A DNA stretch of 64,000 nt. Origin: Hyaloperonospora brassicae (taxonomy: Eukaryota > Oomycota > Peronosporomycetes > Peronosporales > Peronosporaceae). Where the stretch lies: the NCBI GenBank assembly GCA_947650285.1, contig CANTFL010001198.1:654888-718887 (forward strand). The letters run 5' to 3'. The first letter of the stretch is position 1. Every line of letters starts with the position of its first letter. A program made the translations under genes and the position numbers. Of this stretch, positions 1-64,000 are shown in pieces. The notes under the pieces are model-generated. The model made no database searches and had not been told where the DNA came from. It worked only from the letters and a program-made list of their open reading frames with translations.

Positions 1-1048
1 GTACCCTGCACCGATAGCCAATGTCTTGTATATGTCAATTCGGGATTAATGTTCGTCTACTTCTTCACACAGATGGCTAATATATCGTGCGCTTCTTCGC
101 AGACCGTATATTCTTTAGAGCGGTCTATTTTTATAGTAGCTGATCACCATTTCTATTTTGGGTGCTGGCCGTTATGACTAAATTTTAGGCCATACAAGCG
201 CATAAAACTATCCCTTGGTCACCATACTCACAGCACATGTAGCACCACCACCGTAATATGAAGCGACCTTGATTCTGTGATAAACTTTCATATATCGGGG
301 CACTGCTAGTAACATAGTCGCTTTATTGTTAATTGTAACGTTTCAAGTCAATTTTTGCTGGGTCGACATCAATTTTTTGAAACTGTACATAATAAAACCT
401 CGTCTCTCTACTCCCAAACGATCAATGTAATTCTCTAGCGCAATAAATAGGACGACATTATTATCTAAGTACGTATTTCGATCCGGTAACAAAACCACGG
501 TCTCTTACATTTCGATATTTTCTGCTTTGATTTATCATCTAGACTTACCACAGGCAAAAGCTATCATTTGGTTCTATGCAATCCTCTTTATGCCTCACGA
601 ACATTTTCTTGATACCTGCGTTTGTATTTACTCATTCTTATCCTGTAAGAAACTACAAGAAGAAGGGCATAAGAAGACACCCTCGATACTTATGCGCACA
701 GTGTACTCTCCAAAATTTCTGCTATTTGTAAATATTACATGACACACACATGTGCTAGCTTGCAAGCATACTCAACTTAACGCTGTCAAGATGCAGGTGC
801 ACCTGATATCTCCATTCTACGTCACGTAGTTTGCCACTGGCATTATGATAGTCACATTGGTATAAGATCGCGATCCTAAGTCAATTGTTCACTATGACCC
901 TCGCACATTGTAACCAGCACATAATCTATTACCTCCCCCGCTGAAAGTCTTGGCGTTATTGTTTATAGATCTGAAAGGTCAGCATGGTCTATAATTTATC
1001 TGGTGGATGTCAAAACGCACATAATTGCGTAGCTTTCGATGTGGAATC
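1..1048. other. AT-rich gene-free stretch
   Basis: No reading frame here has protein-like composition; the longest open frames are under 75 codons. The base composition is AT-rich with scattered short runs, as in the other intergenic blocks of this window. I see no recognisable repeat before the LTR relic that follows. Confidence 0.6.
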
Positions 1049-1491
1049 TGTAACGGGGTGATCCTGTTACATAAAAATTGACAGAAAGTATCAATTTGTG
1101 AGTATTATCTATTTTGATATTATTTAATCATCATCACTCGAGTAGAGGTGATGTTGTCGGAATAGTACCCCCGAGGGTAATATTCGTGGGTTCTCCACTT
1201 ACTGGTTGATGTGACATCCACATCAACCAAATTAACCACCAATCGCTGCTGAACGCGCGCAATGGGTGGTGAGCAAGAGACCCACATAGAAGATGGTAGT
1301 TTTATATAGTTATATTCAGACGAAATGTGATTTAGAAAGAAGCTTAAATATATTAAATAACAGTTCTACTTTTTCCCTCAGACAGATCTTTCGAGTTCTG
1401 CCTACTTCACTGCGCTTCCTCACACCACGTGTACGTGACGTCGGGTGCACACAACCTTGCGTCGAACTGACACAAGGCGTGCCCCGTTTCA
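1049..1491 (+). repeat. Solo LTR relic, family A (diverged)
   Basis: It starts TGTAACGGGG and ends GCCCCGTTTCA, matching the termini of the intact family A LTR at 19,023-19,410 (TGTAACGGGG ... GCCCCGTTACA). Internal blocks also match: the ACCACCAATCGC block, the CGCGCGCAATG block, the TAACAGTTCTACTTTT block and the CCACGTGTACGT block come in the same order. No gag or pol follows, so this is a solo LTR. The flanking pentamers GAATC (1044-1048) and TAATC (1492-1496) differ at one position and are a probable decayed target duplication. It is about 55 bp longer than the intact LTR. Confidence 0.8.
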
Positions 1492-3289
1492 TAATCAATC
1501 TTCTGCGGTGTTTATCGTTTCTTAAATACGTAGTAAGTAATCATCTTCGTCTGAATAATAAAAAAACTGACTTAGACCTGACGGCTGTTTTAAATTCGCA
1601 ACTTTCGATCTGCTGCTTTAATTGGTTTGAATCTTTATCGAATCTTCGCCCACACATTTTGTCGCGACTCTGACTAATCGCTCGGTAAATAATTGTACAC
1701 ACTACTTGCCTCGTATCGTAGACTGTTGTCCGAAGGATACACAGATTCCTTTACTTTATGCGAACCGATGAGCAATTTCGATTGATAAAAAGTTTGAGAT
1801 CACATTTCCAGTAATGAGATCCACCAATAATACTTTTATAAAAATAGTTGACGATTGTGGTAATGACGAGGTAGATGTAACTTGTAATGGGGAAATCGTT
1901 TTCTAAATACTGAAAGATCAGGTGTGGATTGGGAGTATTTTGTTTCTTACATGCTGATCAGCAGCAAACGAAGTAGTACTCAACAAATAATGTGCCAGCT
2001 CTGATACACGACTCTAGACCGATGGTGTTCTGCCCACAACTTAGAAGACATTCTTGCTGCGAGCATCAACATCGTGTTGTTACCGATGATGTCTGTGGGA
2101 AAAGTGAATCGGGACGACGCGGAGGTGTTGATGAAGTGTTACCTATTGACGCTTATTTGCCGATACTTTTCGTCGATCATTTGCTGGGAAATTTCTAGAA
2201 CATTACGATGATGGCTCAATAATTGTTGTTGTAATAATCAATTTAGTGCAAAAAGTATCAATACGCGCTCGAACAATGTTGATCGTCTACATGGCTTGTG
2301 TCAAACCAACGGATTGCATTTACTTTTAAGTCAGCTGTGAATGAATATATTGCACTCTTTTCACCATATAAATTTGTCACGTCCTTAAGTAGATATGTTC
2401 TTGATTGAACGATTAACATTTTATCTTGCGCTTTCCATGACTATAATTCGTAATAACGAACGATTTATTTCGACATCCTCTAGAATTGATTGATGATAAA
2501 AATACGAGCAAATTATATTCAGAATGACCGTGAGGCTTCAATCTGTTGACTTATATCTCAGCAAAATTTAACATCGAGCCACTTAGGCTATTCGGTCGAT
2601 CTGTGTGAAAACAAAATATTTTTGTATCGTTCCTTTGAATACTCAGCATTTAGATATTATAAACATAAGCGACGATCGTGCTGCTATCTCGTTGCCTGTC
2701 TTTACTAGCTATACAGTAGCCACTCTAGTATCAGGCTAATTACACGTGTAGAAAGTCATGATTTAACTATCGCGTTGTTAACGGAGCATGTCGAAGATAA
2801 ATGTGTCATCCCAGCGTTTTGCACAACTTATTACGCTATCGCCTGATGCCAAAAGTTAAACTTTTACAACTTACAAAGTGATCCTCAGATTGTCCCAATA
2901 TTAGCTCGAGCCTAATAGATGTCCGTTATTGTTTTATTGACGTCGGTTCATTTTAAAAATAGATAGCAGCAATCACGATCGTCTATGCTAAAATATGTAA
3001 TCTGATAGCACATTACTTGTTACACTTTGGCGCCATTTGGGCATAGTTGTCGAGCTGGTGCGCAAAGGGACTTCATATTTCTAGACATTCGATAGCAGTA
3101 TGTATAACTTTTGTCTTGGTTGTTTGGGCGACGCGGTCGCAATTATCATACTATCCACAAATTCTGGATCCTGTTTGAGAGATTGGTCGGAAAAGACAAG
3201 ACTCCCGAAGTTGACACGAGGCTATATCAAGTATATCAAGCGTCATTGTGTCTTATCATATTTGCATAGAAACTAAATTTTGGAAAGAT
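1492..3289. other. AT-rich gene-free stretch
   Basis: Nothing with coding character was found on either strand. Short frames near 1992-2198 have no recognisable motif and no neighbours. Confidence 0.5.
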
Positions 3290-3560
3290 CAGATCGATTA
3301 AGATCTCGAGACCAGATCGACATCGATAATCATTGATTAATCAAGAAACTAACCGAGATCATATTGCAAACATCTCTGTGCAGCATAAGCTCGAGAAAAC
3401 ACATTAACAGCAAGATCAAGATCTTGTTATTCTGTAGCTAATCGTCCAATCGACCCCACCCAGCGAGTACACAAGGTGAGAGTCAGATTTACAAAATACA
3501 CGGATCAGAAAAGAACTCGCTAAGTCGTCAAGCCGGTGATCCATGCCAAGCGATTGATCT
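3290..3560 (+). repeat. Possible LTR relic of gypsy family B
   Basis: The stretch is rich in GATC palindromes and contains the order GTACACAAGGT, then TACAAAATA, then GTCGTCA followed by a G/C-rich block. This parallels the end of the family B LTR-like sequence at 28,110-28,190 (GGTACACAAGGTAAG, CACAAAATCGG, GTCGTCAGGCGCC). Similarity is partial and was judged by eye, so limits are approximate. Confidence 0.4.
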
Positions 3561-6264
3561 CATATGGAATCGCCACTTCTGTACATCCGCATGGTATTTT
3601 CTGTAAGTCACGCACGCACACGCGCTAGTGATGATATATAAAGTGATAAATAAAAAAAGTTTATGAAATTTAAGCGCAAAAAGTTTACGCAGAGGTTACC
3701 CCACAACTTGGTAGCACAAAATTAGTGGTAGCCCTACCAGCGGCAGAAGCGGCTGAAATTGTCAGCGGTAGAAAATCAGCATTTCGAGAAGGTTAAAACA
3801 ACTCGGCTATTTACTACGCCGGAAGTTGAAAAATGCATGTTAAGTAGACTTCATTGTCTTATTATACTACATGCAAATTGCTAAGCATTAGACGTTTCTT
3901 TTTCTTGATCGATACTGCTAAGCACACTCACCGTAAAGGTTTATCAAACTAGACAGTGAGTTGAATTTACGTAATGTCTTTGCACTCGCACGTCGCCCGC
4001 ATTATCGACATAATGCCTACTTTTATGAATAATGCTGGTATTTTCGACTATATATATTCAGAATTTGCACACATACGATAAATAGTATAAGAAGTATGTA
4101 CATATTTGCATGTGTCAAAAGATGAAAGAGCAAAGGCTGACCGTTTTGGTCACGCATACTATATTGGAATTTCATGCGTGATCCCAGCATCAAACTTTTC
4201 CTGGTAACCCTTCTCTGTCCGGAGCTCATTTTGTATCTTAATTAGAAATTGTAGTTGAATTACTTGTACGGGAAACGAAAAACGATGAACTCCATAAACA
4301 TGAGCATATGAATTGATATACGAGGTGTAAAGTAGAACATAAATGAAAATATATGCTATACGTACAAGCATTCAAAGTGTATGCGGATACCAGTATACTT
4401 CAACGTGCCTATGCATATCAACTTTACTTATTTGATACTTGTAAACACAACATTATGCTCTCTTCTCACCAATAGTCATCGTGCAATAGGAAAAAGGTGC
4501 GTTGTTATTACACGCGTACAACTACGAGGTATTCAATATATCGCATGTAGATCTATGTTCATATTGTAACTTTTATACAACTTAAGCTGTTCCTACTTGA
4601 CACCACGAGAAGTTGTCGCCAGTGCTTTTTCATGGACTATATAGCAGTATAAACACATAGCCAAGTCGATTGTCAATTTTAGATCCTAACAAATTGATAA
4701 AAACTACAAGACGAACAGTAAACGACGACAACAATAGATTAAAGATACCAAAAGATGACAGGCACTTTTTAGTGTTATTGAGAAAATTCTGAGAGACTAA
4801 AAACGAGCTTGACAAGAAAAATTAATATGCTTCACGCAAGGTTCAGGCACTATCGGTATGGTGGATAAAGCATCTGATCTGAACAAAAGCTTCTGATCGT
4901 CATTTATGATAATATGTATTGACGAATTTAAGATCTCGTAACTTAGATGGACAAAGGTTGTGGAAAAGGCAAAAGTCTACATGGTATTTTGAAATTGAGC
5001 AGATGACTGACTGGTTACTTTGATCTTTTATATGATATCTTCTGATGATGTAAAGCCGACGCACCACTTGACGCAGCGTTGACGTTAGAATAATTGAGAT
5101 CAAGCTTACTCTATCGACTAAAACTCGAACAACTAAATGAAGTTTTTTACATACGATACGCGCGTCTGTTATCGCACGCAACTAAATCGCCACAAGAAGA
5201 AGTAAGGCCACCCTTATCGCCAATACGATTATCATAATATACAAGTGATCGCTTGTAAGTTATTTGGTTTTTGCTTCTTAGTATTCGAAGTAAAGCGTTG
5301 GCAGACAAAGCTTACCATTATTGTGAATAGACACGGTCTTCATATAAGAAAATGCTTCTGATCGTAGTGGTGGTGGAGCTGTCTGGCGATATTTACCTGG
5401 AAGGTGTGGAGATAGATATGACATTGCTACACGTATTATCAGTCATGATACATAAAATTTACGGGATATCGGGTGTCTCGGTTTCCATTAACTACGTATA
5501 GAATATGCTCAAAGATGATAATAATGCGTCCTTGACATAGCCGCCTCTTTGCGTGAGCACATCATACAGACTGTTTCGCGATATGCCTCTATAATAAGTG
5601 AATAATTTTGCTTCGAGGTCGCTCATGGTGAGATAGAAATTGGTCAGGGGGTCATAACAACCGATTCTCCACCCCAGAACTATTTTCTCAAACCTTATCA
5701 AATTACCATAAGCTGTGTATGCATAACAATGACAAGATAATTATCATCAAAATGACCCAAAGTGTTTGTCAAATGTTATAAGACCGTAACATGTACATAA
5801 GGCATTTGTAAACGTGATGTGTAAATTCGTCTATTTTTCATCCATTATTCCTACAGATACTATTTAGGCTGAAACGTTGTGGCACATCTCGATTCAAAAT
5901 TGCTGTGCATTAGAAATTAACAAAAATAAAATACGAGTACCCTACATAGGACATTTATGCCACGCGGTCCTTCAGATCACCCGGGGGTGATCTGCGATTA
6001 CGGTTAAACTGTTGCAACTACTAAAATAATCCAAAACTTCAGTACGCTATAAAGCTTTAGGCCAAAAGGGCCATCAGTTACTCGATAAGCCACCCCTTTT
6101 TGGTTGTTCGTCTGTTCATTGGCCCATCCCGGCGATCTGTAACCTAAGCACCCACCGCGAATTTCGATCCAAGTGCATCCCGTTCCCAACGCCAGTGCAT
6201 TACCACATATAGTCCACATTGAAGCATACACGACATCAAGATCACATATATGAAACATGGATGC
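3561..6264. other. AT-rich gene-free stretch
   Basis: No gene could be supported. Several short open frames (60-93 codons) occur on both strands but have random composition, no shared motif and no intron signals that would join them. Confidence 0.5.
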
Positions 6265-6410
6265 TGTAACGGGGTGAGCCGGTTACAAATCATTGACACG
6301 AATTGAGCTAACATACGTATAATCTTGATTGATAAAATTTAGCATTTTTACTCTTGCGAGTCAATATTGTTGGAATATTAATTTTAAAGGTAAAATTCGG
6401 CACTGCTTTT
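6265..6410 (+). repeat. Truncated LTR relic, family A
   Basis: Begins TGTAACGGGGTGAGCCGGTTACA-like, the terminal hairpin of the family A LTR, and continues with a TTGACA/TTGA block and a TTGTTGGAATA block that parallel the relic at 1049 (TTGTCGGAATA near 1152-1166). The 3' half of the LTR is not recognisable. Confidence 0.6.
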
Positions 6411-7260
6411 TTTATTGAGCGTGTCCGCAGGCATTCACGAGGCCAACTCCCGAGTTACCAATATATTCAAGTCAGCTCTTCAGTATTATGTTCATCTTCT
6501 CAATTTCCCTATATACATGCTGCTTGGGCTATACAAGAGACATCGCTATGGCGTCGTAAAGCGATTCTTTGGCACTGCGCTGTCTCATTTTATGTAAAGT
6601 TGGCGATACCGTTATGGCGACAGCTATTCACCAGCTAAATTTCATTTGGAAAGATCTTAGCAAAATTATTGAAGCAATTTGGCCTGCAAGTGAGCGATAA
6701 ACAATAGTCTCACGTCATGCTTAAAGCGTCATTTTATTTTTTTTTATTTTGTCCATAAATTTTGATAAATTCTGATGAGAAAGTTTGTGAATGCAGGTAC
6801 AAGTAGGAGAATTATAATATATGGAAAATTTATTGCGAATATTTCGAGGCACGTATACATTAGGTCGTCTACCGTAGTGTGCTGTTTCGATTTCGTGGTT
6901 CAGTGCATGTCATTTTTCGTAAATTGCTAAATTTGGGATTGTTTGCGTCTACATGCTCCTAAATTCCGTGATCTTTCCTACGCGTTTTTTGTCTTTCTTG
7001 CGGCAAAGGACGAGCGAGCTCCGAAGCCTGCTCTCCAAACAGATGTAAGAATAGGCATCGCAACTATACAAGTGACAAAAAGTTGCCCATTCTAGATCGA
7101 GCTTAGAAACGTAGCTTACAGCCTAAAAACCTGTCGAGCAAAAGTATTGACTTGCGTGAACTCTTGCCCCACAGACCGTTTCATCCCGCCTTCCCATCTG
7201 AAAACGCTGCTGCAACTTGCACGCGCTTACGTTGCGATACCAAACCAAACACATGCCGAG
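6411..7260. other. Intergenic region upstream of PIG-T
   Basis: No complete gene is visible. AT-rich to about 7000, then composition rises toward the gene. The 5' untranslated region of the PIG-T gene probably lies in the last 150 bases; I could not identify a convincing oomycete initiator element. Confidence 0.4.
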
Positions 7261-8853
7261 ATGACGCTCACCGCCCTATGGCTTCTCGCGGTGGTGCTTC
7301 TTCCCGCAGTCCACGGCGCGTACCTCGAGCGGCTCACGCTACGTCCTCTCCCGGCCATCAATCAGGTTCTCGCCCGTCTCGAGTTCGCCATCAACAGCTC
7401 TTCGCCAGCTGCCGATGGCGCGTCGCTCGTGCCCACCGTCCTGCGTCAGATCCTCGAGCGCTACGACGTCGAGTCTCTGCATCTGTCGTTCTCTGTCGGG
7501 CGGTATGCGGACTGGCGCTATGGGCCCCTACAGCGCATGAACGACAGCTCTCCCGTTGGCCACGTCCCGTTCGGTACGCGGCTGCAGGTGACGCTACGGG
7601 GCACTGCCACTCCTATGCAGCGCTGGAAAGGAGTCACGTCGCAGATGGGCGGCATCTTCTCGGCGTCGCTGAACCAGATGGACGAGACGGTCGTGACACA
7701 ACTGCTGCCGTCGTCCAGTGCACACGAACTCGGCGCCACGATCACGACGGACGCAGCCCACACGTTTCTGCACGGCGCGCTCGCTCGTGAAGAGCTTTGC
7801 ACGGAGAACTTGACGCCCTGGCTCAAGATGCTGCCGTGTCGAGGGATCGCTGGACTCGGATCTCTCATTGATCCCATCAACGTCTTGTCGGGGGAGTACC
7901 TGTCGCTGTCACTGTTGGCGACGAGATCGCTGGACGGCACGTGGGCCCTTCGACAGCACCTCACTGCCGTGCTAAGTCCGAGCTCGCACAACAGCGAGCA
8001 CTGGAGTCTCGGGTCGTTGTTCTTTGCAGCGGAGCACGTTGGCGATGAGGTGCGTGCATGTCCGCTTGCCGACCAGAGCTTGATTGTAACGGAAGACAAG
8101 AGCGACAGAGGAAAGTCGTCGTGTGGTATTGACACGGTCGATCTTCGCGAAAAGCCCGTGTCGCTTTCCAGTCCATGGTTTATAGACTGGAACACTGCGG
8201 TGCAGGAAGCCTCTTTGCAAGACAGCTTCAAGTTGCAACAGGATGCCGTGTCTGTACATCGCTTTGTCACCGGGTACGGCCAGGTGCACGGTGGCATCGC
8301 AGTGCAGCTCAAGAATAACCACCAGTCGTGCGGGATGCTTGTGACGTACCGCGATGTTATACCATGGTACCTTCGTCTCTACTTCCACACCTTTCGGGCA
8401 AGTGTCGGTGGTAGTGAGCCGAAGGCACGGGAGCTGATTCGAGCGTTTGACTTCGTGCCGGCCGAGTTGTTTGCTCAGCCCAACCAGTTGCGTCTTGAAG
8501 CTTTTCTGCCGGCGAACACGACGCTGGTGTTTTCACTTCGGATGGAGAAAGCATTCTTGCATCTATCAGAGCATCCACCCGACGCCAATCGAGGGTTCGA
8601 CATTGCCCCCGGCGTGGTAATCTTCAACAGGTCGGGCAACGACTCGGTCTGTGGCAAGGATGTCGGAGTCCCATTCTTCACCACCACCACCTTGTTCACC
8701 GAGCCCTTGCTCGTGTCGTTGCCAACGCCTGACTTCAGCATGCCGTACAACGTGATTGCAATGACATCGACTGTCGTCGCTTTCTTCGTGGGTACGATGC
8801 TGAACACACTGTTGCGGAAGGCACCGCGGCTGCAGCGAATGATGACAAAGTAG
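7261..8853 (+). CDS. PIGT: PIG-T / Gpi16, GPI transamidase subunit
   Basis: Subunit of the ER GPI transamidase, which cleaves the C-terminal signal of precursor proteins and attaches the GPI anchor. The 530-residue protein starts at the second in-frame ATG because it is followed at once by a hydrophobic signal peptide (residues 1-20); an ATG-less extension to 7147 is open but has no signal-peptide character. The family hallmark ELCTENLTPWLKMLPC lies at about 178-193, with Cys180 matching the position of the human cysteine (Cys182) that is disulphide-bonded to PIG-K. A segment WKGVTSQMGGIFSASLN near residue 120 also fits the family. A single membrane span lies at about 498-518 with a short basic tail, the usual type I layout. 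No intron is needed. It is convergent with the transporter gene, 169 bp apart. Length fits the family (about 550-600 residues). Confidence 0.93.
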   Translation: MTLTALWLLAVVLLPAVHGAYLERLTLRPLPAINQVLARLEFAINSSSPAADGASLVPTVLRQILERYDVESLHLSFSVGRYADWRYGPLQRMNDSSPVGHVPFGTRLQVTLRGTATPMQRWKGVTSQMGGIFSASLNQMDETVVTQLLPSSSAHELGATITTDAAHTFLHGALAREELCTENLTPWLKMLPCRGIAGLGSLIDPINVLSGEYLSLSLLATRSLDGTWALRQHLTAVLSPSSHNSEHWSLGSLFFAAEHVGDEVRACPLADQSLIVTEDKSDRGKSSCGIDTVDLREKPVSLSSPWFIDWNTAVQEASLQDSFKLQQDAVSVHRFVTGYGQVHGGIAVQLKNNHQSCGMLVTYRDVIPWYLRLYFHTFRASVGGSEPKARELIRAFDFVPAELFAQPNQLRLEAFLPANTTLVFSLRMEKAFLHLSEHPPDANRGFDIAPGVVIFNRSGNDSVCGKDVGVPFFTTTTLFTEPLLVSLPTPDFSMPYNVIAMTSTVVAFFVGTMLNTLLRKAPRLQRMMTK

Positions 8854-9022
8854 CCTGAACGCAATGAAGGCAAGATCAGATCAACACACAGCTTACGATT
8901 CGAAGCAATAGACACGATACCCGTCTTCTACCGAGGCTTTTTTCGTCTTCCGGGACTCTGTTTGCTCGAGATCCCGTCGTATCTCTCACCAGCTACCGCT
9001 GCGGTTTCGTCTCACAATAACA

Positions 9023-10822
9023 TTACACTGCGCTCTTGAGCACCAGTGGAAGCTGCTTCCCGCCCTCGCGTCCATTATGATGCGCAGTGGCTGTTGCGAC
9101 GTAGTTCCGACCCGACTCGACAGCACCACACGTTAGGCAAAAGAAGGCCCAGACACTCCACAATAATACAATTCGGAACCCCACGCGGTATGTGCAGGCA
9201 GCATTGCATGTGCCAACGCTTGCAAGGCCATCGGCGTCTGGATCCACGTCAACGACCGGGTTGATAATGAAGTTCATGATCAAGCCAGGGATGTAGTTCG
9301 ACGCTGCATACCCAAAAAAATTGTAGCTCGCATACGCAACGGAAGATGCTAATGGACGCAGTCGCCGTGGGGCTGCCGAGATCACAATGCCGGAGCAGGC
9401 GGGAAGAATGCTGCCGCCACAGAACAGCATGAGCCATAGAAGTACCGCAATGTAGACGGTGTTGTGAACAAACGACAGCGGGAGAGCTACGAGGCAGCTC
9501 GCGCCGCCAAGTACCACGCATACGCGCAGTGCTTGCTTTTGATGGTACGGGCCCGAGTATCCTCCGAACTGATCGATGAGCCACCCGCCAAAGAAGACAC
9601 CCGCTAGCGGTCCCGTGCCGCTAACCAAGAGGTAGGCCGCGTGGATCTTGTACACCGAGTCTTTTGTATTCGTCTCCAAGTACAGCGTCGTCCAGAACTG
9701 AATGCCTGCAACCACAAAGAATAAACCCGACAGGCCCATGACGATGCACACGTAGACCTTCTGCTGGAGCAGCAGCTGCAAATCGCTCCATCGTGACACC
9801 GGTTCGGCCTGTTCGTGCGATTCCGATGATCGCGAGCAGTAGCCATTCAATGCGGTGCCGTTCCTTTCGTGTCCGATCAACACACGCACTTGATCATCAG
9901 CAGCACAGTTCTCCCGCGTCGTGCGTTGCTCACTCCAAACGTCTTCGTCCTCGTCAATGTCTACGATCGCAATCGAGCGACGCCGACGAGTCGAGCGGAG
10001 TTGGACGTGGGCCCGTGGCACGAAAAAGATCAGGATACACAGTGGCAGAACGAGTGCAAATTGCGTGAGGAACGGCCAGCGCCAGCAGTAGATACCGTGG
10101 CACAGCCTCCTGGACAAGGCATCGTCCATGCTGTCAACGAGACCAGCGCGTTTGCTTGTCGTGGCCGCGAGCGCGATGTCGTACAGCGTGGGGACGATGC
10201 TAAGCTGCGATGCCGTCGCTGCTTGCTTTGAGTCCTGCGAAGCCGACCAAATCGCAACGGACCCGGCAAAGTAGCCGAGCGTGATGCCCACGGGCACTGC
10301 CCCTTGCAAGTAGCTCATCCAGGCCCCGCGCTTGGCCTTTGGCGCGTAGTCGTGCACCCACAGGGGGGAGTACACGCAGCTCAACGACTGCGTCAGGCCG
10401 ATCAAGCCGCGGAACGAAATGAGCAGTGGCGTCGAGTACCACGCGGTCGTGGGCGCGCACGCGAAGCCCAGCACGGCGAGGTTGTTGACCACGAGCGAGA
10501 CGCCGAGGAGCTGGCGCGGGTCAAAGCGGCGGAAGAGCGCGCTGCACCAGGGAGACGCGAGCGAGATGGCCATGTAGACGATCGCGCCCAAGACGCCCTG
10601 TTCCTGCGGAGTGAGGCGGAACGTGAGCGTGAACTGCTGCAAGAGCGACGGCACAGCGCCCGCCTCGAGGTACATGAACACTTGCGTGAGCACGAGAAAC
10701 TTGAAGAGATAGGCGGACGACGGGAGCTGCTGCTGCGACGAGGCGAGCAGCGTGTCGACAGTCCCATAGGACGCAGAGCGCGTGCGGACGCGGGACGAGA
10801 CTGTGGCGGTGGTGGTAGCCAT
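9023..10822 (-). CDS. Major facilitator superfamily transporter
   Basis: A 599-residue polytopic membrane protein with about 12 predicted spans, starting at an ATG at 10822. After a polar N-terminus the first span is near residues 38-60. The N-half has an MFS-type loop (RRFDPRQLLG, about 98-107) and the C-half the matching GGWLIDQFGGY, the usual motif A positions. A long hydrophilic central loop (about residues 270-345) carries an acidic run DIDEDEDVW and lies between spans 6 and 7, as is typical. The SFRGLIGLTQS segment in span 4/5 resembles Spinster-like lysosomal/sphingolipid transporters, but the substrate cannot be told from sequence. Single exon, GC-rich coding bias like the neighbouring genes. 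Another family within MFS (organic anion type) is possible. Confidence 0.85.
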   Translation of the reverse strand: MATTTATVSSRVRTRSASYGTVDTLLASSQQQLPSSAYLFKFLVLTQVFMYLEAGAVPSLLQQFTLTFRLTPQEQGVLGAIVYMAISLASPWCSALFRRFDPRQLLGVSLVVNNLAVLGFACAPTTAWYSTPLLISFRGLIGLTQSLSCVYSPLWVHDYAPKAKRGAWMSYLQGAVPVGITLGYFAGSVAIWSASQDSKQAATASQLSIVPTLYDIALAATTSKRAGLVDSMDDALSRRLCHGIYCWRWPFLTQFALVLPLCILIFFVPRAHVQLRSTRRRRSIAIVDIDEDEDVWSEQRTTRENCAADDQVRVLIGHERNGTALNGYCSRSSESHEQAEPVSRWSDLQLLLQQKVYVCIVMGLSGLFFVVAGIQFWTTLYLETNTKDSVYKIHAAYLLVSGTGPLAGVFFGGWLIDQFGGYSGPYHQKQALRVCVVLGGASCLVALPLSFVHNTVYIAVLLWLMLFCGGSILPACSGIVISAAPRRLRPLASSVAYASYNFFGYAASNYIPGLIMNFIINPVVDVDPDADGLASVGTCNAACTYRVGFRIVLLWSVWAFFCLTCGAVESGRNYVATATAHHNGREGGKQLPLVLKSAV

Positions 10823-10853
10823 CTGGAATGTCTTCCGTGGCGCCCGAGCAATT

Positions 10854-10880
10854 GGTCGGTCGGTCGGTCGGTCGGTCGGT
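10854..10880. repeat. (GGTC)n microsatellite upstream of MFS gene
   Basis: About seven perfect GGTC tetranucleotide units lie some 30 bp upstream of the transporter start codon, followed by decayed units (GAATCGATCTGTCAGTCGGTC). It probably sits in the 5' untranslated region or core promoter. Confidence 0.85.
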
Positions 10881-11702
10881 GAATCGATCTGTCAGTCGGT
10901 CAGGCGACGGCCAATCACTCGGTGATATGATTACGCGACGAGGAAGAGCTGTGAATCAGAATCGTGCGTTGCTGCGGTCGTCGAGAGCCACAGAAAAGCG
11001 GCACTTGGTCTCTGGACACGAAGAAGGGGCCGACGAGACGCCGTTCTTGACAATGGATGCAATCGGGTGGACGACGCGCGCGAGCCGACGTGTAGAGACT
11101 TTCTATCTGTGGGTGAGCATGAATGTGGTATGGCTACACCTGCGTGACCTCGTGACAGCCTCAGTCTGCGTGCCCACAGCGTATCCTGCATCTACTTGCA
11201 TAAGAAAGTGTTGATGTACGGCGATAGTAGCAGTAGGGCTCGCGCTAATGTCACGGGCGACCTCTGACCGCGCGTGTGCTACGTCGGAGATGGTCCTGAC
11301 CTCTTCGTCGCGGTCCGAAACTGAAGTAAGTACACTGCGCTGAGCTGACTCGACGACAACGCACTGTCGTTCAGACGTGGGCATTGCAACAACATGCGAC
11401 GCGTGTTGTTCAGGAGGTCACGTTCTGCACCCGGTGCAGCAAGCGCGCGGCGTCCTGCAGCGCATCACGCGCAAGAGCGCAATAAGAGAGAGAGAGAAAA
11501 GGGAACGAAACTTGCGGCGCGTGACCACAGGTCCGCAGCGCACGGGTCGGTCCCATGAGTCTATTGATTGGTAAATAGCCGTACAGAGTCGGAATAGTGT
11601 CGTCGCGCATGGGGGCACGCGAGTTGAGTCGTGGCGGAAGTAGCCGCTGTCAGTATCTGTGCCGAGTCGCACGGCGCGCGGAGATGGTCAGTCGCTGTCA
11701 CG
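10881..11702. other. Intergenic region, no gene supported
   Basis: This 0.8-kb stretch between two minus-strand genes is GC-rich and has overlapping open frames on both strands, none with a recognisable domain. It probably holds the transporter promoter and the 3' end of the small gene that follows. A purine-rich GAGAGAGAGA run lies near 11,488-11,500. Confidence 0.4.
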
Positions 11703-11981
11703 TCAGTGCTTCGCGGCGCGCATAACGCGGGCCTCGCGCTGGCACGCGCTGGCGAGACGCGCTTGCGCGCGTTGGCGCTGGAACAGCAGCCACGCTTGCG
11801 TCTCCAGCTCGTCCTCCGTGTCTTCTCCGCCAGAGCCCTCGTCGGTCTCGTCCACGAGGCCGCAGGCGTAAAAGTCCCAGAGCGGGTTCCGGGGCGCCGT
11901 CGTGCCGGGGCTCGACGACGCGGCAGCTGCCACGCGGCGTTGCAAGGCGCTCGATGCCTCGAGACTGACCGTTGTCGACAT
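11703..11981 (-). CDS. Small hypothetical protein (92 residues)
   Basis: I do not recognise this protein. The chosen ATG (11981) gives 92 residues; an upstream ATG at 12233 would add 84 residues of low-complexity arginine/glutamine-rich sequence (including a run of eight Q) that looks untranslated. The short form has an alanine/serine-rich N-terminus, then a conserved-looking NPLWDFYACGLVDETDEG, an acidic stretch (GGEDTEDELE) and a C-terminal amphipathic helix rich in Q, A and R. It could be a small nuclear or chromatin-associated factor, but nothing proves this. The antisense frame is arginine-rich and looks like a shadow. Confidence 0.45.
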   Translation of the reverse strand: MSTTVSLEASSALQRRVAAAASSSPGTTAPRNPLWDFYACGLVDETDEGSGGEDTEDELETQAWLLFQRQRAQARLASACQREARVMRAAKH

Positions 11982-12460
11982 GGCGGCCAAGAGCTGTTGT
12001 TGCTGCTGCTGCTGCTTTTGCAGGGATCGTCGACCGCGGCCGCTCGGGCGCGGCGAGGCAAAAGAACGCGGCGGCGACGACGGCGACAAACCACAAATGA
12101 CCGATCGCCACTCGCGCGCCGGTTTTTCAAGTCGGCGACGACCGGCAGAAACTGCATAGTTGCAACGTGTCTCACGCAGACGCACGGAGCCAGTGACCGT
12201 TCGGTCGTGTCGTAGAAGAGCGGGGGCGGCCACGGGCCGTCTAACCGGCCGCCTGGTTCTACGGGACGAACGTGCGGACAGCGTGATGTTTCACCTGCAG
12301 CTGGCGGCAGCTTCCCATGCGACAAGTGCCAGGCCAGCGCTGGGCGAGGCACTGACTTTGTGGGCGAAGGACGGAGCGACTGACTGCATGTAACGTATCG
12401 ACGGGGTCTGGCTGTTACACATAGAGCAGGTTGGACGAGTCGTCGACTACCACAACCGGC
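11982..12460. other. Spacer with possible C-terminal extension of the TRIP4-like gene
   Basis: Contains the likely 5' region of the small hypothetical gene. At 12,390-12,420 there is a TGTAAC...GTTACA pair resembling the tip of a family A LTR, but with no further LTR sequence. The last part (12,415-12,460) is open in the +1 frame relative to the TRIP4-like gene (see that entry). Confidence 0.4.
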
Positions 12461-13297
12461 TCACGGACGCTGCGACGCGAAGCCGCTGGCGCGTCCGTCA
12501 CGCAGTGGGGGACGCGACCTTTGCCACGCGCCAGCGTGGCAAAGGTTGCGTGTGACACGGTCCACGATCTCCCTCGCGTGCGTCGAAAGCTGCTCGTTGC
12601 AAGCGATCCTGACGTCCACCACCTGGTCTTTGTCCACAGCCAGCGCCGTCGCGATAGGCCGTCGAGCAGAACTGCTGCGAGGGCCGTTGTCCTCGTCGCC
12701 ACGTTGCGCCTCCACTGGATCTTCGTCGTAGAAACACTGCTCAGCATCCAGTCTGCGCGTGCCCGTCTCGTCGAGCCGCACGGGCAGCTCCTCCATGTGC
12801 TGCTGCGCGGCGAGACCTGTCGTGGCTGCTTCTGCCTCGTAGCGGAGCTCCGTGCTGCAAAACGTGCAGCGGCGTCCTCCGTCGTACTCGATCCGGCCGC
12901 ACCGCAAGCAGTTGACAACGAGCGCGCTGTTCAGTAGCTCTGTCGTCGCTCTTGCGTCCTCTGTCGTTTTCTTGCGAGACTTGGGACGCGCGTTCACTGC
13001 TGGCGACCGAGCGGACACTTTCTCTTGTCTTTGCTCTACTGCCGCTGCTGTTGTGGCAGACACTGTGGCCGCTCTTGCCCCGGGCGATGCTGCCTCGGGC
13101 GAAAAGAGCCGCGTGCTGATGTGCTCCGCCCGCGTTGCCGGAATGCCCAGCAGCTCAATGAGGTAACTTGACGCCTCTTGCTTGGAGCGAAAGGTGCTCG
13201 TGATGTACGCCACGATCTCATCCACTTCCGCAAAGCCCAACGCGCTCGTTAGCTCGCTCTTGAGCCACGACTGGGCCCCACGAGTCGATGTATCCAT
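12461..13297 (-). CDS. TRIP4: TRIP4 / ASC-1-like zinc-finger protein, no ASCH domain
   Basis: Likely homologue of activating signal cointegrator 1, a subunit of the ASCC complex in nucleus and cytosol. The 278-residue protein starts at the ATG at 13297 (an upstream in-frame GTG is not used). Residues 8-60 form the helical N-terminus seen in the family (WLKSELTSALGF, then VAYITS and YLIELLG). The key evidence is VVNCLRCGRIEYDGGRRC at about 127-144 followed by TFC: Cys130, 133, 144 and 147 form the CX2C-X10-CX2C finger typical of TRIP4 (NCLxCGRI). A basic linker PKSRKK precedes it. The ASCH domain of animal TRIP4 is absent here. The last ~30 residues after a perfect hairpin (12,517-12,546) look unlike protein, while the +1 frame continues with REPVVVVDDSSNLLYV to 12,415, so a frameshift or tiny intron is possible. 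Head to head with the next gene, 95 bp apart. Confidence 0.7.
   Translation of the reverse strand: MDTSTRGAQSWLKSELTSALGFAEVDEIVAYITSTFRSKQEASSYLIELLGIPATRAEHISTRLFSPEAASPGARAATVSATTAAAVEQRQEKVSARSPAVNARPKSRKKTTEDARATTELLNSALVVNCLRCGRIEYDGGRRCTFCSTELRYEAEAATTGLAAQQHMEELPVRLDETGTRRLDAEQCFYDEDPVEAQRGDEDNGPRSSSARRPIATALAVDKDQVVDVRIACNEQLSTHAREIVDRVTRNLCHAGAWQRSRPPLRDGRASGFASQRP
12517..12546. repeat. Perfect 13-bp hairpin inside the TRIP4-like gene
   Basis: Arms ACCTTTGCCACGC (12,517-12,529) and GCGTGGCAAAGGT (12,534-12,546) enclose a 4-nt loop GCCA. It sits exactly where the reading frame stops looking protein-like and the +1 frame takes over. Confidence 0.85.
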
Positions 13298-13392
13298 TGC
13301 CACTGAGCTATGTGGATCGAAAAGCTATTGTGGCTTCGTGTGTGGACCAACCGTGCACCACTCGACATGGCTACATATGTAAACGACTTCAA
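13298..13392. promoter_or_regulatory. Shared divergent promoter region
   Basis: Only 95 bp separate the start codons of the minus-strand TRIP4-like gene and the plus-strand C1orf52-like gene, so both core promoters must overlap here. No individual element could be assigned. Confidence 0.5.
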
Positions 13393-13944
13393 ATGTCCTA
13401 CTTGATGGGAGACGACTATGCGAGCAGCAGCAGCAGCAGCAGCGAGAGCGAGCGCGAGGGAGAAACGGGCGGCGTGATACGCGAACGCAACACGCGACTG
13501 CGGGATGAAAAGGAGGGACAAGACGAGGAGGAGGGGGTTGCACAGCGTCTGCCGTCAGCCGACTACGTCTTGTCGGCAGTGTCCGCGTCGACAGCTTCTT
13601 ACCTGCCGCCTACTCGCTCTATCAAGCTCCACAGCGCTGTCCAGTCTTTTGATTTGACTGCAAAAGCGAGGACGGAGCGCCACCAACAGGATCCAGAAGA
13701 GCCGCAGCCGCAGCAGCGAGGGCGAGAGAAGGTCGAGGGCATTGCGGGTAGCGGCAGCAACGCCCGGAAACGGCCTCGGCCGACGGAGAGACCGGCGGCT
13801 TTACAGCCACTTGCGACGCGTGAGCGGAAAGACGCCAAGGAACGAGTCAAGAACCAACGAGTGAAGGGCCAGGCAGGTATTGGCGCTGACTTTCGTAGCT
13901 GGAAGTCGGAGACCGAGATGACGCTGCGCCAGCAGTTCGACTAA
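13393..13944 (+). CDS. Small acidic/basic protein, C1orf52 (UPF0690)-like
   Basis: A 183-residue hydrophilic protein. The ATG at 13393 was preferred over upstream in-frame starts because it opens SYLMGDDYASSSSSSSESE, resembling the N-terminus of the C1orf52/UPF0690 family (a tyrosine/phenylalanine patch, then a serine run and acidic residues). A segment LPSADYVLSAV...SYLPPT at about 58-80 fits the family's short conserved block. The middle is rich in E, Q, R and P; the C-terminus is basic and ends KGQAGIGADFRSWKSETEM. No catalytic motif; family members are nuclear proteins of poorly known function. The assignment rests on short motifs recalled from the family, so it is tentative; that the frame codes is more certain. 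Confidence 0.6.
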   Translation: MSYLMGDDYASSSSSSSESEREGETGGVIRERNTRLRDEKEGQDEEEGVAQRLPSADYVLSAVSASTASYLPPTRSIKLHSAVQSFDLTAKARTERHQQDPEEPQPQQRGREKVEGIAGSGSNARKRPRPTERPAALQPLATRERKDAKERVKNQRVKGQAGIGADFRSWKSETEMTLRQQFD

Positions 13945-14254
13945 TGACAGCTTGGTACGAACGCAGCACCATGGCCACAACTGCACTATGCGCGCGCTCT
14001 TCACAGAGAGCGACAACGCTCTGTGAAGTGAGTTGGTGGCCAAGCACATGGATCATCACTCGGTGACAAGACGGCGTCGTCAGTGAACGGACCTGTGGCT
14101 CCCGCACCGGTTCGGTAGTGCTATCCGTCCGTAGTTAGGTACACGGGCTCCCTGGCATGGACAACATTTGCTTTGTTCCTCCCTTTCGTTCTAGTGGCTG
14201 ACGTTCTGTACTCATACAACATGCATCCTCACGAGACGGTAAAGCTGCAGAAAG
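13945..14254. other. Convergent intergenic spacer with hairpin
   Basis: This is the 3' region of two convergent genes. A hairpin with 10-bp arms CTTCACAGAG (13,999-14,008) and CTCTGTGAAG (14,019-14,028) is the only structure noted; it may lie in one of the 3' untranslated regions. Confidence 0.5.
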
Positions 14255-15259
14255 CTACGCACCTGGCGTGGTGGACGCGTACTGCAAGTAAATCGACTTG
14301 CCGTCTCGTGAGATCGAGGAGCCTCCTGGATGGCGGTCACACATTCCCCCGCCGTTGCGTGCGCGCCAAAAGCACGCATATGAATACAGATTGCACTTGG
14401 TAGGCACGTGGTCCACGACGTAGCGAAGTACATCGTCTTCCTGACCCTGCTGGAACGGGTAGTCGATCCAGTTGAATTTGCTGAGCTTCGGGTTGTTGTC
14501 CTTCTCGCCGATCATGTGGTTGCAAGTATTCAGGTAAACGTACGGACGGTAAGTCTGCGGGTGCAGTTTCCAGTTCGAGACTGCAACCTCTGCTTGATAG
14601 TGGTGCATGAGGGAGAACCAATTGCCAATGTTCTTCTTCTCCCCCTGCGCCCACTGCTGATCGCCTCCGTAATCCTGCGAGTAGATGGTGGCCCAGGGTA
14701 CACTCGCGTCGGGGTCCAAGTCAACCTTCCTGCATATACATGCAGCATGCCAGCACAACCACGAGTAATACGCTCAGCATAGACACTGACCAGTTCTCCT
14801 TTCCAACAATGACAGAATACAGATGTACCGGAACTCCATGTAGTTGATGTCGGCTGTGCGCTTGTACGTCCGTCGATTGAACGTTCGGTAGCACAGCGTG
14901 GCCAACGAGTTCTCCACTTCCTCGTGCGCTCGGTTATAGCTTGACTCGCCTGCAAACACAAGGCAGAGCTTGCACACGAGGTGGCCCGACTCGTCGTCGC
15001 GCTCGAAGCGAAAAAACGTTCTGACCAAATCGTTGCGGTTCTTGATGTCCACGTCCGGCTGGACGAAGATGGGCAGACAACGCTGCAGCCACGCGAGCTC
15101 TTTGGCCGTGACCTGTTTCGAGCTGAGGCACGCGGGGGACGTCGAGCTGACGCCGTTTTCGCTGGCGGTTGACACGGGCGCTCCAGTGGTCGGGCGCATG
15201 ACCGGACGATCGATGAGTGACGGGATCAGGTCTGACTGGATGGGTCGATTGCTACACAT
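14255..15259 (-). CDS. Conserved-looking unknown protein, two exons
   Basis: Two open segments on the minus strand join across a 57-nt intron at 14,730-14,786 (donor GTGTCT, acceptor TGCAG), giving exons 14,787-15,259 and 14,255-14,729 and a 315-residue product; the join keeps the frame exactly. I do not recognise the family. Exon 1 has a polar N-terminus, then ELAWLQRCLPIFVQPDV, a CX2C pair (CKLCLVF) and NSLATLCYRTFNRRTYKRT. Exon 2 is rich in W, Y, H and C (NWFSLMHHYQAEVAVSNW, YRPYVYLNTCNHMIG, CNLYSYACFWRA), typical of an ordered, disulphide- or metal-binding protein. No membrane span or signal peptide is obvious. The donor is not the commonest form (GTGAGT/GTAAGT), so the junction is an inference. 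It lies downstream of the golgin gene on the same strand. Confidence 0.65.
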
Positions 15260-15490
15260 CCCGGACAGAGCCTGGGCAGGGCTAGGTGAATGCGGTTCGT
15301 AGGGAGTGTAACGGACTGAACTTTTCCAACCGCTGCGATGGCTAATGAAACGGCTGCTGTTTAGCTAGTCGGAACGTGCGGTGAAGTAAGCGCTGTGAAG
15401 TAAGTCAAGCAGGTTTATAGGTTCACAATGGGCTTGCTGCATGTTTGATTAGCACGGGAATCCCGTATCAACAGCACAAAACCATCACAT
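15260..15490. other. Short intergenic spacer
   Basis: Separates two minus-strand genes; it must hold the 3' end of the golgin gene and the promoter of the two-exon gene. No motif was identified. Confidence 0.4.
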
Positions 15491-17586
15491 TTAGTGACCT
15501 CCTCCTGGCATCAGATCTTCCTCTCGCTCAACGGCGCCGTACTCAGCGGCGCTTGCGAGCTGCGTCTCTTCAGTCAGGTGACTCGTGTGAAAGCTTATAA
15601 TCGTAAACACCCACAAATGGATCAACACGATGTAGCACATCATTGCGAGGCGAGCAAATGCGGCCTGCAGAAACACCCGGCCGAGGAAGAGCAGCCAGCT
15701 GTCGAGCACGTCTAGTGCCGTCCAAACGTGATGGCTGCGCCCTACCACGGGAACCACGCGGGAGATCATGTTGGCCATGCGGTTTGGCCGTAAGCGCATG
15801 TCACTTCTACCGGTCTTCCCGACAGATGTTGCCATCTCCATGTCATCAATGCCGCCATGCTGCACTACCCGGGCAAACTTTTCCTCGGCTTGCTGTGCTT
15901 GCAACTGCATGTGTTGTAGACGGACATCCATTGTCGTTACACGGCTGCGTAACGAGTCAATCGTCTCCTGCTTTTCGATCAGTCTCTTTGTCAATCGCTG
16001 AATGCGTAGCTCGTCACTGGCAGCCGTTGTGGCATTATCTTGCGATGTCAGTCGCTTCACCTGCTCCTTCAATTCCTCGTTCTCTGTCGAGACCGCGGCC
16101 AACTGTCTTGCTGAGCGCTCCTCTGTATTCTTTATCGCTTGCTCCAGTCGATGAACTTCACCAGTCAGTGTAATGATCTCCTGTTTCTGCATCTCGTTCT
16201 TTTTTGACTCGTCATGTAGCAACTTCTTCGTTACAATCGACTTCCGCTGCACCCGCCGGTAGTCGTCATTCATCGAGTTAGTACCGATAGATGCTGAACT
16301 AGATACGGTAGTCGCATCGTCTGCGGATCTCGTTTGAGAACCAACAGAAGCGGTTTCCCTTGCCTTTGCCAGCTCACGCTCCAAACTGGCCACATTGTTC
16401 AGAAGCTCGGCATTGACAGTTTCTAGCTTCGACTGGCGTGAGTACATCGTGTTTTTTGACTCGATGTGCTCACGCTTCAATGCATGCATCGCCGTCAGTG
16501 TGTCCTGCAGCTCAATGCGAAGAGACTGGATCAGCTGCTCAGACTCGTTGCTTGCTGATGCGGCCGAAGTCCACAATGTATCCTTTGACTGAACCGCAGT
16601 TGCCAGTTCCGCCTTTAGTAAATCGATATCGCCTGTGCACTTTGCGTTTGCCTTTGACAGAGCATCTATTTCAGCTTTCATCGAGCGCACTTGATTGTCC
16701 TTTCTCTCGAGCGCGCGAACGAACTCCTGCTCATTTAAGGTCTTGCCCTGTTGAATAGCTGACAACTAGGTGTAACGAGGTAGATCAGTACAGCACGTAT
16801 GTGACACGACGTACAAAGCGACTTCTATCCACTCACCTCGTGCTGCACGTGCGTGACCTTATTTCGACACTCCTCTTCTAGTGCAACAAGTTCCTTTTCG
16901 CAGATCTTCATGCTTTTCTGCGTGCTGCTTAGCTGCTTCTCTTTCACGCGCAGCTCTTTCTTTGCTTGATTTAGCTCCTTGTGCAATCGATCAACTTCTC
17001 CATCCAGCGAACTAGTTTGCCTGCTTCCGTTACTGAGAGGGGTGTCCCCGCCAGTTCCAGACGACACATTCTCCAACTGCGAAGACATCGTACGCTCGAC
17101 TTCAGCCGATTTCTTTCCTGACATCGAGTGAGAAGGCGGCGCCACGTTCGTGTGATTTTTAGCTTGTGCGTTCGTGCAGCTCAAACTGCTCCTGTCCGAT
17201 GCGCGTTCCTGTAAGCACGTCATACATCGTTAAAAATGCTGCTAAGTCCCAATACAATAACGTCAACGTATGTTATCCTACCATCATCACTGGCGATTCT
17301 TTCGGCATAGATTCACCGGTATTGTCCTTCATGCTTAATGCGTTTACTGCGGACGTTTGACTCGTTCGCATAGTTGGTAGCATCCTTTTGCTTTGTTCTT
17401 GTGCTCCATCCTCCTCTCCTTCTTTCCCTGACAAATGAAAGCGGAGAAACGGTAAACGTCAGCAGTAAACGACAAGGGCCCAAAAAGCAGTTGAGCATAC
17501 TCACCGGCCAGTGTGAGCGCTGCTTGTTCATCCACAGACTCAAGCAGCGAGCCTGCTAGTTCCAGTGATGAGCTTACCCAGTTCAT
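15491..17586 (-). CDS. GOLGA5: Golgin-84 (GOLGA5)-like Golgi tether, four exons
   Basis: Four exons: 17,505-17,586, 17,282-17,427, 16,837-17,208 and 15,491-16,765, with introns of 77, 73 and 71 nt, GT..AG borders (GTGAGT, GTAGGA, GTGAGT donors) and consistent phases, giving 624 residues. The N-terminus MNWVSSSLELAGSLLESVDE resembles the amphipathic start of golgin-84. A serine/threonine-rich linker follows, then a long coiled coil (about residues 130-515) rich in E, K, L and Q. The C-terminal segment DSWLLFLGRVFLQAAFARLA followed by a membrane span at about 572-592 (RLAMMCYIVLIHLWVFTIIS) matches the tail anchor region of golgin-84 and plant golgin candidates. The family tethers vesicles at the Golgi rim and binds Rab1. 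The exon 4 start codon is a TTG read through by splicing, not an initiator. Confidence 0.88.
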
Positions 17587-17729
17587 GTGAAGATGGCAAT
17601 TACGATCGTGTATGTGATCTAAGCGCTAAACTTAATAACATTGGGAAATCTTATTTGGCACATTTTAAGACACGATGATAAGAACGATACCCTCTCTTTG
17701 TCTTTGCTGCTTTCGGAAAACACCCTCTA
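17587..17729. other. Upstream region of the golgin gene
   Basis: Short AT-rich spacer between the golgin start codon and an LTR relic. It should contain the promoter, but no element could be named. Confidence 0.4.
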
Positions 17730-17960
17730 TGTAATGGGGTGAGCATGTTACATGTCATATTCACGGATTGTGCCAACGTGACAATTATCCCATTTAGTCA
17801 TATCCATCAATATTACCTGACTAAGGAAATATTGGCGGCTTTTTCACGAGAAGTGATCTGTGGCACCGCTCGAGTGTTGGATGGTATAGACCATAATACC
17901 GACCAAATAAATCACCAATCGCTGATAGACGCGCAAAATACGTGGTGAGCGAGGTAACAC
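17730..17960 (+). repeat. Truncated LTR relic, family A
   Basis: Starts TGTAATGGGGTGAGCATGTTACAT and contains ATCACCAATCGCTGATAG followed by ACGCGCAAAATACGTGGTGAG, both diverged from the intact LTR (ACCAATCGCCGCAAGACGCG and the GAGTGGTGACGAG block). The 3' third is not recognisable. Confidence 0.65.
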
Positions 17961-19017
17961 ATCGGGAGTTTGTGGTTAAATATCGAGTAAGTGTTGGAAT
18001 ATATCACTTCTCACAGGTGCTTGAGGGTTGGACGGTCAACTTCAAGACCTGTTACAGTTAAGGTTCGATCTCGCCTAATTGGCTATTACTCTGATAACTT
18101 GATAGGCGGGACGCGGAGAGACGGACGTCACGTGGCACGATCAGGATGTCAAGCCAGTGAGACGGGGAGGGACGGAAGACATGTGGGATCAGCACACGGT
18201 GACACACGGACTGGACGTGTGCCATCTGCAACTTCACCTGGTCAAGTTGCAGTGCAGATGGAAGACATGTAGGGAAGTGTAACGAACGAAGTTAACGGTC
18301 AACCTATTTCACTTTCGCTTCATACAACCTTTGCACAAGTGCAACTACAACACTTCATCGAGCAGGTTGTGATCCCAACGGATCGTGTTGTCTGCGCAAC
18401 TCAAGAGGCCGAACCCGCTGTGTTGGTCGCTGGTCAGAGTTCGACCAACGGCCCCAACATGGAGGAGAAGTAAGCAGTGCCCACAGCGGCACTGGAACAG
18501 ATGCTCGTGATGCTCGGTGACTTGACAGGATGAATGGGAAGGATTAAATCCTCTTAGTCAAATCAAGTGGCATACCGAAGTAAGGCCTCACCGAAGTCGA
18601 ACATCTTTGGTTCGGTTCTCGGTTCAAGGACGGGTACGACAATCCATGTATTGTAGCATACGCCACCACCCTAACGTTCTCCGAACGCCTCACCAGCAAC
18701 CTACTATTGTGCCAGACGACCTAGCTGTTGTTGGGGATTACATGGTGGAGACACCGGCCCAGGACGGGGTCAACTATGGGAGGGCTCAAGGAACTGAGCC
18801 AGGGTTTCAAGGGTAAGATATACCCGCGGAGGTACACCCAGGTATGCATATGTCGGGTCTGATGATTTAACAACACGTACAAGCACGCATAGGCGTATCG
18901 GATGCACGTCAAAGCAAGTTATCACTGTAACCTTTTGACGTAAAGGGACTGTACGATGAACTTGGTTGCGGTTTTGTGGAGAAGAGCAGAAGAATGATGG
19001 AAAGTGTGAATCGCGCG
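17961..19017. other. Repeat-derived spacer, no intact gene
   Basis: No intact frame. Hairpin-like inverted pairs occur (for example CATCTGCAACTT with AAGTTGCAG and CAGATG around 18,220-18,262), a TGTAACGAACG start at about 18,278, and a stop-riddled stretch 18,360-18,840. This looks like the decayed interior of another family A-type or related retroelement, but no protein motif survives. Confidence 0.4.
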
Positions 19018-19022
19018 ATCCG

Positions 19023-19410
19023 TGTAACGGGGCAGCCCGTTACATGATATTGTCACTTAAGGAAAGTGACAATAAAGAATATAAGATGGATATTCTTTAA
19101 ACAATATCACCAAAGTGGTGATATTGAAGGGTCGACCAAAGGGTCTGTTCATTGGTTGATATCGTGATGATATCAACCCACCAATCGCCGCAAGACGCGC
19201 GCAATGAGTGGTGACGAGACGTCACCATACATGCAGTTATATTAGTATAATTGAATTAAGTCAAACGAAGAGACAGTAGTTTAAAGACTTAATTTATTAA
19301 TATAACAGTTCTACTTTTACCCTACCTACGCTTCCTCGCTCGCCACGTGTACGTCCGTCGGGGCACCCAAATCCCTTGCGTTAAGTTACGCAAGGGTGTG
19401 CCCCGTTACA
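19023..19410 (+). repeat. 5' LTR of element 1
   Basis: 388 bp, TGTAACGGGG...GTGCCCCGTTACA, ending in TG..CA. The LTR is itself a row of hairpins: TGTAACGGG/CCCGTTACA at the tip, ATTGTCACTT/AAGTGACAAT, GAATAT/ATATTC, AATATCAC/GTGATATT, GGTTGATATC/GATATCAACC, and CCCTTGCG/CGCAAGGG near the end. Confidence 0.96.
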
Positions 19411-19412
19411 CC

Positions 19413-19420
19413 TGGTAGCA
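19413..19420 (+). other. Primer binding site (initiator Met tRNA type)
   Basis: TGGTAGCA begins two bases after the LTR end. It complements the 3' end ...TGCTACCA of eukaryotic initiator methionine tRNAs, a common primer of Ty3/gypsy and Ty1 elements. Only eight bases match clearly. Confidence 0.7.
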
Positions 19421-19454
19421 CTTTGTAGTCCTTCCAAGGACCACATCATCCAAC

Positions 19455-20609
19455 ATGAACATGTTGGATGAAGAAGACACCTTTCACGCCACGCGTGAAG
19501 GGTTTACCCATTTGAGTGACATCGAATGGGGTGCGGTAGAACGAATGAGTTCTACCGTAGGCGAACTCGTCGTCAGCACCATGTTGGAGTCTCTAGACAG
19601 AGACCAACAACATGCTGCTATCGCCAAGTTCATTCACAATGAACTTGCTCTCGAGAGGGAGAAAGTAGCCTTGCTTCACCAGCAAGGCTCTCAACAGGCC
19701 GAGCAGTTGAGAGAACTCGGTGCTCAACAGACGGAGCTGTTGAGACAGCAGCAATTCCATGCTGCTGTGGGCGGGACGGCGCATGCGCGTCGTCCCGAAG
19801 TGATGAAAGTCGACATCTCCAAGTACAGTGGAGTCCCGGAGGACTCCCTGTTACTATGGTTTGTCGAACTCGACAGAGCCCTAAGGGCTCGTCGCGTCGA
19901 AGATGAGCAAATGAAACTCACATTTGCTCAGACCCACTTGGCAGGGCGTGCCAAAACTTGGTCCCTGGGACTCGAGAGTAGCGACCCAAATGTGTTTAGG
20001 TCGCTAGATGACTTCAAGTCCCGGCTCAGACAAACGTTTGAGCCGCCACGTGCTGAGTTCAGGGCTCGTTCAGAGCTCCTGAAACTCAAGCAGGGTAAGC
20101 GTGATGTGCACGCTTACGCACAACATATACGACTCCTTGCGAGTAGTATAACTGCAAACCCAGTTCATGAACACACGTTGATTACGGTGTTCATGCAAGG
20201 GCTCGCAGAAGGGCCCGTCAGGAGCCACCTGTTCCGCCTTGAGCTGAATACGCTTGAAGAAGCGATATCAGCCGCGGAACAGGAAGACTTTAGCATGAGA
20301 CAGGCTCATGCTAGCTCAAACTCTTACCGTCCACCGAGACGACAAGAGATCGGAGGTCCAGAACCAATGGACCTCCGCTATGTTGAGAGCGAGAGACCTC
20401 GCTCTTCAAACAACAAGCGATTGCAGAGGTGCAATCGCTGTCAGAAGTTAGGGCACTACGCATACGAGTGTAGTGCTCCGCGCCCAGTACCAAACAGTAC
20501 TGAGCGAAATGGACGACCATTCGCCAGAAAGGGCAATGGGCGTGGGTCCAGCGCTGTTGCGAAGCCGCAACAGCGAGACGGGCCATCAAAAAATGGTCGG
20601 GGTCAGTAG
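19455..20609 (+). CDS. gag: Gag polyprotein of element 1
   Basis: Intact 384-residue Gag that forms the virus-like particle and binds the RNA. The ATG at 19455 is the first after the PBS. An N-terminal Q/E-rich helical region (about residues 60-105) is followed by a retrotransposon Gag (capsid) domain near 120-270 (LLLWFVELDRALRA, LAGRAKTWSLGLES, SRLRQTFEPP). A zinc knuckle CX2CX4HX4C (CNRCQKLGHYAYEC) lies at about 327-340, and a basic Gly/Arg-rich tail follows. Its stop codon (20,607-20,609) lies inside the stem of the frameshift signal. The two other copies in the window have the same length frame but with nonsense codons. Confidence 0.93.
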   Translation: MNMLDEEDTFHATREGFTHLSDIEWGAVERMSSTVGELVVSTMLESLDRDQQHAAIAKFIHNELALEREKVALLHQQGSQQAEQLRELGAQQTELLRQQQFHAAVGGTAHARRPEVMKVDISKYSGVPEDSLLLWFVELDRALRARRVEDEQMKLTFAQTHLAGRAKTWSLGLESSDPNVFRSLDDFKSRLRQTFEPPRAEFRARSELLKLKQGKRDVHAYAQHIRLLASSITANPVHEHTLITVFMQGLAEGPVRSHLFRLELNTLEEAISAAEQEDFSMRQAHASSNSYRPPRRQEIGGPEPMDLRYVESERPRSSNNKRLQRCNRCQKLGHYAYECSAPRPVPNSTERNGRPFARKGNGRGSSAVAKPQQRDGPSKNGRGQ

Positions 20610-20630
20610 GGGCGGAGCGCCCTACTGATC
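20588..20630 (+). promoter_or_regulatory. -1 programmed frameshift signal between gag and pol
   Basis: The heptamer A AAA AAT (20,588-20,594) is in the correct phase of the gag frame (TCA AAA AAT). After a 6-nt spacer (GGTCGG) an 11-bp stem follows: GGTCAGTAGGG (20,601-20,611) with CCCTACTGATC (20,620-20,630), loop GCGGAGCG. The pol frame is -1 relative to gag and is open across the site. Heptamer, spacer and stem are identical in elements 2 (52,089) and 3 (59,687). Canonical eukaryotic/retroviral signals have this geometry. Confidence 0.85.
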
Positions 20631-22084
20631 CAGCAACCTCAAGAGAATTTGCAAACCTCTTGACGAAAGTTGCTCCAGATACACAATCATTGTGTGTCTC
20701 TGCACCTGGTGATGACGTTTCGCTCATCACCTTGAAGTTGGAAGCGACAAATGACTTGTCGCTTCGTGCCCTAGTAGACTGTGGGGCGTCGAACAACTTT
20801 GTTCGTCGCCAGTCACTAGAGGGTCGTAGGCTCAAGTTCGTTGAGCGCGACATTCCCCTCACAAGGATGACGGTGCGCCTTGCAACAGGCGCATCGATAA
20901 CCGTTGAGAAACGTGTAGTAGGAATCCACTACACGTTAGAGGGCGAGCAGTACGATGATGATTTCATCGTACTAGATCTGGATGACAAATTTGATGTCAT
21001 CCTGGGATTACCTTGGCTCAGAAAATACGAGCCAAGGGTGAGCTGGCAGCATCGATCCGTGAAGATGCCTGCTGCTTGTTCATCAGATGGCCATCTGATG
21101 AACATCTTGGAGCGTCCACAAGCGTGTGGATGTTCTGCGAGTGAGTGCGATGGCCTCACTTGCGGTACGGTCGTTAGCACGACTGCACAAGGTCACAGTG
21201 TAGTTGATCACTACACTGTGGAGCAAGCTCCCGGCGGCTGTACAGAAGTACAGGCTGCGCCGAAGGTCCACCACTCGAATAAGTCGAGTGGACTGGGACA
21301 TGGATGCATGCCTAGCGGGCAGCATCTTAGAAGAAAGAAGTCTGTTGCCCCCAAGGGGCAACATGAAAATCCTAGGTCGACTGGAGAGTCGACCGTAGAG
21401 GATCGGTTCCTGACTGTGGTTGCACAGCCACAGTCGGAAGACGTCGAGGGAATAAGTCCCCACGTACTTGAGGAAGGAATTCCTCAAGAGTCGCTTGCTG
21501 AGGGATTAGGCCCTCAGCAACCTGTGGAAGCAAGTTCCCAGGAAGAAACCGAGACGTTGAACGTCTTGGTTAATGACGGATCAAGCGTAGGCGCTTATAC
21601 GCTTGATCTGATTGTGCCTCCGAAGTTGACTTCGGAGATAACTCAGTTGCCAACGCTAGAACCGAAACGGTTCTTGCGTGATCTGCGTAGTGGCAAAGTC
21701 AAGCAGATCTGCATACTCGTCACAGAGGACGAGTATGTGACCGACATTCGGTCGGCAACAGTATTTGCTGAGAACGAACGGGTTCTCAGCAGCTCATCGA
21801 TGGACGAAAGTGTCCTCGATGAGAAGACTCGGATTGAGCGATACGCGTCCCAATCCTGGGAGTCACTTCAGGCAAATCCTTTGTATAAGGATTTGATCGA
21901 ATTCAGGGATGTGTTCCCTGAATCCGTACCTTGCGAGTTGCCTAAGGACAAAGGCACTCGACACGAGATCGAGCTCAAACCGGGCTCGAAATACTGTGTC
22001 ATGAAGCAGTGGCCACTGCCTCGTGAACAAGTGATAGCGATCGACAAGTTCTTTGCCGATCGCTTATTGCAGCGGGCCATGTGA
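20597..22084 (+). CDS. pol: Pol, first part: protease and start of RT (element 1)
   Basis: Frame -1 to gag, entered by frameshifting; no ATG of its own is needed. The aspartic protease active site reads ALVDCGASNNFV (DCGA instead of the common D[ST]GA) with the partner motif DVILGLPWL about 75 residues later. A long hydrophilic linker (about 200 residues, rich in S, E and Q) leads to the RT N-terminus (YKDLIEFRDVFPE, KGTRHEIELKPG, then PLPREQVIAIDKFFAD). The frame ends at a TGA (22,082) caused by a shift near 22,066: in the other copies the same place reads on through GHVR. A compensating shift near 22,106 restores the frame of the next segment. Confidence 0.85.
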   Translation, partial: SGSVGAERPTDPATSREFANLLTKVAPDTQSLCVSAPGDDVSLITLKLEATNDLSLRALVDCGASNNFVRRQSLEGRRLKFVERDIPLTRMTVRLATGASITVEKRVVGIHYTLEGEQYDDDFIVLDLDDKFDVILGLPWLRKYEPRVSWQHRSVKMPAACSSDGHLMNILERPQACGCSASECDGLTCGTVVSTTAQGHSVVDHYTVEQAPGGCTEVQAAPKVHHSNKSSGLGHGCMPSGQHLRRKKSVAPKGQHENPRSTGESTVEDRFLTVVAQPQSEDVEGISPHVLEEGIPQESLAEGLGPQQPVEASSQEETETLNVLVNDGSSVGAYTLDLIVPPKLTSEITQLPTLEPKRFLRDLRSGKVKQICILVTEDEYVTDIRSATVFAENERVLSSSSMDESVLDEKTRIERYASQSWESLQANPLYKDLIEFRDVFPESVPCELPKDKGTRHEIELKPGSKYCVMKQWPLPREQVIAIDKFFADRLLQRAM

Positions 22085-22123
22085 GGGAATCAACATCCCC
22101 TCACAGTCTCTCCGACCTTCTGT

Positions 22124-24766
22124 GTGCGAAAGGCCACAGGAGGGTGGCGGATAGTGCACGCATTCAACAAGTTGAATGCTGCAACGGTACCGGCTCAGAC
22201 GCCGATACCGAGGAAGGACGTCATCATAGATGGTATGTCAAAGAGTACCATCTTTTCGTCCATGGATCTGATGGATGGATTCTATCAGATCCTGATGCGT
22301 GAACGGGACGTCCCGTTCACAGCAGTGAGTACCCCCAGCGGGATGCTGTGGGAGTGGCTAGTGATGCCACAGGGGCTGAGTAATGCCCCTGCAACATTCA
22401 ACAGATGTGTAACAAATCTGTTGAGACCGGTGCGAGACTTCGCACCGAGTTACTTCGACGATGTGTTCGTCCATAGCCGGGCTATGGACGGGAAGACGGA
22501 CGTTGAAGTTCACAGAACTCACGTTCGTCAGGTTCTTCAACTTATGCGCAAGCATAAGTTGTACGCCAACCTCAAGAAGTGTATATTCGCGGCTAGCGAA
22601 ATACCACTTCTTGGGTGCATCGTGGGGAAACACGGCGTACGCCCTGATCCCGAAAAGATCAAGGCGATCACCGACTGGCCAGTGCCAGTCGATGTCAAGG
22701 GACTTCGAAAGTTCCTTGGTCTTGCGGCGTACTTGCACAAGTACTCGCGCAACTACGCCGAGATGACGGTACATCTTTCTTGCTTGCTCAAGAAAAATGT
22801 CAAGTGGTCATGGAACGCTGAGTGCCAGCGTTCCTTTGAAGGTATCAAGCAAAGCTTGATGCAATCGCCGATCTTGGCGATTGCAGATCAGGACAGACCA
22901 TTTCATGTGGTCTGTGACGCCAGCGATTTCGCAATCGGCTGTGCGTTAATGCAGTTCGATGCAGATGGCGCGGAGCGCGTCATCTGTTATCAATCGCGTC
23001 AGCTGCAAGCAGCTGAGCGTAATTACCCAGTGCATGACAAGGAACTCCTTGCCATGAAATACGCACTGGCTAAATTTCGCGTCTATCTCTTGGGAGATAG
23101 ACCGTTTGTTGTCTACACGGACCATGCGTCATTACGCACGGCCGTAAACAGCCCACACCTCTCGCAAAGAATGGCGAGGTGGCTGTCTTTCTTCGCGGAG
23201 TATAACTTCTCCGTGGAGTATAAACCGGGACGACTCAATGTCGTCGCGGATGCTCTTTCGCGCCGGCCCGATTTCGAGCCGGACGCGCAATCCAACAGTG
23301 AGGACAAGCCCACTGTTGCGACACTGTCAGTCAGTGTCCCGTCGTCAAGTTTACTTGACGACGTACGAAAGGCATACGCGGAAGATAAGGATCTTCTGCG
23401 ATTGATGGATCATCTGGTGAATCCATCCAGTAAATCCATGAGGGATTTACCGGCTTTGTACCGATCCTCATCGGATCGGTATAGTACACGCAACGGATTG
23501 CTGTACTATACAGCTGTTGCCGACGACACGCCTCGTGTCGTCGTACCCGCTCATCATGATTTGCGATTGCGCATCATGTATGAGTGTCACGATGCCCCAA
23601 CAAGCGGCCATCGTGGTAGAGAAAAGACTTACCTCACGGTAAGTCGCGACTTTTACTGGCCCCGCCAGTATCAGTTTGTTCGCAAGTACATCCGTGCTTG
23701 CGAAGTATGTCAACGGGTGAAGCCTAGTCCTTCATCCCGTGCGCCATTGCAGCCTCTGCCTGTTCCGACAGAGTGCTGGCAGTCCGTTTCAATGGACTTC
23801 GTCTTCGGGTTTCCCGAAGACGCTCACAAGAATAATGGTATTCTTGTGTTTGTGGACCGATTCAGCAAGATGGTCCATCTTGCTGCTGTCCCTGAGTCAA
23901 TCAAGGCTCAAGGTTGTGCTCGTGTCTTTCTAGACACGGTCTTTAGACTCCACGGGTTACCCCGTGAACTCGTATCCGACCGTGACCCTCGGTTCACGGC
24001 GGAATTTTGGCAAACCGTGTTCCGTACTCTCGGAACACGATTGAAGATGTCCACTTCTGACCATCCAGAAACAGATGGTCAGACGGAACGTGCGAACCGT
24101 GTCCTCGAAGAGATTCTTCGAGGATATGTCCACTCGTTTCCGAGTTGGAGCGAATTCCTACCCATGGTGGAATTCGCCATCAATAATTCGGTGCATGCTT
24201 CAACACAGCACACACCGTTTTACGTGAATGGCCTACGCCATCCACGTGTGCCCACCCTTCTAGAGTGTGACTCTTGGATAAGGGGGGGAGGGACTCGCTC
24301 GAGCAAAAACCGTTTTGGCTCTTGCTCATCACGTGTCGACGCAAACGTCGTCACGTATGATGCCGATGTCGATCAAGTCGACATCGATGAAGAAGATCAT
24401 CTCAATAATAGCGAAGACGCTATTATTGATTCGGATGATGATGACGATGCTGGTATATTCAGCATCGCCAACGATTATGCCAGCGAGGAAGAAGACAACC
24501 TCGCTGAAGAAGAGAGCAATCTCTTAGCAGTGCGCACGAAGCGCACTGCTAGACAAAACAAAGAGTCAGCAGAGAACTTCCTGCTGACTCGAGAAGCGGT
24601 AGTCCGTTTCGTTCAGGACTCCATCGCAAATGCGGTGGACCATCAGAAACGGAACGCAGACAAGAATGGAAGAGCAAATGTTCTTTCATTTAAGGTTAAC
24701 GACCTAGTACTACTGTCTACGGTAAACTTACCTGGAAATGCAGTCACTAGTGTCGGCAGTAGTTAA
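22124..24766 (+). CDS. pol: Pol, second part: RT, RNase H, integrase (element 1)
   Basis: Same frame as the first part, reopened after a second 1-nt shift; 880 codons with no initiator ATG needed. RT: FSSMDLMDGFYQI, MPQGLSNAPATF and the catalytic SYFDDVFV. RNase H: CDASD, HDKELLA, YTDHASL and VADALSRR give the D-E-D-D set. Integrase: H2C2 zinc site (HRGREKTY ... CEVCQ), then catalytic MDFVFG, SDRDPRF and QTERANRVLEE (D, D, E). An acidic insert (DSDDDDDAG) follows. The segment ends at a TAA (24,764) where elements 2 and 3 have TTA, so the GPF module and chromodomain are cut off. Enzymes would act on the RNA/cDNA in particles and integrate it. Confidence 0.88.
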   Translation: MRKATGGWRIVHAFNKLNAATVPAQTPIPRKDVIIDGMSKSTIFSSMDLMDGFYQILMRERDVPFTAVSTPSGMLWEWLVMPQGLSNAPATFNRCVTNLLRPVRDFAPSYFDDVFVHSRAMDGKTDVEVHRTHVRQVLQLMRKHKLYANLKKCIFAASEIPLLGCIVGKHGVRPDPEKIKAITDWPVPVDVKGLRKFLGLAAYLHKYSRNYAEMTVHLSCLLKKNVKWSWNAECQRSFEGIKQSLMQSPILAIADQDRPFHVVCDASDFAIGCALMQFDADGAERVICYQSRQLQAAERNYPVHDKELLAMKYALAKFRVYLLGDRPFVVYTDHASLRTAVNSPHLSQRMARWLSFFAEYNFSVEYKPGRLNVVADALSRRPDFEPDAQSNSEDKPTVATLSVSVPSSSLLDDVRKAYAEDKDLLRLMDHLVNPSSKSMRDLPALYRSSSDRYSTRNGLLYYTAVADDTPRVVVPAHHDLRLRIMYECHDAPTSGHRGREKTYLTVSRDFYWPRQYQFVRKYIRACEVCQRVKPSPSSRAPLQPLPVPTECWQSVSMDFVFGFPEDAHKNNGILVFVDRFSKMVHLAAVPESIKAQGCARVFLDTVFRLHGLPRELVSDRDPRFTAEFWQTVFRTLGTRLKMSTSDHPETDGQTERANRVLEEILRGYVHSFPSWSEFLPMVEFAINNSVHASTQHTPFYVNGLRHPRVPTLLECDSWIRGGGTRSSKNRFGSCSSRVDANVVTYDADVDQVDIDEEDHLNNSEDAIIDSDDDDDAGIFSIANDYASEEEDNLAEEESNLLAVRTKRTARQNKESAENFLLTREAVVRFVQDSIANAVDHQKRNADKNGRANVLSFKVNDLVLLSTVNLPGNAVTSVGSS

Positions 24767-25509
24767 CTACTGCCGAAATACATTGGGCCATTTCGAGTGT
24801 TGCACCGCAAGGGCAATGCATACACGATCGAATTGCCACGTAGGATGCGCACGCATCCTACGTTTTACGTGGGGAGGCTTAGGTCGTACTGTCAGTACGA
24901 GCCTTCTTCTTCCGATGAAGATAGCCCCCACGTTCAAGAACATCCATCAAGTTCTTGCGTTCGCGCTCCAGACGATCCGTCTGGTCGCGCAGATTATGAT
25001 ACCTCGGAACTCAACCGAGATATCTCTCCGCGAGCTGTCGCCAGCTCGCCGTAAAGGGAGCGGACATCCCGCTCGACCTGAAGCTGCGCTGTGGCATAAT
25101 CGGCGCGATCCCTCGCCCGATCAGCCTCGTGATCCTTGCGGTTCTTCCGCACGGTATCGGTCAAAGCGTAGCGCCGGTCGCGCTCGTGCTTCAAGTCATC
25201 GCGCAATTCATCGATTGCGCGATCCATCTCGTAAGGGTCGAGATGGTGGGCCTGGGGTCTCTGGAGGAGGTCTTTCCTCCTCCACCACATCCTTTGGTGG
25301 ATGCTCACGGTGATCAACGCTTTCTAGTGGAGCGTATCTTGAATCACCGTGACGATTCAGGATCAAGGACGAGCTACCTCGTCCAGTGGCGGGGGTATCC
25401 ACCCTCTTGGAACAGCTGGGAGCCCCGCTCTCAGCTGTTAATGGATGTTGAAGGTCTCGTCCACCAGTATGACGAGACCCATCCGATGAGTCCTGTGGCC
25501 CATCGGTAA
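24767..25509 (+). pseudogene. pol: Pol tail of element 1: GPF module and chromodomain, frame-broken
   Basis: After the nonsense codon the frame continues with KYIGPFRVLHRKGN (GPY/F module of integrase) and GRLRSYCQYE. Two 1-nt shifts (about 25,000 and 25,250, relative to element 2) move the frame before a clear chromodomain at about 25,310-25,490: FLVERILNHRDD, TSYLVQWRGYPPSWNSWEP, then VHQYDETH. The chromodomain identifies the element as a chromovirus; such domains direct integration to modified chromatin. In element 2 this tail is one open frame. Confidence 0.85.
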
Positions 25510-26485
25510 ACACGCGCCCTAGGCGCTTGTAGACGGATTGCAAGTTTGCAATCGCGTCACGCATCTCGTCCGAGAGATGTGCCCTTCCCCAGGGCGAATT
25601 TAGGGAGTACACATCCCTATGTGCACGCTGCGAGTTGTCAACACAACTCGCACAAGGGTCTCCCCATGTGAGGCAAGGAATGCCTGCCTCACTCGATAAA
25701 CAATGCAACCGGTACCTAGCACCGGTTGGCGTTCGCCGTTCGAACCTGAGGCGTGTTGCCTCAAGTTTCTTGAGCCACCCTTCTCGTCCAAAATTCTTTA
25801 CGTTTTGGACGAACGCGTTCCACGCAGCCAAAAGCGATGTTTTGTCACGCTTTTGGTTGCTATTGTACCATCGATGTCTAAGGAAGACATCGAGATAAAA
25901 GTCTTCTTCAGCGCGAAAGTTCTTCGCGCTGGGATCCAAGCCGTGAAGCTCAGTCGCATCGAATAAGGGTATTCGATGGTGTTGGCCTGTCTCGTGAGAC
26001 AGGCTATTGATGAGTTGTTCGGGCAAACGCCACGGCTTCAACTCATCACGCTTCACAGTGGTACCCTTGTCGGTACCACGGCTCCCAGATTGACGACGGC
26101 TCGCGCCATCGTCATCACGCTCGTGCGAAGACGCACGAGCCGGCGGTGGTGAAGAATAGAACTCACCACCCTGATCATCGTCATCACTGCCGAACAGACT
26201 GTGATGCGAATCACGAGTCCGTTCGTTCGGCAGTGGCCTTGGCGAATACTGAGGCGTCGCCGGTGAGCGAGACGCCTCTGGAGCATTGCCCGAGTCAGAC
26301 ACGTCTGACTCGCCAGAGTAGATGACCTCCACATCGGGGTCATCGTGCGCACGCGGCGTGATACCGCGTGCACCTGCAGCACCTGTTGCTGCAGGCGAAG
26401 AAGGGGCGGCAGACGACGAAGCGTCTGCCGCAGAGGCTTGCACAGCACCAGGCTGTGTGGGTCTTGAGTCACCTCGCATAGACAT
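25208..26485 (-). CDS. Antisense gene of element 1, unknown function
   Basis: A 425-residue frame on the strand opposite gag/pol, starting at ATG 26,485 just inside the 3' LTR and overlapping the chromodomain code at its end. I do not recognise the protein. Residues 1-140 are low-complexity S/A/P/D-rich with acidic patches. About 145-310 look ordered: DELKPWRLPEQLINSL, FDATELHGLDPSAKNF, YLDVFLRHRWYNSNQ, WNAFVQNVKNFGREGW, and a cysteine group (CLSSEAGIPCLTWGDPCASC). The 3' end is shifted by one base near 25,255; a further 100 codons of coiled-coil type (DRAIDELRDDLKHERDR, then DRADYATAQL) are open to 24,994. Element 2 has the same gene intact here. It may be expressed from the 3' LTR or nearby sequence. 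Confidence 0.7.
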   Translation of the reverse strand: MSMRGDSRPTQPGAVQASAADASSSAAPSSPAATGAAGARGITPRAHDDPDVEVIYSGESDVSDSGNAPEASRSPATPQYSPRPLPNERTRDSHHSLFGSDDDDQGGEFYSSPPPARASSHERDDDGASRRQSGSRGTDKGTTVKRDELKPWRLPEQLINSLSHETGQHHRIPLFDATELHGLDPSAKNFRAEEDFYLDVFLRHRWYNSNQKRDKTSLLAAWNAFVQNVKNFGREGWLKKLEATRLRFERRTPTGARYRLHCLSSEAGIPCLTWGDPCASCVDNSQRAHRDVYSLNSPWGRAHLSDEMRDAIANLQSVYKRLGRVFTDGPQDSSDGSRHTGGRDLQHPLTAESGAPSCSKRVDTPATGRGSSSLILNRHGDSRYAPLESVDHREHPPKDVVEEERPPPETPGPPSRPLRDGSRNR

Positions 26486-26603
26486 GTTAACTATGCGAGG
26501 TCAAGCGGAAAGTGAGTGGAACGGACCAAACAAGTGCTCCCTGTCCCAATGGTGGCCAACGGGTGGCCTCCATATTTCGATAGTCACACGGTGACTATCA
26601 GTT
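25510..26603 (+). other. Region between pol and polypurine tract, antisense coding
   Basis: On the sense strand this 1.1-kb stretch has no long frame with protein character; short frames are shadows of the antisense gene. It is absent from minimal Ty3/gypsy elements, so it is an added module. Confidence 0.7.
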
Positions 26604-26612
26604 AAGGGGGGG
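26604..26612 (+). other. Polypurine tract of element 1
   Basis: AAGGGGGGG ends three bases before the 3' LTR (spacer TGA). It primes plus-strand DNA synthesis. Element 2 has AGGAAAGGGGGG at the same place. Confidence 0.85.
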
Positions 26613-26615
26613 TGA

Positions 26616-27003
26616 TGTAACGGGGCAGCCCGTTACATGATATTGTCACTTAAGGAAAGTGACAATAAAGAATATAAGATGGATATTCTTTAAACAATAT
26701 CACCAAAGTGGTGATATTGAAGGGTCGACCAAAGGGTCTGTTCATTGGTTGATATCGTGATGATATCAACCCACCAATCGCCGCAAGACGCGCGCAATGA
26801 GTGGTGACGAGACGTCACCATACATGCAGTTATATTAGTATAATTGAATTAAGTCAAACGAAGAGACAGTAGTTTAAAGACTTAATTTATTAATATAACA
26901 GTTCTACTTTTACCCTACCTACGCTTCCTCGCTCGCCACGTGTACGTCCGTCGGGGCACCCAAATCCCTTGCGTTAAGTTACGCAAGGGTGTGCCCCGTT
27001 ACA
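26616..27003 (+). repeat. 3' LTR of element 1
   Basis: 388 bp, identical to the 5' LTR in a base-by-base reading, followed by the target duplication ATCCG. Confidence 0.96.
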
Positions 27004-28224
27004 ATCCGCCTTAAGAGCGAAAATCAATTTGATTGGTGGAGCGCGTATGGAGATGGGCCCGTAAGAACGATTGATGGGATTAGACAACTTAGTGACACAA
27101 ACTGACTGTGGACATTTATGCAGATTGATCTACCTTACGGTCATGAAGGAATATAGTCAAGGATCGACGATTGACCGATCACGATCCGCGATCAAAGGCT
27201 TGGATCACCAAGTTACAAGGACCGGATCACTAGAGAGCTGAACATCATCTGGAATACAGAATCGATAACACTAATGGAAGATAGGTGCACGTGAAAGCAG
27301 GCAATAAGAGTGGATATTCAAGATCATCATACATCGCGATCTCAGAGGTGACGATCATTCGACAGTGTATGCTCGATCAATGACTCGAGAGATTGATCAC
27401 GATCCACCCTGGGCGTGTAACGTTTGATTGTGTGGACACATAATTAGTGTGGATCACATAATTGGTTTGGATCACATACTTGGTGTGGATCACATACCGC
27501 GATCCACTACCCGACCGATCCACCCCGTAGCGATCCACTATGAAGCGATCCACTATCGAGGGATCCGCCATCCGAGTATCTGCTGTAGATCACGTGATGC
27601 AAGAGGTGAATTACATAGACATGCGATAGGAAACAGTGGTCTAGTGAACAGATAGGCATACTCATAGGTTTTGGATTTGGTTGGTTAACATTAAACAGAA
27701 TTGAATTTGCAACAAAAGACACACGTCAACTTCTCCCGGGCAGGAACTTTGCCTTCCCGTTGAATAGAGAGCGACCTGTGTCTACACAAACTTCGCCTTT
27801 GGATTTTTTGGCCAGGCGGAGCATCAGTTCTCACCCCCAACTGCGATCGGACGCAGGGAACCTAACGGTTCAGATTAAAGATCGCGAGACGGCTCAAGTG
27901 GTCAGAAGGCTCGCAGATCGAGCATCAACTTTGGACACAGGATACTCTAGGAGATCGCCCAAGTATACGCGCGATCGAGTGAATAATTCCCACTCGATCC
28001 ACCCCACATTTGACCGAGTAAATAAATTTCCACCCGATCAACCCCTATTTTCAAAACGGTCAAGTTCAGGTTCAGCTTAAGTCCACCAAGAAGAGCGCAC
28101 CCGCCACACCGACGGGTACACAAGGTAAGTAAGAAGACACAGAGCACAAAATCGGGGTACCCCCTCCATTAGTAGTGTCGTCAGGCGCCAGTGAAGAGTC
28201 GGGGTCACACGAAATTGTGATCAC
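27004..28224 (+). repeat. Left arm of large inverted repeat (family B LTR-like)
   Basis: About 1,221 bp that reappear as the reverse complement at 32,441-33,662 with only a handful of differences (for example GTCGTCAGGCGCC versus GTCGTCCGGGCGCC, and GGGTACCCCC versus GGGTGCCCCC). The inner half resembles the family B LTR-like sequences at 31.2-31.8 and 45.2-45.8 kb (AACAGAATT, CGATCGGACGCAG, GATCGCGAGACGGCTCAAGT). It contains several GGATCACATA/GATCCACTA repeats at 27,440-27,570 and a GGTAAGTAAG splice-donor-like site at 28,124. A TGTAACG at 27,416 and a CGCCA at 28,190 could be LTR ends, but the homology between arms goes beyond both. Confidence 0.88.
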
Positions 28225-28420
28225 TACTCCACCACATAGGAATTAAAGCTGCATCTCGCCCCAATTAAAGTTTTGACCTCGGAGGGTTGATCCCGATCCT
28301 AGCTTCTGTCGACTTGCCGGCCGGGATACCTAAAATGCCGATCGTAAAGATCGATTGTTGATATATCCAATTTGTGCGGCTTCTTCGTCTTGCCAAACCG
28401 ATCCGGACTTCTTTCGGTAT
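28225..28420. other. Junction between inverted-repeat arm and family B gag/protease relic
   Basis: Begins ACTACTCCACCACATAGG, like the leader after the LTR at 31,248 (ACTCCACCACATAG on the minus strand), so it looks like a leader fragment in plus orientation. No gene. Confidence 0.4.
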
Positions 28421-28699
28421 TCACAGTGTCTTTTTAGCTGAGTCCAAACGGATACCTGCCGAAAGCATATAATTTATGCCCAGTATGGCTTCTTGTCCAA
28501 CTTGATCCTCTTCCCATACGTCGAAGTAGTGTATTGACGATCCGTCCAATTTTACCTTAATCTTGTTTCGACTCACCGTCATGTATACATTCTCCCCGAT
28601 CCCATCACACTCTTGCGTCCGACTTTCATCAATCACACATCCCACCTTAGGAGCAAAGGTTGTGTCTATGATTGACATTTCTGCGCTGGAGTCAAACAA
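28421..28699 (-). pseudogene. Family B retropepsin (aspartic protease) fragment
   Basis: A 92-codon minus-strand frame with LFDSSAEMSIIDTTFA-like active site (DSSA in place of DSGA), a flap-like GIGENVYMT and the C-terminal AILGINYMLSAGIRLD. This order is that of a Ty3/gypsy protease. The active-site Gly is replaced by Ser, so it is probably inactive. The start is not an initiator; the frame is a remnant of a longer Pol. Confidence 0.75.
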
Positions 28700-30500
28700 T
28701 ATGGTGTCTTTGTTGCTGTTGATCTTGCCTACAGACTTGGCTTGCTTAAAGCACTTTCCCGAAGTACGATATTTCCACTATCCGCGCAAACTTCCTCGGG
28801 AGAGATCGAGCTCCATCTTTGTAGAGGATCGCGCACTTGTTCTCTCTTTTCACATTTGAGATCGAGAGACAAAGGTATAACCACCACGTATATAAGCGAT
28901 AGGTTTGATTCGATAAAAAAACTCTTGATCTCTCTTTCGCCTTTCACCAAATACATAAATGCAAAGCCTATGACGCGCGTCTCGTACCAGTGGCGAGCGT
29001 CCTAGTTTGACATTTCTTCGACGTTGGGAGGAAACATTCCGGCATGTTTGCTGGGCACATAACACTTGAGGATCAAATTGTAGAATTTCTCCGTGGAGCA
29101 TTTGCCACATTCATGAATCTCTACACAAGCTGCACACACATGCAGGCATTTGTCCGACGGATGTCCTTCGCGGACACATTTCTGACATGTCAATCTCTTC
29201 CAGCACCCACGATCGTCATGCCACTTTGATCCGCAGTGAGTGCACGCTTTATTCATCTTGTTGCGATCCGCACTGCCTTCCAGACGCTTCTCACCCAAAT
29301 CCGCACCTTGATCTTCCAAATTCTTCATTCGATCGAAGGTCGCGACCACAAAAATATTCCGTGGTCCCTCTTCTCCGTTCGATCCGCTAAGGTCTGAATC
29401 TGATCCACTGTCTTCGATCTCTACACGAAGGGCTCTCACTGCGCGAACGGGCTTCGTCGGTGGTGGGGGAAAAACTGGTTTATGTCGCGATCGAAACTTG
29501 TTCGGATCTGTATATGATTGAACCTGTCTTTTTTCCATAAAATTTAGGCTCGCAATGTCTCTCCCATCTTATCTGCATCTTCCTACCGTAACAAAGTCAA
29601 TTTGTTTTCAGGATCGTGATCGGCAAGCGTCTCGATGAGATGTTCCACATGCTTACGACGTACATCCCACGATCCGTCTCGAATACGTATCTTCGCCCTA
29701 TCGATATACATTTATAATATATATTAGAATGGCGCTTTTTCTGATCGCTTCTTTGCATGGTAGTAATGCCTTCCAACCGGCATACTTTTGCCTCCATATT
29801 GCTCGAGAAAACCTTCAGAAGGTCCTTTCATGAGCGACGATAAGTTTAGCTCAACTTTTTATACCAGTTCCGTGCGGGACCCGTGAGAATGTCTCCAAGC
29901 ACGCGATTCTTCTCTTCATCTGGATCTTAGTTCCGGAAAAAGGGGGATTTGACCATGCCGATACAGCTCCTGGTCCAATCTTCATCCCTGTCTTTTCCGC
30001 TCCGTTTCTGTAGCCGCTGCCAGTGTCCGTCTGAGATCGTCTTGCCCGGAGTCGTCGGAATCGCTTCCTTCTGGGTAATTTTCATCTGATCTATCTTGGC
30101 GAGACTCAACCAATTCCATCTCGACATCCTGCTTCCTCGCACGTCTCACTGTCGGACTTGTATAGACTGCCTGGAGAGCTTGTTCACGTTGCTCTTGCTG
30201 AAAAAGTCTCATGGTAGCTTCGAAACACGTATGTGGTGATTCCAGAATGTTCGGGCTTACGTCCTCTCTGGCGGATGCAGCTGCCGAGCACGACTCGTCC
30301 TTGACCTTCACTATGTGATCTCGCAGATGAGATACCCCGCTTGGACCCAGCGCCATCCACTGGACTTGATCAAATCATCTGATTCGATATCTGTATCAGC
30401 TGATTTGTAATGCGATGGCCGGTGTGATATCCTCTCGGGGAATCCGCAATCGCCAAAAACGATTCGATATTCGCGTTCGTATTCACCTGTCAACGGGACC
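28700..30500 (-). pseudogene. gag: Family B gag relic with zinc fingers
   Basis: Several minus-strand open segments are interrupted by stops and shifts. The segment 29,002-29,538 has a cysteine/histidine cluster: CTHCGSKWHDDRGC, then CQKCVREGHPSDKC and CAACVEIHECGKC, i.e. zinc knuckle-like repeats before the protease, as in oomycete gypsy Gag. The segment 29,982-30,493 is acidic/helical (MRLFQQEQREQALQAVY) and fits the central Gag. Order on the minus strand is Gag then protease. Confidence 0.7.
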
Positions 30501-31199
30501 AGCTTTCATACAGCAATCGACACGCCTTGATCACTTGATCCTTTTTACAATCTAGCCATTTCTTCGCTTCAAACACCCCCGCGACAAGTTCTGCATCCCG
30601 TAGCAGCTATATAATTTCGTCGATCCTTCCATCGCGTTTATTGTTGTAGCTGGAGCTAAGATCGGGCCTGTAATCTTCCCGATCAGATTAAGCTTCAATA
30701 TTTGCAGCACCAGGTCGCTTGAAAGCAACGCCTTGAGGACCTTCCAATTTTACTCTTCCGTCAGAAAGTCCAATTGCCAACCTTCCGTCGTATCTTCTTC
30801 GTCCATGATCTTGACCGGCCACTTCTAATATTTTATGGCACGATCGCTTTGTTCAAGCTCTAACGCTGCTTTTCCTTTTCCTTTCCACCTTGAACTCTTA
30901 CTTCTTCGACGTCACAAGAGCGATCTTGGATTGATCTTGTTTGTTTTTGACCGAAAGGTTTTCACCCTGCGAATCATGCTTTACTTGACGATCCGCTTTG
31001 GTCCCCGAAAGGGCTTTAGAAGGAGGTCGAGGTTTATCTTCTAGATCGAGCGATCAATCCTCCTCTTCAATTTTCTTGTTATCAGATCCCTCCTAAAATT
31101 CTTATGACCCGATGATCCTTTCGTTTCGCGCGTATGCGTCATCCCTCTGCCTCCGACAATCCTTTTCCAGGTTCAGTCTTGATCTTGACATCTTCTTCA
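30501..31199. other. Decayed 5' part of family B gag
   Basis: Between the LTR-like block and the readable gag segments; only short interrupted frames on the minus strand. One (31,139-31,414) has an acidic stretch (ESHEEDVKIKTEPGKG) that may be the Gag N-terminus. Confidence 0.45.
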
Positions 31200-31790
31200 T
31201 GGGACTCACAGTGAAATTCCGAGTCACCAAAAGGTCCAGGCACGAAGACTATGTGGTGGAGTGGCGATCGCTCTTGTGAGGAGTCGATCTCAACTCTCCA
31301 CTGGCGACCGACTAACGGATGGGTACTCCGATTCCGTGCTGTAAGCTTCGCTACACTTAAAACCCGTCGGTGGGGCGGATTGCACTCTTCCAGGTTGACT
31401 CGAGTCAATGCCAAGCTTGACCGTGGTTGGGATTGATGCTTTCAAATGGGAAACTTCACACGATAGCGGGTGTGCTTGTAAGGCGCTCGATATGAGCCGC
31501 CTTGATCTCTATAAGATCGCCTTGTCCAAAGTAGGTGCTTGATCCGCGAGCCTTCTGACCACTTGAGCCGTCTCGCGATCTTGCACCCTTCGCCTTTACT
31601 TGTCTGCTGCGTCCGATCGCAGTTAAATTTTTCGTTAAGAGTCCTCAATCCCAGGCCAAATAATCCAGGTATATCACTTGGTTTAAGTATGCAACTTCCT
31701 TTGACGTCGGGTGGTCTATAATACAACCCGGAAGAGAAATCAACACGTGTTCTTAGAAGCAAATTGAATTCTGTTTAATTTTAGCCAATA
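31200..31790 (-). repeat. Family B LTR-like block
   Basis: Resembles 45,190-45,790 in the same orientation: GCGATCGCTCTTxTGAGGAGTCGATC, ACTCTCCACTGGCG, CCGTCGGTGGGGCGGATTGC, CTTCTGACCACTTGAGCCGT. Lies just upstream (minus strand) of the gag relic, where a 5' LTR belongs. On the minus strand CCAG is followed by TGGAGAGTTGAGATCGACTC, which could be a PBS. Limits are approximate. Confidence 0.6.
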
Positions 31791-32440
31791 AAACCCAAAA
31801 TTACTAGCACATCGCTAGGCCTACCTGTATTTCGAATTTCGAAGCCACGCGTTTCACTCTTTAGGGGATCACCTCTACTTATATGTGTGCCTTACACCAA
31901 GCGCGCAAATTTTACAACCTTAGCGTGAACCACACCCGATTTGTATCAAACAGATTTAGATTGAGATCGAGAGCTTGGAACGATATCGAGAGACCGGATC
32001 GAGATCGAGAAATCAGGATGGAGGTCGAGAGCTCGGATCAAGATTTTAGCCACCCATACCAGCCAATATTCTTCCAAACAAAATCCTTTTCTGACCTAAC
32101 TGACGCCGGCTATCTGTGTACTCCCGCGTGTTAATGCAAAGGTGAAATATCGTGACCATTTTACGAAGTGGCTTGGCCGTAGTAAGCAACCTCATGCTTT
32201 GGGCAGGTGTGATCTTTGTGTTGAACGTTTAGAGCACTCGTTGCGTGACTTAGTAAAAAAATTCCTTCAATAACCAAGCTTTCACCTCCCGTCAGTGATA
32301 CATTTGCGCCGTGCCATCGAGGTGTTACCAAAGCACATCAACCTTGGTGTCTTTAATCCACACAAACCCACAGTTCAGCTCAGAGAATATGATCTGACAA
32401 ACGAAAAATTTGCCCCATTTTGGGAAACTGTGGTATAGCG
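31791..32440. other. Spacer between LTR-like block and right arm
   Basis: No coding frame with recognisable motif. A GAGATCGAGA-rich patch at 31,960-32,030 recalls the GATC-rich LTR sequences of family B. Confidence 0.4.
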
Positions 32441-33662
32441 GTGATCACAATTTCGTGTGACCCCGACTCTTCACTGGCGCCCGGACGACACTACTAATGG
32501 AGGGGGCACCCCGATTTTGTGCTCTGTGTCTTCTTACTTACCTTGTGTACCCGTCGGTGTGGCGGGTGCGCTCTTCTTGGTGGACTTAAGCTGAACCTGA
32601 ACTTGACCGTTTTGAAAATAGGGGTTGATCGGGTGGAAATTTATTTACTCGGTCAAATGTGGGGTGGATCGAGTGGGAATTATTCACTCGATCGCGCGTA
32701 TACTTGGGCGATCTCCTAGAGTATCCTGTGTCCAAAGTTGATGCTCGATCTGCGAGCCTTCTGACCACTTGAGCCGTCTCGCGATCTTTAATCTGAACCG
32801 TTAGGTTCCCTGCGTCCGATCGCAGTTGGGGGTGAGAACTGATGCTCCGCCTGGCCAAAAAATCCAAAGGCGAAGTTTGTGTAGACACAGGTCGCTCTCT
32901 ATTCAACGGGAAGGCAAAGTTCCTGCCCGGGAGAAGTTGACGTGTGTCTTTTGTTGCAAATTCAATTCTGTTTAATGTTAACCAACCAAATCCAAAACCT
33001 ATGAGTATGCCTATCTGTTCACTAGACCACTGTTTCCTATCGCATGTCTATGTAATTCACCTCTTGCATCACGTGATCTACAGCAGATACTCGGATGGCG
33101 GATCCCTCGATAGTGGATCGCTTCATAGTGGATCGCTACGGGGTGGATCGGTCGGGTAGTGGATCGCGGTATGTGATCCACACCAAGTATGTGATCCAAA
33201 CCAATTATGTGATCCACACTAATTATGTGTCCACACAATCAAACGTTACACGCCCAGGGTGGATCGTGATCAATCTCTCGAGTCATTGATCGAGCATCCA
33301 CTGTCGAATGATCGTCACCTCTGAGATCGCGATGTATGATGATCTTGAATATCCACTCTTATTGCCTGCTTTCACGTGCACCTATCTTCCATTAGTGTTA
33401 TCGATTCTGTATTCCAGATGATGTTCAGCTCTCTAGTGATCCGGTCCTTGTAACTTGGTGATCCAAGCCTTTGATCGCGGATCGTGATCGGTCAATCGTC
33501 GATCCTTGACTATATTCCTTCATGACCGTAAGGTAGATCAATCTGCATAAATGTCCACAGTCAGTTTGTGTCACTAAGTTGTCTAATCCCATCAATCGTT
33601 CTTACGGGCCCATCTCCATACGCGCTCCACCAATCAAATTGATTTTCGCTCTTAAGGCGGAT
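32441..33662 (-). repeat. Right arm of large inverted repeat
   Basis: Reverse complement of 27,004-28,224. Its outer end continues without a break across the ATCCG target of element 1: the complement reads GGATCGCGCGATCCGCC, whereas in the left arm GATCCG (to 19,022) and CCTTAAG (from 27,009) are separated by element 1. It is thus the empty-site allele. Confidence 0.88.
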
Positions 33663-36600
33663 CGCGCGATCCACACTTCCGTCATTCTTCCTTCGCGCTT
33701 AGACACATTACATAAGGCTTCATTTGTTACTACAAAAACCAAGACTACGCCAAGGGTCGAGTTAAGACTTATCACATCTTTTAAAGTCGGCGATATGAAA
33801 CCTGAAGGAAAACAACAAGACTAGTAATAGAATTTAATCGCGCCAGAATTTTAAATAGCAAGATTTAATCTGTGTGTTAAACTAATCTAGCAACCGGTCG
33901 GTAGCTGTGTCTTGTGTTGAGCGATATGCTAAAATAAACGGAGTGAAGCTCAAATATCTAGCTCACACAATATGCTCTAGATACTATCATTAAGACTTGG
34001 TAGAGAGGTTACTGTTTATGTATCAAAAATATTGTATGTCAGTTGGCCTTCGAATCACCATGCGAGGAAGCGATCCAAACACACTTCACTGCAATATTCA
34101 CCGATTGAATCTGACGGCGACAAGAGCGGAGGTCTTGATCTGAGATGAAACGACTGCATGCTGCCGTGAAACTGTATAACATGTCATTGCGACGTTATAG
34201 ACCTCAATATGGTCAAGTTATGGTAATTTTGGGGGTTGTAAATGATAATGATATGGCGGAAATGTATCGATCTTACTGACAAATGGAAGTCCAGCTGGGC
34301 CAAGTGTCACTAAACTCGGGCAAACATCAACAACAATCTCCTTTGTAAATGATCATGACGTCTTAAAAAGAGGCTGGTGCAGGAGAACGATCTATATGGC
34401 GATTGGCACAGTAAATCCGACTCGGATTCAAATAGATCGGACGCCGAAGTGAATAGATGCTATGATTGTGGCCACGAAGCCTTATTGCGCTTGGGATTTA
34501 TTGGAGATGATTACCGAAATGGTTGTAGACAAGGATAAGGGCTAGATATTGTATGATATAACGTGCCAGCAACCACTGCCGATCGGATTCTAAGAAGATG
34601 ACGGAATGGATAAGCGATTGACGTGTCAAAAGTGATGTCGCAACAGAAATCCATCCTACAGAGATTTATATACGTACGCAATACGTGTAAAAGTCCATAC
34701 GAGCGTATTCCATGTAAGAGCATTAAATTTTAATTGCAAAAAACGAGCAAAATATAGCGCTCAGATTTACTTCCGCTTACGCCAGAAGGGATGCTGAGCT
34801 AAAAATTCGTCTCGATGAATTTTTTACGAGCTTGCTCTGCTTTTGTGCTTTTGAAAAAAATGACGACGGATTAAAATGGGTACATAAAGATCCACCTGAG
34901 TAGATATGTCAAGATGAAAATGTTTTGTTTTATGTATAGCGTCAAGAAGGTGGGTGAGCAATCTAGATCGCCCGCGGGGATGGAGAGCAATTTGTTAGGC
35001 ATACATTGCGAAGCGATTTAAAAATAATCAATAAAAATATTATATGCCAGATAAGGCTATTAAAGATCAAAATATAGGGAGTCACATTGTTTTTTGAGTC
35101 AGAGTCTCAAGGTTTGATCATTAATACTGGCTTTGGTCTTAAGTTTTCCAGTGATGAAGAGCTAGCTAAAAAATATTAATGTGTTTGAATCAGCGATACT
35201 CTTTGCATGAGTGAGGGACTCACTATAATCGAGATCATTTGAAATAAAAAGTACTTATCTGTCATTTAGAGGCCTGATAAGCGATCACGTTGGTCAAGTA
35301 TATATCTTGGCAACGAATTTGCTGGTCCCGGCTAAATCACTTGATCTGTCGGGCAAAACTATGTGCCTAACTGATGATATTTGTAGACGATTATTTGTGG
35401 ACGTATACCTCCGAATCAATCGCATATGGAGCCGAATCTAGCTAAAGATGCTAATGTTCCATTTCGTGTTAGTTAGACCATAAAAAGTATCGGAAGTGGT
35501 TTACATTAATTTAAGCAATGAGTAAGAAGAAGTAATAAATGAATAAGCGAGGTAGCTAACGAAGCTGATCGCTTTATATGTTTGTAACAAATAATTATCA
35601 AGGTGCGAGAAATGATCATAAAATAATTGGGTGTTTAAAAATATGGTACCCGAATTTACAGTATATTGGCTGGTATGGTTGCCCCAAAAAAGTGGCACTT
35701 TGTGCCCTACGAAGCCATGACGGACCTGAGAAAATGGCTGATGGAAAATTAAACATACCATCAATCCTACATCATATTACCGACCCACGTGACTGAGTGT
35801 AAGTGCGCTGAGAGTGGTACTGGAAGATTCCTAGAACCATACCCCCGTTCAAAAATACAATAAAAAGACTGTCGGAGATAGGCCAGAATATTAAACAAAC
35901 AAGAAATTAATCTTGGGTGCCCTGCCAATCCGCACCTACGGGGTGGAATAGGCGGGTTAAATGGAAAACCTACTAAGCTTATTATGCTTTGATAAGATGT
36001 GTGTAATTTTCTCTAATGAATTGAAACAATTTCACTATATTCGCAGTACATCAAGAAGTGATTAGGCATACCTCACGATATAATCTCACTACCACCCATT
36101 TTACATCGTATACCAGAAATATTATGCTTAACATTCGAAGGAGAGGAAGATAAAGTTGAGTCTCTATCGAAGGACAGACGAATAAAGAAGGTGAAAATTG
36201 ATCTACCAATTAATGCATCTTTACTTGGGCTATGAAGGTCGATAGTAAGAACGGGTATACTGAGTGATCACATTTATATAGATGCCAAAAATCGTGAACA
36301 GGCACCAGATCAATGAGATATAGTATTTGACGGTCTACAAGCACCTAAAATCTAGGATAGTGGTGACGAAGATGATACTGTTAAGGTATTACGGCGCGAT
36401 CAAAGAGAATACCAAGTCCATGGCACAATAAGCGAAAGGTTTAAATTTAAAAAAATATATTGGAATTAGGGTCTATTCACGAGTATAACGGACGGTTTGC
36501 ATATATTACTACTCAGAATATAAAGGTGCTACCGGAGGTAGTTACGCTTGTAATCGATTGTTAGCCGACGACATCAACGTTGGAGATGCAGAAATACCAC

Positions 36601-39600
36601 TGACATATGACCAGAAGCAATTACGGCAACTGATCTGAAAAAGAAGAATTTTACCTACTCGACAAAAATGTCAATGGCGAACGCTTGCGGCGCGTGTAGC
36701 GGTGTGTAATTGTTATGTCGGATTTGGCACATCCGCTGTAGAAAAGGGGCGACCTGTAGCGCCCGGGTCTAAAGTAAAACTATATGACCGTATCCGAGAC
36801 TTATGTCGGCCAACATTGTACCAAATGTATAAAAGTCATGTGCTTTTACTAAATGTCGATATGTAATAAAAAATTGCAGCAATACGCCTTTACTTATATT
36901 CGATGCGAGTGAAACGGTTGCCAAGATCGAAGTCTGGATATTATTACAAATTTTAAATAAAGCATGAAGTGGATCAAATTATATTGTATTGTTCGTTGGC
37001 GAGTATATTGTGAAAGATTGTAATGACGGGATGTGTGAACGTGATTTTGACTTCATATAGTGATCTTGTTTATTATAATAATAACGAAAAATTGAGGGTA
37101 AGGAATGCTTTACAAGATTACCAGCGCCTAATTGCTTGCAAAATGTATGGACATCACAATATGGATGCAGACCTCGCCTCGATCTCGTCCAGGTCATAAC
37201 ATTAATTGATAATGTTTTCCGAGGTAGATTATATACAAAGGTAAAACCACCGATCTTGGGATATCGATAAGAAGATTGTCCATTGTCCTTTGATTCCTTA
37301 CATCGTGTAATTTGCTTTGCTGAACGAATGGTGGCTATATTGGCGCAGCAGATACATATATATGCCAATCGGCTTGGTCTGACAGTTTGTGAATACAATG
37401 AGATGAAAATGTTGAGGCCATCAGATTTTGCTATCATACTTAAAACACAATTAAATATTTATAATACATAAAGGTGCCATTACCACGGTCATCGAGATCG
37501 ATGAAATTATTTCGGAAGGTCCAACTCACAACTGTCGATTTATTGAGGCTTCTTATTCAATATGGCATCTTTATAACAGCTACACGAGGTTGTATTACCT
37601 GTGACAAGCCTTACTCGTAAGCTAAGATATCGAAACGTACTACTGGACCGGGTCGCGATCGCACTTAATGAAATGAAAACAAATACGATACAGAAATACA
37701 GTTTAAGGACCATTACGATCGGTTAAAGAAAAAAATGCTCAAAGAAAGACGCGATTTTATTTTATTTTTAGCTACAACAGGTAAAAAATTTATAACAGAT
37801 TGAAAAATGATATAGTCCGAATTGATCGCGCGTGATCGTGTTATGTTATATAAAATGCATAGTAGTATGTGTAGTATACCAAGATCATGGCGGTTACAAT
37901 GGCCCGTCACTCTCTCCATTTACACGCCGAGGCATTATTGATTTTTTCAACATATTCGAATTCGAGTAATAAGTCCTTGTTCAACTACCGGACATATTTC
38001 TTTTTTTAACTCATAGGACGTGCTTGATATTTATAAGGTGGTTACAACCAATAATCGTTTATTATATATATTATTAGTATTTTTATTGAAGCATGATTAT
38101 CTGTGGAATCCTATAATATGGATAAGAGCACCTATATGAAAAATTTGATTCGGATTTGGTTTCAAATCAATACGAACATTTATCTGATTTATCATTCTAT
38201 ATCTAGTATCGCGCGATATTGCTGTGTAAATAATAGAGTAAAATACTGCGGTGATCTTAATTTTTTCGATCTCAATCATATATTGTGAAGACTAGCTGTT
38301 TTGTAAGAAGAAAACAGCTAATAATTGCTTGGCGAAAGGGCGTGATTAAGATATTAATAAAATTGGCATATAGTTAATAAATTTAAAAGTTTTTGATTAA
38401 TTGCTGATTGCGATCGATCCAATAAAAATATAAAACATACAACAACCATACCATTGCCTAAGTGTACAATAGGTAATCTATTTTTTAAACAAAATTAAGA
38501 TGTTTCGAATGAGGGTTGAAAACGAAATAGGTTTACAGCAACGCCGTATCGGGATATCAAAAATGGACGATCGTGGCCTCCACGTACATATTTACGACTG
38601 ATCAGAATGTAGCTTACAGCATCTCGAGAATTTATACTTTATGTACGAATATTATCTTATAAGACGAAGAATTGCGTAAAGTTTTAAAAATTCACAGTTT
38701 GGTTATATTATAATGGGTGATAAGACTTGGTGCAAGTTACCTAATTTACATACAATTTTGTTAAAATTTGCATAGAAAAATTATCTATGGCCGACATATG
38801 ATTCTTTGATGTAAAGCGTGATAGATATTAAAGCACTGGCCGGAGAACAAGTAAACTTTACAGACCGAGATCTGTAGAATGATCCTTATTAACAAAGACG
38901 AATAAATTGGACATAACAACTGATCACAACGAATCGATTAAATACGTAAATGACAACGAGTAGAGTTGATCTTACATTTTAATTATGCGAAAACTACTTA
39001 ATGAACCTTTACAGACGATGTTACCCATAATCCTCTGCATAAATACATCTTGCAACAATTCTAATCTGATCATAAAAAACTATAGAAAGATAAATTAATA
39101 TGTATCTTACACTAATAGGTGGTCCTTAACTACATTAATGACATTAATTGTCAAGCATTACAGTCTTTTGCGCCTATGTTACTCCTGGCAATATGTTCAA
39201 CAAATCACATTTTTATGTACATAACTTAGATCAAGCGCACATCAGAAGACACAAAGGGGTTCTGCTTTAATCCATCGAAATATTCTACAGAAATCACTCG
39301 CATTTAAATGGTGCTAACATAGGTATCGATACCATGTATAAGCGGCTCTAGGCGATATTCCAATGTTAAACAGTAACTGGATTGAGCAACTTTATGTGAA
39401 ATCTTATTTTTTTAAACAAGCTAGCGACGCTGAAATTTTTTGCATCGATTGGATCAATTTTTTGTATAATATTATTTAATTTTTAGGATATATCATATTC
39501 CGTCATTGCAGCAGTCCATTAAGCAGAACAAATTTTTTTGTCGGGTCAATTCATTTTATCTCTGCGTAATTTAAAACACCAAATACTACTCAATTCGCGA

Positions 39601-42600
39601 AGAAAATGTTCTTAAACGGGGTAGTCACTACAAAGATTCAGGCCAATAGGAATTTGAGAAATTATAGCGTTAGCATAGTGAAGTGACATGATTAATATTG
39701 ATAGCACGTCAAATCTCTTTTCCTTTTCTTAGCAGACCCTGATAGTATTATAGCTTATAGGCCACAATCAAATGAAGTGGCACAGTGTATAGTACATGAA
39801 TGGACTATAGCGAATCAAATAAATGGTACAGACAAAAATAAAATGAGATTGCGAAAAGTGTACCATCCAATTGATTTACGCAATGATAATTAATAATGTT
39901 CGGACTCGAAGAGATATGCTAGTTTCTGTGAAAAAGTGGCTGGAACACACAAACAATATATAAATTGGCCCTGCTATTACGATACTCCAAGCCTAGCCAT
40001 AAAAATTAAAACACGAAGATATATATTAAGGCGCTCGTACTACTGTGAAAAAGCTCGATGATCGGTCGATTAAAGATATAAATTAATAATTCAGCAGATC
40101 GTCGAAAAACAATGAAGATTTTAAGTGACTGCCAATCGCAACTTCTACTGTATCAAGATATATTGAAAAATGGACATTACCCCAAATAGGACCATGTAAG
40201 GCACACATTTTTCAGGGACACAGAGATTTGCGGTGATCACGGTCGTTCTTGGAGATCTCTTTTACATCTCACAACCAATTAACAGTCGTACATGTAATTT
40301 ATGCTTAGTCTAAGTTTAATTAATTTAGATCGCACCTAGTGTTAAATTTTGGTTTCCGAAACACATCGTGTTGCTTTTGTAAGAGCATTATCACTAAACT
40401 CAACTACGAAAGTTGACTTCAGCTGTACAATTTTAAAATACAACAGATTGCATATGTTCGTTAGGGGCAAAAGATGCGTTTTGGAAGATTTCAACGAACA
40501 TTTTAGGTCGAAGTAAAAGGTTAAAGTGATCTAATATAACCAGATTAGGCCGGAAAAACCAAGGCAAGTTATACTAATTATGTTGCCGTAATCGAACAGC
40601 TATACACGAATTGAAATGACGTTATTTTACGAAAAAGGGTAGAACCCATCCGGTAATTTGTTTGTGAGGGTGGCAAACGATAAAATGGGTCTGCAAAAGT
40701 TTCTTCGTTTTAATTAAGTTTCATTTGATCATAATCAAGGATATATGGCTAAGAAGGTTCCAAAACGATATAAATATGAAAAGTTTAAATATTATGGACC
40801 AGATTAAAAAACATTGAAGTCGTGCAAATAATAAATTAATTTAATTGATCAACATTTGCAACTCATTTAGGTGACGGTCAGACGGGGTTACTAATTTCGG
40901 CGGTTATTTGCATGAGAAAAAGTAATTTGATTCCAACGAGGTTTTTTAAGATTGAACTGGGTAGAGCGGTGGTCATGTTTGGACTCTGCTTCGCTCAACT
41001 GAAAGACTTGGATATTACATACGATCCACTTAAAAAGAGAGAGATTAATAAATTTCGTCTCTAACGAACATATAGGTGTCAATGATCGTCGATGGTGCAT
41101 TATAAAAATATCAGCAGCACTTACTTTAATATAGAACCGGATCATTATCGCCTTTCTGTATGCACTTGGTTAAATGCTGCCTAATACGGACAGCGTCGAC
41201 GATGCTTGACGGAGATCGACAGAATATTTATGATATGATTTCCACAAAGCTTAGTAATGACGGGTATCACTAACGAATGATACGTAAGCTAGATCGTGAG
41301 ACATTCGGTGAGATGGAACGAAGACGGACAATTCTATAAATCGTGTAATTCCGCGTAATAATGGTTGTAAAGCTAATCAATCTTGTAAGAAATGATAAGT
41401 TGAGACGACAATTTATAATTAGAAGGAGTGCAAATTCATTTGAATTTAAAGCATAAATGCTTTATATATGGGCATCGAAAAATGAAAGTAAAAGATATCG
41501 GTCATCTGAATTTTTTTTGTTGAAATATTATTTCAATCTGACAAAGGGATACACTCGAAGTAAGGCTTAAAATTCGTCCTCGATATTTAAGAATTGAACA
41601 AAAGCGATCAATGTTTGTTTCGGGAGTGCTGCACTTGCTTTGGGTGTCAACGGAAATTGCTTGAGCTCTAATAATCGCTGGTGATGCTTAGCTAGCCATA
41701 GATACGACTTGTCGATCTGCATATTAGAAAAGCCATCGACACTTCGAGTTATCCTTTTTTGTTGGGACGATTGAAATGAGTGTTTTGGTCGCGATAAGCG
41801 GCGAAGTCGTAGCGGTCAAATTTATGGTTAGGATATTTGATGTTCGACATTTAAGCGGATATGTATGATAATAGGTTGTCCATCACAAAAACGTTAGTGT
41901 TATTTGAGGAAATATTCTGTTTTTTACATTAATCCTACAGATATTTTTGCGAAACTAGAGATTCGTGGTAAAGGGATCGAGGAATTTCTTGTAAATCATA
42001 TCGCGCTCTGGCAAAGACAAAATCGACAAAGAAAAGGTAAAGATGTTTAGCCATTTTAGTCGCACGTGTTGAGTTAATATTAGACAGCTGATATAATCAT
42101 ATTTTCTACCTCGAGGCGGACATAATTTTCATTGTAAACATGATCGTGTTTGGCTTTGTGCAAACCGCGAGGAAGGCATGACCTTCTTGAAGACGATAAA
42201 AAATTAGAGACAATAATGTGTCAATAAATGTGAATAAGAGGTATTCAGCGTCGCGGGAGAACAAGATGGAGACGAGCGGAGAATGTCAGATGCTCTAAAA
42301 GTAATCAAAATCGTGATCTGCGATTTGTGATCCGAAAAAGGAGATTAGCGATTCGCTTTACGCGAAAGATATTTGGTAATGTACATACACACTTCAATAC
42401 GCGATCTGCGATTTGGAATCGGTAAGAGAAATAAAAGTATATTGATGGGTACAGCACACTTTTTTACTCGATATACGATATACATTCGGTCGTGAGTACA
42501 ATTATCTGTGATCCATATCTCGCGATCGATTGGCGCACGATGAACACCCCATAACACATGGGGAAGAGCTATGACCATCAACGTCACGTAAAAGCAAATT

Positions 42601-43636
42601 TCGATGCGTACTTAGTGGTTTTTTTCGTATGACTGACAGATTAAATTTAAGATCGTCTACTATGTTTCTAAGTTGACGAGTTGACCTCTTTTTTGGGCAG
42701 CAAAATTAACCTCCAAACGTTAAGGAAAGCGAAAGATTTGTTTAAATAATAACCCTGGATTGTTTAAGCAATATAGAGGACTCTCAAGAAAACCCTTTGC
42801 CTACTGTGTCAAAAATAGCGACAAGACTCAGCATCGTAATTGACAATTCGCAACATAACTAGACGGTTCAACTTTTTAGATGAAAAAAGATTGAGCATCT
42901 AAGTTTTCATATAGACAGTCTTGTCGAAATATTGTAAAATGAAATCAGACGGTTTCCACCATACCTATGGTCGCGTAAATATTACAACGTGTCATCTCAT
43001 TTATATCACAAACACAATAAAAATTTCCTTTACATAAGTCTACCTGGAAGAAGTTAGTGCACTATATCCGAAATGCTCACAGGAAAAGGAACAAGCACGT
43101 AAATAAGTACACATCCCACATTAATTTGTACGAACCTTAGTGGTGAGTTGATGTCAATAGAAACTTGCGATATTCTGTCTAACATAGTTTAATATAATGG
43201 AAGGGAGCTAGTCGATCTCAAGCAGCGAGTCGACATCTGGTGAGAACAGATATGACTATACCCGGCGGTTCAGTTTCGCGGCAAATCGTGCGAATACAGA
43301 TCATTTCTGCCGATGCTTCATTCCTCGATGCGTACCATAAAGAATGCGGTCATTAGTTAAGACAATGAAGCAATATTAACAATTATGTTAAGAATATTAG
43401 TCAACAGAAAAATCAACCGCTGTTTACATTATTATGTTTCTCTTTTATCGAATATTTGTTTACTACCGGTTTATTAGAATTATACGATTACACGGTGAAC
43501 AACAGACAGTCAAACTGATTTGCCCAGCTTAGCCACTCAAATTGACGACCGAATTAGTTGAGCTTGATTCCTATTCAGCTTATTTTAACGTCGTGTCACG
43601 TGATATAGCACTTGTTGATATCTGTGACAATACACT
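33663..43636. other. Ten-kilobase AT-rich gene-free block
   Basis: No frame on either strand exceeds about 150 codons and none has protein-like composition. The stretch 34.0-36.9 kb has slightly higher complexity and scattered short peptides that may be remains of an old mobile element, but no motif could be named. 37-43.5 kb is very AT-rich with many stops in all frames. No tandem repeat of note. Confidence 0.6.
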
Positions 43637-43918
43637 CTCAACCTAACAACACAGCAATCGCCGAGCTAGTTGGCGCAGTTGGGCCTGTACGTCGGGTCAA
43701 TTCCCTTCGAAGTTCACCCTTTCGGGTTCAGTTGTGTCTCTTGCCTATCTGAATACCCCCAACTACTCACACTCCTTTCCAGAAGAGTGCCTGAGCTCAG
43801 CAGCATCCGTACCTTTAATACTGTGACCTCGTACCAATGAGTAGACGTCGGCAATCTCCCGCCTTTACAGGTCACTGGGCGCAGTATACGCCCGGTGACT
43901 TAGAAGATTACGGTGTCC
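43637..43918. other. Unassigned moderately GC-rich stretch
   Basis: Composition rises abruptly relative to the AT-rich block. No intact gene; it leads directly into the tandem repeat. Confidence 0.35.
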
Positions 43919-44150
43919 TTTATTAAAGACCCACCGGCTCGTCACTCGACGAGTCTTTGGACATCGCCGTCTATTGGGTCACTGGCTCGCCGTTCGCCAG
44001 TCTTAAAGCGGTACCGTCTATTGGGTAATCGACTCGCCGTGCCACGATTCTTTGGACATATCCGTCTATTAAGCCACCGGCTCGACGTGAGATGAGACTT
44101 AAAACGATGCCGTCTATTGGGTCACCGGCTCGCCGTGTGACGAGACTGAT
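43919..44150. repeat. 48-bp tandem repeat, about five units
   Basis: The motif CCGTCTATTGGGTCACCGGC and its variants begin at about 43,919, 43,967, 44,014, 44,062 and 44,110, a period of 47-48 bp. On the minus strand it encodes 16-residue units (RRAGDPIDGIVLSLIS, RRAGGLIDGYVQRIVA, RRVDYPIDGTALRLAN) in a 68-codon open frame, so it could be a fragment of a repeat protein. Confidence 0.85.
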
Positions 44151-45189
44151 CTTTCGCTGGAAGCGAGTAATGCCCACCCCGGGACTACTTAACTCCTGGC
44201 GCTTTTAATCGAGACATGTAAAGCTACGTTTCTCGAGGATCGACAACAGACATAAATCAGCGCACGCAGGGACTTACATCAAAAGTGTAAACGTGTCTTC
44301 GACTTGGTTCATTATGCTATGCATTGATAAGCTCCTGTTCTCCCTCGGATTGAAACAGGACTATAGATTAATTCTCCTACATACCCTTGTAATATTATAC
44401 TAATACGTAGTGGGATGGTCCGGCAATCATCTTGCTCTCTCGTCGAGTCTTCCCTCGTCGAGTCTTGTCTAGTCTAGTTTTCTCTCGTCGAGCCATGAAT
44501 GGTACAATTCTACGCAGTCCGGTTTCTCTCGTCGGGTCTACATATCCTATATTCAATTTAAAGTTGGTAAATGCCACGTTCAAAAATTTCCTACATTACA
44601 TCTAACCTGGTTCAATTTAGAAGTAGCGGGCCTCTACTTTAAAAACATGCAGATTTTATTCGATGATGTGCTCGTTTATCGCGACCTCAGAAAAGGGCGG
44701 AAAAGGCGTTATATCGGCCGAGATCCAAGATTCGGCGCTTTATATTATTAATCAGTGTCTCCAGCCTCGATAAACGTCAGGCCAGACGAGCGAATGTACG
44801 ACATATTCAACAAAGATTTATAAGTTTACCCAGGTTCTCACATCAAATTTATCCATTCTTCGCGTTTTCCAGTCAATAGCGTAAAGCCGTAAATATCTTT
44901 GCATGACATACTAATAAATGGGCCCCGCATGCTGCATCCGGCTATAGAATATATCAGTTGATCTTCGCGAACTAATTAAATGCGCATAGAAGGTTAAAAA
45001 GGGCATTTATGATGGGCCATTTCATACCGATTGTTGAAGCAGAGGAATAATTATCGATTTCACCTATAAGCAAATCTCGGTAATTTGACATAATTACACA
45101 TACCCAACCCCGGATGACTACACGGCAGCTGTGGGGATGCAATTGACGTAATCAGTGGTAGACAGTGGAATCCATAATATATAAAATTG
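44151..45189. other. Spacer with CTCGTCGAG repeats, no gene
   Basis: A short cluster of TCTCTCGTCGAGTCT-like units lies at 44,430-44,540. Otherwise nothing is recognisable. Confidence 0.4.
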
Positions 45190-45790
45190 TGATGGGGTGG
45201 TGATCGCTCTTTTGAGGAGTCGATCCCGACTCTCCACTGGCGCCCGGACGACCGACTAGCGGAGGTCTACTCAATTTCCGTGTTCTTGATAGCCTTCCTT
45301 ACCTTATGTACCCGTCGGTGGGGCGGATTGCACTCTTCCAGGTGGACTCGTGTCAATGGAAAACTTGACCGTGTTTGCAATGGGGTCGAGTTCGATCACT
45401 GTGTGGAAATCTTCACACCACGATCGGGGTTGGTGTGATCAAATGGAATTTGTCACGCGATCACTTGTATGTTTGTGGGGTGCTCGATATGAGTCACCCT
45501 GATCTACAACCGATCGCCTTATTCAAATCTAGACCTTGATTTGCTAGCCTTCTGACCACTTGAGCCGTCTCGCGATCTCGGGTCCTCAACCCACAAAGGG
45601 TTTTCTGCGTCAAGTTGCAGTCGGGGTGTTGTTTGAGAGATCTTGATCCCTGGCCAAACAATCCAGGGATATCTCTTGATTAAAGTTTGTAAACGTTTCC
45701 TTGACGTCGGGTGGCCAATGACCCACCCGGAGGAGAAGTCGACACGTGTATTTTGAAGCAAATTATACTCTGTTTAATGTTAACCAATCA
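45190..45790 (-). repeat. Family B LTR-like block near pol relic
   Basis: Shares blocks with 31,200-31,790 and with the inverted-repeat arms: TCCACTGGCGCCCGGACGAC (45,234), CCGTCGGTGGGGCGGATTGC, CTTCTGACCACTTGAGCCGT, AATTATACTCTGTTTAATGT. It lies downstream (minus strand) of the pol relic, where the 3' LTR belongs. Confidence 0.6.
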
Positions 45791-45899
45791 AACCCAACAA
45801 CACTATCCCTATTTCCATGTCTTGGACATCGTTTGCCACATGTCGCTATCTCTAGACGGTAGCAATCTTGTACTTGCGTGGACCACACCTGATATGCTT

Positions 45900-46260
45900 G
45901 TCTGATCGCGATCAATTACCTGATCAATGATCACAATCTCGATCGCTTCCTGATCGCGTTCACCTTGCTGATCGCGGATCACATTTTGTGCTCCACACCA
46001 ACTTGATCGCGATCACCTACCTGATCACTGATCGCGATCGCATACCTGATCACTGATCACGATCTCGATCGCTTCCTGATCGCGATCGCCTTGCCGATCG
46101 TGGATCCCATGGTCTGCTCCACACCAAATTGATCTCGATCACATACTTGATCACGATCACATACCTGATTACTGATCACATACCTGATCACTAATCACGA
46201 TCTCGATCGCTTCCTTGATCGCGATTACCTTGCTGATCGCTAGATCGACTGACCGCCAAC
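45900..46260. repeat. GATC/GATCGCGATC palindromic array
   Basis: About a dozen variants of CTGATCGCGATC, CTGATCACTGATC and TGATCGCTTCCTGATC follow one another. A smaller cluster lies at 46,650-46,740. Similar GATCC/GATCAC repeats occur in the family B arms, so it is probably LTR U3 sequence. Confidence 0.75.
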
Positions 46261-46891
46261 TTTACCTTCCGCCTCATACCTTGAACGAAGATCGCAGGTC
46301 CCACCCTACCGATCCGATATCCATTTTAGTCTGACTGTCCCATGGACGCGATCTGACCAGATGTGGGACCGGACAGCCAACCGTTAACTGGCTCGAACAT
46401 AACGGAGATGCGATCAGTTCCTCTACAGCGAATTTCCATAGTCGCTTTACCACAGCCCCCCGCGCCGTTAGTCACCTCACAGTGTCGATCTGACTGCGCA
46501 CTTATCTTTTCGCTTGGTCAGTCCCTCGTGTTAACATCAATTTCCTCTTTCGTAATTCATGGTTGATACCGTCTCCATTCTTCTTCTTCTTCTCTTTATC
46601 CATACTCAATCAGGTTTTATACAGTTCTGGTCGCTTGCGATCAAAAGTCCACAGATCTGATCACCGAGATCAGATCTACCACCATCCAGATCGCCCGCGA
46701 TCAAAGATTCATCGATCTGATCACCGTGATCAGATTCACCTATGCTGATCCCTGACGTTATTAATACTGCTAGGCCTCCATCTGCGCAATTACGTTGGTA
46801 AACCTTCGATTGCCATACTCACAACATTTACCGCCTTTCCACCTTTACATACAGCCTTCTTGTATGTGACCTCATGTCAACGACCTGACTC
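46261..46891. other. Spacer, no gene supported
   Basis: Probably the rest of the family B 3' LTR or 3' untranslated sequence, with a short pyrimidine run near 46,580. Nothing coding was recognised. Confidence 0.35.
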
Positions 46892-47433
46892 TCACTCACC
46901 CGCATTATCCATTTCGTGCGACCGCATCACTTCGAGCCAATAATTCCGCACACGATCACATTCCCATTCTCGTTTCCACGCTCCACAGTTCAACTCGGCT
47001 TCGTCCACACACGACGGATCACCATATCCTTTCCTATAGCCTTTGAACTGTCGGTGCACCCTTATATAAAGTGTCCGCCTTCCTGATCGCATGTCCGTTA
47101 ATCTCTCCACTTCGAACTTGTCTTCTGCCAGATCGCCTACCCAACTGCCTTCTAGTAATAAAGCTTCGTCAAAATCATCTCGATCCGCATCGCATTTGCC
47201 TCATTTGTTCCACGAAATCTATCCGGAAACAGTCGTACGAGTTTCAGCTTCGACACGTGAACCACTGGGAAGTCTTGGTAGGGAGTACCTGCTATTTCCA
47301 ATCTCACCGCGTGATGCCCGAACTTGTCGATCACTCGGAACGGTCCGTGCCACATATGTGCCAGGTTCCGAGCGTACCCGTCCTTCACGCGATCCAGAAA
47401 TAGCCAGACTTTCGAACCGCTGCATATGCCCAA
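46892..47433 (-). pseudogene. pol: Family B integrase tail: GPF module and chromodomain
   Basis: The segment 47,152-47,433 holds KVWLFLDRVKDGYARNLAHM followed by WHGPFRVIDKFGHHAVRLEI, the GPY/F module. The segment 46,892-47,110 has RRTLYIRVHRQFKGYRKGYG then DPSCVDEAELNCGA, which fits a degenerate oomycete chromodomain (the usual YLVxWKGY aromatic positions are altered). Two frames are needed, so it is broken. Confidence 0.7.
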
Positions 47434-47469
47434 CAGATCGCGATCCTGATTATGCTGATCAGCGCGATC

Positions 47470-48191
47470 TTAAATTGCTTCCTTCAACCGACTGTTCACC
47501 GTCGCTCTCGCCCGTTGATAATGGCGTTGTATGCCAAATAGCCATCGTCGTGGATCTCGATCCCGCGACGCGGTACTCCTTAGAGGTAAAGTGGCTTCCA
47601 ACGTTGATAGGGGGTCCCAACCGTGGATCAAATCAAATGAGGTGTCACCTCGAATCCGATCATGTGCGGTGTTGATCGTGTATGTCAATCGTTCGGCATA
47701 TTCATCCCAATCTCTCTGGTTCTCGTCCGACACATACATCTTGATCGCTCTATTTAATGTCTGTACCATCCGATCTGCTGCGCCGTTTGCTTGTGGCCTA
47801 TAAGCCTTTGTAGCTCGTTGTTTCTGGCCCACGATCCGATTAAACGCACGAAAGAACACAGACATGAATCCTGGCTCTCGATGGTGACGAATTGTTTCAC
47901 TTGCGCCAAACCTTCTGAATACAAATTCTTCGTAATTTTCCGCGATTGTTTGTGCAATCGAGATGCACTCGCCTTCGCAAACACATATCCAGAGAACAGG
48001 TCGACCCAGGTCAGCAACTCTGTGTTCCGTTTGAAAGATCGTGGCAAAAAAGGAATATGATCCATCGCTAGAATCTGAAAAGGGTACATCGCTTGTACGT
48101 TACCCGGCGAGCCACTTCGATCGTAGGGGCAGCCTTTACCTGTCCCGCAAGCCACACACTCTCCCACATACCGTTGCGCACATCGATACAA
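47470..48191 (-). pseudogene. pol: Family B integrase core, frame-broken
   Basis: 48,191-47,754 carries CVACGTGKG and the first catalytic region (AMDHIPFLPRSFKRNTELLT, WVDLFSGYVFAKA). 47,865-47,470 carries AYRPQANGAADRMVQTLNRA, where the third catalytic residue, normally Glu, reads Asp, and DWDEYAERLTYTINTA. The second catalytic Asp falls in the frame-shifted gap. Confidence 0.8.
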
Positions 48192-48335
48192 ACCTCTCCA
48201 GTGAAACTCCGCCCTGATCCTCTGGTAATTTTGACCTATACCCTAGTGACCGCCATCCAAACTGGTATGATAATGATGTAAACAATCCTGCTGCAATAGC
48301 TCCGGGATCACCAACCGGCCCGGCTCTACGCGATC

Positions 48336-49076
48336 TTAAGACTTTGTAGGTGATCTAGTACAAAAGAGCAACAACTCGTCCTGATCGACCTCATAGTCCG
48401 GCGCGATCAAGGCACATGATTTTGCATCCGCTGATGCAATCGTAGATACGTCTCCAGTCAAATAGATCTTCAAGTTAAAGATCCAACTCTCTTCATCCTG
48501 CGCTGGCTTGATCCGTTCGATTCGTATCTGTTGTACGATCTTCTCTTGAACAATTTGTGACGAATGGCGTCGTCGTGCGACAGCACGGGTAATCGCAGCT
48601 ACTCGCACCCTCTGATTCATCTTGCGGGGTAACAGCAACTCATCTAGCCGATTCAGAGTCACTAGATCTTGGCGATCTTGGTCATCCATCACTATCCCAC
48701 CTTTCTCTTTCCGCAGAACTTCACTTGCCAATCGATATGCGCTTGCGTTACAATTGCATTTCACATGTAAGAAATACTGTTTTGGCCAGGATCGGAGTTC
48801 CTCCATCGCTTTATGTCTCAGCAGTTGTATTCCTGGCGCCCTGCAATCTATCTCTCCACGTTTGCCTGATAACTGGATTAAATCTCCACATATGATCACC
48901 CGTCTTCTGGTCTGATCAGTCAACAAATCAAAACATAGAAGTAGTCCTCTATACTCTGCTTCGTTGACCGTTGGAGCAGGGACGAACTCCGACGAGGCAG
49001 TCACAACCTTCCAACCTGGTAATCTCCATACGATCGCGCTACATGCTCCACACTTTCTCTTACTCTTGCAGACCAA
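48336..49076 (-). pseudogene. pol: Family B additional RNase H domain
   Basis: A 246-codon minus-strand frame with VNEAEYRGLLLCFDLL, VIICGDLIQLSGKRGEIDC and CNASAYRLASEVL. This is the archaeal-like RNase H that oomycete gypsy elements carry besides their own RNase H. The last catalytic Asp (usual NASADRLA) is Tyr. Protein-binding KEKIVQQIRIERIKPAQDE follows. Confidence 0.75.
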
Positions 49077-49303
49077 TCAATGCTAGCCAACCAGAGATTT
49101 TCTTCCTCTTCGATTGTAGGTGGAGGCATACTGATCGTTTACCGTGGTTGTTTCTATGGCGCAATTACGATCAACATCTCATCCAATTCCTGTCAAGGAG
49201 GTATACTCGCTAGCAGAGTACCCAATATCTCATCTTCACCCTTCTCACATCGACGGATCTCCAGTGTCCAGTTGATAACCATGCAGCCCATCGTCCTAGT
49301 CTC

Positions 49304-49561
49304 CTATTGAGACAGGAAGATTAAAAGGAACCAGGCTAAGGTTGAATAACGCGTCCGCACGGTGATCTCACGAGACACCAGCATGGTATGGCTTATATCT
49401 AGCATCCTTAGCAATGCTAGTACCTCCTTCTCCACCATGCCATAGTTAACTTCGTTGGGATTCAGTGTAAGGCTTGCAAAAGTGACCGGACAGTACACAT
49501 CCTCATCTTTCTGCAGCAATGCAGCCGACACAGCCCACTTGCTGGCGTACACCACAATCAC
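49304..49561 (-). pseudogene. pol: Family B RNase H (element's own)
   Basis: YASKWAVSAALLQKDED, then YCPVTFASLTLNPNEVNYG and VEKEVLALLRMLD are the start of a gypsy RNase H; the first catalytic Asp position reads Tyr-Ala-Ser. Ends at a stop 85 codons in. Confidence 0.75.
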
Positions 49562-49617
49562 TGGCGGTCGATCCGGGCGAAAGTGTTTTTAAAATGGTTT
49601 AGTCGCTATCTTCTGTT

Positions 49618-50521
49618 TCAAAAAAGTGAACGCAATCGTTGATTTCTTCCAGCGACTCCTGCCTTACGGATCCTGATCGCCCCCAGCGATTGGGTGTGAT
49701 TCCTGATAGCCCCAGCAATCAAGTGTGATTCCTGATCGCCCCTAGCGATTGGTTGCAATTTCTGATCGACCCCAACGATTGGGTACGATTCTTGATCGTC
49801 CTCAGCAATTGGGTGTGATTCCTGATCGCCCCCAGCAATTGGATGCAATTCCTGATCGTCCCTAGGGATTGGGTGCAATTTCTGATCGCCCACAGCAATT
49901 GGATGCAATTCCTGATCATCACCAGGGATTCGGTGCAAATTCTGATCGCTTGTATGGGTGATATGACACAACCAAGTTCTCTCAGCAACCCCCACTGTCA
50001 TTTGGTCGTCATACGCTCGACGGATCTCAAAGAAACCGGCTTCTCTTAATTCGTACAGTACTGAGGCGTACACTGAAAAGTCTTCGCTAAATCGACTGTA
50101 ATAGTTAAAGCTCCCCAGAAACGATTGCATCGACCGTAAGGAGCGAGGAAATGGTATGTTTACCAATGATCCTAGATCCTTTGAATTCGCTTCTAATCCA
50201 GCCAAAGACACTCGATGACCCAGGTAGTTTACCTTGCGTCGGTCTCAGAAGCCCTTAGCCAGACGGATCGATAATTTCCATTGATTACACACGTTCAACA
50301 ATCGTTCCACTTTGCGGTAGAGAGATTCCCACGACGAGGCCGGTATCAGTATATCGTCGATGTATGACCTTCGACCAAGGACCGACGTCTTCATGTCAAA
50401 ATTTGGTTTCCCGTCGGTAAACACGTCGATAAGATCTGGTGCTCCCGAAGTGGTTGTAGTTGGACGTGACCAAATCTTTCAATATCCACATAACGCATTG
50501 TCGATCAGTCGTTGGTAAATC
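49618..50521 (-). pseudogene. pol: Family B reverse transcriptase, truncated by element 2
   Basis: The catalytic YIDDIL lies at 50,347-50,364, followed by SWESLYRKVERLLNVCNQWK and, in 50,211-50,030, VSLAGLEANSKDLGSL and MQSFLGSFNYYSRFSEDF (thumb). The upstream (fingers) half is missing because element 2 inserted at 50,521. A 10-residue repeat array then interrupts the link to RNase H. Confidence 0.85.
49665..49960 (-). repeat. 30-bp minisatellite encoding DQELHPIAGG-like units
   Basis: About nine to ten 30-bp units (CCTGATCGCCCCTAGCGATT and variants plus GGGTGCAATT). On the minus strand they are in frame with RT and give ten-residue units: DQNLHRIPGD, DQELHPIAVG, DQKLHPIPRD, DQELHPIAGG, DQESHPIAED, and more. 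They lie between RT thumb and RNase H. Confidence 0.9.
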
Positions 50522-50911
50522 TGTAACGGGGCAGCCCGTTACATGAAATTGTCACTTTAAGGAAAGTGACAACAAAGAATATAAAGATGGATATTCTTTG
50601 AACAATATCACCAAAGTGGTGATATTGAAGGGTCGACCAAAGGGTCTGTTCATTGGTTGATATCGTGATGATATCAACCCACCAATCGCCGCAAGACGCG
50701 CGCAATGAGTGGTGACGAGACGTCACCATACATGCAGTTATATTAGTATAATTGAATTAAGTCAAACGAAGAGACAGTAGTTTAAAGACTTAATTTATTA
50801 ATATAACAGTTCTACTTTTACCCTACCTACGCTTCCTCGCTTGCCACGTGTACGTCTGTCGGGGCACCCAAAACCCTTGCGTTAAGTTACGCAAGGGTGT
50901 GCCCCGTTACA
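50522..50911 (+). repeat. 5' LTR of element 2
   Basis: 390 bp, TGTAACGGGG...GCCCCGTTACA; differs from the LTRs of element 1 by some scattered substitutions and two single-base insertions. PBS TGGTAGCA follows at 50,914. Confidence 0.95.
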
Positions 50912-50955
50912 CCTGGTAGCACTTTGTAGTCCTTCCAAGGACCACATCATCCAAC

Positions 50956-52110
50956 ATGAACATGTTGGATGAAGAAGACACCTTTCACGCCACGCGTGAA
51001 GGGTTTACCCATTTGAGTGACATCGAATGGGGTGCGGTAGAACGAATGAGTTCTACCGTAGGCGAACTCGTCGTCAGCACCATGTTGGAGTCTCTAGACA
51101 TAGACCAACAACATGCCGCTATCGCCAAGTTCATTCAGAATGAACTTGCTCTCGAGAGGGAGAGAGTAGCCTTGCTTCACCAGCAAGGCTCTCAACAGGC
51201 CGAGCAGTTGAGATAACTCGGTGCTCAACAGACGGAGCTGTTGAGACAGCAGCAATTCCATGCTGCTGTGGGCGGGACGGCACATGCGCGTCGTCCCGAG
51301 GTCATGAAGGTTGACATGTCAAAGTACAGAGGAGTCCCGGAAGACTCCCTGTTACTATGGTTTGTCGAACTCGACAGAGCCCTAAGGGCTCGTCTCGTCG
51401 AAGATGAGCAAATGCAACTCACATTTGCTCAAACCCACTTGGCAGGTCGTGCCAAAACTTGGTCTCTGGGGCTTGAGAGTAGCGACCCACATGTGTTTAG
51501 GTCGCTAGATGACTTCAAGTTTCGGCTCAGACAAACGTTTGAGCCGCCACGGGCTGAGTTCAGGGCTCGTTCAGAGCTCCTGAAACTCAAGCAGGGTAAG
51601 CGTGATGTGCACGCTTACGCTCAACATATACAACTCCTTGCGAGTAGTATAACTGCCAACCCAGTACATGAACACATGTTGATTACGGTGTTCATGCAAG
51701 GGGTCGTGGAAGAGCCCGTCAGGAGCCACCTGTTCCGCCTTGAGCTGAATACGCTTGGAGAATCAATATCAGCCGCGGAACCGGAAGACTTTAGCATGAG
51801 ACAGGCTCATGCTAGCTCAAACTCTTACCGTCCACCGAGACGACAAGAGATCGGAGGTCCAGAACCAATGGACCTCCGCTATGTTGAGAGCGAGAGACAT
51901 CGCTCTTCAAACAACAAGCGATCGCAGAGGTGAAATCGTTGTCAGAAGTTAGGGCACTACGCATACGAGTGTAGTGCTCCACGCCCAGTACCAAACAGTA
52001 CTGAGCGAAATGGACGACCATTCGCCAAGAAGGGCAATGGGCGTGGGTCCAGCGCTGTTGCGAAGCCGCAACAGCGAGACGGACCATCAAAAAATGGTCG
52101 GGGTCAGTAG
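50956..52110 (+). pseudogene. gag: Gag of element 2 with two nonsense codons
   Basis: Colinear with the intact gag of element 1 (385 codons, no indel) but with TAA at 51,214-51,216 (AGA in element 1) and TGA at 51,931-51,933, which replaces the first Cys of the zinc knuckle. The first nonsense codon is shared with element 3. The frameshift heptamer is preserved at 52,089-52,095 with its stem. Confidence 0.9.
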
Positions 52111-55100
52111 GGGCGGAGCGCCCTACTGATCCAGCAACCTCAAGAGAATTTGCAAATCTCTTGACGAAAGTTGCTCCAGATACACAATCATTGTGTGTCT
52201 CTGCACCTGGTGATAACATTTCAATCTTCACGCTTGAAGTTGGAAGCGACAAAATATTTGTCGCTTCGTGCCCTAGTAGACTGTGGGGCGTCGAACAACT
52301 TTGTTCGACGCCAGTCACTAGAGGGTCGTAGGCTCAAGTTCGTTGAGCGCGACATTCCCCCTCACAAGGATGACGGTGCGCCTTGCAACAGGCGCATCGA
52401 TAACCGTTGAGAAACGTGTAGTAGGAATCCACTACACGTTGGAGGGCGAACAGTACGATGATGACTTCATCGTACTAGATCTGGATGACAAATTTGATGT
52501 CATCCTGGGATTACCTTGGCTCAGAAAGTCCGAGCCAAGGGTGAGCTGGCAGCATCGATCCGTGAAGATGCCTTCCGCTTGTTCATTAGGTGGCCATCTG
52601 ATGAACATCTTGGGGCGTCCACAAGCGTGTGGATGTTCTGCGAGTGAGTGCGATAGCCTCACTTGCGGTACGGTCGTTAGCACGACTGCACAAGATCACA
52701 GTGTAGTTGATCACTACACTGTGGAGCAAGCTCCCGGCGGCTGTACAGAAGTACAGGCTGCGCCGAAGGTCCACCACTCGAATAAGTCGAGTGGACCGGG
52801 ACGTGGATGCATGCCTAGCGGGCAGCATCTTAGACAGAAGAAACCTGTTGCCCCCAAAGGGCAACATGGAAATCCTAGGTCGACTGGAGAGTCGACCGTA
52901 GAGGATCGGTTCCTGACTGTGGTTGCACAGCCACAGTCGGAAGACGTCGAGGGAATAAGTCCCCACGTACTTGAGGAAGGAATTCCTCAAGAGTCGCTTG
53001 CTGAGGGATTAGGCCCTCAGCAACCTGTGGAAGCAAGTTCCCAGGAAGAAACCGAGACGTTGAACGTCTTGGTTGATGACGGATCAAGCGTAGGCGCTTA
53101 TACGCTTGATCTGGTTGTGCCTCCGAAGTTGACTTCGGAGATAACTCAGTTGCCAACGCTAGAACCGAAACGGTTCTTGCGTGATCTGCGTAGTGGCAAA
53201 GTCAAGCAGATCTGCATACTCGTCACAGAGGACGAGTATGTGACCGACATTCGGTCGGCAACAGTATTTGCTGAGAACGAACGGGTTCTCAGCAGCTCAT
53301 CGATGGACGAAAGTGTCCTCGATGAGAAGACTCGGATTGAGCGATACGCGTCCCAATCCTGGGAGTCACTTCAGGCAAATCCTTTGTATAAGGATTTGAT
53401 CGAATTCAGGGATGTGTTCCCTGAATCCGTACCTTGCGAGTTGCCTAAGGACAAAGGCACTCGACACGAGATCGAGCTCAAACCGGGCTCGAAATACTGT
53501 GTCATGAAGCAGTGGCCACTGCCTCGTGAACAAGTGATAGCGATCGACAAGTTCTTTGCTGATTGCTTTGCAGCGGGCCATGTGAGGTAATCAACTTCCT
53601 CCCACGTCTCTCCGACCTTCTGTGTGAGAAAGGCCACAGGAGGATGGCGGATAGTGCACGCATTCAACAAATTGAATGCTGCAACGGTACCGGCTCAGAC
53701 GCCGATACCGAGGAAGGACGTCATCATAGATGGTATGTCAAAGAGTACAATCTTTTCGTCCATGGATCTGATGGATGGATTCTATCAGATCCTGATGCGT
53801 GAACGGGACATCCCGTTCACGGCAGTGAGTACCCCCAGCGGGATGCTGTGGGAGTGGATAGTTATGCCACAGGGGCTGAGCAATGCCCCTGCAACATTCA
53901 ACAGATGTGTCACAAATCTGTTGAGACCGGTGCGGGATTTCGCACCGAGTGACTTCGACGATGTGTTCGTCTATAGCCGGGCTATGGACGGAAAGACGGA
54001 AGTTGAAGTTCACAGAACTCACGTTCTTCGGGTTCTTCAACTTATGCGCAAGCATAAGTTGTACGCCAATCTCAAGAAGTGTATATTCGCGGCTAGCGAA
54101 GTATCACTTGTTGGGTGTATCGTGATTAAACACGGCGTACGCCCTGATCCCGAAAAGATCAAGGCGATCACCTACTGGCCAGTGCCAGTCGATGTCAAGG
54201 GACTAAGGAAGTTCCTTGGTCTAGCGGCAAACTTGCACAAGTACTCGCGAAACTACGCCGAGATGATTGATCATCTTTCTTGTTTACTCAAGAAAACTGT
54301 GAAGTGGTCACGGAACGCTGAGTGCCAGCGTACCTTTGAGGGTATCAAGCAAAGCTTGATGCAATCGCCGATCTTGGCGATTGCAGATCAGGACAGACCA
54401 TTTCATGTGGTCTGTGACGCCAGCGATTTTGCAATCGGCTGTGCGTTAATGCAGTTCGATGCAGATGGCGCGGAGCGCGTCATCTGTTATCAGTCGCGTC
54501 AGCTGCAAGCAGCTGAGCGTAATTAACCAGTGCATGACAAGGAACTCCTTGCCATGAAGTACGCACTGGCTAAGTTTCGCGTCTATCGCTTGGGAGATAG
54601 ACCGTTTGTTGTCTATACGGACCATGCGTCATTACGCACGGCCGTAAACAGTCCACACCTCTCGCAACGAATGGCGAGGTGGATTTCTTTCTTCGCGGAG
54701 TATAACTTCTCCGTGGAGTATAAACCAGGACGACTCAATGTCGTCGCTGATGCACTTTCGCGCCGGCCCGATTTCGAGCCGGACGCACAAATCAACAGTG
54801 AGGATAAGCCCACTGTTGCGACGCTGTCAGTCAGTGTCTCGCGGTCAACATTACTTGAAGACGTACGAAAGGCATACGCGGAAGATAAAGATCTTCTGCG
54901 ATTAATGGATCATCAGGTGAATCCATCCAGTAAATTCATGAGGGATTTACCAGCTTTGTACCGATCCTCATCGGATTGGTACAGTACACGCAACGGATTG
55001 CTGTACTATACAGCTGTTGCCGACGACACGCCTCGTTTCGTCGTACCCGCTCATCATGATTTGCGTTTACGCATCATGTATGAGTGTCACGATGCCCCAA

Positions 55101-57003
55101 CAAGCGGCCATCGTGGTAGAGAAAAGACTTACCTCACGGTAAGTCGTGACTTTTACTGGCCCCGCCAGTATCAGTTTGTTCGCAAGTACATACGTGCTTG
55201 CGAGGTTTGTCAACGGGTGAAGCCTAGTCCTTTATCCCGTGCGCCATTGCAGCCTCTGCCTGTTCCGACAGAGTGCTGGCAGTCCGTTTCAATGGACTTC
55301 GTCTTCGGGAAACCCGAAGACGCTCACAAGAATAATGGTATTCTTGTGTTTGATGACCTTTTTAGCAAGATGGTTCATCTTGCTGCTGTCCCTGAGTCAA
55401 TCAAGGCCCAAGGTTGTGCTCGTGTCTTTCTAGACACGGTCTTTAGACTCCACGGGCTACCCCGTGAACTCGTATCCGACCGTGACCCTCGGTTCACGGC
55501 GGCATTTTGGCAAACCGTGTTCCGTACTCTCGGAACACGATTGAAGATGTACACTCCTGACCATCCAGAAACAGATGGTCAGACGGAACGTGCGAGCCGT
55601 GTCCTCGAAGAGATTCTTCAAAGATATGTCCACTCGTTTTCGAGTTGGAGCGAATTCCTACCCATGGTGGAATTCGCCATCAATAATTCGGTGCATGCTT
55701 CCACACAGCACACACCGTTTTACGTGAATGGCCTACGCCATCCACGAGTGTCCACCCTTATAGAGTGTAACTCTTGGATAAGGGGGGAGGGACTCGCTCG
55801 AGCAAAAACCGTTTTGGCTCTTGCTCATCACGTGTCGACGCAAACGTCGTCACGTATGATGACGATGTCGATCAAGTCGACATCGATGAAGAAGATCATC
55901 TCAATAATAGCGAAGACGCTATTATTGATTCGGATGATGACGATGCTGGTATATTCAGCATCGCCAACGATTATGTCAGCGAGGAAGAAGACAACCTCGC
56001 TGAAGAAGAGAGCAATCTCTTAGCAGTGCGCACGAAGCGCACTGCCAGACAAAACAAAGAGTCAGCAGAGATCTTCCTGCTGACTCGAGAAGCGGTAGTC
56101 CGTTTCGTTCAGGACTCCATCGCAAATGCGGTGGACCGTCAGAAACGGAACGCAGACAAGAATGGAAGAGCAAATGTTCTTTCATTTAATGTTAATGACC
56201 TAGTACTACTGTCTACGGTAAACTTACCTGGAAATGTAGTCACTAATGTCGGCAGTAGTTTACTACTGCCGAAATACATTGGTCCCTTTCGTGTATTGCA
56301 CCGCAAAGGCAATGTATACACGATAGTGTTGCCACGTAGGATGCGCACGCATCCTACGTTTTTCGTGGGGAGGCTTAGGTCGTACTGTCAGTACGAGCCT
56401 TCTTCTTCTGATGAAGATAGCCCCCACGTTCAAGAACATCCATCAAGTTCTTGCGTTCGCGCTCCAGACGATCCTTCTGGCCGCGCAGATTATATAACTC
56501 GGAGCTCAACCGAGAGATCTCTCCGCGAGCTGTCGCCAGCTCGCCGTAAAAGGAGCGGACATCCCGCTCGACCAGAAGCTGCGCTGTGGCATAATCGGCG
56601 CGATCTCTCGCCCGATCAGCCTCGTGATCCTTGCGGTTCTTCCGCACGGTATCGGTCTAAGCGTAGAGCCGGTCGCGCTCGTGCTTCAATTCATCGCGCA
56701 ATTCATCGATTGCGCGATCCATCTCGTAAGGGTCGAGATGGTGGGCCTGGGGTTCTGGAGGAGGTCTTTCCTCCTCCACCACATCCTTTGGTGGATGCTC
56801 ACGGTGATCAACGCTTTCTGGTGGAGCGTATCTTGAATCACCGTGACGATTCAGGATCAAGGACGAGCTACCTCGTCCAGTGGCGGGGGTATCCACCCTC
56901 TTGGAACAGCTGGGAGCCCCGCTCTCAGCTGTTAATGGATGTTGAAGGTCTCGTCCACCAGTATGACGAGACCCATCCGATGAGTCCTGTGGCCCATCGG
57001 TAA
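52111..57003 (+). pseudogene. pol: Pol of element 2, multiply broken
   Basis: Protease region has two single-base insertions (about 52,214-52,232 and 52,358). From 52,343 the frame is open to a TAA at 53,588 (GAA in element 1), then RT to a TAA at 54,524 (TAC in element 1), then RNase H/integrase to a one-base loss in a G run near 55,785. From 55,774 a 409-codon frame gives the acidic linker, GPF module and chromodomain (FLVERILNHRDD, SYLVQWRGYPPSWNSWEP) without break. The RT active site reads DFDD where element 1 has YFDD. Both TAA codons are shared with element 3. Confidence 0.9.
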
Positions 57004-57979
57004 ACACGCGCCCTAGGCGCTTGTAGACGGATTGCAAGTTTGCAATCGCGTCACGCATCTCGTCCGAGATGTGTGCCCTTCCCCAGGGCGAATTTAGGGA
57101 GTACACATCCCTATGTGCACGCTGCGAGTTGTCAACACAACTCGCACAAGGGTCTCCCCATGTGAGGCAAGGAATGCCTGCCTCACTCGATAAACAATGC
57201 AACCGGTACCTAGCACCGGTTGGCGTTCGCCGTTCGAACCTGAGGCGTGTTGCCTCAAGTTTCTTGAGCCACCCTTCTCGTCCAAAATTCTTTACGTTTT
57301 GGACGAACGCGTTCCACGCAGCCAAAAGCGATGTTTTGTCACGCTTTTGGTTGCTATTGTACCATCGATGTCTAAGGAAGACATCGAGATAAAAGTCTTC
57401 TTCAGCGCGAAAGTTCTTCGCGCTGGGATCCAAGCCGTGAAGCTCAGTCGCATCGAATAAGGGTATTCGATGGTGTTGGCCTGTCTCGTGAGACAGGCTA
57501 TTGATGAGTTGTTCGGGCAAACGCCACGGCTTCAACTCATCACGCTTCACGGTGGTACCTTTGTCGGTACCACGGCTCCCAGATTGACGACGGCTCGCGC
57601 CATCGTCATCACGCTCGTGCGAAGACGCACGAGCCGGCGGTGGTGAAGAATAGAACTCACCACCCTGATCATCGTCATCACTGCCGAACAGACTGTGATG
57701 CAAATCACGAGTCCGTTCGTTCGGCAGTGGTCTTGGCGAATACTGAGGCGTCGCCGGTGAGCGAGACGCCTCTGGAGCGTTGCCCGAGTCAGACACGTCT
57801 GACTCGCCAGAGTAGATGACCTCTACATCAGGGTCATCGTGCGCACGCGGTGTGGTACCGCGTGCACCTGCAGCACCTGTTGCTGCAGGCGAAGAAGGGG
57901 CGGCAGACGCTTCGTCGTCTGCCGCAGAGGCTTGCACAGCACCAGGCTGTGTGGGTCTTGAGTCACCTCGCATAGACAT
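56657..57979 (-). CDS. Antisense gene of element 2, unknown function
   Basis: 440 residues from ATG 57,979, colinear with the antisense gene of element 1 and extending past the point where that copy is shifted (PEPQAHHLDPYEMDRAIDEL, then KHERDRLYA). It ends at a TAG that replaces TTG of element 1; a further open stretch to 56,375 (DRADYATAQLLVERD, then YNLRGQKDRLERERKNL) is coiled-coil-like, so the ancestral protein was probably about 530 residues. N-terminus S/A/P/D-rich; ordered middle with W/Y/F and a four-Cys group; C-terminus charged helical. No family recognised. Confidence 0.7.
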   Translation of the reverse strand: MSMRGDSRPTQPGAVQASAADDEASAAPSSPAATGAAGARGTTPRAHDDPDVEVIYSGESDVSDSGNAPEASRSPATPQYSPRPLPNERTRDLHHSLFGSDDDDQGGEFYSSPPPARASSHERDDDGASRRQSGSRGTDKGTTVKRDELKPWRLPEQLINSLSHETGQHHRIPLFDATELHGLDPSAKNFRAEEDFYLDVFLRHRWYNSNQKRDKTSLLAAWNAFVQNVKNFGREGWLKKLEATRLRFERRTPTGARYRLHCLSSEAGIPCLTWGDPCASCVDNSQRAHRDVYSLNSPWGRAHISDEMRDAIANLQSVYKRLGRVFTDGPQDSSDGSRHTGGRDLQHPLTAESGAPSCSKRVDTPATGRGSSSLILNRHGDSRYAPPESVDHREHPPKDVVEEERPPPEPQAHHLDPYEMDRAIDELRDELKHERDRLYA

Positions 57980-58109
57980 GTTAACTATGCGAGGTCAAGC
58001 GGAAAGTGAATGGAACAGACCCAACAAGTGCTCCCTGTCCCAATGGTGGCCAACGGGTGGCCTCCATGTTTTCGATAGTCACACGGTGACTATCAGGAAA
58101 GGGGGGTGA

Positions 58110-58501
58110 TGTAACGGGGCAGCCCGTTACATGAAATTGTCACTTTACGGAAAGTGACAATAAAGAATATAAAGATGGATATTCTTTGAACAATATCACC
58201 AAAGTGGTGATATTGAAGGGTCGACCAAAGGGTCTGTTCATTGGTTGATATCGTGATGATATCAACCCACCAATCGCCGCAAGACGCGCGCAATGAGTGG
58301 TGACGAGACGTCACCATGCATGCAGTCATATTAGTATAATTGAATTAAGTCAAACGAAGAGACAGTAGTTTAAAGACTTAATTTATTAATATAACAGTTC
58401 TACTTTTACCCTACCTACGCTTCCTCGCTTGCCACGTGTACGTCTGTCGGGCGCACCCAAAACCCTTGCGTTAAGTTCACGCAAGGGTGTGCCCCGTTAC
58501 A
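58110..58501 (+). repeat. Shared LTR between elements 2 and 3
   Basis: 392 bp. It is preceded by the polypurine tract of element 2 and followed by PBS-like TGGTAGCT (58,504) and the gag start of element 3, so it serves as 3' LTR of one and 5' LTR of the other. Confidence 0.93.
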
Positions 58502-58551
58502 CCTGGTAGCTCTTTCTATTTCTTCCAGCGACCACAATCACATCATCCATC

Positions 58552-59708
58552 ATGAACTTGTTGGATGATGAAGAGACCCTTCACACCACGCGTGAAGGGT
58601 TTACCCATTTGAGTGACATCGAATGGGGTGCGGTAGAACGCATGAGTTCTACCGTAGGCGAGATCGTCATTAGCGCCATGTTGGAGTCTCTCAGACAGAG
58701 ACCAACAACATGCCGCTATAGCCAAGTTCATTCAAAATGAACTTGTCGCCGAAAGGGAGAGAGTAGCCTTGCTTCACCAGCAAGGCTCTCAACAGGACGA
58801 GCAGTTGAGATAACTCGGTGCTCAACAGACGGAGCTGTTGAGACAGCAGCAATTCCATGCTGCTGTTGGCGGGACGGCACATGCGCGTCGTCCCGAGGTC
58901 ATGAAGGTTGACATCTCCAAGTACAGTGGAGTCCCGGAGGACTCCTTGTTACTATGGTTTGTCGAACTCGACAGAGCCCTAAGGGCTCGTCGCGTCGAAG
59001 ATGAGCAAATGCAACTCACATTTGCTCAAACCCACTTGGCAGGTCGTGCCAAAACTTGGTCTCTGGGGCTTGAGAGTAGCGACCCACATGTGTTTAGGTC
59101 GCTAGATGACTTCAAGTCCCGGCTCAGACAAACGTTTGAGCCGCCACGAGCTGAGTTCAGGGCTCGTTCTGAGCTCCTGAAACTCTGAAACGGGTAAGCG
59201 TGATTTGCACGCTTACGCACAACATATACAACTCCTTGCGAGTAGTATAACTGCCAACCCAGTACATGAACACACGTTGATTACGGTGTTCATGCAAGGG
59301 GTCGTGGAAGAGCCCGTCAGGAGCCACCTGTTCCGCCCTGAGCTGAATACGCTTGGAGAAGCAATATCAGCCGCGGAACCGGAAGACTTTAGCATGAGAC
59401 AGGCTCATGCTAGCTCAAACTCTTACCGTCCACCGAGACGACAAGAGATCGGAGGTCCAGAACCAATGGACCTCCGCTATGTTGAGAGCGAGAGACATCG
59501 CTCTTCAAACAACAAGCGATTGCAGAGGTGCAATCGTTGTCAGAAGTTAGGGCACTACGCATACGAGTCTAGTGCTCCACGCCCAGTACCAAACAGTACT
59601 GAGCGAAATGGACGACCATTCGCCAAGAAGGGCAATGGGCGTGGGTCCAGCGCTGTTGCGAAGCCGCAACAGTGAGACGGACCATCAAAAAATGGTCGGG
59701 GTCAGTAG
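58552..59708 (+). pseudogene. gag: Gag of element 3, broken
   Basis: Same start context as elements 1 and 2. A one-base insertion near 58,690, the shared TAA (about 58,811), an indel/TGA at 59,186-59,188 and a TGA at 59,673-59,675 just before the frameshift heptamer all disrupt it. The zinc knuckle reads CNRCQKLGHYAYES, its last Cys lost. Confidence 0.88.
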
Positions 59709-62700
59709 GGGCGGAGCGCCCTACTGATCCAGCAACCTCAAGAGAATTTGCAAATCTCTTGACGAAAGTTGCTCCAGATACACAATCATTGTGTGTCTCT
59801 GCACCTGGTGATGACGTTTCACTCATCAACTTGGAGTTGGAAGCGACAAATGATTTGTCGCTTCGTGCCCTAGTAGACTGTGGGGCGTCGAACAACTTTG
59901 TTCGACGCCAGTCACCAGAGGGTCGTAGGCTCAAGTTCGTTGAGCGCGACATTCCCCTCACAAAGATGACGGTGCGCCTTGCAACAGGCGCATCGATAAC
60001 CGTTGAGAAACGTGTAGTAGGAATCCACTACACGTTGGAGGGCGAACAGTACGATGATGACTTCATCGTACTAGATCTGGATGACAAATTTGATGTCATC
60101 CTGGGATTACCTTGGCTCAGAAAGTACGAGCCAAGGGTGAGCTGGCAGCATCGATCCGTGAAGATGCCTGCCACTTGTTCATCAGATGGCCATTTGATGA
60201 ACATCTTGGAGCGTCCACAAGCGTGTGGATGTTCTGCGAGTGAGTGCGATAGCCTCACTTGCGGTTCGGTCGTTAGCACGACTGCACAAGATCACAGTGT
60301 AGTTGATCACTACACTGTGGAGCAAGCTCCCGGCGGCTGTACAAGAGTACAGGCTGCGCCGAAGGTCCACCACTCGAATAAGTCGAGTGGACCGGGACGT
60401 GGATGCATGCCTAGCGAGCAGCATCTTAGAAGAAAGAAGTCTGTTGCCCCCAAGGGGCAACATGAAAATCCTAGGTCGACTGGAGAGTCGACCGTAGAGG
60501 ATCAAGATCCTGACTGTGGTTGAATAGCCACAGTTAAGAAGACGTCGAGGGATTAAGTCCCCACGTGCTTGATGAAGGACTTCCTCAAGAGTTACTTACT
60601 GAGGGATTAGGCCCTCAGCAACCTGTGGAAGCAAGTTCCCAGGAAGAAACCGAGACGTTGAACGTCTTGGTTAATGACGGATCAAGCGTAGGCGCTTATA
60701 CGCTTGATCTGATTTTGACTCCGAAGTTAACTTTCTGAGATAATTCAATTACCAACGCTAGAACCGAAACGGTTCTTGCGTGATCTGCGTAGTGGCAAAG
60801 TCAAGCAGATCTGCATACTCGTCACAGAGGATGAGTATGTGGCCGATATTCGGTCGGCAACATCGTTTGCTGAGAACGAACGGGTTCTCAGCAGCTCATC
60901 GATGGACGAAAGTGTCCTCGATGAGAAGACTCGGATTGAGCGATACGCGTCCCAATCCTGGGAGTCACTTCAGGCAAATCCTTTGTATAAGGATTTGATC
61001 GAATTCAGGGACGTGTTACCTGAATCCGTACCTTGCGAGTTGCCTAACGACAAAGGCACTCGACACGAGATCGAGCTCAAACCGGGCTCGAAGTTCTGTG
61101 TCATGAAGAAGTAGCCACTGCCTCGTGAACAGGTGCTAGGCGATCGACAATTTCTTTGCTGACTTATTTGCAGCGGGCCATGTGAGGTAATCAACTTCCT
61201 CCCACGTCTCTCCGACCTTCTGTGTGAGAAAGGCCACAGGAGGATGGCGGATAGTGCACGCATTCAACAAATTGAATGCTGCAACGGTACCGGCTCAGAC
61301 GCCGATACCGAGGAAGGACGTCATCATAGATGGTATGTCAAAGAGTACAATATTCTCGTCCATGGATCTGATGGATGGGTTCTATCAGATCCTCATGCGT
61401 GAACGAGACATCCTGTTCACGGCAGTGAGTACCCCCAGCGGGATGCTGTGGGAGTGGATAGTTATGCCACAGGGGCTGAGCAATGCCCCTGCAACATTCA
61501 ACAGATGTGTCACAAATCTGTTGAGACCGGTGCGGGATTTCGCACCGAGTGACTTCGACGATGTGTTCGTCTATAGCCGGGCTATGGACGGAAAGACGGA
61601 AGTTGAAGTTCACAGAACTCACGTTCTTCGGGTTCTTCAACTTATGCGCAAGCATAAGTTGTACGCCAATCTCAAGAAGTGTATATTCGCGGCTAGCGAA
61701 GTATCACTTGTTGGGTGTATCGTGATTAAACACGGCGTACGCCCTGATCCCGAAAAGATCAAGGCGATCACCTACTGGCCAGTGCCAGTCGATGTCAAGG
61801 GACTAAGGAAGTTCCTTGGTCTAGCGGCAAACTTGCACAAGTACTCGCGCAACTACGCCGAGATGATTGATCATCTTTCTTGTTTACTCAAGAAAACTGT
61901 GAAGTGGTCACGGAACGCTGAGTGCCAGCGTACCTTTGAGGGTATCAAGCAAAGCTTGATGCAATCGCCGATCTTGGCGATTGCAGATCAGGACAGACCA
62001 TTTCATGTGGTCTGTGACGCCAGCGATTTTGCAATCGGCTGTGCGTTAATGCAGTTCGATGCAGATGGCGCGGAGCGCGTCATCTGTTATCAGTCGCGTC
62101 AGCTGCAAGCAGCTGAGCGTAATTAACCAGTGCATGACAAGGAACTCCTTGCCATGAAGTACGCACTGGCTAAGTTTCGCGTCTATCGCTTGGGAGATAG
62201 ACCGTTTGTTGTCTATACGGACCATGCGTCATTACGCACGGCCGTAAACAGTCCACACCTCTCGCAACGAATGGCGAGGTGGATTTCTTTCTTCGCGGAG
62301 TATAACTTCTCCGTGGAGTATAAACCAGGACGACTCAATGTCGTCGCTGATGCACTTTCGCGCCGGCCCGATTTCGAGCCGGACGCACAAATCAACAGTG
62401 AGGATAAGCCCACTGTTGCGACGCTGTCAGTCAGTGTCCCGCGGTCAACATTAATTGAAGACGTACGAAAGGCATACGCGGAAGATAAAGATCTTCTGCG
62501 ATTAATGGATCATCAGGTGAATCCATCCAGTAAATTCATGAGGGATTTACCAGCTTTGTACCGATCCTCATCGGATTGGTACAGTACACGCAACGGATTG
62601 CTGTACTATACAGCTGTTGCCGACGACACGCCTCGTTTCGTCGTACCCGCTCATCATGATTTGCGTTTACGCATCATGTATGAGTGTCACGATGCCCCAA

Positions 62701-64000
62701 CAAGCGGCCATCGTGGTAGAGAAAAGACTTACCTCACGGTAAGTCGTGACTTTTACTGGCCCCGCCAGTATCAGTTTGTTCGCAAGTACATACGTGCTTG
62801 CGAAGTTTGTCAACGGGTGAAGCCTAGTCCTTTATCCCGTGCGCCATTGCAGCCTCTGCCCGTTCCGACAGAGTGCTGGCAGTCCGTTTCCATGAACTTC
62901 GTCTTCGGGTTTCCCGAAGCAAGCTCACAAGAATAATGTTATTCTTGTGTTTGATGACCTTTTCAGCAAGATGGTTCATCTTGCTGCAGTCCCTGAGTCG
63001 ATCACGGCACACGGATGTACGCGTGTCTTTATCGACACGGTTTCGACTTCACGGGTTAGCCCGTGAACTCTTATCCGACCGTGACCCTCGGTTCACGTCA
63101 GAGTTTTGGTAGTCCGTGTTCTGACAACTCGGAACGCGGTTGAAGATGTCAACATATGACCATCTCGAAACAAATGGTCAGACGTAACGTGCCAACCGCG
63201 TCCTTGAAGAGATCCATCGATGATACGTCCACTCGTTCTCGAGTTGGAGCAAATTCCTACCTCCGGTGGAATTTGCCATCAATAATTCGGTGCATGCTCT
63301 CGACACAGCATACACCGTTTTACGTGAATGGCTTAGGCCATCCACGTCTGCCCACCCTTTTAGATTGTGACTCTTGGTCAAGGCGGGAGGGACTCGCTCG
63401 AGCACACATCTTTCTGGCTATTTCTCATCACGTGTCGACGCTAACGTCGTCACGTAGGATGCCGATGTCGATCATTTCGACATCGATGAAGAAGACAATC
63501 TCAATAATAGCGATGATGCTATTATTGGGTCAGATGATGATGACGATGCTGGTATTATTCGCATCGCCAACGAATATTCCAGCGAGGATGGTGACAACCT
63601 CACTGATGATCAGAAAGAGAAAAGAGCTCTTTCTGTAGATCGCACAAGGCGAACTGAACACAACAAGGCCGAGTCAGCAGAAAGGTTTCTGCTGGGTCGT
63701 GAAGCAGTGGTACGTGTCGTGCAGGATTCCACAGCTCACGCGGTGGACCGGCAGAAACGGAACGCTGACAAGAATGGAAGAGCAAATGTTATTTAATTTA
63801 ACGTTAACGACCTAGTACTACTGTCTACGGTAAACTTACCTGGACATGTAGTCACTAATGTCGGCAGTAGTTTACTACTGCCGAAATACATTGGTCCCTT
63901 TCGTGTATTGCACCGCAAAGGCAATGTATACACGATAGTGTTGCCACGTAGGATGCGTGCGCATCCTACGATTTACGTGGGGTGTTTCCGCCCGTACCGT
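59709..64000 (+). pseudogene. pol: Pol of element 3, broken and partial
   Basis: Protease frame with DCGA and DVILGLPWL is open to a TGA at 60,523. RT from 61,224 (active site DFDD) ends at a TAA at 62,124; RNase H and the H2C2 part of integrase run to 62,936. The integrase core beyond is riddled with stops and shifts. GPF module sequence is visible at the window end. Both RT-region TAA codons match those of element 2. Confidence 0.88.

Follow-up and report, generated by a model that had tools for sequence, protein, structure and literature searches.

Why is a retrotransposon of Hyaloperonospora brassicae written almost from end to end as short adjoining hairpins? The initial annotation of the window, which is the whole 64,000-nucleotide stretch of DNA analysed here, offered two answers: a second, structural constraint on the protein code, or a mutational process that makes hairpins. 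The retrotransposon (element 1) lies at 19,023 to 27,003 and spans 7,981 bp. It is a Ty3/Gypsy element, which fits its LTRs, its 5-bp target duplication and its domain order; such elements are classed as Metaviridae, chromovirus type. The features of element 1 and of two further copies of its family are as follows.

19,018 to 19,022, no strand: left copy of the target-site duplication (ATCCG, 5 bp), from flank comparison
19,023 to 19,410, plus strand: 5' LTR of 388 bp, starting with TGTAAC and ending with GTTACA, identical to the 3' LTR
19,023 to 27,003, plus strand: element 1, whole; 162 non-overlapping hairpins (arms of at least 6 bp, loop of at most 12) covering 45% of its length
19,455 to 20,609, plus strand: gag, with a zinc-knuckle match below the Pfam cut-off; 18.2 stems per kb (arms of at least 7 bp)
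20,660 to 22,084, plus strand: aspartic protease and start of pol; 18.3 stems per kb
21,077 to 21,104, no strand: longest palindrome, 14+14 bp and loopless, from the hairpin listing
22,124 to 24,766, plus strand: reverse transcriptase (RT), RNase H and integrase; 15.9 stems per kb
22,703 to 22,719, no strand: hairpin that varies among family copies, from a have/lack comparison of 23 copies
24,402 to 24,429, no strand: hairpin with four compensated pair changes between copy L057 and element 1, from copy alignment
25,208 to 26,485, minus strand: antisense gene, 425 aa; 18.8 stems per kb
26,616 to 27,003, plus strand: 3' LTR, identical to the 5' LTR
27,004 to 27,008, no strand: right copy of the target-site duplication (ATCCG, 5 bp), from flank comparison
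50,522 to 58,501, plus strand: element 2, same family, 96.5% identical to element 1, from alignment
58,110 to 63,982, plus strand: element 3, same family, 92.9% identical, from alignment; the match stops near the window's end

The two LTRs of element 1 were identical over 388 bp in a pairwise comparison, and the outer 12 bp of the 5' LTR form an inverted repeat. Pfam matches confirmed the order protease, RT, RNase H and integrase. An SH3-like domain and a chromodomain after the integrase were found by Pfam in element 2 (55,774 to 57,003); domain scoring of element 1 stopped at the frame end at 24,766, and the chromodomain evidence is that of element 2. The antisense gene product matched no Pfam family and has protein relatives in other downy mildews. 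Element 1 showed no match in Rfam. The genome contains more than 900 full or partial copies of its family, and one LTR is common to elements 2 and 3. Close protein relatives were found in Peronospora, Phytophthora and Globisporangium. The viral contigs and phages searched held no relatives, and the DNA comparisons were thus made within this one genome.

Perfect stems (arms of at least 7 bp, loop of at most 12) numbered 20, 19, 17, 19, 15, 15, 17 and 18 per kb in successive bins across 19 to 27 kb, whereas elsewhere, away from the three copies of the element, 1-kb bins contained 0 to 4. The 162 hairpins correspond to about 40 arms per kb; the rough count of 25 to 35 in the initial annotation was thus correct about the excess and slightly low in its size. 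When one mismatch was allowed, 153 hairpins covered 46.7% of element 1, compared with 0.5 to 2.7% in five base shuffles. The inverted repeats cited as examples were all found where they had been placed, and the loopless 26-bp palindrome at 21,078 to 21,103 was exact and reached 28 bp when extended. Hairpins had been described in gag, pol and the antisense gene alike, and a comparison with codon-shuffled versions had been proposed. In this comparison (100 shuffles each), the 15.9 to 18.8 stems per kb of the four reading frames fell to 1.5 in gag, 1.4 in protease/pol, 0.9 in RT-integrase and 1.2 in the antisense gene (z of 16 to 26). Hairpins filled coding and non-coding parts alike, the non-coding parts being nearly as dense. 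The PIG-T, MFS and golgin host genes, said to lack the excess, showed stem densities equal to those of their own codon-shuffle controls. Hairpin density was also not raised in two distant Gypsy families of the same genome (26% amino-acid identity), which lay at background, or in 12 Copia loci of that genome (arms of at least 8 bp). Ordinary Gypsy elements are thus not equally dense, and the excess over chance and over ordinary Gypsy that lay behind the two proposed answers is confirmed. Among the Copia loci, a local TGACGTCA array gave 3 to 6 stems in one bin (L032 to L035), and the end of L042 carried three overlapping stems.

Hairpin tiling is a trait of the clade with family-specific stem lengths, which is new beyond the initial annotation. 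The preferred stem size was about 8 to 10 bp in element 1 and, among its sister families in this genome, 8 to 9 bp in F43 and F48 and 5 bp in F45. In F45, arms of 5 bp numbered 80 (15 expected) and arms of 6 bp 11 (3 expected), and extension beyond 5 bp occurred in 13 of 93 cases, below the assumed fraction of 0.25 (p 0.007). Loops of 3 nt were the commonest in this family, and the base adjoining the loop was a pyrimidine in 77% of cases, compared with 53% by chance. The 8-bp arms of F43 had an outer G in 72% of cases versus 32%. F45 was rejected as a hairpin-free relative, because the threshold of arms of at least 7 bp had missed its 5-bp stems. Within the family of element 1, most surviving stems keep the same centres. 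Element 1 had 0 to 3 hairpin centres in common with each of the other families (0.5 to 0.8 expected), and the sister families F43 and F48 shared 4 (0.2 expected). Conservation of stems between families, which are about 60% identical, was rejected because a relative's pairing barely exceeded the expectation from site identity.

The lineage that replicates has kept its stems, and older copies have hardly done so. Along the branch leading to the young copies, 0 of 308 third codon positions in stems and 18 of 602 outside them had changed. The tally of changes left out sites with disagreement among the four reference copies or with less than 90% uniformity among the young ones. Changes private to nine older copies (L053 not counted) showed nearly equal rates in stems and elsewhere, and these changes combine decay after insertion with some earlier replication, as in L056 and L057, where third positions changed most. 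Taken singly, element 3 had a lower rate in stems (21/972 versus 73/2,012). Double changes were scored in 18 diverged copies; the young copies were set aside, as were L052, of which 1.2 kb aligned, and L044 and L065, which barely differ from element 1. In copies at most 13% diverged, 22 of 28 distinct double changes stayed Watson-Crick paired (expected fraction 0.45, p 0.0003), whereas in copies 15 to 22% diverged 23 of 51 were paired, showing no compensation. No double change in a stem pair occurred on the branch to the young copies. Four compensated doubles fell in the single L057 hairpin (permutation P 0.0014, uncorrected for the six copies tested); the remaining five copies had at most one compensated change per hairpin.

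The pairing chemistry bears on how the stems arise. Perfect 5-bp hairpins of F45 numbered 97 (21 expected), those with one G-T 61 (50 expected) and those with one A-C 55 (40 expected); hairpins with one other mismatch were also above expectation (247 versus 165). In the four frames of element 1, 65 hairpins had one G-T and 50 one A-C (p 0.19). Gag alone leans to G-T over A-C (14 versus 5), and its coding strand gains more folding over shuffles than its complement does. In all four families (element 1, F43, F48 and F45), both strands folded better than codon shuffles to about the same degree, with the smallest gain in F48 (5 to 8%). Given that the complementary strand folds to a similar degree and that G-T has no clear advantage over A-C, simple selection on the sense RNA was rejected as the only cause. 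Arm GC was 0.538 in element 1 (0.528 in chance hairpins), 0.554 in F45 (0.520, with energy per pair unchanged) and 0.695 in F43 (0.605, p 0.001), where the chance baselines for GC and energy used arms of at least 6 bp while some families were scored at arms of at least 7 bp. Energy per pair was lower than in chance hairpins in element 1, F43 and F48, though their own arms are longer. Element 1 and F45 give no support to selection for stability, but the arms of F43 are GC-enriched.

The lack of a clear G-T preference, the equal folding of both strands and the absence of GC enrichment in element 1 and F45 fit a copying of arms better than selection for stable RNA, and the data tilt toward a hairpin-making mutational process over structural constraint, which retains part of the probability. 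We tentatively favour, at somewhat less than an even chance, the reading that the element's own reverse transcriptase, by switching template over short distances, creates the inverted repeats and maintains their perfect pairing. During replication the strand would fold back on itself, and the enzyme, presumably this one rather than another polymerase of the replication cycle, would make each arm a copy of its partner. Which of the copied versions survive would be decided by selection on the encoded proteins, and arm length may be the distance that the enzyme of a given family runs before it returns. Such redundancy could let one arm template the correction of the other, with a hypothetical benefit to the element. 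A stronger version is doubtful: that the clade stores much of its sequence twice as perfect hairpin arms, with the RT correcting one arm against its partner in every round of replication, so that a self-templated error-correcting code with a word length of 5, 8 or 9 bp set by the enzyme overlies the protein genes.

Template switching has been reported to create perfect hairpins and to maintain them with compensation at several bases, for which an excess of G-C and U-A is expected (PMC8794818, in the part drawn on here). The likeness extends to perfect stems and compensated changes, and several compensations within one hairpin were seen in one copy of the six tested. However, the events in that account are inferred to be occasional and belong to DNA replication of RNA genes, whereas here a whole element would be affected with a family-specific tract length. 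Pair orientation in element 1 was G-C over C-G (348:305) and A-T over T-A (293:257), the latter contrary to the expected U-A excess. Arm lengths are also narrower than free copying would obviously give. Individual hairpins, such as that at 22,703 to 22,719, have clustered changes in one arm that match the other, but broken stems showed no overall excess of one-sided changes, the split between arms being approximately binomial in our own comparison. This result, the confinement of multi-pair compensation to one copy of six, the missing compensation in the 15 to 22% diverged copies, the lack of double changes on the branch to the young copies, the GC-rich arms of F43, the lower energy per pair in element 1, F43 and F48, and the raised count of other mismatches in F45 all count against copying.

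The main rival, considered less likely, is selection for self-folding of both RNA strands, which would block sense-antisense annealing into double-stranded RNA and let the element escape RNA silencing. Since pairing would be needed on both strands, this also predicts no wobble pairs. The near-equal folding of the strands in four families agrees with it, as does the antisense open reading frame that each of the four carries at the 3' end of pol. Folding energy exceeded codon shuffles by 38 to 50% in element 1, by 5 to 17% in pol stretches of F43, F48 and F45, and by about zero in the two distant Gypsy families and host genes. The Copia control for folding used three 735-nt pieces, one with five stops in the frame used. 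The strong constraint on stems in the replicating lineage and the small RNAs of both orientations reported along Gypsy elements of Phytophthora infestans (PMC3522703, as far as excerpted) are also favourable. The codon phase that pairs wobble positions together is under-used in element 1 (0.19 versus 0.36, arms of at least 8 bp), which fits building by synonymous choice; protein-filtered copying of arms predicts the same. Against this rival, the arms of element 1 and F45 lack GC enrichment, and the F45 stems are weak (-0.79 kcal/mol per bp) yet sharply sized; F45 has the antisense frame but short stems only. The antisense gene as the cause of the hairpins was rejected because F45 carries such a frame too. 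Opening 16-nt windows in the first 1,200 nt of each frame cost 0.6 to 1.4 kcal/mol more than in codon shuffles, and the medians (5.8 to 6.8) were close to those of two host genes (5.6 to 6.0). Shielding of the target from small RNAs was rejected on this modest difference.

It is rather improbable that the hairpins are dispersed binding sites, with the Gag of each family recognising a particular hairpin geometry on the sense RNA in order to package and compact it. The family-specific stem length, loop length and end base suit this idea, and loops of element 1 had more A than T (about 248 versus 187, p 0.004). Hairpins of gag-pol were more stable on the sense strand in 27 cases and on the other in 14, which was not significant (p 0.15). 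However, no loop motif was apparent by eye among the listed loops, loop energy, overall folding and wobble pairs gave no significant sense preference, and hairpins are no sparser in the antisense gene than in gag and pol, and nearly as frequent in non-coding parts. A structure at the DNA level, in which the palindromes would form small cruciforms or fold single-stranded cDNA into hairpins, is very unlikely; strand symmetry and the lack of wobble preference accord with it, but cruciforms would need arms longer than the 5 bp of F45, and in older integrated copies stems are lost at nearly the rate at which other sites change. Chance, base composition or an ordinary Gypsy feature has a negligible probability, since the codon-shuffle comparison of the element 1 frames refutes it and the two distant Gypsy families, the Copia loci and the three host genes also lie at background.

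Element 1 shares LTRs, the 5-bp target duplication, Ty3-type gag, protease, RT, RNase H and integrase with Ty3/Gypsy chromodomain elements and differs by its hairpins throughout, which the two distant Gypsy families here lack. Genome-scale ordered RNA structure likewise has hundreds of consecutive stem-loops in coding sequence with pairings poorly shared among relatives; its folding excess is 15% in SARS-CoV-2 and 23.4% in the highest vertebrate RNA virus, single regions being higher (PMC7642675, in the portion considered), and the 38 to 50% of element 1 is only roughly comparable because the shuffle differs. Such structure may also shield RNA from host sensing (PMC3950689). Here, by contrast, the stems are perfect, short, of family-specific length and without clear wobble preference. 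Ty3 and Ty1 genomic RNAs are also structured LTR retroelement RNAs, but as a mosaic in which stable, highly structured regions make up at most 30% of the RNA (PMC11381356, in the excerpt used). Local hairpins tied to small RNAs occur in maize transposons, where regions fold like pre-miRNAs; the part of PMC10760457 used here describes no tiling by perfect 5 to 10 bp stems. No published description of a hairpin-tiled retroelement was among the matches listed, in a coverage outside which most subscription papers and all bioRxiv preprints lie.

Perfect, covarying hairpins are usually read as evidence of selected RNA structure, and those of element 1 come without a clear wobble preference of the kind expected from selection on the sense RNA. 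Should copying be their source, palindromes can be both written and proofread by a polymerase throughout a genome, and covariation by itself is no proof of RNA function; copying by the element's own enzyme would be a new way of shaping a genome. If selection makes them, it would exceed that in the structured viral genomes covered in the cited part of PMC7642675. Families with 5-, 8- and 9-bp stems share one genome. Of 23 copies, 8 carry the hairpin at 22,703 to 22,719 with no more than one pair missing and 14 lack it; element 1 is without it. Elements 1 and 2 differ there by three clustered changes in one arm, which are synonymous by codon reading (Leu-Arg).

Element 1 (19,023 to 27,003) contained 15 to 20 perfect stems per kb (arms of ≥7, loops of ≤12), compared with 0 to 4 in each 1-kb bin that lay outside the element copies. 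The inverted repeats cited in the initial annotation were found in the element, and the high repeat density that it described was confirmed. Codon shuffles of element 1, which keep the protein and codon usage, gave only 0.9 to 1.5 stems per kb, and the z values over these shuffles were 16 to 26 for arms of ≥7 and 27 to 38 for arms of ≥9. As had also been claimed, the neighboring genes lack the trait: all three host genes (PIG-T, MFS, and golgin) were at the level of their own codon-shuffle controls. In the proposed comparison with ordinary Gypsy elements, two distant families (L046 and L047, 26% amino-acid identity) showed only 0 to 1 stems per kb. The non-coding parts of element 1 were nearly as dense (22 hairpins, 14.9 per kb) as the coding parts (113 hairpins, 17.4 per kb). 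In 351-nt windows, element 1 had a folding energy 38 to 50% above that of codon shuffles, and the excess for the host genes was −0.6 to 1.9%. In addition, the first kb of three Copia relatives (L032, L034, and L035) carried TGACGTCA palindromes arranged in tandem, separated by 3- to 6-nt spacers, and a fourth relative, L033, had a similar first-kb stem count.

Among the papers listed by literature searches for a hairpin-tiled element of this type, none described one. The closest described phenomenon is ordered RNA structure on a genome scale, for which the values given in PMC7642675 are a folding excess of 15% for SARS-CoV-2 and a maximum of 23.4% among vertebrate RNA viruses. The excess of element 1 is well beyond these viral values, although the two studies used different shuffles. 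Ty3 and Ty1 RNAs are described in PMC11381356 as structural mosaics.

The stems are maintained in the replicating lineage. Along the branch leading to the young copies, 1 of 933 sites changed in stems (defined in other copies) versus 22 of 1,985 elsewhere, and at third codon positions the counts were 0 of 308 and 18 of 602, respectively (P = 0.0007). Among 30 young copies, shared variants were more strongly depleted in stems relative to other sites (5 of 1,471 versus 52 of 3,521) than singletons were (46 versus 151; P = 0.015). The private changes of nine older copies, when summed, were nearly equal in stems (571 of 8,339, 6.8%) and elsewhere (1,302 of 17,563, 7.4%); element 3 alone showed a larger gap. 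Pairing was kept in 22 of 28 distinct double changes among 13 copies of ≤13% divergence (0.45 expected, P = 0.0003) and in 23 of 51 among five copies of 15 to 22% divergence. The remaining stems of the latter five copies lay mostly at the stem centers of element 1 (71 of 78). These copy tests mostly covered 1.2- to 5-kb stretches around the reverse transcriptase (RT), their counts do not represent independent events because the copies are related, and all family and copy comparisons were made within one genome.

Hairpin tiling is a clade trait, with stem length differing by family. The related families F43 (L043 and L064) and F48 (L048 and L061), at about 60% amino-acid identity, showed 4.7 to 8.5 stems per kb, and F45 (L045, L068, and L069; 60 to 67% identity) showed 0 to 1.5. 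Despite the few stems counted, F45 folded 10 to 16% above shuffles on both strands of the pol ORF, because its size class is 5-bp stems: with loops of 3 to 7, there were 80 stems of exactly 5 bp versus 15 expected, 11 of 6 bp versus 3, and 2 longer. The commonest stem length was 8 bp in F43 (17 versus 0.7), 8 to 9 bp in F48, and 8 to 10 bp in element 1. F45 hairpins most often had 3-nt loops, and 77% of these hairpins, versus 53% by chance, had a pyrimidine next to the loop; an outer-end G was present in 72% of F43 hairpins (32% by chance). When the RT tree was rooted with the distant families, the first split was that of F45 (support, 0.83), followed by that of F43/F48 from element 1.

The favored explanation is that the stems were made by copying one arm from the other. 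Such copying would give Watson-Crick identity regardless of stem stability, would act on both strands and in every region, and would operate only during replication; RT would be the natural suspect, and we infer that it is the copying enzyme. Perfect stems in F45 numbered 97 versus 21 expected, while those with one G-T (61 versus 50) or one A-C (55 versus 40) were near expectation and near each other; element 1 had 65 and 50 such stems, respectively (P = 0.19). Both strands folded about equally in all four families, arm GC content matched that of chance hairpins in element 1 and F45 and differed in F43, and sharp size classes reached down to weak 5-bp stems. Copy L057 had four pairs compensated in one hairpin (P = 0.0014), resembling the template-switching footprint as described in PMC8794818, which includes compensations of this kind. 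Several results do not fit arm copying: one-arm clusters of changes showed no overall excess, multi-pair compensation was seen in only one of the six copies tested, and double changes in stem pairs were absent from the branch leading to the young copies. Arm lengths were also narrow, with F45 stems passing 5 bp less often than chance, and stem codons had the same amino-acid identity as other codons in the closest relatives and up to 8 points less in some distant ones. The main rival, selection for folding of both strands to avoid double-stranded RNA, is a less likely explanation. Both models predict the codon-phase avoidance seen in element 1, which was slight in F45 (29 of 93 fell in the disfavored phase). 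A simple RNA-stability reading is disfavored because of the wobble, strand, GC, and size-class results.

Element 1 is an LTR retrotransposon: it has two identical LTRs of 388 bp, a 5-bp target duplication, and Pfam matches to Ty3-type gag, aspartic protease, RT, RNase H, and integrase, with the gag zinc knuckle matching below the cut-off. A 44-base RT stretch of the element, allowing up to 3 mismatches, occurred 936 times (478 + 458) in the 100.56-Mb assembly. Identity of the host PIG-T was 78% with the Hyaloperonospora arabidopsidis protein and 77% with that of Peronospora matthiolae, which makes a downy mildew the likely host. Element 2 has additional Pfam matches to an SH3-like domain and a chromodomain; these lie in a downstream ORF, and the pol frame of element 1 stops at 24,766 (24,767 to 25,207 compared with 55,774 to 57,003). 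Elements 2 and 3 have a single LTR in common (58,110 to 58,501; LTR-internal-LTR-internal), likely a recombination product. An antisense ORF was found in element 1:

25,208 to 26,485, minus strand, antisense ORF at the 3' end of pol

An antisense ORF of 425 to 505 aa occupies this position in all four families, read in F43, F48, and F45 from the joined stretches L043+L072, L048+L073, and L074+L045. A Pfam scan of the element 1 antisense protein gave no family, and its protein relatives were in Hyaloperonospora brassicae and Peronospora matthiolae. At the F48 locus L073 (joined-stretch positions 4,709 to 5,926), the antisense protein is 87% identical to the element 1 type, and an inverted insertion of that type likely adjoins the F48 copy there.
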